Origin: a virus
DNA length: 33,317 nt
Direction: 5' to 3' (one strand)
IMG/VR virus record: IMGVR_UViG_3300025701_000032
Coordinates: 1-33,317 of that record
Shown here: positions 1 to 33,317 of the stretch, one piece after another
Position numbering within the stretch: the stretch's first letter is position 1
Layout of the letters: each line of letters opens with the position of its first letter
The notes under the pieces: generated by a model
Database searches by the model: none
Seen by the model: only the letters and a program-made list of their open reading frames with translations
Told to the model about the DNA's origin: nothing
Translations under genes and position numbers: made by a program

Positions 1-2
1 CT

Positions 3-3000
3 GTTGTACACTTGGATGAGGTTCACGGCAGGATGGGTATCGGGACGACTAGTCCTGGTGTTAATTTTCAAGTTGGAGACGGTACTACTGATACAACAAG
101 TAGATTTTATCATAGTGATGATACTTATACAGAAATAAACGGGTATGGGCTTGTCATGTCAAGAACCTCCAGCTATATACGTCCTACTACAGACAACACA
201 TCAGCACTTTACATTGGTACAAATAGTCTACAGTGGAACACTATTAGTATGGATGCGTCAACAATACTTTTTGACGTAAATGGCTCAGAAAGAATGCGTA
301 TCACCTCGGGTGGTAACGTAGGTATTGGAACGACTAGTCCTTCTGCTAAGTTAGAAGTAAAAACACCTTCATACAATGCTACAAACGCAGTTGCAAATTT
401 TGTAAACGGTAACAATCCTGTTAGAGTTTCATACGACACTGTAGTAATTGCTCAAACAGATGTTCCGTGCTTGTCAATAGTAGAAACAATAAACGGTTCT
501 CAAGCTAGTGAGCAAAAACTTACTTTTTCGGTAGGGGACAATAAAGCGGTCATTGCTTCAACGAGCACAGCAACCGATGGAATGTACTTTAATGTTAATA
601 GAGATGTGGATGTCCCTGGTTACAATACTGGGAATGGAATTACAGCTTTAAAGATATCTAATAATGGTAACGTAGGTATTGGTACGACTAGTCCTGGTGC
701 TAAGCTTGATGTTGTAGGTAACGGAAACGCAATACAAATAAGAAGGTCTAATGGATTTGCTTCTATAAAGGCACATTCAGATAATGGAGGAAACTTAATA
801 CTAGATTCTAATTCATCAGGAGCGGTATTTATAAACAACTATGTAAATAGACCTGTTTTTATTGCTACAGGTGGAGGCAACGTTGGTATAGGGACGACTA
901 GTCCGCAAGGAAAATTAACTATTGCAGGAGGAACAACAGATAGAATATTAAATTTTGATTTAAGAGCAACAGTTGTAAATAGCACCGATTTTCCTTCTAT
1001 TTGGGCGCAAGATAGTAGCTCATCGGGAGGAACGTTTTACAATAGCGAACACGGTCATCTATTTTTAGAAGGAAGAGCATCTAATGATAGACATATACAT
1101 TTTCTAACAGGTGCATCTTCTGAAATGAGAATGATTATAAAAGGTGACGGCAACGTCGGGATCGGAACGACTAGCCCTGGTGAGAAACTCACTGTCTCAG
1201 GCAATATATCAGCAACAGGTACTATAACTGGTAGTAATCTATCAGGAACAAACACAGGTGATCAGGATTTAAGTGGTTACTTAACAATTGCAGGTAAAGC
1301 AGCTGATTCTAATCTTTTAGACGGGATTGATTCAACTGGATTCTTAAGGTTATATCCTAGGCTTACGGGCAATGCTAGCACAATATTAAATTCAGGTATA
1401 CACATATGGGACGTAAGTACAGCATCAGATGCTCCTTTAGGGGCAGCAGATGGGCTGCTTACTACAAAATACTGGGACTCCACAAGTTGGGCTGTTCAAT
1501 CGTATCACGATTTTCATAGTAACAAATTATACTTAAAATCAAAACAAAACAACACTTGGCAGTCTTCTTGGAGTGAAGTTTGGACATCAACAAACGACGG
1601 TTCTGATTCAGGGTTAGACGCTGACTTATTAGATGGGTTGCAAGGAATTCAGTTTTTAAGAAGTGATACTAACGATAGTTTTACAGGTAATTTAACAACA
1701 GGAGCTAACAACCACATTACATTTGGTCCAAACTCCACATGGGGTTCTTCATTAAGAATTGGGGGAAATGGCAGAACAGCTACTGGAACTGAAATGGCAA
1801 GTATTGTTACAACAGATGGTAATATACATTTAGACGCTGCTGATAGTGTAAACTCTATTTATTTAAATTATTACGCTGGAACAGGTGGCGTGATATTTGG
1901 TAATGGAAATGACGGAGTAGTAGCTAGAATGGACGCTTCAGGTAACTTGTATAAAGCCACAACTATCAGTAACGTTACAAGTACTTATTGGCACTCAAGC
2001 AACGACGGGTCAGGCTCAGGTTTAGATGCTGACTTGTTAGATGGACAGCACGCTTCTGCGTTTGCTCCAGTGTCACATACGCACACTTGGGCTTCTATAC
2101 CAAATAACTCTGTTAATGCATGGGGTGGATTAAGACATCAAACAAATAATGGTTATATTGATTTTGGACCAGCTAACAGTAGTCACGCTCACATATATAC
2201 AGATCGACCTAATTTTTATTTCAATAAACAATTGCTTGTTAATAATAATATTGTTTGGAATGCAGGCAACGACGGTGCTGGCTCAGGATTAGACGCTGAT
2301 TTGTTAGATGGTATAGATTCTGCTAATATTGTGTACGGTAGCGGAAGTAGAAAAACAAATAATCAAGATCCTAATACGGCTTTTAATTCAGGGTTTTATG
2401 ATATTTATCAAACAAATGCTCCTACTAGCACTTGGTACTCGTACTTAACTATGGCTCACACAAATGCAAGTAATATGCATGGGCATCAAATTGCTGGTAG
2501 TTTCTACAGTGATGGAGATTTATTTAACAGGCATTATGATGGTAACGGTAGTTTTGGTAATTGGACAAGAATATGGAATGCTGCAAATGACGGATCAGGC
2601 AGTGGTTTAGACGCTGACTTATTAGATGGAGTTCAAGGTTCTTCGTATTTAAGAAGCGACACAAGCGACACGTTTACAGGAACTTTGACAATGAGTGGGT
2701 CTATAAATTTTGGTTCATCAAATGGTAATATTAATTTATCAAGAGGTGGATTTATTACTTTCTATGAAGATGGAAATTCGAGCCACGGTATAGGAAGTAG
2801 AAATAATAGTGGTAGTGAAGCTGATGACATTAGAATAAACTCTTATGGTGCAGTTTATATAAACTTAGACTCTAACAATAATAATACATCAGGTGCTGAT
2901 TTTACTATAGGAAGACACGGCTCTGCAACAGGGACAATAAGTGAACTATTTAGAGTAAGTGGTGAAACAGGCAACGTAGGTATTGGAACTGCTAGTCCTG

Positions 3001-3965
3001 TTGCTAAGTTGGATGTAAATGGAAGTTTTAGAGGAGGAGGCATACAAGCAGATTCAGGAGCCATGATATTTACTTATAACGAACAACCTGTTCTTTATGG
3101 GTACTTAGGTCTTGGATCAGTTCCTGCAAGCGGCATATTTGGAATAGCTAATTCAGGTATTTATTCTGATTTTCCATCATCTGAAGTTATACGTATTGAC
3201 TCTTCAGGCAACGTAGGTATAGGAACGACTAGTCCGGATGGTAAATTGCATATAGCTACATCAGGTGAATCAAAGCTAGACATAGAAGACACAGGTGGGC
3301 AACAATACAGGGTTTTTGTAAGAAATTCTGATAAAGTATTTGGAATATATGATGTTTCAAATCCTAAAACTTGGTTTAGATATACCGGTAACGCTACCAC
3401 AAGTAGTACTAAGCTTTCATTATTAGAAGGAGGAGGTAGTGTAGGGATCGGAACGACTAGTCCTGGGCAGAAGTTAGATGTAGCTGGAAATATAGAATGT
3501 AGCAGTTTATACCTAAACAACGCTTCGTCATTATACTTTGTACCAACTTATTTTGGTCAAAGAATAAAAGCAAACTGTCAAGGGCTTTTAGTGCAGAACG
3601 GATCAACTTATCAGGCTGTGTATGCTTCTGCATTTTCTGTTCAATCGGATTATAGATTAAAGAGTAATATTGTACCTTTAGATAATGCTATTGATAGGTT
3701 AAAACAAATTCCGGTTCATAGATTTAATTGGAATGACAAATTAAACGAACCTAAAGTAGATGGATTTATAGCACACGAGCTTTCAGAAGTAGTACCTGAA
3801 GCGGTTCTAGGTGAAAAAGATGCAATAAAAGAAGACGGAACACCTGACTATCAAGGTATAGATCAATCTAAAATAGTACCTTTGCTGACAGCAGCATTGC
3901 AAGATGCAATAACAAAAATAGAACAATTAGAAACAAGAATACAAACACTAGAGAACAATGGTTAA
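3..3965 (+). CDS. Receptor-binding tail fibre with C-terminal S74 intramolecular chaperone (5' end outside window)
   Basis: The frame is open to the left edge, so the start is upstream. The TTG at 12 sits just before a GIGTTSP repeat and is unlikely to initiate. The body is built from two repeat types: eight GIGTTSPxxKLxV-like units (first near 33, last near 3444) and four DGSGSGLDADLLDG units (about 1593-2630). Both are typical of beta-rich phage fibres. The C-terminus carries SDYRLKSNI, the signature of the S74 endosialidase-type chaperone; the predicted catalytic serine is codon 3645-3647. A short coiled coil ends the protein. In this family the domain drives trimerisation and then cuts itself off. 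The likely role is host surface recognition at the virion exterior; the receptor cannot be read from sequence. The stop overlaps the next gene by 8 bases. Confidence 0.88.
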   Translation, partial: VVHLDEVHGRMGIGTTSPGVNFQVGDGTTDTTSRFYHSDDTYTEINGYGLVMSRTSSYIRPTTDNTSALYIGTNSLQWNTISMDASTILFDVNGSERMRITSGGNVGIGTTSPSAKLEVKTPSYNATNAVANFVNGNNPVRVSYDTVVIAQTDVPCLSIVETINGSQASEQKLTFSVGDNKAVIASTSTATDGMYFNVNRDVDVPGYNTGNGITALKISNNGNVGIGTTSPGAKLDVVGNGNAIQIRRSNGFASIKAHSDNGGNLILDSNSSGAVFINNYVNRPVFIATGGGNVGIGTTSPQGKLTIAGGTTDRILNFDLRATVVNSTDFPSIWAQDSSSSGGTFYNSEHGHLFLEGRASNDRHIHFLTGASSEMRMIIKGDGNVGIGTTSPGEKLTVSGNISATGTITGSNLSGTNTGDQDLSGYLTIAGKAADSNLLDGIDSTGFLRLYPRLTGNASTILNSGIHIWDVSTASDAPLGAADGLLTTKYWDSTSWAVQSYHDFHSNKLYLKSKQNNTWQSSWSEVWTSTNDGSDSGLDADLLDGLQGIQFLRSDTNDSFTGNLTTGANNHITFGPNSTWGSSLRIGGNGRTATGTEMASIVTTDGNIHLDAADSVNSIYLNYYAGTGGVIFGNGNDGVVARMDASGNLYKATTISNVTSTYWHSSNDGSGSGLDADLLDGQHASAFAPVSHTHTWASIPNNSVNAWGGLRHQTNNGYIDFGPANSSHAHIYTDRPNFYFNKQLLVNNNIVWNAGNDGAGSGLDADLLDGIDSANIVYGSGSRKTNNQDPNTAFNSGFYDIYQTNAPTSTWYSYLTMAHTNASNMHGHQIAGSFYSDGDLFNRHYDGNGSFGNWTRIWNAANDGSGSGLDADLLDGVQGSSYLRSDTSDTFTGTLTMSGSINFGSSNGNINLSRGGFITFYEDGNSSHGIGSRNNSGSEADDIRINSYGAVYINLDSNNNNTSGADFTIGRHGSATGTISELFRVSGETGNVGIGTASPVAKLDVNGSFRGGGIQADSGAMIFTYNEQPVLYGYLGLGSVPASGIFGIANSGIYSDFPSSEVIRIDSSGNVGIGTTSPDGKLHIATSGESKLDIEDTGGQQYRVFVRNSDKVFGIYDVSNPKTWFRYTGNATTSSTKLSLLEGGGSVGIGTTSPGQKLDVAGNIECSSLYLNNASSLYFVPTYFGQRIKANCQGLLVQNGSTYQAVYASAFSVQSDYRLKSNIVPLDNAIDRLKQIPVHRFNWNDKLNEPKVDGFIAHELSEVVPEAVLGEKDAIKEDGTPDYQGIDQSKIVPLLTAALQDAITKIEQLETRIQTLENNG
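33..3464 (+). repeat. Eight dispersed GIGTTSP-coding DNA repeats
   Basis: Copies begin near 36, 321, 675, 885, 1158, 2979, 3216 and 3444. Each shares a core close to GGAACGACTAGTCC. Most copies keep the same synonymous codons (ACG ACT AGT CC), so the repeat is conserved in the DNA and not only in the protein. The copy near 2979 differs at ACT GCT. Spacing is irregular (about 210 to 1820 bases), so this is not a CRISPR-like array. Confidence 0.9.
1593..2630 (+). repeat. Four DGSGSGLDADLLDG-coding repeats in the fibre
   Basis: Copies lie at about 1593-1637, 2001-2045, 2268-2312 and 2586-2630. Each encodes N-D-G-x-x-S-G-L-D-A-D-L-L-D-G. A weaker relative (SNLLDGIDSTGFLR) occurs near 1306-1347. 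Unlike the GIGTTSP repeats, these differ at several synonymous positions (TTA/TTG, GAC/GAT). They mark the middle segment of the fibre shaft, between the two groups of GIGTTSP units. Confidence 0.85.
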
Positions 3966-4320
3966 TTACATATGGAATTGCAAAACAGTTGACACATACC
4001 CAACACACGCAGGAGAATCTGACGTAGTGTACAATGTGCATTGGAGAGTAACAGGTACTTCGGATCAAGTTGATCCTCAGGGTAATCCTTACTCAAGTAC
4101 TAACATAGGAACACAGTCTTTAAGTACTGATGATTTATCTAACTTTACAGCTTTTGATACTGTAGTACACAGCGATGTTGTAGGATGGGTTAAAGAAGCT
4201 ATGGGAGAAGAGCAGGTTGCAAGTATTGAAGCAGGTATTGAAAATCAGATTAATGCTTTGATTACGCCTACATCGGTTACATTAACAGTAGCAGATGATC
4301 CTGTTGTTGAAGAAGCTTAA
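3958..4320 (+). CDS. Small conserved phage protein next to the fibre (DUF7936-like)
   Basis: This 120-residue protein starts 8 bases inside the end of the fibre gene (ATGGTTAA overlap), which suggests translational coupling. The N-terminus has a W-N-C-K-x-V-D-x-Y-P pattern followed by ESDVVYNVHWRVTG. A helical segment (VVGWVKEAMGEEQVASIEAG) follows, then a Pro/Val-rich tail. From memory this resembles the DUF7936 type of small phage protein often found beside tail fibres; no search was possible. There is no signal peptide or membrane segment. A role as fibre partner or assembly factor is inferred from position only. Confidence 0.65.
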   Translation: MVNYIWNCKTVDTYPTHAGESDVVYNVHWRVTGTSDQVDPQGNPYSSTNIGTQSLSTDDLSNFTAFDTVVHSDVVGWVKEAMGEEQVASIEAGIENQINALITPTSVTLTVADDPVVEEA

Positions 4321-4383
4321 GAATATAGAGTAACCGTGTAATATATACTATGTATAATACATTATAAACTATTAAATTAAATT

Positions 4384-4632
4384 ATGAAAAAAATTAAAGA
4401 CGAACAGTTAAAAGAGTTACAAGAATTAATTGGTAAAATTAATCAAGGCCAAATACAAATAGGTCAATTAGAAACTCAAAAACATACACTGTTGCATCAG
4501 TTATCTGAAATTCAACAAGAGTTGCAAAAATTTCAAGAAAGTTTAGAAAAAGAATACGGTAAGGTCTCTATAAATATACAAGACGGTTCTTACGAAGCTA
4601 TCAAAGAAGATGAGCCTAATAAGAAAAATTAG
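4384..4632 (+). CDS. Small coiled-coil protein, prefoldin-like in shape
   Basis: This 82-residue protein is almost entirely charged and glutamine-rich helix. Heptad spacing of Leu/Ile is visible from about residue 8 to 60 (LKELQELIGKINQGQIQIG, then LETQKHTLLHQLSEIQQEL). A short polar acidic tail follows. There is no catalytic motif. The start is preceded by TTAAATTAAATT with no Shine-Dalgarno. It stops at TAG, one of only two genes here to do so. It overlaps the next gene by 23 bases. Its helix-turn-helix layout recalls a prefoldin subunit, but this is shape only; function unknown. Confidence 0.6.
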   Translation: MKKIKDEQLKELQELIGKINQGQIQIGQLETQKHTLLHQLSEIQQELQKFQESLEKEYGKVSINIQDGSYEAIKEDEPNKKN

Positions 4633-4828
4633 TATTGGTAGGGATTATAAAAATGAAGCGATGCATTACTCCGTGGGTCAAGAAGTCTACGGAGGGCATC
4701 ACATTCATCAAATAATAGAAGAAGAACAAAAGTATTCTATCTACATAGAAAAAAATAATGAAGTATTGCCGTGGAAAGATTTTAATAAAAATATGGCAAT
4801 TGCAGTTGAATATAATTTAGAGTATTAA
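4610..4828 (+). CDS. Hypothetical protein, 72 residues
   Basis: The frame overlaps the previous gene by 23 bases and ends in TAATG, sharing one base with the next start. The longer start at 4610 is preferred because ISIGRDYKNEAMHYSVGQEV reads as one conserved-looking block. Starting at the internal Met near 4661 would cut it. The protein is short, mixed alpha/beta, with a G-G-H-H-I-H histidine-rich stretch and no membrane segment. I do not recognise a family. Tight packing against a phage gene on each side supports it being real. Confidence 0.6.
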   Translation: MSLIRKISIGRDYKNEAMHYSVGQEVYGGHHIHQIIEEEQKYSIYIEKNNEVLPWKDFNKNMAIAVEYNLEY

Positions 4829-5430
4829 TGAAAGGGGTTTACAATTTTATAATAAGACCAAAACTTTCAAGACACGAATCTAAAAAAACCGTTGGAGACA
4901 ACGAATTAATATTAAACACAGAATTACAAAACCATCAGTACGTATCTCGTATAGGTGTTGTAATAGGTGTTCCAAGTTACAATCCTACAGATATTAAAGA
5001 AGGAGATGAAGTTATTGTGCATCATAATGTATTTAGAAGATTTTACGATGTAAGAGGTGCCGAAAAAAACAGTAAAAGCTATTACGAAGATAATATGTTC
5101 TTTGTTGCTCCTGATCAAATATTTGCTTTTAAACCGAATAAAGAATGGATTTCTTTAGACGATTTTTGCTTTATAAAACCTATTGAAAATAACGATAAAT
5201 TTTCTTTAGATAAAGAGAAACCGTTAGTAGGTGTTTTAAAATACTTTAATGAAAAAAATAAATCGGATATTAAAGTAGGTGACTTAGTAGGTTTTTGTCC
5301 AGGTTTTGAATATGAATTTATTATTGACAATCAGAAATTATATCGCGTTCCAATAAATAAAATTACAATTAAATATGAATATAAAGGAAACGAAAAAGAA
5401 TATAATCCTAGCTGGGCAAGTAGCAGTTAA
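4828..5430 (+). CDS. Tandem GroES-like (Cpn10-fold) protein, probable phage co-chaperonin
   Basis: The 200-residue protein reads as two related halves. Half one (about 4-105) opens with NFIIRPKLSR, then a long mobile-loop-like stretch, then GVVIGVPSYNPTDIKEGDEV and a closing DNMFFVAPDQIFAFK. Half two (about 108-190) opens with DDFCFIKPI, lacks the long loop, and has GVLKYF, DIKVGDLVGF and a closing IIDNQKLYRVPINKITIKYE. These match the order of GroES elements: an opening D-x-x-x-x-K-P strand, G-x-V, I-K-x-G-D-x-V and a closing segment like YLILRESDILAIVE. GroES itself is a single barrel of about 95 residues. T4 gp31 is the precedent for a phage co-chaperonin used in capsid folding. Assignment is by motif reading, not structure. 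It shares one base with the upstream gene and its last 56 bases overlap the next. Confidence 0.55.
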   Translation: MKGVYNFIIRPKLSRHESKKTVGDNELILNTELQNHQYVSRIGVVIGVPSYNPTDIKEGDEVIVHHNVFRRFYDVRGAEKNSKSYYEDNMFFVAPDQIFAFKPNKEWISLDDFCFIKPIENNDKFSLDKEKPLVGVLKYFNEKNKSDIKVGDLVGFCPGFEYEFIIDNQKLYRVPINKITIKYEYKGNEKEYNPSWASSS

Positions 5431-5650
5431 AGAATTAATAAAAGTAGCAGAAGAAAAAATCATTACGAACACTGAAGATGATGTTTCTGCTGACAGATTA
5501 AAAAATGCAGCGGCTACAAAAAAGTTAGCGATATTTGATGCTTTTGAAATACTTAATCGCATTGAAGAAGAAGAAGCAATCTTAGAAAACAAACCATTAA
5601 AAGAAGCGAAAAAATCTTTTAGTGGTTTTGCAGAAAAAAGATCTAAGTAA
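5375..5650 (+). CDS. Small helical protein before terL, possible small terminase subunit
   Basis: This 91-residue charged helical protein overlaps the previous gene by 56 bases and shares one base (TAATG) with terL. The first Met at 5375 is the only ATG in the frame before the conserved-looking core, so the large overlap is probably real. The core ADRLKNAAATKKLAIFDAFE is followed by LNRIEEEEAILEN and a basic tail. No classical helix-turn-helix is obvious. Small terminase genes usually lie directly upstream of terL and are helical, which is the main reason for the suggestion. It could instead be an unrelated conserved protein. Confidence 0.6.
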   Translation: MNIKETKKNIILAGQVAVKELIKVAEEKIITNTEDDVSADRLKNAAATKKLAIFDAFEILNRIEEEEAILENKPLKEAKKSFSGFAEKRSK

Positions 5651-7860
5651 TGTACGAGCAAACTTTATATAAGGTTATTGAACCTATAAAAATAAATGCT
5701 TTAAAACGTAACAATAAAGCTAAAAAGTGGAAGTACGGTTATAATAAAGAACACGATATAGTTGTTATTAGCCATACGGGTCAAATAGGAGAGATTTATG
5801 AGATCCAAAACTTAAAAGTAGCTTTACCGCCATCTCCTTCAAAATTGCTTAAAGGAAGCGATAAATGGGAGCAAGCAGAATATCCTAAAGAGTTACAAAG
5901 AATAAAAACTATATTTGACTGGAAAACACGATCAGTGGATTTTCAAAAGCAATGGGAGACTTATATAGATGAAGAATTTAAAAGAAGAGACGAAGGATAT
6001 TGGTTTTATAACAATGGTAATCCTACTTATATTACAGGTAGTCATTATATGTATTTACAGTGGAGTAAGATTGACGTAGGTGCTCCCGAGTTTAGAGAGT
6101 CTAACAGATTATTTTATATATTTTGGGAAGCTTGTAAAGCAGATGTAAGGTGTTATGGAATGTGTTATTTAAAAAATAGACGTTCTGGTTTTTCTTTTAT
6201 GGCTTCAGGTGAAACAGTTAATCAAGCGACTATTAGCTCAGATGCAAGGTTTGGTATATTATCAAAATCTGGTCCTGATGCTAAAAAAATGTTTACAGAT
6301 AAAGTAGTACCTATATCAATTAACTATCCTTTTTTCTTTAGGCCGATACAAGATGGTATGGATCGTCCTAAAACTGAATTAGCATATAGAGTGCCAGCTT
6401 CTAAATTAACAAGAAGAAGTATAACTGCTAATGATAGACCAGAAGAGCTAGATGGATTAGATACTACAATTGACTGGAAAAATACCGGAGATAACAGTTA
6501 TGATGGTGAAAAGCTAAGGTTATTAGTACATGATGAAAGTGGTAAATGGGAGAGACCTAATAATATACTTAACAACTGGCGAGTTACTAAAACGTGTTTA
6601 AGATTAGGTAGTAGAGTTATTGGTAAGTGTATGATGGGATCAACATCAAATGCTTTAGATAAAGGAGGTGAAAACTTTAAAAAATTATATAATGACTCAG
6701 ACGTTACAAAAAGAAACCGTAATGGACAGACTCGCTCTGGATTATATAGTTTGTTCATTCCTATGGAATGGAATTACGAGGGATTCATTGATTCTTATGG
6801 ATTACCGGTATTCGAAACTCCTAAAGAAGAAGTTAAAGGACCCTATGGAGATATTATAGAGCATGGTGTTATTGAGCATTGGGAAAATGAAGTCGACGGA
6901 TTAAAAGGAGATCAGGATGCATTAAATGAATACTATAGACAGTTCCCTCGTTCGGAAGAACACGCATTTAGAGATGAAACAAAAAACAGTTTATTTAACT
7001 TAACAAAAATATACGAGCAAATAGATTACAACGAAAACCTAGGCAACAGTTCTGTTATAACTACAGGAAGCTTTAGTTGGGAAAACGGAATAAGAGATAG
7101 TAAGGTAATGTTTACTCCTAATAAAAACGGTAGATTTAAAGTGTCTTGGGTTCCTTCTATTAGTTTACAAAATAGACAAACAATAAAAAATGGAGTTAAA
7201 TATCCTGGTAATGAACACGTTGGTGCATTTGGTTGTGATAGTTACGATATATCTGGTACTGTTGGTGGCAGGGGTTCTAAAGGAGCTTTGCACGGATTAA
7301 CAACGTTTAGCATGGAAGATGCTCCTGCCAATACGTTTTTTTTAGAATATATAGCTAGACCTCAAACAGCTGAAACATTTTTTGAAGATGTATTAATGGC
7401 ATTAGTATTTTACGGTATGCCTATACTTGCAGAGAACAACAAACCAAGACTTTTATATTATTTAAAACGTAGAGGATATAGAGGTTACTCTATGAATAGA
7501 CCAGATAAAATATGGAATAAATTATCTGTAGCTGAAAAAGAAATAGGTGGTATACCTAACTCGAGCGAAGATATAAAGCAAGCACACGCTGCTGCTATTG
7601 AAACATATATAAATACACACGTTGGTGTAATAAATGAAGGAGAATACGGATCTATGTACTTTTCTGAAACATTAAACGATTGGGCTAAATTTGATATAAA
7701 CAACAGAACAAAATACGATGCGGCTATTAGTTCTGGTTTAGCTATAATGGCTTGTAATAGACATTTATATAGACCTGTCGCAAAAATACAAAAACAACCT
7801 TTAAACATTAAGTTAGCGAGGTTTTCTAATAACGGATCAATTTCTAAAATAATAAAATAA
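5650..7860 (+). CDS. terL: Terminase large subunit (packaging ATPase and nuclease)
   Basis: TerL drives DNA into the procapsid and cuts the concatemer. The ATPase half shows a degenerate Walker A at about residues 175-182 (KNRRSGFS) and a Walker B at LRLLVHDE (D295, E296). The nuclease half has its first acidic residue in FGCDSYD (D530), and the last in KYDAAISSGLA (D690). The segment ENNKPRLLYYLKRRGY between them is typical of the nuclease region. At 736 residues it is longer than the common 450-600. Sequences such as GYWFYNNGNPTYITGSHYMY and SGLYSLFIPMEWN resemble, from memory, terminases of crAss-like and related Bacteroidota phages. Two bases separate it from the portal gene. Confidence 0.93.
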   Translation: MYEQTLYKVIEPIKINALKRNNKAKKWKYGYNKEHDIVVISHTGQIGEIYEIQNLKVALPPSPSKLLKGSDKWEQAEYPKELQRIKTIFDWKTRSVDFQKQWETYIDEEFKRRDEGYWFYNNGNPTYITGSHYMYLQWSKIDVGAPEFRESNRLFYIFWEACKADVRCYGMCYLKNRRSGFSFMASGETVNQATISSDARFGILSKSGPDAKKMFTDKVVPISINYPFFFRPIQDGMDRPKTELAYRVPASKLTRRSITANDRPEELDGLDTTIDWKNTGDNSYDGEKLRLLVHDESGKWERPNNILNNWRVTKTCLRLGSRVIGKCMMGSTSNALDKGGENFKKLYNDSDVTKRNRNGQTRSGLYSLFIPMEWNYEGFIDSYGLPVFETPKEEVKGPYGDIIEHGVIEHWENEVDGLKGDQDALNEYYRQFPRSEEHAFRDETKNSLFNLTKIYEQIDYNENLGNSSVITTGSFSWENGIRDSKVMFTPNKNGRFKVSWVPSISLQNRQTIKNGVKYPGNEHVGAFGCDSYDISGTVGGRGSKGALHGLTTFSMEDAPANTFFLEYIARPQTAETFFEDVLMALVFYGMPILAENNKPRLLYYLKRRGYRGYSMNRPDKIWNKLSVAEKEIGGIPNSSEDIKQAHAAAIETYINTHVGVINEGEYGSMYFSETLNDWAKFDINNRTKYDAAISSGLAIMACNRHLYRPVAKIQKQPLNIKLARFSNNGSISKIIK

Positions 7861-7862
7861 AT

Positions 7863-10289
7863 ATGGCTGAGTCAGTTGTAAAAAGTTTCTTCCCTAGTCA
7901 AGTGGCTAGCGACCAAGAGAAGTTAAGTGCCGAATACGGGCTTAAGGTCGGTAAAGCTATTCAAGACGAGTGGTTTAAAATGGACACAGGAACAACCCGC
8001 TATAAAAGTAATCAACATTCTTTTCATAGATTAAGATTATACGCAAGAGGTGAACAAGGTATACAAAAATACAAAGATGAATTATCTATTAACGGTGATT
8101 TATCTTATTTGAATTTAGACTGGAAGCCAGTACCTATAATTCCTAAGTTTGTAGATATTGTTGTTAACGGTATCTCTGAAAGATCATTTGATATAAAAGC
8201 ATATTCGCAAGATCCTTATGGTGTAGCTAAGAGAACAGATTACATGGAAGGGATATTAAGAGATATGCAAGCTAAAGAACTTAGCGAATTTGTAGAACAA
8301 AACTTTGGTATATCTGTATATGAAACTGACATACCTGAATTACCTGAAAGTAAAGAAGAACTAGAAGTACACATGCAGCTAACATATAAGCAAGGAGTTG
8401 AGTTAGCTCAAGAACAAGCAATACAAACTATATTTACTGGTAATAATTATGAATTAACTAAGAAGCGAGTTACTTATGATTTAGCTACTATAGGTATTGG
8501 AGCGGTTAAGAATGTATTTACAAAGTCTGAAGGCGTAAAAGTTGAATATGTAGATCCTGCTAACTTAGTGTATTCTTACACTGATTCGCCTTATTTTGAG
8601 GATATATATTATGTAGGTGAAATAAAAAGTATTCCTGCTAATGAACTTAAGAAGGAATTTCCTGATTTAGATGACGAAGAATTAGGTAACATTATAAAAC
8701 AATCTTATAAAAGTTCTGGTTTTTACGATAGGACTTTGACGAATTACGATCAATCAGATAGTAACACGGTACAAGTATTGTATTTTAACTATAAGACTTA
8801 CATGAATGAAGTTTATAAAGTTAAAGAAACTGCTACAGGTGCCAGTAAAATTATATTAAGAGATGATCAGTTTGATCCACCAGTTGAAATGCTAGAAGAG
8901 AAATATGGCAAAATGTCTAGATCTCTTGAAGTATTATATGAAGGTGTTTTAATATTAGGTACTAATAAATTACTTAAGTGGGAATTAGCAAAGAATATGA
9001 TGCGTCCTAAAAGTGATTATAGTAAAGTTAAAATGAATTACAGCATATGTGCTCCACGTATGTATAAAGGTAAAATTGAATCTTTAGTAAGCCGTATAAC
9101 AGGTTTTGCTGATATGATTCAATTAACTCATTTAAAGCTACAGCAAGTATTATCAAGAATGGTACCAGATGGAGTATATCTCGATGCTGATGGTTTAGCT
9201 GAAATAGATTTAGGTAATGGTACAAATTACAATCCGCAAGAAGCATTAAATATGTTTTTTCAAACAGGTTCTGTAATTGGTAGATCATTTACACAAGAAG
9301 GGGATATGAATCCTGGTAAAGTACCTATTCAAGAAATAACATCAGGTAGTGGTGGTAATAAAATACCTCAGCTTATTAATACGTATAACTATTACTTACA
9401 AATGATCCGTGATACAACCGGATTAAATGAAGCACGTGATGGCAGTACGCCTGATAGTAAAGCTTTAGTTGGTATACAAAAGATAGCAGCGGCTAATAGT
9501 AATACGGCAACTAGGCATATATTAAACGCAGGATTGTTTATAACAGCAGAAACTGCAGAATGTATAGCACTACGTATTTCAGATATACTAGAGTTTTCAC
9601 CAACAGCGGAAGCTTTTATACAAAAGATAGGTGGTCATAATGTAGCTACACTACAAGAAATGTCTGAGATGCATTTATATGACTTTGGTATATTCTTAGA
9701 ATTAACACCTGATGACGAAGAAAAACAAATGTTAGAGAATAACATACAAACAGCATTGTCAGCAGGACTTATTGATTTAGAAGATGCTATTGATATTAGA
9801 GAGGTTAAAAATATAAAGTTAGCTAATCAAGTATTAAAAATAAGACGTAAAAAGAAAGCTGAGCGTGACCAAATGAAGCAGCAACAGAATATACAAATGC
9901 AGTCACAAGCAAATGCTCAGGCTCAACAAGTAGCAGCTCAAGCGGAAGTTCAAAAGCAACAAGCTATTACAGAGCAGAAAATGCAATTAGAACAAATGAA
10001 ATCTCAGTTAGATTCTCGAAAGTTAATGCAAGAAGCAAACTTAAAGAAAGAATTAATGCAATTGGAGTTCCAAATGAACATGCAACTTAAAGGTGTAGAA
10101 GCTGAAGCTTATAAAACTAAGGAGAGTTTTAAAGAAGATAGAAAAGACGATAGATCAAAAATGGAAGCCTCACAACAAAGCCAATTAATTGATCAAAGAA
10201 AGAATAATTTACCGCCTAAAAGTTTTGAATCATCAGGTAATGACATAATTGGTGGTGGATTCGGTTTAGGTTCCTTTGAACCTAAGTAA
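7863..10289 (+). CDS. Portal protein with long Gln-rich coiled-coil tail
   Basis: An 808-residue protein directly after terL, the usual place for the portal, the dodecameric DNA gate at the capsid vertex. The N-terminal part contains LRLYARGEQGIQKYKDEL and LDWKPVPIIPKFVDIVVNG, a pattern I associate with large portals of marine and crAss-like phages. The middle carries the expected mixed clip/stem region with RDTTGLNEARDG. From about residue 655 to 770 the protein is Gln/Lys/Met-rich helix, and it ends in a Gly-rich tail. A long C-terminal helix would fit the internal barrel of P22-type portals. After the stop come four further in-frame stop codons. Confidence 0.85.
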   Translation: MAESVVKSFFPSQVASDQEKLSAEYGLKVGKAIQDEWFKMDTGTTRYKSNQHSFHRLRLYARGEQGIQKYKDELSINGDLSYLNLDWKPVPIIPKFVDIVVNGISERSFDIKAYSQDPYGVAKRTDYMEGILRDMQAKELSEFVEQNFGISVYETDIPELPESKEELEVHMQLTYKQGVELAQEQAIQTIFTGNNYELTKKRVTYDLATIGIGAVKNVFTKSEGVKVEYVDPANLVYSYTDSPYFEDIYYVGEIKSIPANELKKEFPDLDDEELGNIIKQSYKSSGFYDRTLTNYDQSDSNTVQVLYFNYKTYMNEVYKVKETATGASKIILRDDQFDPPVEMLEEKYGKMSRSLEVLYEGVLILGTNKLLKWELAKNMMRPKSDYSKVKMNYSICAPRMYKGKIESLVSRITGFADMIQLTHLKLQQVLSRMVPDGVYLDADGLAEIDLGNGTNYNPQEALNMFFQTGSVIGRSFTQEGDMNPGKVPIQEITSGSGGNKIPQLINTYNYYLQMIRDTTGLNEARDGSTPDSKALVGIQKIAAANSNTATRHILNAGLFITAETAECIALRISDILEFSPTAEAFIQKIGGHNVATLQEMSEMHLYDFGIFLELTPDDEEKQMLENNIQTALSAGLIDLEDAIDIREVKNIKLANQVLKIRRKKKAERDQMKQQQNIQMQSQANAQAQQVAAQAEVQKQQAITEQKMQLEQMKSQLDSRKLMQEANLKKELMQLEFQMNMQLKGVEAEAYKTKESFKEDRKDDRSKMEASQQSQLIDQRKNNLPPKSFESSGNDIIGGGFGLGSFEPK

Positions 10290-10318
10290 TAATAGTAATA
10301 ATTATATAATATTTTATC

Positions 10319-11509
10319 ATGGAAAACAACGAAGAACAAGTTGTAGATCAAACGGTTGAAAATACCGAAGAAACTACGACGAAAGAACCTCAGAAACCTT
10401 CCAAGCCAAAACAACTGGGACAAGAAGAAGATGATGTTATTAAACTCGATTTAAGAGAATTTAATAAACCACAAGAGGCGGAAACACAAGAAGAAACTAC
10501 AGAAGAACCTACTGCAGAAACATCTGAAGAAACTTTAAATGAAGTTGCTGAAGAAACTACTGAGCCTGAAACCGTATTACAAGAAGTAAACGACGAAGAA
10601 GAAGCTGAAGCGGTTCAAGAAGCTGTAGAAAATCTTGAAGAAGAATTAGATGAAGCTATTAATAATCAAGTTGACAACGGTGTAGAGTTACCGGAAAATA
10701 TTCAAAAGCTTGTAGATTTTGTAAACGATACAGGTGGTAGTCTAGAGGATTACGTGAGATTAAATCAAGATTATTCTAAGTTAGATGAGAAACAGTTGTT
10801 AAGAGAATACTACGAAACAACAAAACCTCATTTAGATAAAGAAGACATTGAGATATTAATGGAAGACTTTTCATATGACGAAGATCTTGACGATGAAAGA
10901 GAAATTAGAAAAGCTAAAATAGCATTTAAAGAAGAAGTTGCAAAAGCAAAATCTCATTTAGATAATCTAAAAACAAAATATTACGACGAAGTAAAAGCTG
11001 GATCTAAATTAAATCCAGAACAACAAAAAGCGGTGGAGTTCTTTAACCGATATAATAAAGAGCAAAAAGAATCATCTTTAATAGCTGAAAAGCAAAAAAA
11101 TGTATTCTTAAAACAAACTGAAGACGTGTTCTCAACTAATTTCAAAGGTTTTGATTATGAAGTTGGAGACAAAAAGTATAGGTTTAATATTAAGAATCCA
11201 GAAGAGGTTAAGCAAACTCAAAGCGACATTAATAATTTTGTTAGGAAGTTCCTAAATGAAAATAATGAAATGGCTAATGCTAAGGGTTATCACAAATCAC
11301 TTTTTACAGCTATGAATCCAGATATGGTAGCTAAACATTTCTATGAGCAAGGTAAAGCCGACGCGATCAAAGAAAGTATGGCCAGAACGAAGAACGTTGA
11401 TATGTCTCCGAGAGGGAGTCATGAAAAAGTCACTTCTTCTAATGGTTGGACAGTTAAAGCTATAAACGGAGAGGATGCTTCGAAATTAAGGATTAAGATT
11501 AAAAAATAA
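10319..11509 (+). CDS. Probable scaffolding protein (acidic)
   Basis: This 396-residue protein lies between portal and major capsid genes, where scaffolds usually sit. Residues 1-120 are extremely acidic (runs of Glu with Thr) and probably disordered. The middle (about 130-270) is charged helix (KAKIAFKEEVAKAKSHLDNL). The C-terminal third has GYHKSLFTAMNPDMVAKHFY and a basic end (KLRIKIKK). Acidic and helical with a basic C-terminus that can bind the capsid shell is the general design of phage scaffolds. No protease signature was seen in it, so how the scaffold is removed is not evident. Function is inferred from position and composition. Confidence 0.72.
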   Translation: MENNEEQVVDQTVENTEETTTKEPQKPSKPKQLGQEEDDVIKLDLREFNKPQEAETQEETTEEPTAETSEETLNEVAEETTEPETVLQEVNDEEEAEAVQEAVENLEEELDEAINNQVDNGVELPENIQKLVDFVNDTGGSLEDYVRLNQDYSKLDEKQLLREYYETTKPHLDKEDIEILMEDFSYDEDLDDEREIRKAKIAFKEEVAKAKSHLDNLKTKYYDEVKAGSKLNPEQQKAVEFFNRYNKEQKESSLIAEKQKNVFLKQTEDVFSTNFKGFDYEVGDKKYRFNIKNPEEVKQTQSDINNFVRKFLNENNEMANAKGYHKSLFTAMNPDMVAKHFYEQGKADAIKESMARTKNVDMSPRGSHEKVTSSNGWTVKAINGEDASKLRIKIKK

Positions 11510-11525
11510 CTAAAAATTTAAAATT

Positions 11526-12959
11526 ATGGCATTAGCTGGAACTGGAGCAGAATTAAATCACTTGACTCCACGTCCTGTAAAAGGACTTTTTGGAGATAAC
11601 TATTTATCTCTTACTGATTTAGACTTTACACAACAATTTTTACCTGAGGTATACGAAAAAGAAGTTGAGCGTTATGGAAACAGAACGATTGGTGGATTCT
11701 TACGTATGGTAGGTGCTGAGATGCCTATGGCTTCTGATAGAGTTGTATGGAGTGAACAAGGAAGATTACACATTGCATTTGAAGACGCTGCTGTAGCAAA
11801 TTCATCTGCTGGACAAACAACTGTAACATTAGCTTCTGAAGCAGACGCAAACTTAGTAGCTGACGGTGCAACTATCGTTATTGCTTCTGGAGTTAACGTT
11901 GTAAAAGCAAGAGTTACTTCAAAATCTGGAGCAATATTAACTGTAGCACCTTACGGAGCTGCTGACTTAGACGGTTTAGGAACTGGATCTGATTTAACAG
12001 GTGTAAAAGTATTTATTTATGGATCTGAATACAAAAAAGGATCTGGAGACGTAGGAAATTCTGTAGATGCTAAATTCACAAAGTTTGAAAACAAACCAAT
12101 CATCTTACGTGACAAGTACAACGTAAATGGTTCTGATGTTGCTCAAATTGGATGGGTTGAAGTAACTACTGAGGCTGGAACTTCTGGATACTTATGGTAT
12201 TTAAAATCTGAGCACGAAGCTAGATTAAGATTTGAAGACCAATTAGAAATGGCAATGGTTGAAGCTGAGCTTGATGATACTGCTGGATCTTTAGGTGCTG
12301 CAGGTACTGCTGGATATAATGGTTCTGAAGGATTATTTGCTGCTATCGAGTCAAGAGGTATTGTATATAACGATGCTGATTTTGACGCTGTGGGCGGTTC
12401 TGCACCATTTGCTCCAACTGGATTAGGTGAGTTTGATAGTATCTTAGCTGAATTAGACAAGCAAGGTGCAATTGAAGAGAATATGATTTTCGTAAATAGA
12501 GCTACTGCTTTATCTATCGATAACATGTTAGCTTCTCAAAATGCTCCTTATGGTGGTGGTACTTCTTACGGTGTTTTTGAAAACAGCGAAGATATGGCAC
12601 TTAACTTAGGATTCAACGGATTCAGAAGAGGTTCTTATGACTTCTATAAAACTGACTGGAAATATTTAAATGACTCAACTACTCGTGGATTAGTAGGAGA
12701 CATCGAAGGAACTATTGTACCTGCTGGTGTATCTACTGTTTATGATGAGCAGTTAGGTAAGAACATTCAAAGACCATTCTTACACGTAAGATATAGAGCT
12801 TCTGAAGCAGATGATAGAAAAATGAAATCTTGGATCACTGGATCTGTAGGTGGAAACTATACAAGTGCTAACGATGAAATGAACGTTCACTTCTTATCTG
12901 AAAGATGTTTATGTGTACAAGGTGCAAACAACTTTGTATTATTAAAAGCTACTTCATAG
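11526..12959 (+). CDS. Major capsid protein (HK97-fold expected)
   Basis: The 477-residue protein follows the scaffold candidate and matches the size and style of major capsid proteins of Bacteroidota podoviruses. The N-terminal block LSLTDLDFTQQFLPEVYEKE is followed by SDRVVWSEQGRLHIAFED. Residues about 90-155 look like an inserted Gly/Ala/Val-rich beta domain. The C-terminal half contains GFNGFRRGSYDFYKTDWKYL and a conserved-looking FLHVRYRA. Codon choice looks more uniform than in neighbours (GGA for Gly, GCT for Ala, TCT for Ser), which fits very high expression. It stops at TAG followed at once by in-frame TAA. A perfect hairpin follows 20 bases later. Confidence 0.87.
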   Translation: MALAGTGAELNHLTPRPVKGLFGDNYLSLTDLDFTQQFLPEVYEKEVERYGNRTIGGFLRMVGAEMPMASDRVVWSEQGRLHIAFEDAAVANSSAGQTTVTLASEADANLVADGATIVIASGVNVVKARVTSKSGAILTVAPYGAADLDGLGTGSDLTGVKVFIYGSEYKKGSGDVGNSVDAKFTKFENKPIILRDKYNVNGSDVAQIGWVEVTTEAGTSGYLWYLKSEHEARLRFEDQLEMAMVEAELDDTAGSLGAAGTAGYNGSEGLFAAIESRGIVYNDADFDAVGGSAPFAPTGLGEFDSILAELDKQGAIEENMIFVNRATALSIDNMLASQNAPYGGGTSYGVFENSEDMALNLGFNGFRRGSYDFYKTDWKYLNDSTTRGLVGDIEGTIVPAGVSTVYDEQLGKNIQRPFLHVRYRASEADDRKMKSWITGSVGGNYTSANDEMNVHFLSERCLCVQGANNFVLLKATS

Positions 12960-12979
12960 TAAGTAAACTTATGTAATAT

Positions 12980-13006
12980 TTACCCTCGTTGTACTGACGG
13001 GGGTAA
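12980..13006 (+). terminator. Hairpin after the major capsid gene
   Basis: Arms TTACCCTCGT and ACGGGGGTAA form a 10-bp stem with one T-G pair and loop TGTACTG. Only a poor T-rich stretch (TTATTACTTCTATT) follows, so it may be a leaky terminator or an mRNA-stabilising/processing hairpin rather than a full stop. It lies in the 83-base gap between the capsid gene and the next gene. Confidence 0.65.
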
Positions 13007-13042
13007 TTATTACTTCTATTAATTATCTAATTATATTATATT

Positions 13043-13876
13043 ATGGCAACAAAAAAAACGCCAGCAAAAAAAGTTGAGGTTGCTCCTCAAGAACCAATTG
13101 TTCAAGAAAACAGAACAGTTCAAAAAGAACCAGTAAAACCATCTTGGGAAATAAGAGATAGGATTTACTTTTTAAAAAATAACAGACGTCCTTTAATCTT
13201 TACAATACCTGCAAAGCATAGTGCTAGAAAGCCTTTGTTATATTTTGATCAAGAAACAGGTATGCAAAAAGAATTAAGATATGCTACAAACCAAAACTCT
13301 CCATTTGTAGAAGAGCAAAAGGGTACAGCTACTTTAGGACGTATTGCATTTAAAGATGGTCAATTATTTGTACCGAAAGAACAAACTTCTTTACAAAAAT
13401 TACTTTCTTTATACCACCCTTTACGTGATCAATTATATTATGAGTACAACCCGGTTCAAGAATCAGTAAATGAGTTAGACTATATTAACTTAGAGATTGA
13501 TGCATTGATATTAGCTAAAGAACTTGATATTAATCAAATTGAAGCTATTTTAAGAGCTGAGTTCGGTAGTAAAATAGATAAGTTAAGCAGTAGTGAATTA
13601 AAAAGAGATGTATTAATCTTTGCTAAAAGAAACCCTGCATTATTTATTGAACTTGCAAATGATGAAAACGTAGAGCTTAGAAACGTAGGTGTAAAAGCTA
13701 CGCAACAAGGAATAATTAAATTATCATCTGATCAACGTACATTTAGCTACGGAGAAACAAACAGAAAGTTAATGACTGTTCCTTTTGATGAACATCCATA
13801 TTCTGCTTTAGCAGCTTGGTTTAAGACCGATGAAGGTATGGAGGTTTACAAACACATAATGAAAAAATTATTTTAA
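13043..13876 (+). CDS. Conserved structural-block protein of unknown function
   Basis: The 277-residue protein begins with a Lys/Ala/Pro-rich, probably disordered tail (MATKKTPAKKVEV) up to about residue 40. It continues as a folded region with the pattern SARKPLLYFDQETGMQKELR and LQKLLSLYHPLRDQ. Residues about 145-215 are mostly helical and acidic. I have the impression of similar proteins next to capsid genes in uncultured marine phages but cannot name a family. Position between capsid and ring genes suggests a head-decorating or head-completion role. The gene is unusual in being bracketed by strong hairpins at 12980-13006 and 13884-13920. Confidence 0.7.
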   Translation: MATKKTPAKKVEVAPQEPIVQENRTVQKEPVKPSWEIRDRIYFLKNNRRPLIFTIPAKHSARKPLLYFDQETGMQKELRYATNQNSPFVEEQKGTATLGRIAFKDGQLFVPKEQTSLQKLLSLYHPLRDQLYYEYNPVQESVNELDYINLEIDALILAKELDINQIEAILRAEFGSKIDKLSSSELKRDVLIFAKRNPALFIELANDENVELRNVGVKATQQGIIKLSSDQRTFSYGETNRKLMTVPFDEHPYSALAAWFKTDEGMEVYKHIMKKLF

Positions 13877-13883
13877 ACCATTG

Positions 13884-13920
13884 TAGCGGTTAAACCGTCT
13901 AAATGGCGGTTTAATCACTA
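13884..13920 (+). terminator. Long hairpin between structural genes
   Basis: Positions 13884-13899 pair with 13905-13920 around the loop TAAAT: 16 positions with one C/A mismatch and two G-T pairs, core GGTTAAACCG with CGGTTTAATC. It is followed by TAAAAAAAATAA, not a T-tract, so a complete terminator on the + strand is doubtful. An mRNA 3'-end stabiliser or processing site is equally possible. Confidence 0.55.
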
Positions 13921-13934
13921 TAAAAAAAATAAAT

Positions 13935-14627
13935 ATGGCAGTAAGCATAGATACAGTATATCAGAGAGTGCTCGCAATACTGAACAAAGAGCAAAGAGGA
14001 TATTTAACGCCTGAAGAATATAATTTATTTGCAAATCAAGCGCAAATGGATATATTCGAACAATACTTTTATGATATAAATCAATTTAGTAGAATGCCAG
14101 GTAATGATACTGAGTATTCAGATATGCTTAATGTTTTAAATGAAAAAATTAGTCTATTTGAAACTAATCAAGGATTAACATATAGTGGATCATCTTTTAT
14201 TATACCTACAGATTTATATCGAGTAGGTACAATTATCTATAACAACGCCGAAGCTGAAAGAGTAAATAAAAATGAATACTTATATATTACGTCTTCTCCA
14301 ATTACAGCTCCTGGTAATGATTTTCCAATATACACAAAAGACACTAATGGCTTTAAAGTATTTGGCACATCAGAAATAACTACTACAAATGATGTAACCT
14401 TAAACTACATTAAAAAGCCTTCAAAAGCTGTTTGGAACTATGTTACAGTGTTAGGAAATGCACAATACAATGCAACTGGTTCGGTTGATTTTGAATTACA
14501 TCCTTCTGAAGAAACAGAGTTAGTAATAAAAATATTAGCTTTAGCAGGATTAATGGTACAAGACATTGGCATTTATCAAGTAGCAACAGCAGAAGAAGCA
14601 AAAGACGTACAACAACAAAAAGCATAA
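13935..14627 (+). CDS. Ring/adaptor (neck) protein candidate 1
   Basis: A 230-residue protein opening with IDTVYQRVLAILNKEQRGYL and TPEEYNLFANQAQMDIFEQY. This helical start is one I recognise from neck or ring proteins of marine and crAss-like phages, placed just before the larger stabilisation protein. The centre (about 75-165) is beta-rich (SSFIIPTDLYRVGTIIYNN). The C-terminal helix LHPSEETELVIKILALAGLM is typical of head-tail connector folds such as P22 gp4 and T7 gp11. It probably stacks under the portal. It is separated from its upstream neighbour by a hairpin and from its downstream neighbour by only 3 bases. Family assignment is from memory. Confidence 0.65.
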   Translation: MAVSIDTVYQRVLAILNKEQRGYLTPEEYNLFANQAQMDIFEQYFYDINQFSRMPGNDTEYSDMLNVLNEKISLFETNQGLTYSGSSFIIPTDLYRVGTIIYNNAEAERVNKNEYLYITSSPITAPGNDFPIYTKDTNGFKVFGTSEITTTNDVTLNYIKKPSKAVWNYVTVLGNAQYNATGSVDFELHPSEETELVIKILALAGLMVQDIGIYQVATAEEAKDVQQQKA

Positions 14628-14630
14628 CAT

Positions 14631-15542
14631 ATGGGATTATTAGATAACCAATCACAAGAACAATACTACTTAGGATCAGATGGAATTTGGAGTAGTAACG
14701 ACGAAGCATATGGAGCTTATCAATTTGTAAGTCTTAAAAACATTGTAAATAATTTTATTATCTCTTATGTAGGTGAAGAAAAAATAATACCTAAAGTAAA
14801 ACGTACAGATGTTATATTCCATGCTAAAAGAGCAATACAGGAATTTAGCTACGACGTTTTTCGTTCTACAAAGTCACAAGAAATAGAAATACCTCCAACA
14901 TTACATATGATATTGCCTCAAGATTTTGTAGGCTATGTAAAATTAAGTTGGGTAGATAACTCTGGGACTGAAAGAATAATATATCCTACTAGAGACACTA
15001 GTAATCCATTACCTATATTGCAAGATAATAATTACGAATACTTATTCGATGAGCAATCAGGAGAAATATTAACTGCAAATGAATCTGAAACTTGGAAAAA
15101 GTTTAAAGCTTCTCCTACAAGAAACTCTATATTAGAAAATAACAATAATTTTGATATACTAGCAGATAATCATCAAGGCAGAAGATACGGAGCTGATCCA
15201 GAAAATACACAAAGTAATGGTACTTTCTATATAGATCCAATAAAAAATATAATACATTTTAGCTCCTCTTTAGTAGGTATGATTGTTACATTAAAGTATG
15301 TTAGCGACGGACTTGGTAAAGATGAAGATACAATTGTACATAAATTTGCTGAAGAAGCTGTTTATAAGCACATAGCTCACGCTATACTATCTGTTAGAGC
15401 TAATACACCTGAATATATGATTGGACGCTTTAAACGCGAGAAAATAGCTACTAAAAGAAATGCTAAGTTAAGATTATCTAATTTAAAGCTAACAGAACTT
15501 ACTCAAGTACTAAGAGGTAAATCAAAGCAAATTAAACACTAA
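14631..15542 (+). CDS. Ring/adaptor (neck or tail-tube) protein candidate 2
   Basis: The 303-residue protein contains AYGAYQFVSLKNIVNNFIIS, VKRTDVIFHAKRAIQEFSYD and IEIPPTLHMILPQDFVGYVK. I recall this combination in structural proteins of uncultured marine phages. The pattern of a helical pair, then a beta domain, then a second helical region (HKFAEEAVYKHIAHAILSVR) matches connector-like tail proteins. It lies between the first ring candidate and the stabilisation protein, with 3 and 2 bases on either side. It probably forms part of the short tail's neck. No enzyme motif is visible. Confidence 0.68.
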   Translation: MGLLDNQSQEQYYLGSDGIWSSNDEAYGAYQFVSLKNIVNNFIISYVGEEKIIPKVKRTDVIFHAKRAIQEFSYDVFRSTKSQEIEIPPTLHMILPQDFVGYVKLSWVDNSGTERIIYPTRDTSNPLPILQDNNYEYLFDEQSGEILTANESETWKKFKASPTRNSILENNNNFDILADNHQGRRYGADPENTQSNGTFYIDPIKNIIHFSSSLVGMIVTLKYVSDGLGKDEDTIVHKFAEEAVYKHIAHAILSVRANTPEYMIGRFKREKIATKRNAKLRLSNLKLTELTQVLRGKSKQIKH

Positions 15543-15544
15543 CT

Positions 15545-18500
15545 ATGCCTGAAATTAAAAATCTATTTACGTCTGGGAAGATGAATAAAGACCTAGACGA
15601 AAGAATTATACCTAGTAATCAATATAGAGATGCTTTAAATATACAGGTTTCTAGTTCAGAAGGGTCTGATGTTGGTGCTATAGAAAATATATTAGGTAAC
15701 AAAGCTATAGTAAATAGTTCTTATAATACTGACACACAGACATATACACAATACAACGTACAGACACCTGGTTTTGATGTGTTAGGATTACCTAATGACG
15801 CTAAAACTATAGGGTCTATTCGATTTGATAAAACTGAATGTATATATTGGTTTGTAGCTTCAGACACTGTGAATGCTATTATTGAATACGACCAAAGCAT
15901 AGATGTAGTATCACCTATTATAGTTGATAAAAATAATGTTTTACAGTTTTCAAAAAATAAATTAATTACAGGTATTAATATCATAGAGGATTTATTATTC
16001 TTTACTGATGATAATAGCGAACCTAAATGTATTAATATAAAAAGATTTAGAGAAGCATCAGCTTTATCTACAAGCGGATTTACTAATCACACTGAAATAT
16101 ATGGTAGAGATTTTATAGAAGCAGATACAACTGTTATTAAAAAGTCTCCATTAACAGCCCCATTAATTGAAAAAAGAGACTCTAAAAGAACCGGAGCTGG
16201 GACTGGTATAAATACATTATCTGTATTTAAAAACTTTACAGAACTGATAGATGGAGGTCCTGAGTTTCAATCATTAGCTTCAGGTAGCTCTGTAAGTATT
16301 TCTTTTAATCAAGTACCTAATTATAAAGTAGGTGATATACTTTCTTTAAAAGCCGAATATGTAGACACTGATAGTAGTATAAACATTTTTGAGGTTGTTG
16401 TACAAATATCTGCAGGTACTTCTCAATTTTCAAACATTGTAGCAACTATATTAGCAATACCTTCTAACTTACCTAACGAATCTTTAGTATGGGAAACTGT
16501 TTTAGAAGAAGATGGGGCAATGTTTGAATATAAATTTCCACGATTTGCATATAGATGGAAATATAATGATGGTCAATACTCTACATTTTCTCCGTTTACA
16601 CAAGCTGTTTTTATACCTGGTAAATTTATATATAAATCTTCAGACGGTCATAATGAAGGGATGATTAATAATCTAAGATACATAAGAGTACACGGTTTAG
16701 AAACACCTCCTAAAGATGTAACTGAAATAGAAGTATTATATAAAGAAACAAATAACAATTTAGTCTACAGCGTTGATACTGTTCCTTTAGATACTCCTGA
16801 AATAGAAATTGAATCTGAACTTATTCATAAAGTTATAGAGGCTAATCAAATATTAAGACCTTGGGACAATGTGCCTTTAAAAGCAAAAGCTCAAGAAAGT
16901 GTTGGTAATAGAATAGTATATGGCAACTACTTACAAAACTTTAATGTAAATGAAGATTTAAATTTAGAATTTAGCACTAATAGTTTACCGCATACATCTC
17001 CTGGATCTGCTGAAGAATCTATAAAAACAAAAAGGACATACCAATTAGGTGTAGTTTGGAAAGATAAGTATGGTAGAGAAACACCTGTTTTTACAAGCCC
17101 TAACTCATCTTTGATATTAGATGGTTCATTTGCAAATAAAAAGAATGCATTAGCTGCTAAAATAACTTCTACAGCACCAAGTTTTGCAACACACTTTAAA
17201 TACTTTATAAAAGAAACATCGAATGAATATTATAATTTAGCTTTAGACAGATTTTATTTAGCTGAAGATGGTAATGTTTGGCTTTCTTTTCCTTCTTCTG
17301 AAAGAAATAAGGTGCAGGAAGACACATATTTGTTTTTAAAGAAGAAACACGATAGTGATGAATCAGTTACTTCAGATACTAAATATAAAATATTAGATAT
17401 AGCTAGTGAGGCTCCTTTATATATAAAAGAAAGCATTAAAACAATATCTAGTGCTGATGTAGAAGCTAGAGCAGCTTCTATTCCAGGTGTAGACCAGCTT
17501 ACGTTTGAATTTAACGGACCAACTTTTGATAGTAACCCTAATTTTAGAAATGATTTTAAGTCAGGAAACTTAATAAGTATAAAATCAGGAGGTAGCGTTA
17601 CAAGAAACTATGAAATAACATCAGGAGGGCCTACAGGGGTTGAAAATGTATATAGAGTTTCAATAAAAGAACCTCTTGAAGAAAGCTTTTTAGATTCTAT
17701 AGTCGAAGGTGGTGATTTTGAAATTTTTGTAAAAGAAAAAGTTGTTGATAATAAGCCTGAATTTATAGGTAGATTCTTTGTTAAGATAAATAGAGATGTT
17801 CATTTTAATAATAACATTATTAAATCATTCTCATCTTCTGAAACAAGATACGGTATATTAGACAGCGCTGATATTCCTAACACTATAGCTAATACTGGCC
17901 CTGGAGACGGAATTCAAGGGTTTGGTTTTACAGATACAAAAGCGCCTAATACTAGTAATTGGGTTAACGACATAAGAAAACCAATAGCTCAATCTAATTG
18001 GTTTGGTATTGGATGGGCTGGATATAGTGGTGGAGGAGATTCACCAATATCTACAGGTAGCGCAACGCATCCTATAATAGATAATCATTTATCGAATTTT
18101 AATACTTTAGTTAGATTTACTGATGCTAATGGAAACAAAAGTGAAGTATATACAGTTATAGACTCTACAGTAGACTATCACAGAAGAGGATGGGTAGGTA
18201 TTTTTGGAGGCGCAAGAAGATTAGGTAGTAACTCTAGGAAACAAGTAAAATGTATATTAGATAGAAACTTTGAAAGTGGTTTTGGTACAGTAACAGGTAT
18301 AGAAATTGTAGAAGAGTTAATATCTGATGATAATAATATATTATCTTCTAAGAACCCTGCAATATTTGAAACTGAGCCTAAGGAAAACATCGAGTTAGAT
18401 ATTTACTATGAGGCTTCAAATGCTATACCCGTAGCTTCTGCTAACACAACTAAAACATTAGATTGGTTCAACTGTTATTCATTTGGTAATGGCGTCGAGT

Positions 18501-19579
18501 CTGATCGTATTAGAGACGACTTTAACGCTACTAGAATTGGTAAAGGTGTTAAAGCCTCTGCTGTATTAGATGAACCTTATGCTGAGGAAAGAAGAGAGAG
18601 TGGTTTTATATTTTCTCAAATATTTAATTCTACATCAGGTATAAATAGGTTAAACCAGTTTATTCAAGCATTACCTATAACTAAAGATTTAAATCCAGCA
18701 TATGGGTCAATACAAAAGCTTCATGCAAGAAATACTGATTTAATTACTTTATGTGAAGACAAAGTTTTAAAAGTACTTGCTAATAAAGATGCATTATTTA
18801 ACGCTGATGGTAATACTAATGTTACTTCTAATAATAATGTTTTAGGTCAAGCAATGGCTTATGCTGGAGAATATGGTATATCTAAAAATCCTGAAAGTTT
18901 TGCACAGTATGGATTTAGAGTTTACTTTGCAGATAAAAATAGAGGTGTTATATTAAGATTATCTATAGACGGTTTAGAAGAAATATCTTCACAAGGTATG
19001 TCTGATTACTTTTCAGATAAGCTAGCTACTGAATCAGTTATTATAGGTAGTTACGACGATTACTCTAATTGTTATAATATATCATTTAGTGATGAAACGG
19101 TTTCGTATAAACAGGGATTAAAAGGATGGCCTACTAGAAAATCATTTGTACCAGAATCTGGTGTATCTTTAAACAATATTTATTATACATTTAAAGGAAG
19201 TCAAATATGGTCTCATAATAATGAAACTAGAAATAATTTTTATGGTACACAGTATAAATCTACTGTAAAGCTTATATTTAATATTAACTCTTCTAAAGTA
19301 AAAAACTTTAAAACAATTTCTTACGAAGGCGACTCTGGATGGACAACCCCTAATATAACGACTGATTTGCAAAGCGGTAAAGTATTATCTTACATATCTA
19401 AAGAGGGTATATACTACAACTTTATAAAAGGTGTTGAGAATACTTGGGACAATAATGCTCAAACAGGATCATTAGATACATCAGAATTTTCTACTCAAGG
19501 CATAGATGTACTACAAAGCATTACTGGTGATGTAACACCTACTCAATTTACTTTAACTATAAAAGAAAACAACGATTAA
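15545..19579 (+). CDS. Large tail stabilisation (P22 gp10-like / muzzle-like) protein
   Basis: A 1344-residue protein starting with KNLFTSGKMNKDLDERIIP, then QYRDALNIQVSSSEGSDVGA. This N-terminus is the hallmark, as I know it, of the 'stabilisation protein' of marine podovirus-type phages and of crAss-like tail muzzle proteins. P22 gp10, the packaged-DNA stabiliser, is the classical relative. Repeated strand patterns (about residues 10-110, 330-450 and 1040-1230) suggest a beta-propeller core with inserted beta domains. It would close the distal tail end and hold DNA in until infection. It follows the ring candidates by 2 bases and precedes the next gene by 1. Confidence 0.78.
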   Translation: MPEIKNLFTSGKMNKDLDERIIPSNQYRDALNIQVSSSEGSDVGAIENILGNKAIVNSSYNTDTQTYTQYNVQTPGFDVLGLPNDAKTIGSIRFDKTECIYWFVASDTVNAIIEYDQSIDVVSPIIVDKNNVLQFSKNKLITGINIIEDLLFFTDDNSEPKCINIKRFREASALSTSGFTNHTEIYGRDFIEADTTVIKKSPLTAPLIEKRDSKRTGAGTGINTLSVFKNFTELIDGGPEFQSLASGSSVSISFNQVPNYKVGDILSLKAEYVDTDSSINIFEVVVQISAGTSQFSNIVATILAIPSNLPNESLVWETVLEEDGAMFEYKFPRFAYRWKYNDGQYSTFSPFTQAVFIPGKFIYKSSDGHNEGMINNLRYIRVHGLETPPKDVTEIEVLYKETNNNLVYSVDTVPLDTPEIEIESELIHKVIEANQILRPWDNVPLKAKAQESVGNRIVYGNYLQNFNVNEDLNLEFSTNSLPHTSPGSAEESIKTKRTYQLGVVWKDKYGRETPVFTSPNSSLILDGSFANKKNALAAKITSTAPSFATHFKYFIKETSNEYYNLALDRFYLAEDGNVWLSFPSSERNKVQEDTYLFLKKKHDSDESVTSDTKYKILDIASEAPLYIKESIKTISSADVEARAASIPGVDQLTFEFNGPTFDSNPNFRNDFKSGNLISIKSGGSVTRNYEITSGGPTGVENVYRVSIKEPLEESFLDSIVEGGDFEIFVKEKVVDNKPEFIGRFFVKINRDVHFNNNIIKSFSSSETRYGILDSADIPNTIANTGPGDGIQGFGFTDTKAPNTSNWVNDIRKPIAQSNWFGIGWAGYSGGGDSPISTGSATHPIIDNHLSNFNTLVRFTDANGNKSEVYTVIDSTVDYHRRGWVGIFGGARRLGSNSRKQVKCILDRNFESGFGTVTGIEIVEELISDDNNILSSKNPAIFETEPKENIELDIYYEASNAIPVASANTTKTLDWFNCYSFGNGVESDRIRDDFNATRIGKGVKASAVLDEPYAEERRESGFIFSQIFNSTSGINRLNQFIQALPITKDLNPAYGSIQKLHARNTDLITLCEDKVLKVLANKDALFNADGNTNVTSNNNVLGQAMAYAGEYGISKNPESFAQYGFRVYFADKNRGVILRLSIDGLEEISSQGMSDYFSDKLATESVIIGSYDDYSNCYNISFSDETVSYKQGLKGWPTRKSFVPESGVSLNNIYYTFKGSQIWSHNNETRNNFYGTQYKSTVKLIFNINSSKVKNFKTISYEGDSGWTTPNITTDLQSGKVLSYISKEGIYYNFIKGVENTWDNNAQTGSLDTSEFSTQGIDVLQSITGDVTPTQFTLTIKENND

Positions 19580-19580
19580 T

Positions 19581-21272
19581 ATGGCATTAAATAATTGCAG
19601 CATAAATTCACAATCACTTACAAAGACCGGAGGCGATGTAATAGGTAGCGATAACATTCAGTTAGTTATAACTCCAAATGCAGGATATGTAGTTTCATCA
19701 TCTGATTTTATAAATAACACAGGAGTTATTGCAGGTGTTAGCTCTATAACTTTATCAGATAGTGGCACAGCAGGTACTATAGGCAATACTGTTTTGGTAA
19801 ATGTAGATTTAGACGATACTTATGTAATGCCTTTAAATGATACAGAATTAGTCATAGATATAGATGGAGACGCTGCCTTAATCACGTATACTTTAAGCGG
19901 AACATATTCATCTGCAGTATATAACGCTTCACCTGCTTCTGAAACAAATACTCCTTATACAGGTTCCGGTAATAACGGATCCGAAGAAACTGTATTTATA
20001 AAATCATTTACAGCTGATAGTGGTTATTATTTCCCTGAAGCGCCAAGCTATATATTAACATCAAATAACTCAAGTCAATATAATATAACAAGGCAAGATA
20101 CATTAGATGGAGAAAATAGAATAACAACTTCAATATTTACTGTTGACTTTACTTTTTCAAATAGTAATGTTTTAGGTGATACTATAGAATTTAACGCTGC
20201 TGCTGAAGAGTATTTTACAGAAACCGCAGGTATAACTTCGTATAACTTGTTGACTAACAATATAGATTTAGTAGGAGGTATTAGAACTATGACAGTTTTT
20301 GGAACACCTGGTGCTACTTTTAGTTTAGCTGTTACAAATGATAATAGTAATTCTATACTTAGTTTAACTAATGTAACAATACCAGCTTCTGGTAATTATA
20401 CTTTTATAATATCCTTCCCATCTGTGTCTATCGATGATTCATATGATTTTGTTTTAACTGGTACTCAAGTATCTACCAATTTTGGAGGACCTGGTGAACA
20501 ACCTCATACATTTACAATAAATCAAGTAGGTGATAAAACTATAACGGTAGATTTACAAACTGCGGATAGTACTATAAATATATCATCTCCTGTAAGTGTT
20601 ACATTACCAGCATCAACAACAGTAACATCAGACACAGCAGGTAATCTTATTAATACATTTACAATAACATCTACAAGTACTTTAAATATTATAGATCAAT
20701 TTGGAAATATAGAGGATTTTACAAACAACGATCCGTTAACAAACGGGGGGACATTTATAGACATAGATAGTTTAATATTCTCATCAGTGTCTTCTACTGA
20801 AATTAGCGCGTTTTTTATTGGGTCAGTAGATACAGTAGGAACATCGAATGTTACTTCAGTTTTTGATATAGACAATTATATATCAACCGCTGCAGTTTCT
20901 ACAATACCTATTATAGTAGGCTATGTTACAGGTGTTACATCTATAACAGAACCCACGCTTACTTTGCCTGTAGGTTCTGGATTAGCAGTTAAAAAGAATT
21001 TTGAAGTTAGTGTAAATAAAAATACTGAAGGACATGGAGGCGGCGGCGCAAGCACAACAGATTATGCAGTTGCTGTGATTAATAATATTAGCCCTGCAGA
21101 TATAGTAAGCACAGTTAATAATTCTGGAGATATTTCAGATTATCCTGATACTGTTGTAGATAATTATGATGGAACAGTAACATTAGGTTTTTCTATTTTC
21201 TTTCAAGCAAACGGTGGAGTCATAGAAGCTTCAGATGATTGTGATATAAGAATAGGTGTTTTATTAAATTAA
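19581..21272 (+). CDS. Beta-rich virion surface protein with repeated domains
   Basis: The 563-residue protein is almost entirely Ser/Thr/Asn/Val/Ile-rich beta sequence, with few charged helices. At least two units share a pattern: ITPNAGYVVSSSDF near residue 30 and FTADSGYYFPEAPSYIL near 143, each followed by strands and an acidic turn. This recalls Ig-like or GYxF-type repeat domains of surface proteins. A Gly-rich stretch (HGGGGAS) near residue 489 may be a hinge before the C-terminal domain. There is no enzyme motif. It sits one base after the stabilisation protein, so a tail or head fibre/appendage role is likely. I do not recognise a named family. Confidence 0.62.
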   Translation: MALNNCSINSQSLTKTGGDVIGSDNIQLVITPNAGYVVSSSDFINNTGVIAGVSSITLSDSGTAGTIGNTVLVNVDLDDTYVMPLNDTELVIDIDGDAALITYTLSGTYSSAVYNASPASETNTPYTGSGNNGSEETVFIKSFTADSGYYFPEAPSYILTSNNSSQYNITRQDTLDGENRITTSIFTVDFTFSNSNVLGDTIEFNAAAEEYFTETAGITSYNLLTNNIDLVGGIRTMTVFGTPGATFSLAVTNDNSNSILSLTNVTIPASGNYTFIISFPSVSIDDSYDFVLTGTQVSTNFGGPGEQPHTFTINQVGDKTITVDLQTADSTINISSPVSVTLPASTTVTSDTAGNLINTFTITSTSTLNIIDQFGNIEDFTNNDPLTNGGTFIDIDSLIFSSVSSTEISAFFIGSVDTVGTSNVTSVFDIDNYISTAAVSTIPIIVGYVTGVTSITEPTLTLPVGSGLAVKKNFEVSVNKNTEGHGGGGASTTDYAVAVINNISPADIVSTVNNSGDISDYPDTVVDNYDGTVTLGFSIFFQANGGVIEASDDCDIRIGVLLN

Positions 21273-21281
21273 TAAATATAT

Positions 21282-21626
21282 ATGGCAACAGTAACATTAA
21301 ATTTCGATAACCCAATAAACGTTTCAATACAGTCAAACAACGATGCTCCTAGTTATGCAGGTGCAGATATTGTATACTTTCAAGATTCTAATAGCGACGT
21401 TTATAAAATAGGAGCGTGTACAGGAGTTACCAGTACATCTATAACATGCGATATTGCAAGCACCTCTCCTCGGCCTTCAAACGGGGATTTTATATTTTTC
21501 GCTAAATCACCTGAAACAAATACATCGGGGATTGCAGGATATTATGCAGAGGTTGATATGGAAATAACGTCTACAAGTAAAAAAGAACTATTTGCCGTTA
21601 ATTCGGAAATATTTATAAGCAGTTAA
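21282..21626 (+). CDS. Small conserved structural-block protein
   Basis: A 114-residue, beta-rich protein beginning MATVTLNFDNPINVSIQS, with DIVYFQDSNSDVYKIGACTG, SITCDIAS and a C-terminal ELFAVNSEIFISS. I have the impression that similar small proteins recur beside tail genes of marine phages, but I cannot name a family. Two cysteines (GAC, TCD) could be structural. It is 9 bases after the beta-rich protein and before the ejection-type genes, so it is probably a minor virion protein. The gap to the next gene is 37 AT-rich bases ending in GTAAAATTATG. Confidence 0.65.
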   Translation: MATVTLNFDNPINVSIQSNNDAPSYAGADIVYFQDSNSDVYKIGACTGVTSTSITCDIASTSPRPSNGDFIFFAKSPETNTSGIAGYYAEVDMEITSTSKKELFAVNSEIFISS

Positions 21627-21663
21627 TAATGTGTAATAATAATATAATAAAACAGGTAAAATT

Positions 21664-22293
21664 ATGATAGGAGCAATACTAGGAGCCGCTCAAGGTATTA
21701 CGGGTATAGTCGGCGGTCTTATCGGCGGAGGTAAAAGAAGAAGAGAGCAGAGAGCAGCACAAGCAGAGTTTGATAGGCGTAAAGCGGATTTTGAAAATTT
21801 AGATACTTCAAACGCATACACAAATATGGAAAACGTATATGAAGATCTTACAGTTAACCAACAACAAGCAGACTTTACAGCACAACAGCAGCAACAAGGT
21901 TTATCAAATACTTTAAACCAAATGCAGGGGGCTGCTGGAGGTAGTGGTATTGCGGCTTTAGCTCAAGCTATGGCTAATCAACAATCGCAAAATGCTCAAA
22001 GAGCCTCTGTAAGTATAGGACAGCAAGAAGCTCAAAATCAAGCAGCTCAAGCAAGAATGGCAGGACAATTACAAAGCCAAGAGAGACAAGGGGAATTAAT
22101 ATCAAGGCAAGCAGAATTAGATAAAACATCTACATTATTAGGTATGTCTGGACAAAGATTGCAAGCAGCTAATCAAGCAAGGGCAGCAGCTACCCAAGGC
22201 CTGATGGCTGGTATAGGTGGTGTTGCAGGAGCATTTGGAAAATCTCCTATTGGTCAAGAATTAGGCGCAAATATGGCTAGCAACTTTAAGTAA
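21664..22293 (+). CDS. Probable internal virion / DNA-ejection protein, Ala-Gln rich
   Basis: This 209-residue protein opens with a hydrophobic Gly-rich helix (IGAILGAAQGITGIVGGLIG) followed by basic GGKRRREQRAA. A long Gln/Ala-rich helix with few aromatic residues runs to about residue 165. A second Gly-rich hydrophobic segment (QGLMAGIGGVAGAFG) lies near the C-terminus. Short-tailed phages such as T7 and P22 carry ejection proteins of this kind, rich in Ala/Gln with membrane-seeking ends, which form the channel across the envelope. The location, before two large virion-type proteins, fits. Assignment is by composition and context. Confidence 0.65.
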   Translation: MIGAILGAAQGITGIVGGLIGGGKRRREQRAAQAEFDRRKADFENLDTSNAYTNMENVYEDLTVNQQQADFTAQQQQQGLSNTLNQMQGAAGGSGIAALAQAMANQQSQNAQRASVSIGQQEAQNQAAQARMAGQLQSQERQGELISRQAELDKTSTLLGMSGQRLQAANQARAAATQGLMAGIGGVAGAFGKSPIGQELGANMASNFK

Positions 22294-22307
22294 AAAATAC
22301 ATAGATA

Positions 22308-23435
22308 ATGGACGATAATTTATTTGACAAAGACCGTATTAAAGCGGCTCAGTTTTTAAATGCTGCTGAAGCAGGTGCAATTCAAGCTGGTTTAAATCCT
22401 AAGCAAAGAGAGAAAGTAAATCAATACGTGATAGATCAACGTAATAAGTATGTTAATGCAGCCTGGGCAGCTGGTAGCGGTAGATTTGATAAAAAAGCAC
22501 CTGCTTATATAGAACTTATTCAAGAAATGAATCAAGTTAAAACTAACCTTTCTAATTTAGCTAATCAACAAAAAGCGGTTGCAGAAAATCAACAACAATA
22601 CTTAGACGACTTTCAGTCAGATAGAATATCTAAAGCTAACTACGACCCTAACTCACCCTCTGTATTAATGGATGTTTATACAGGTAATGCTGACTTACAG
22701 ATTGACGAAAGCGGTAACTTAATGTTTGGTAAAGATGGTCAATTTAAAAAATACAGTGATATAGCTGATTACACATTGAAAGCAACTGACACTGCAAACA
22801 CTGTATTAAATGTTGCAGATAAATTAGCAGCTTCCAGATATAGAGTACCTAATGCATCTTTAAAGCTACAAAAAAACAGAATTAAGTCTATAATTGATAA
22901 AGGAGGACGTAAATCTTTATTATCCTTAATACAAGATGATTTATTGCCTGGTTTTGGCGACATAGAGATACCTCAGGAGCTTTATAAACCTGAAAACTAT
23001 AGTAACCTTAAGAATTTCTTTTTAAGTACCTTAGATAACGCTTTAGACGATGTAAACAATAGTTTACCCCAGAATCCTAAGTTTATTCAAAAAACTAGCC
23101 CTACACCAACACAGTCAAACCCAAGCAAGATCGGAGGTAAAACTCAACAGGAAAGAGCTGCGATAGTAAAAGCTGCTGGTGATTTACTTAAAACAGGAAA
23201 AACGCAAGGAGTAAATGAATATAAGTTTACTTACAAAGGTAGTAACGATACAAATGCCCAAAAATATATATTGACGGTAGACGATAATAAAAACTTAATG
23301 TTTAGAATAAATACTCCTGGTAGTGAATTTGTACCAATATCCCAAGAAGACCTTATTAAGGAATTAGGTTTTTCTCCTACAGAAGGTATGACTGCTTCTG
23401 AAAAAATAGAATATTACAAAAATAAAAAATCATAA
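22308..23435 (+). CDS. Probable internal virion protein, helical, 375 residues
   Basis: It starts MDDNLFDKDRIKAAQFLNAA and is largely helical, with a coiled-coil candidate near residues 65-105 (QEMNQVKTNLSNLANQQKAV). A disordered Pro/Ser/Thr linker follows (KTSPTPTQSNPSKIGG, about 264-280), then a small C-terminal beta domain (about 300-350). No catalytic motif is visible. It sits between the Ala-Gln-rich ejection candidate and the giant protein, 14 and 2 bases away. This matches gene trios encoding ejected proteins in other short-tailed phages. Function is inferred from location only. Confidence 0.6.
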   Translation: MDDNLFDKDRIKAAQFLNAAEAGAIQAGLNPKQREKVNQYVIDQRNKYVNAAWAAGSGRFDKKAPAYIELIQEMNQVKTNLSNLANQQKAVAENQQQYLDDFQSDRISKANYDPNSPSVLMDVYTGNADLQIDESGNLMFGKDGQFKKYSDIADYTLKATDTANTVLNVADKLAASRYRVPNASLKLQKNRIKSIIDKGGRKSLLSLIQDDLLPGFGDIEIPQELYKPENYSNLKNFFLSTLDNALDDVNNSLPQNPKFIQKTSPTPTQSNPSKIGGKTQQERAAIVKAAGDLLKTGKTQGVNEYKFTYKGSNDTNAQKYILTVDDNKNLMFRINTPGSEFVPISQEDLIKELGFSPTEGMTASEKIEYYKNKKS

Positions 23436-23437
23436 GT

Positions 23438-26400
23438 ATGGAAGAATTAGAATTAATTGTTCAAAAAATGATGAACGCGGGTGAGTCTGAAGAAACGATT
23501 GCAGAAGTAATAAAAACTTATGAATCAAAAAAAGTAAAAGGCTCGACAGTAACAGCTGCAAGTGTGGAGCCGGTTCAAGATGCAGCAAGCCTAGAAAATG
23601 GGGAATTAGCATCGGAAGATTCTTCATTGGAGCAATCAAATAACCCATTAGATTTAGCTATAGAACAAATAGATATAGAAAACAAAAATATTGAGCCTAC
23701 TGAATATTATAAAGAAAAATCTGCTGAGTTAAAAAGAAATATAGCTGAAACTGAGAAACAATTAAAAGCTTATGAATCTAAAGGTGGTCAAATAGATCCT
23801 AGAGATGCTAAAGTGCTACAGGATTATAAAAATAAGTTAGCAGCCTTAGATAAAGATAAGTTAGGCATAAAAGAAAGACTATCCAACGCAGGTGCAAATA
23901 TACTGCCCGGCCTTGAAGCAGCGTGGGAATCAACTAAAGCTTTTAGTGTAGATTGGTTGTCAAACGTAGCAGGTGATGATGCTACCGACTTCTTACTTGG
24001 AGAAACCGATGGTGGCCCTGTAGTTTTTGTTGATCCAGAAAATGGAGAGGAAATAAGCTATAAAGAAAACCCAGAAAGATTTAAACAGCTTAATACAGCT
24101 CAAATGAAAGGTGAATCTGTAGAAGCTATTTACCAAAAAAATAAAAAACCAGTAGGTCAAGTAGCTGATGAGTACCTTATTAATCAATTTAAGAAAATAA
24201 AAAGCTTAAACGAATCTATAAAAGAGGTCGGTAGTATTACAGGAGGTTTATCTAAAGGTGATTTTGAAGAGACTGTTGGTGGTGTAATTAATGCTGTTTC
24301 AAACTTATTAACGACAGCGATACCAGCTGCTTTAACCAGAGGAGCCTCATTATTTCCTCAAATTGCTGCTCCTATGTATTCAGAATACAATTCTGAAAAA
24401 GCTAAAAACAAATATCCTGAATCAGATGATCCTTTAAGAGACCTAGTAGAAAACAAAGAAACAAACACAACTGTGCCTTTAGTTTTAGGGGGAATATCTA
24501 TGGGGTTAGAATACATTGGGTTAAAAGGAATTTCTAAACAAATTTTAAAAAATACAGGAAAGTTTTCTCCATTAGCAAGTCTTATATTAACTAATAGTAA
24601 GGAAGGCTTAACTGAGGTTGGTCAATACGGAGTTGAAACTGTAAATAGTAGTTTAGCAAAAGGTAAAGACACGCAAGAAGCTTTTATAGATGGTTTAAAA
24701 GCTATGGCTTCTCCTGAAGCTTTAGAAAATTTTGCCCAAGGTTTTGTAGGGTCTGGAATTATATCTGCTCCTAGCACAATAACAAAAGCCATAAATTTAG
24801 AAAAAAATTCTTTAAATGTAATAAATACTAATATAAATAAATTAGGATCTTTACAACTACAGAAAAAAACTACAAAAAGCAAAGCTCTTAAACAAGCTAT
24901 TGATTTAGAAATAGCTGAAACAGAAAAGGCTCTGAAAAAACATTTTACAGAAAATTACAAAATATCAAAGTCTTTTAGTAAAGGACAACAAAAAGAAATA
25001 ATATCTATAATAAATAAAAAAGAAAAAAACACCAATTTAATAAATGATCTTAAATCTTCTTTTGAAGCTGGCGAAATAAATAAAAACCAATATGGAGGAG
25101 CTAAGTCTGCTTTAATTAAAAAAAATAATATCTTATCTGCGGAAATAGTTAAAATAAAAGAAGCTGTTGACTTAGAGAAACTTGACACTGAAATTAACAA
25201 ATCTTTAGATAGAACTAAAAATATTTTAAAACAATTAGATGTTAGTGCAGAACTAAATGTTGTTGAAGCTACAGATAAAGCTACTGCAAATGAGCAAATT
25301 GTAGATATACTTAAAAAAGCAGGTAAAACTCAAGAGCAAATAAATACTAGACTTAAAGATTATGAGTCTGGTTTTGGTTTTTTTGTTACGGATTCTAATG
25401 ATTCGAATAAAGAGTATTTGGTATTAAACAAAGACAAAATGCGAGAAGTAGGTATTACTACCACCGCTCAGCACGAATTATTACATAAAATACTTAAAAA
25501 TAGATTAGCTAACGATCCTGTCGTATCAAAACAAATGTATGAAAGTTTGCAATCTGAAGTAGCTAAGCTTGATAAAGACGTTGCAAAAGTATTTAATGGT
25601 GTTATGGATAAGTACATGTCCGATGTAGAAAACCCTAATATAAACTATAATTTAAATAACTACTATGAAGAATATTTTGTTCAATTTTCTGAATTTGCAG
25701 CTAACAATTTAGACAAAATTAACAACAATGCATTTACCCGTATAAAAGATTTTATTAGAAGAATTTTTAATAAAATAGGTTTTACTAATATTGATTTTGA
25801 TGAGCAAGGAGCTATAAACTTTATTAAAGATTATAATAGAGAATTTAAAAAAGGTAAATTATCAAAGGCTACAATAAAATTAGCAAATCAAAACATAAAA
25901 GCTACAAAGAATAAAGAAGTAGCTGACGTATTTAGTAAAAGTATAGATATTGATGCCAATACTAAAAGCGATATTTTTACAAAAGCAAATAAAGTATACG
26001 AGGAATATAAAAGTGATCCTTCAAGCGCTGGTCTAATGGTAGGTTTAGAATTTGAGCCTATTGTTAAGAAAATGCTTAATAAGTATAGAGACTTGTTTGG
26101 TATGGATGAATATACATTAGACTTAATTGCTAATGATGTAATGATCGAAACACGTCCAGGTTATAATGGTATACCAGCATTGGTAAGAACTTGGGATCCA
26201 GCTAAAGGTGCTTCTTTAACTTCACATATATATGGTAATCTACCTAACAGAATATTAGGTATTATACAAAATAAATACCCTGATTTAGGTAAAACAGTCG
26301 AGTTAGTACAAGAAAAAGCTGATAAATTAACTACAGACGAAGGTTTTGGGGGTACTGGAGAGGTTAATGATGGATTTGTAGATACTTCTTCACATGAAAA

Positions 26401-29400
26401 TTACACTAGGGTTAGCCGTAAGAAAGCTGAGGTTACAATGGGTATGCCTCCTGAGTATGCTAAAAGATCTGAAGAAATAGGCGAAAGAATATTAATGTCT
26501 ACAAAACTTCAAGATTTAGACGCTAGGATTGTAGGTACTATAAAAGATTCTGAAGGTAGAACATTGAGAGTAGCTATGCTAGAAAGTAATAAAGCTAGAG
26601 TATACTTACCAGATGGAACTACTGAAATAATAAAAGCTAGAACTCCTAAAGTTGTAGAACAAAAATACGGTGCTGCAGACAGATCATTCAGAAAGATAGC
26701 TAGCACTAAAGCTCAAATGATTGAAGAGGCAAAAGCTTATTTAATTCCAGAAATGGAAAAAACCGCTGGAGGATTAAAAGATAATTATGAGCCCACACTT
26801 CAATATACTAAATTTATAGATAAGACATTTAGTTTATATAAAGATTATTTAAGTCAATCAGCAATTAATAAAAGATTTGCAGATTTTAAAGAGCCTGTAA
26901 TAGATCCTAAAACAGGTAAGCAAGCTCGTGAAAAAACAGCTCAAGGTAATAAAATATTTACAAAGAGATCATTAGCATTGGCTGAGTGGAGAAAATACTT
27001 TATAGGTGACGGAACTAAACGTATTGATGGTCGTAGAAGATCTTTACTAGAGGCTTTAGCCACAGAACAAGGCTTTGATAAAGTTATGGAGGTTCTTGGT
27101 AAAGAAGATATGCGAAAGCAGATTGAGTCTAGACAAGAAGAATTAAGTAATGATCTTATAGATAACTATGTAGCTGTTATAGCTAAGTCATTAGATAGAA
27201 ACAACCCTACTGTTGCTTTCTCTAAATTTACAAAAGAACTTGCTGCTTTAATTAATAAAACCCAAACAGAAGTTGAAAATGAACTTGTGTTATGGCATTC
27301 TCAAGGAAAAACATTTAGTGATTTACCTGAAGATAGCGAATACATAGAAGCTATATATCAACTTGTAAACAAAGAATTTAAAGGAAAAATAATAGATGAG
27401 ATTTCTAATAAAAATAACTTTACAAAAACAACAATAGACCACCTTAAGCTTTTAAATAGTGGAGATCCTGATATTTGGGGTGATATGAAGCCTATTAATA
27501 AACAAAACAAAGAAGAGCTCAAAGAAACAGAAAAAGCAACTAATGCGATAATTAGTTTTTTACCTTCACAGTTTAAGGATTTATCTATAAAAGGAGCAAA
27601 GGATCCTAAAATTAGTAACCGTTTATTATCAACTTTATTCGGGGGGGATTCAAATAAAAGTGAAGTTATTGATGATTTAAAATTTAATACAGATGTATTT
27701 CAAACTAAGCATGGTGATAAAGTTGCTGAAAGGTTTTCAGAATTAAATAGTGATGCTTATAAGAGTTATTTAAATAAAATAGATAAGTTTTTTGAAATAG
27801 CGAAAGAGTTAAAAACAAATAAAAAAGGATCTATTGGAAGTATTGACTACTATTATAGAAAAATAGCAGAAAAAATAGATAAAGAAAGAAAACGTAAAGG
27901 ATCGACTAATGAGAGTATAGTAAAAGTAATTAACTCTGATTCTAAACTTCTAAATAATTTTATTAAAGAAACAGAAATTAGAGAATTATTTTTTGATATT
28001 ATATTAGACGCTATTGAAATTGCAAAAGCGGATATTGAATCCAATCCGAGCGGAAATGTGGAAGCATTCATTAAATATGGAGTTGGAACATTTTTCTTAA
28101 ATCAAGACAGGAGAGGATTTAGAGATCTATCTTCTAAGATGCTATTTGACATTACACCCTACAAAGACTCTAGATTAGATCAACATTTAAAAGCTAAAGC
28201 GGTAGCTGCTGGAGAATTTATACATCACATCGCTAAAGGGACATTAACTAGTGAATTAAGAAAAGATTTAATAACTTCTTACGAAAGTTCTCTGGGATCT
28301 AAAAAGGCTCAAGATAGAGCTGATATAGCCTTAGGGGCTGCTTACGCTGCTGATAGATATGTAAAAATTGGAGCAGAGGTAGTTAGGCTTAATAAAAAGG
28401 GTAAAATTATTAATAAAAAAGATATTGGCATTGATTATTTAAAAAACACATACAATGTTAAGACTAAAGAGACTATGTATGGTCAGTTGATGAAGCAAAA
28501 GTTTGATGATATAGTTAGAGAAATAAAGCCTAGTATTGTTGTTGACCAAAAAGTAAAAAAACATAACGATAAAATATTTAATACAGAATTTAATAGCCCT
28601 GCAGAAGTAGCGCAAGTAGCTAACTTAAACAATAGTACTATTAAACAAGCTAAAGAATCTAATTTAGGGGAAGTAGTGGCTAATATGATCGAACGTAAAA
28701 CAGGTATATCTGCTAAAGCGCCATTATCTGCTTCAAGAGCCGCTAATATAGGTAGAACAAAAGGTAAATTTAATTTTTATTTACCACCTAATGCAGAAGA
28801 CTTTGCTGGATTGTTATATAAACTTTACGGAAAAGGTAAGCAAGGAGATAAAGATATGGCTTTTATGAAAGAGCATTTATTAGATCCTTACAACGCAGGT
28901 GAACAAGCTATTAGTACATATAAACAAAACTTAGCAGAAGATTATAAATCTATAGAAAAACAGTTAGGCGAAATAGAAGGTACTGTATCTAAAGAAACTA
29001 AAGCAACTTTAGATGAATTAGGATTTAATGCGGATCAAGCTGTTCGTGTAGCTTTATGGAACCAAGCTGGGTTTGAAATACCAGGTATACAAAACATAGA
29101 GGCTGCTAAACTTAGAATAGCTGTTGTTAAAGATAAAAGATTAAAAGCTTATGCCGATGGTATTCGAACTATTGTAAAAGGTAATTTATTCGAGCCTTCT
29201 GAACAATGGTTTTCAAGTAATATACGATACGATTTATTTACACATGCTACTGAAGGTGTTAGACCTAAATTTTTAGAGCAATGGGATACTAATGTAAAAG
29301 AAATATTTAATAAAGAAAACTTAATTAAATTAGAAGCTGCATACGGAAAGAATTATGTTAATAATTTAAATGATATGATCGCTCGTATGAAGACTGGTAA

Positions 29401-30820
29401 AAGTAGAGGTTCTAACTTAGGCAAAGAAGCTAATGCTGCTTTAGACTATCTTAACGGATCTATTGGTGTTATTATGTGGATGAATACACGTTCAGCTATG
29501 CTACAAACCATATCCGCTGTAAACTATATTAACTGGAGTGATAATAACCCTGTACGTATAGCACAAACGCTTGCAAAGCCTAAAGAGTTTGCTTCTACTT
29601 TTATGGAAATATTTAATTCAGATTTTTTAAAGCAACGTAGATCAGGTTTAGAAATTAACGTAGAAGAAGCTGAGATAGCAAGAGCTGTAGAAAAAAGTAA
29701 AGGTAAGGCATCTAAAATATTCAATGCATTGATTAAAGCTGGTTTTGCACCAACTCAAATTGCAGATAGTTTTGCGATTGCTATTGGAGGTACTCCTTTA
29801 TTAATGAATAGAACTAAAACATATCAAAGAAAAGGTTTTGAATATGCTGAAGCTCGTGAGAAAGCATTTAATGATTTAAGAGAAATATCAGAAGAAAACC
29901 AACAGTCATCGAGACAAGATAAAGTGTCTAATATACAGGTAGGTGTAATGGGTAGATTAGTATTCGCATTTAACAACACACCTTTTCAAATGACTCGTTT
30001 ACAGAAAAAAGCTGCCTTAGACTTAGTAAACAGGAGAGGTGATTGGAAGACTAACATTTCTAAACTAGCTTATTATTCTACAATACAATCTGTAATATTT
30101 TATGCTTTACAACAAGGAGCTGCTTTAACATTATTCGGAAAAGACGACGAAGATTTAACTGAAGAAGAAAAAGAAAATATAGCTAAATATAAAGAGAAAA
30201 AAACTATAGGCTTAGCTAATAGTGTAGTCGATGGATTTTTAAGCGGATCTGGTTTACCCGGTAAAATACTTGTAACAGGTAAAAATACTTTAGCTAAATA
30301 TTTAGAAGAAGAGGAGAAAGGCTATAAAGCTGATTATGGAGATGTATTAAATGAGGCTTTTTCTATATCTCCTCCTATATCAAGTAAAACTAAAAAAGCA
30401 TATTCAGCATTTAATACTTTTAGGTATGGATCTACTAAGAAAGGTAAAGCAAAGTATGACCAATCTAATAAACTTAGTCCTTTACATCCAATGAATGTTG
30501 CTAGAGCTAAAATGTTTTCAGCTGTAACTAATATACCTTTAGACAGAGTAGTAACTAAAATAGATAATTTAAACGAAGCTGTTACAAATACAGACATTGA
30601 ACCTCAAATTAAATTAGCGTTAGCACTAGGATGGGGTAAATGGTCATTAGGTTTTTATGATGGATTATATGGTGAAGACGCAAAAGATGTTAAAGATAAA
30701 AAATCATCTTCTACTAGAAAACAAAAAAATAGAGAAAAAGCTTTAGATCTTTCAAAAAAATCCTTTAAATATAGAGACTCAGTAAGATTAGCTAATTATA
30801 GAAAAAAAAATAAAAAATAA
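23438..30820 (+). CDS. Giant virion protein with HELLH zinc-peptidase motif
   Basis: At 2460 residues this single frame covers 22% of the window. The N-terminal helical pair (ELIVQKMMNAGESEETIAEV) recurs, as I recall, at the start of giant proteins in marine phages. A hydrophobic stretch lies near 282-312. HELLH at 679-683 is the HExxH zinc site; NYYEEYFVQFSE at about 741-752 supplies a glutamate (E744 or E745) as likely third ligand. A WDPAKGASLTSHIYGNLP segment lies at about 919-936. The C-terminal region (about 2016-2240) has NTRSAMLQTISAVNYINW, QQSSRQDKV and a membrane-compatible helix near 2211-2235. Such proteins are generally packaged and delivered into the cell. A peptidase role, in virion maturation or against a host target, is inferred. 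Its stop overlaps the next start (TAATG). Confidence 0.8.
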   Translation: MEELELIVQKMMNAGESEETIAEVIKTYESKKVKGSTVTAASVEPVQDAASLENGELASEDSSLEQSNNPLDLAIEQIDIENKNIEPTEYYKEKSAELKRNIAETEKQLKAYESKGGQIDPRDAKVLQDYKNKLAALDKDKLGIKERLSNAGANILPGLEAAWESTKAFSVDWLSNVAGDDATDFLLGETDGGPVVFVDPENGEEISYKENPERFKQLNTAQMKGESVEAIYQKNKKPVGQVADEYLINQFKKIKSLNESIKEVGSITGGLSKGDFEETVGGVINAVSNLLTTAIPAALTRGASLFPQIAAPMYSEYNSEKAKNKYPESDDPLRDLVENKETNTTVPLVLGGISMGLEYIGLKGISKQILKNTGKFSPLASLILTNSKEGLTEVGQYGVETVNSSLAKGKDTQEAFIDGLKAMASPEALENFAQGFVGSGIISAPSTITKAINLEKNSLNVINTNINKLGSLQLQKKTTKSKALKQAIDLEIAETEKALKKHFTENYKISKSFSKGQQKEIISIINKKEKNTNLINDLKSSFEAGEINKNQYGGAKSALIKKNNILSAEIVKIKEAVDLEKLDTEINKSLDRTKNILKQLDVSAELNVVEATDKATANEQIVDILKKAGKTQEQINTRLKDYESGFGFFVTDSNDSNKEYLVLNKDKMREVGITTTAQHELLHKILKNRLANDPVVSKQMYESLQSEVAKLDKDVAKVFNGVMDKYMSDVENPNINYNLNNYYEEYFVQFSEFAANNLDKINNNAFTRIKDFIRRIFNKIGFTNIDFDEQGAINFIKDYNREFKKGKLSKATIKLANQNIKATKNKEVADVFSKSIDIDANTKSDIFTKANKVYEEYKSDPSSAGLMVGLEFEPIVKKMLNKYRDLFGMDEYTLDLIANDVMIETRPGYNGIPALVRTWDPAKGASLTSHIYGNLPNRILGIIQNKYPDLGKTVELVQEKADKLTTDEGFGGTGEVNDGFVDTSSHENYTRVSRKKAEVTMGMPPEYAKRSEEIGERILMSTKLQDLDARIVGTIKDSEGRTLRVAMLESNKARVYLPDGTTEIIKARTPKVVEQKYGAADRSFRKIASTKAQMIEEAKAYLIPEMEKTAGGLKDNYEPTLQYTKFIDKTFSLYKDYLSQSAINKRFADFKEPVIDPKTGKQAREKTAQGNKIFTKRSLALAEWRKYFIGDGTKRIDGRRRSLLEALATEQGFDKVMEVLGKEDMRKQIESRQEELSNDLIDNYVAVIAKSLDRNNPTVAFSKFTKELAALINKTQTEVENELVLWHSQGKTFSDLPEDSEYIEAIYQLVNKEFKGKIIDEISNKNNFTKTTIDHLKLLNSGDPDIWGDMKPINKQNKEELKETEKATNAIISFLPSQFKDLSIKGAKDPKISNRLLSTLFGGDSNKSEVIDDLKFNTDVFQTKHGDKVAERFSELNSDAYKSYLNKIDKFFEIAKELKTNKKGSIGSIDYYYRKIAEKIDKERKRKGSTNESIVKVINSDSKLLNNFIKETEIRELFFDIILDAIEIAKADIESNPSGNVEAFIKYGVGTFFLNQDRRGFRDLSSKMLFDITPYKDSRLDQHLKAKAVAAGEFIHHIAKGTLTSELRKDLITSYESSLGSKKAQDRADIALGAAYAADRYVKIGAEVVRLNKKGKIINKKDIGIDYLKNTYNVKTKETMYGQLMKQKFDDIVREIKPSIVVDQKVKKHNDKIFNTEFNSPAEVAQVANLNNSTIKQAKESNLGEVVANMIERKTGISAKAPLSASRAANIGRTKGKFNFYLPPNAEDFAGLLYKLYGKGKQGDKDMAFMKEHLLDPYNAGEQAISTYKQNLAEDYKSIEKQLGEIEGTVSKETKATLDELGFNADQAVRVALWNQAGFEIPGIQNIEAAKLRIAVVKDKRLKAYADGIRTIVKGNLFEPSEQWFSSNIRYDLFTHATEGVRPKFLEQWDTNVKEIFNKENLIKLEAAYGKNYVNNLNDMIARMKTGKSRGSNLGKEANAALDYLNGSIGVIMWMNTRSAMLQTISAVNYINWSDNNPVRIAQTLAKPKEFASTFMEIFNSDFLKQRRSGLEINVEEAEIARAVEKSKGKASKIFNALIKAGFAPTQIADSFAIAIGGTPLLMNRTKTYQRKGFEYAEAREKAFNDLREISEENQQSSRQDKVSNIQVGVMGRLVFAFNNTPFQMTRLQKKAALDLVNRRGDWKTNISKLAYYSTIQSVIFYALQQGAALTLFGKDDEDLTEEEKENIAKYKEKKTIGLANSVVDGFLSGSGLPGKILVTGKNTLAKYLEEEEKGYKADYGDVLNEAFSISPPISSKTKKAYSAFNTFRYGSTKKGKAKYDQSNKLSPLHPMNVARAKMFSAVTNIPLDRVVTKIDNLNEAVTNTDIEPQIKLALALGWGKWSLGFYDGLYGEDAKDVKDKKSSSTRKQKNREKALDLSKKSFKYRDSVRLANYRKKNKK

Positions 30821-31059
30821 TGAACACACCAATTACAACTTTAGTAAAACAAAGAAAGTCAAGTAAATTTCCTGTAAATCAGGAAGTGACTATGAAAGCA
30901 GATGGTTCTGGAGGACCCATAAGTGTTGCTAAGAAAAAAGACGCTTGTTATGCAAAAGTAAAAAGCCGTTATAAGAAATGGCCATCAGCTTATGCGAGTG
31001 GAGCTTTAGTTAAATGTAGGAAAGTTGGTGCTGCTAACTGGGGTAATAAATCTAAATAA
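30820..31059 (+). CDS. Small basic protein with CYxKVKxRYKxWPSAYASGA signature
   Basis: This 79-residue protein is strongly basic, with a core reading KDACYAKVKSRYKKWPSAYA then SGALVKCRKVGAANWGNKSK. I recall the same signature in many marine phage genomes and in some giant eukaryotic viruses, without an assigned function. The two cysteines flanking the core, plus many Lys/Arg residues, suggest a compact nucleic-acid-binding or packaged basic peptide. This is inference. It shares one base with the giant gene and ends one base before the next start. Confidence 0.7.
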   Translation: MNTPITTLVKQRKSSKFPVNQEVTMKADGSGGPISVAKKKDACYAKVKSRYKKWPSAYASGALVKCRKVGAANWGNKSK

Positions 31060-31060
31060 T

Positions 31061-31303
31061 ATGGCATTTAAATTAAAACCATCTCCATTTAAAAATCTTA
31101 AACGTTGGTTTGAGGAAGAATGGAAAACGCCCAGTGGTAAAGAAGATTATAGTGGAGGTGAAAATACGTTTAGACCAACTAAAAAGGTATCTAAAGATAC
31201 ACCTGCTACTTGGGATGAACTTACACCAGCGGAAAAAGCAAGAGCTCAAAAAGAAAAAAACACTAAAGGTAGAGTAAGTAGATATAAAAATAAAAAGAAA
31301 TAA
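31061..31303 (+). CDS. Small basic hypothetical protein
   Basis: The ATG at 31061, one base after the previous stop, is chosen over the upstream TTG at 31025, which would overlap the previous gene by 35 bases. The product is 80 residues: an aromatic/basic start (FKNLKRWFEEEWKTPSGKED), then YSGGENTFRPTKKVSKDTPA and a Lys-rich helical end (KGRVSRYKNKKK). It looks like a companion of the small basic protein upstream. I recall such pairs in marine phages but know no function. It ends in TAATG, sharing one base with the next start. Confidence 0.65.
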   Translation: MAFKLKPSPFKNLKRWFEEEWKTPSGKEDYSGGENTFRPTKKVSKDTPATWDELTPAEKARAQKEKNTKGRVSRYKNKKK

Positions 31304-31677
31304 TGAAGGGTTGGGAAAAAGTTAAAGATTTATTTTGGTATTCAGACAGTGAGCCAAACGAGGTATTAATATCTATGTGTCATTTAATATGTCTACCTTT
31401 AACACTTATATATGATTTTGAAAATCCTTCTATTTTATTTATAATTGGATCAGCTTTAGCTGGAGCTTTTCAGCTTTGGTCTGTTGTTTGGAAAGGTTGT
31501 TTAAAATACAGATTAATAGCTGTGCAAATAGCTTTCCTTGTTTCAATTGTAACAATCACAAATCTATTTTTAGAAAATCTTTTAGTAGGTAGTAGAACAG
31601 GTTGGGTTATAATAGCTCTGTTTGCTGGGTGGAATACTTTAAGAGTTTTTAGAGAAAAATTAGAAAAAAATGTTTAA
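31303..31677 (+). CDS. Four-helix membrane protein, holin candidate (paralogue 1)
   Basis: The 124-residue protein has four predicted membrane helices at about residues 21-38, 44-61, 71-92 and 98-113. Both ends are charged (KGWEKVKDLFWYSDSEPNE and FREKLEKNV). It is related to the next gene: both share W-x-x-SDSxPxE near the start and GW(V/L)xxxxFAxxxxxR near the end. It lies directly upstream of a coiled-coil membrane protein and a peptidoglycan peptidase, and overlaps the next gene by 8 bases. Holins, which permeabilise the inner membrane, are small membrane proteins in such cassettes. The specific role is inferred, and superinfection exclusion is an alternative. Confidence 0.65.
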   Translation: MKGWEKVKDLFWYSDSEPNEVLISMCHLICLPLTLIYDFENPSILFIIGSALAGAFQLWSVVWKGCLKYRLIAVQIAFLVSIVTITNLFLENLLVGSRTGWVIIALFAGWNTLRVFREKLEKNV

Positions 31678-32047
31678 AAGATTAAAAAATATATGGTCTC
31701 ATAGTGATTCGCAACCTACGGAAATAACTTTGTCTTTAGCAAATATATTTTTAACCCACATTGCAATTGGCATTGAGCTGGGGGGTAACTATGTGTTTAG
31801 ACTCGTAATACTATTAAGTGGTATCTATCAATTATATTGTGTATCAAAAGAAGAAATAAACTGTAGACTAAAAGCTTCGGTTTTTTCATTTGCAGTTTAC
31901 TTAATTTCAACTGTTATTTATATTAAATCTATTGGGCTTCCAACACCTACTCATTATGGGTGGTTAGTCCTTTGCTTTGCATCATTCGGTAGTATGCGCC
32001 GATTAATATTAGAAAAAATACATAGACAAAAAGTAAATAATGGATAA
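31670..32047 (+). CDS. Four-helix membrane protein, holin candidate (paralogue 2)
   Basis: The 125-residue protein starts FKRLKNIWSHSDSQPTEITL and has four hydrophobic segments at about 20-37, 43-58, 70-90 and 96-112. It ends in a basic tail (RRLILEKIHRQKVNNG). It aligns along its whole length with the preceding gene, so the two arose by tandem duplication. It overlaps its neighbours by 8 bases on each side. A pair of related membrane proteins could be a holin and antiholin or a two-component holin; the sequence cannot tell which. Confidence 0.65.
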   Translation: MFKRLKNIWSHSDSQPTEITLSLANIFLTHIAIGIELGGNYVFRLVILLSGIYQLYCVSKEEINCRLKASVFSFAVYLISTVIYIKSIGLPTPTHYGWLVLCFASFGSMRRLILEKIHRQKVNNG

Positions 32048-32351
32048 CATCACACAAATTATAATTACACTTGTAACAGTAGCTGGATCAGCTGGAATAT
32101 GGAAGTTCTTAGAAGCTCGCTTAAAAACAAAAGCAGAGAATAAAAAAATAGATTTACAAAACAACGATGGTATACAGTATAGAGACGACTTAAAACATAG
32201 AGTAAGAAATCTTGAGGCTTTGCTTTCTGAGTCTAGTAGCGATAAAGATGAACTACGTAATCAAGTTTTAGAACTGACCGCGGAAGTTAACGCTTTACGT
32301 GTTAAAGTAGAGTTTCTTGAAAAAGAAAACGAACGTTTAAAAAATAAATAA
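32040..32351 (+). CDS. Membrane-anchored coiled-coil protein (spanin- or holin-like)
   Basis: This 103-residue protein has an N-terminal membrane helix (about 4-21, ITQIIITLVTVAGSAGIW). A charged linker with KLKTK-like basics (ARLKTKAENKK) follows, then a long coiled coil from about 48 to 103 (VRNLEALLSESSSDKDELRN and LRVKVEFLEKENERLKNK). The layout of one N-terminal anchor plus coiled coil is that of inner-membrane spanins of the Rz type, which help disrupt the outer membrane of Gram-negative hosts. A lipoprotein outer partner was not seen. It overlaps the paralogue by 8 bases and the peptidase gene by 1. Confidence 0.62.
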   Translation: MDNITQIIITLVTVAGSAGIWKFLEARLKTKAENKKIDLQNNDGIQYRDDLKHRVRNLEALLSESSSDKDELRNQVLELTAEVNALRVKVEFLEKENERLKNK

Positions 32352-32737
32352 TGCAATTAACCAAGAATTTTAACATTAGTGAGTTTCAATGTAAGTGCGG
32401 TTGCGAAATGCCTGAATTTGTAAAGAAAAACGTAGAAGAATTAGCTAAAGACTTACAAGTTATTAGAGATAAAGTTGGTGTAGGTTTTACACCAAATAGT
32501 GCATACAGATGTCCTAAGCATAATACAATTATAGGTGGAGTTAAAACATCACAACATTTAAAAGGTAAAGCTGCTGATATAAATATAAAAGGCATTGAAC
32601 CATCTGAAGTAGCTGATCTAGTTGAGGATTTAATGAAGACTGAAGCTATAACAAAAGGTGGCGTAGGTAGATATAACTCTTTTACGCATGTAGATATTAG
32701 AGGTAATAACGCAAGGTGGAATTTTACTAATAAATAA
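32351..32737 (+). CDS. M15-type peptidoglycan peptidase (endolysin)
   Basis: The 128-residue protein has the complete metal site of the M15A D-Ala-D-Ala carboxypeptidase/endopeptidase family: SQHLKGKAADI supplies H69 and D76, and FTHVDIRG supplies H113. The substrate-binding YRCPKHN arginine (R53) is also present. The N-terminal SEFQCKCGCEMPEF is typical of phage members. The family cuts peptide stems of peptidoglycan, so this is the likely cell-wall lytic enzyme at the end of infection. There is no signal peptide, so it needs the membrane proteins upstream to reach the periplasm. It is the last gene of the late block and is followed immediately by a terminator. Confidence 0.9.
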   Translation: MQLTKNFNISEFQCKCGCEMPEFVKKNVEELAKDLQVIRDKVGVGFTPNSAYRCPKHNTIIGGVKTSQHLKGKAADINIKGIEPSEVADLVEDLMKTEAITKGGVGRYNSFTHVDIRGNNARWNFTNK

Positions 32738-32765
32738 AAAGGGCCCAAATAAGGACCCTTTTTTT
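32736..32765. terminator. Bidirectional intrinsic terminator
   Basis: AAAAAGGG at 32736-32743 pairs with CCCTTTTT at 32756-32763; an inner CC/GG pairing follows after one C/A mismatch. The loop is AAATAA. Seven T residues (32759-32765) follow on the + strand, and the five A residues on the left arm act as a T-tract on the - strand. It lies between the lysis peptidase and the convergent reductase gene and can stop transcripts from both sides. Confidence 0.85.
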
Positions 32766-32786
32766 GTGGTAAAAGTGCTATACACA

Positions 32787-33317
32787 TTAACCATCACAAG
32801 CTAAACAATCTTCATTCATTGCCCGTTGCGCAATATCTCCACGTAAGACACTTTCAGTCCTAGTATAATATAAAGTCTTAACTCCTTTTTTCCAAGCTTC
32901 CATATGTACTTTATTTAGCCATTTAGGCGTAGCTTCAGAAGGAAAAGCTAAGTTTAAACTAACAGACTGATCTATGTACTGTTGTCTTATGCCTGCTTGA
33001 TTAACTAACTCTAGTTGATTAATCTCCTTAAACGTTTTAAAAACTTCTTTAATTGGTATGTCGTGACCCATACTGATACTATCCAAAGCAGCAATATCCT
33101 GGACACTACCTCCGTCAGCCAATATTTTATTCCATATTTCATTTGTATTCAAATTATGTTCTTCTAATATCCTTTCTAATGTAGGATTTTTTCTAATAAA
33201 AGTACCTTTAGCGCTTTGTTCTGTAAATACATTTGCAGCCCAAGGTTCTATTCCTGGCGATATGTTTCCAGACAACTTACTATTACTAACGGTAGGAGCA
33301 ATAGCACGAAGATTGTT
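32787..33317 (-). CDS. nrdA: Class I ribonucleotide reductase large subunit, C-terminal part (5' end outside window)
   Basis: The frame is open to the right edge; reading begins NNLRAIAPTVSNSK, so the TTG at 33273-33275 is an internal leucine. Diagnostic segments are LSGNISPGIEPWAANVF, AKGTFIRKN, QYIDQSVSLNLAF and KTLYYTRTES. The adjacent tyrosines in the last match the radical-transfer pair of class I enzymes. The tail ends DCLACDG, giving the C-terminal cysteine pair that re-reduces the active site. The catalytic cysteines and allosteric domains lie outside the window. The enzyme makes deoxyribonucleotides for phage DNA synthesis with a small radical subunit not seen here. It faces the late block, so it probably belongs to an early or middle replication operon on the other strand. 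Confidence 0.93.
   Translation of the reverse strand, partial: NNLRAIAPTVSNSKLSGNISPGIEPWAANVFTEQSAKGTFIRKNPTLERILEEHNLNTNEIWNKILADGGSVQDIAALDSISMGHDIPIKEVFKTFKEINQLELVNQAGIRQQYIDQSVSLNLAFPSEATPKWLNKVHMEAWKKGVKTLYYTRTESVLRGDIAQRAMNEDCLACDG

What the first reader, a model, noticed from the sequence alone, without database searches (positions are those of the whole stretch)
25472..25700. Zinc-peptidase site embedded in a 2460-residue virion protein
HELLH (679-683) is followed 61-62 residues later by NYYEEYFVQFSE, the spacing and context expected for a gluzincin third ligand. A peptidase carried inside the particle could mature other virion proteins or act in the host after injection, for instance on defence or transcription proteins.
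Basis: partly seen in the sequence, partly recalled or inferred. Interest (0 to 1): 0.55.

Follow-up and report, generated by a model that had tools for sequence, protein, structure and literature searches.

The report
Zinc protease inside giant phage protein
A giant protein that a phage with crAss-type tail genes probably packs in its particle contains a well-conserved domain that looks like a zinc protease, a kind already known from other phages' injected proteins, whose target is still unknown.

Summary
The 2460-aa ORF (23438-30820) has one HELLH at 679-683 (25472-25486). Of 201 distinct phage loci found through the same C-terminal block, 176 have exactly one HExxH (composition predicts 0.95 in all; permuted motifs occur in 1-4 of 201). 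The third ligand is E745, not E744: E680, H683 and E745 are invariant in 188 alignable domains. AlphaFold gives a confident zincin-like topology; for a compact member the first 22 VIA rows are zincin-type folds (lethal and edema factor, PPEPs, Certhrax, IrrE), at modest Z 4.2-7.0. Profiles link the domain to zincins of crAss001 gp47, seen in virions by mass spectrometry, and N4 virion RNA polymerase. So it is a member of a described kind: zincins in phage 'polyvalent' proteins (PMC5512222). Most likely it is an active protease, delivered with the DNA, that first cuts its own polypeptide or co-delivered cargo; a host target is the main rival. Activity, zinc, packaging and substrate are not shown. 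Unexpected: one clade (9 loci) has Glu at the first metal-ligand position with the rest of the site kept.

The parts
23438..30820 (+). ORF of 2460 aa, giant protein next to the structural gene cluster, probable ejected virion cargo (polyvalent-like protein)
   Evidence: ORF; no Pfam match above cut-off, no PHROG match at E 0.001, no phage-record match; homologues in viral contigs; virion location inferred from gene order
25238..25804 (+). zincin-type metallopeptidase domain (residues 601-789)
   Evidence: models; structural matches; alignments
25412..25429 (+). edge strand EYLVLN (659-664), consensus I-x-I-N, before the active-site helix
   Evidence: column conservation; predicted strand
25472..25486 (+). 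HELLH, residues 679-683: H679 and H683 metal ligands, E680 general base (inferred roles)
   Evidence: conservation
25670..25672 (+). E745, third metal ligand (inferred), on a separate helix
   Evidence: 188 of 188 alignable domains; helix 156-173 of the model
25691..25693 (+). E752, second conserved acidic position (D or E in 72 of 75 domains)
28661..30670 (+). conserved C-terminal block (670 aa) used to find the homologues
   Evidence: 47-53% identity to four relatives; scans

Best explanation
A zincin-fold metallopeptidase domain with a complete site (H679, H683 and E745 as metal ligands, E680 as general base) sits in a giant protein that is probably packaged in the particle of a phage with crAss-type tail genes and ejected ahead of or with the DNA. 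Most likely it is catalytically active and, once the chain has passed the tail and refolded in the host, cuts the giant polypeptide in cis (or co-ejected copies and cargo in trans), separating modules from the ejection part. Supported here: sequence, conservation, predicted fold, family. Inferred: zinc binding, proteolysis, packaging. Weakest step: that the substrate is the protein itself or its cargo rather than a host protein. My own estimates: zincin fold and metal site 0.95, peptidase activity 0.8, packaged in the virion 0.85, self or cargo processing as the main role 0.45.
For: 176 of 201 loci keep exactly one HExxH; in the 164 loci where an anchor of the C-terminal block was also found, HExxH lies N-terminal of it in 164 (1106-2229 residues apart, median 1469). 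Mean column identity of 62 domains is 16%, with only H, E, H and the third E invariant. Compact member L024: pLDDT 89.8; VIA matches lethal factor Z 7.0, catalytic lethal factor domain (4pkw 597-775) Z 6.4, C. difficile Zmp1 (PPEP-1) Z 6.9, IrrE Z 4.8. Profile-profile: crAss001 gp47-type zincin p 8.1e-6, probability 84%; N4 virion RNA polymerase zincin p 2.7e-5, probability 74%; control with the family's own C-terminal block p 0.26. Packaging: gene order, and gp47 of crAss001, which carries HEAFH, was found in virions by mass spectrometry (PMC10172136, passages). Processing: the zincin domain is in 188 of 201 loci, whereas a HAD-type motif pair is in 113 of 201 and kinase-type Pfam matches (AAA_33, Zeta_toxin) in 4 of 15 each; HExxH precedes the HAD motif in 100 of 101 loci that have both.
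Against: No direct evidence of cleavage, zinc or packaging for this protein. N4 virion RNA polymerase, with a related domain, is packaged unprocessed (PMC5512222, passage). Four loci (L060, L071, L108 of one lineage by their C-terminal block, and L210) have no detectable domain, and 11 loci have Glu or Gln at the first ligand position, so a canonical site is not indispensable. The window protein itself has no other recognised enzymatic module to release. Structural evidence is modest: Foldseek found no PDB match under E 0.1 for either model; for the window's own model the VIA list is mixed after five zincin-type rows, best Z 6.2. The two known comparison domains (gp47 type and N4 type) match each other only at probability 8%, p 0.0043.
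Confidence: 0.45

Rival explanations
1. The domain is an injected effector protease that cuts a specific host protein (for example a defence, transcription or envelope protein) early in infection.
For: The best structural neighbours include proteases with defined protein substrates (lethal factor, PPEP). The polyvalent-protein paper proposes this as an alternative. The domain diverges to 16% mean column identity while keeping its active site, as one might expect for varied targets.
Against: HExxH is kept in 176 of 201 loci, one copy each, and the domain is commoner than the other recognised enzymatic modules; effectors against a single host target are usually swapped or lost (general expectation, not tested).
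Confidence: 0.3
2. The domain is a structural or packaging module whose proteolytic activity matters little: a zincin scaffold used for encapsidation, with metal mainly stabilising it.
For: The region with the zincin of N4 virion RNA polymerase is needed for encapsidation although the protein stays unprocessed (PMC5512222, passage). First-ligand variants persist: E in 9 and Q in 2 of 188.
Against: The general base E680 is kept in 188 of 188, also in the variants, which is hard to explain without chemistry. The domain can be missing altogether.
Confidence: 0.12
3. The protease acts during assembly, cutting head or tail proteins before DNA packaging (maturation protease).
For: The gene lies in the structural cluster.
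Against: Known phage maturation proteases are usually separate genes near the capsid gene (recalled); here the domain is fused into a giant, probably low-copy cargo protein (inference).
Confidence: 0.07
4. HELLH is a chance pentapeptide in an unrelated helical protein.
For: Searches with the window protein give no Pfam match above cut-off and no PHROG match, and a profile of 62 domains finds no zincin in PDB sequences.
Against: Conservation, controls and fold.
Confidence: 0.01

Closest known systems
Zincin-like MPTase domains of phage polyvalent proteins (Iyer et al. 2017, PMC5512222, passages read)
   Same: HExxH on one helix, Glu on a later helix, three strands with an N-terminal helix, variable insert between the two helices, fused into giant phage proteins; some relatives also carry kinase-type and LPD14 domains
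   Different: No family model covers this set: at most 4 of 62 domains match any one Pfam family shown at E 0.1, 2 of 62 any PHROG at E 0.01, 1 of 62 any NCBIfam model shown; one sub-clade has EExxH, a variant not mentioned in the passages I read and with no occurrence of the word EEXXH in that text
Bacteroides phage crAss001 gp47 and relatives (Crassvirales)
   Same: Giant protein encoded shortly after gp44, which I take for the muzzle gene (recalled), with a zincin motif (HEAFH, then EExxAE); profile p 8.1e-6; gp47 detected in virions (PMC10172136, passages)
   Different: Domain near the C-terminus of gp47, H-to-E spacing about 36 residues, no whole-protein match to the window protein in the phage collection
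N4 virion RNA polymerase C1 domain (Schitoviridae)
   Same: HELVH zincin inside an ejected giant protein; profile p 2.7e-5 over the strands and HExxH, the third ligand not covered
   Different: Fused to a T7-like RNA polymerase in N4; no RNA-polymerase family match in the window protein
Lethal factor/PPEP-type zincins
   Same: Best structural neighbours of the compact member (Z 5.0-7.0); H-to-E spacing 50 in L024 against 49 and 43 (the latter two recalled)
   Different: Sequence link weak: the ATLF Pfam model is hit by 2 of 62 members, best E 0.0093; different biological setting

Membership tests
Zincin metallopeptidase superfamily | HExxH in an alpha helix | tested here: met
   Residues 679-683, helix 93-104 of the model; 176 of 201 loci
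Zincin metallopeptidase superfamily | Third protein ligand on a later helix (Glu for gluzincin-like sites) | tested here: met
   E745 in 188 of 188 alignable domains, helix 156-173 of the model; metal contact itself not measured
Zincin metallopeptidase superfamily | Zincin fold: helix, three-stranded sheet, active-site helix, ligand helix | tested here: met
   Topology of models; first 22 VIA rows of the compact member are zincin-type folds, Z 4.2-7.0; window model mixed list, best Z 6.2
Zincin metallopeptidase superfamily | One Zn bound and peptidase activity | not testable with these tools
   No coordinates and no biochemistry
Phage polyvalent proteins | Several unrelated enzymatic or LPD domains in one giant polypeptide | tested here: inconclusive
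   Relatives: AAA_33 4 of 15, Zeta_toxin 4 of 15, LPD14 2 of 15, HAD-type motif pair 113 of 201; window protein: no other domain recognised
Phage polyvalent proteins | Packaged and delivered into the host with the DNA | not testable with these tools
   Gene order only
Crassvirales-type virion module | Crassvirus muzzle protein encoded beside the gene | tested here: met
   Pfam crAss_MUZ 4.3e-08 and crAss_MUZ_C 2e-09, both above cut-off
Crassvirales-type virion module | The virus belongs to the order Crassvirales | tested here: inconclusive
   Nearest named records (terminase 87, muzzle 87) are Flavobacterium, Cellulophaga, Tenacibaculum and Maribacter phages and a spring phage; the taxonomy lines of phi38:1 (Pervagoviridae) and elemo do not name Crassvirales; no tree was made
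N4-type virion RNA polymerase | T7-like RNA polymerase in the same polypeptide | tested here: not met
   No RNA-polymerase family in the window protein or among the families listed for 15 full-length members
Lethal factor/PPEP peptidase family | Sequence profile match above cut-off | tested here: inconclusive
   ATLF hit by 2 of 62 members, best E 0.0093; structure matches Z up to 7.0

The most novel reading that the evidence does not exclude
Within this phage family one clade has rebuilt the zincin metal site: its first metal-ligand position is Glu (EExxH ... E), while the catalytic Glu, the second His and the third Glu are kept in 9 of 9 loci, which fall into three groups only 31-39% identical to each other. 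Phages with HExxH and a C-terminal block 94-97% identical to that of an EExxH member exist (L187, L188 against L120), so the domain seems to be exchanged as a unit. If functional, this would be a naturally selected carboxylate-rich zincin active site (another metal or other chemistry) in an injected phage protein.
Probability: 0.25. Interest if true: 0.7.

Novelty: new member of a known kind. Interest (0 to 1): 0.45.

Why it matters
It shows that a protease-type domain is the commonest recognised catalytic module in 201 sampled members of a large family of giant phage proteins (one scan alone found at least 552 relatives of its C-terminal block), adds a likely zincin in crAss001 gp47, and makes an old question testable: do injected phage proteases process the giant protein itself or attack the host? 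The natural variants (EExxH, QExxH, HExxxH, domain-less) are a ready-made comparison set.

Tried and rejected
Rejected: chance motif (controls); E744 as ligand (not conserved); fusion to an RNA polymerase (no match).

Led nowhere or weak: Pfam, PHROGs and NCBIfam with 62 domains gave only scattered hits: Peptidase_M78 in 4 of 62 (best E 0.015), ATLF in 2, DUF6782 putative metallopeptidase in 2, SprT-like and Peptidase_M91 in 1 each, WD_0702 putative metalloprotease in 1 (E 0.00034), mixed with many unrelated families of similar strength. PDB sequence profile: no zincin. Foldseek alone gave no PDB match below E 0.001, the best rows being unrelated proteins at 0.12 and 0.6; only the VIA second look at Foldseek's own candidates ranked zincins first. 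For the window's own model the VIA rows after the first five mix zincins (PPEP-1, 1oz9, selecase, ColH) with unrelated helical proteins. BFVD: best E 2.1e-03, an uncharacterized protein of an uncultured virus. A sigma-factor-like reading of residues about 860-960 was a resemblance from memory; one single-sequence PDB search did not support it. An idea that the zincin is lost where the gene is split was dropped: L040 is split and keeps it; the apparent split of L071 may be an assembly error. Hydrophobicity scan for membrane segments in the window protein: none above threshold. Literature searches: (searches list only part of what matched). The words zincin, protease and peptidase do not occur in the main texts of PMC10172136 and PMC7886860. 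The library lacks most subscription journals, and Yutin 2018 and Drobysheva 2020 were not held, so I do not claim that the crAss-type zincin is unpublished.

Rows dropped or set aside before counting: L001 (the window itself); L006 (near copy of L005); L008, L010, L011, L012 (same contigs as L002, L004, L003, L005); L111 and L156 (same contigs as L047, L052); 22 of the 64 new loci (contigs already read). Each scan kept the best 80 of 289, 552 and 418 relatives, so the 201 are a sample near the queries used. Loci were not dereplicated by identity, so related phages count several times (for example L191 and L216 have identical domains). Of 201: 176 HExxH, 9 EExxH, 2 QExxH, 1 HExxxH, 4 without the domain (L060, L071, L108, L210), 1 with the motif in the adjacent upstream ORF (L040), 1 with broken ORFs (L148), 7 cut by the contig end (L019, L032, L051, L122, L124, L145, L233). 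The invariance of H, E and H within the 176 is by construction. The third-Glu alignment could in principle be forced by the aligner; against this stand the acidic residue at -1 (58 of 75) and at +7 (72 of 75). The position equivalents were chosen by gene order only; no sequence homology to the window protein was found for them.

Full report
What was checked. The window is a 33,317-base linear virus record. Its plus-strand gene cluster reads as a structural module: terminase large subunit (5650-7860, phrog_6681, 2.3e-171), portal (7863-10289, phrog_6547, 7.8e-150), a 477-aa virion structural protein that I take for the capsid protein (11526-12959, inference), and a crassvirus-type muzzle protein (15545-19579, Pfam crAss_MUZ 4.3e-08, crAss_MUZ_C 2e-09). 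The 87 phage records that match the terminase are of Flavobacterium, Cellulophaga, Tenacibaculum and Maribacter phages and one Manatee Spring phage; the taxonomy lines I saw for phi38:1 (Pervagoviridae) and elemo do not name Crassvirales, so I call the virus crAss-related, not a crassvirus. It has no Pfam match above cut-off, no PHROG match and no match in the phage collection.

The motif. HELLH is at 679-683 and NYYEEYFVQFSE at 741-752, as stated. From composition 0.007 HExxH would be expected in this ORF.

Relatives. I read 201 distinct loci: 82, 77 (after removing two repeats) and 42. Exactly one HExxH is present in 176. Controls: permuted motifs 1-4 of 201, expected total 0.95, other plus-strand ORFs of at least 200 aa 1 of 554. 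Of the 25 others, 7 are cut by a contig end, 1 has the motif in the adjacent upstream ORF, 1 has broken reading frames, 4 have no detectable domain, and 12 have a homologous domain with a changed site: EExxH in 9, QExxH in 2, HExxxH in 1.

Third ligand. In 75 domains a Glu aligns at E745 in all, with an acidic residue before it in 58 and seven residues later in 72; the spacing from the first His varies from 49 to 89. In 140 domains E745 is invariant and 744 is not. In all 188 alignable domains, variants included, E680, H683 and E745 are invariant, while the first ligand is H in 177, E in 9 and Q in 2. The H, E and H invariance of the 176 is by construction; the third Glu and the variants are not.

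Fold. AlphaFold with 62 domains gave mean pLDDT 81.7 and pTM 0.80 for window residues 584-838, and 89.8 and 0.80 for the compact member L024. Order of elements in L024: helix, strand, helices, two strands, active-site helix and, after two further helices, the ligand helix. Foldseek alone gave no PDB match under E 0.001 for either model. VIA-align on Foldseek's candidates: for L024 the first 22 rows are lethal factor (rows over its N-terminal and its catalytic domain, Z up to 7.0), an edema factor entry, Certhrax, PPEP-1, -2 and -3 and IrrE/PprI (Z down to 4.2); collagenases G, H and T follow at Z 3.7-4.0, after one hydrolase of unknown type (3cmn, Z 4.0). For the window's own model the first five rows are lethal factor, edema factor and PPEP-1 (Z 6.2-4.0) and the list is mixed below. 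That these entries are zincin folds is partly recalled knowledge. The tool warns that Z under 8 can reflect a common arrangement; the uniformity of the L024 list and its cover of most of the model are why I trust it. Atom distances could not be measured.

Family. hhalign links the domain to the zincin of crAss001 gp47 and relatives (probability 84%, p 8.1e-6, HExxH and a later Glu aligned) and to the N4 virion RNA polymerase zincin (probability 74%, p 2.7e-5, strands and HExxH aligned); the family's own C-terminal block as control gave p 0.26. The gp47 type and the N4 type match each other only weakly (probability 8%, p 0.0043). crAss001 gp47 (HEAFH at 2157) was detected in virions by mass spectrometry (PMC10172136, passages). 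Position equivalents in other phages, chosen by gene order: elemo gp18 has one HExxH, the Manatee Spring phage protein has two, phi38:1 gp101 (1691 aa) has none. Zincin domains are the commonest domain of phage and plasmid polyvalent proteins, with self-processing or host attack as proposed roles, and HExxxH variants are described there (PMC5512222, passages). The 2025 N4 preprint notes the HExxH domain; the passages I saw report no activity for it (PMC12633501).

Other modules. In 15 full-length members Pfam finds AAA_33 in 4, Zeta_toxin in 4 and LPD14 in 2; the window protein has none. A HAD-type DFDxT/TAR motif pair is present in 113 of 201, and HExxH precedes it in 100 of 101 loci that have both. 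So the zincin (188 of 201) is the commonest recognised catalytic module, though the window protein itself shows no other.

Mechanism. Supported here: a conserved zincin-type fold and metal site in a giant protein encoded in the structural region. From established knowledge: such sites usually bind zinc and cleave peptide bonds. Inferred: packaging and ejection. Committed guess: after ejection it cuts its own chain or co-ejected cargo (0.45), with a host target as main rival (0.3). Against the guess: N4 polymerase is packaged intact, some loci lack the domain, and the first ligand can change. On checking, I set the overall confidence to 0.45 instead of 0.5, because it cannot exceed that of its weakest step.

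Verdict. A real and well-supported protease-type domain, a new member of a known kind. The unexpected part is the EExxH clade, monophyletic on a FastTree of the domains (9 of 9, support 0.925), in three groups 31-39% identical to each other, which keeps the catalytic Glu and the other two ligands.

Noticed in passing
L117, L118, L120, L127, L137, L191, L197, L202, L216 (zincin domain): Nine loci form one clade in which the first metal-ligand position of HExxH is Glu; catalytic Glu, second His and third Glu are kept. L007 and L154 have Gln there; L153 has HExxxH.
   Followed up: partly
L187, L188 against L120: C-terminal blocks 97% and 94% identical to that of L120, but HExxH zincins where L120 has EExxH: the domain seems to be exchanged between phages as a unit.
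   Followed up: partly
L060, L071, L108, L210: Members of the giant-protein family without HExxH and without a detectable zincin domain; L060, L071 and L108 share a C-terminal block at 92-98% identity.
   Followed up: partly
L088 6120-13145 (crAss001 gp47): The MS-detected crAss001 cargo protein gp47 has a zincin-like HEAFH...EExxAE motif near its C-terminus, kept in 8 of 8 aligned sequences (gp47 and seven relatives); the fetched record names it only a putative RNA-polymerase subunit.
   Followed up: partly
L092 741-12320 (MW202828, minus strand): The 3859-aa position equivalent in the Manatee Spring phage has two HExxH motifs, at 1615 and 2500.
   Followed up: no
113 of 201 loci, among them L002 and L004: HAD-type motif pair (DFDxT, TAR) in the giant protein, absent from the window protein; PHROG polynucleotide-kinase matches in L002 and L004.
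   Followed up: partly
window 25949-26401: Segment with a pattern that reminds me of sigma-factor region 2 (WDPAKGASLTSHIYG), with similar stretches in L002, L004, L007 and L009; not supported by one PDB sequence search.
   Followed up: partly
window 4828-5430: GroES-like co-chaperonin gene (phrog_13932, 5.3e-18) shortly upstream of the terminase gene; a GroES gene also precedes the terminase gene in phi38:1 and elemo.
   Followed up: no
window 3-3965: Tail-fibre ORF open at the 5' end of the record, with a Peptidase_S74 chaperone domain near its C-terminus.
   Followed up: no
L040 2-6553 and 6481-11304: Giant gene split into two overlapping ORFs, zincin motif in the first and the conserved block in the second.
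   Followed up: partly
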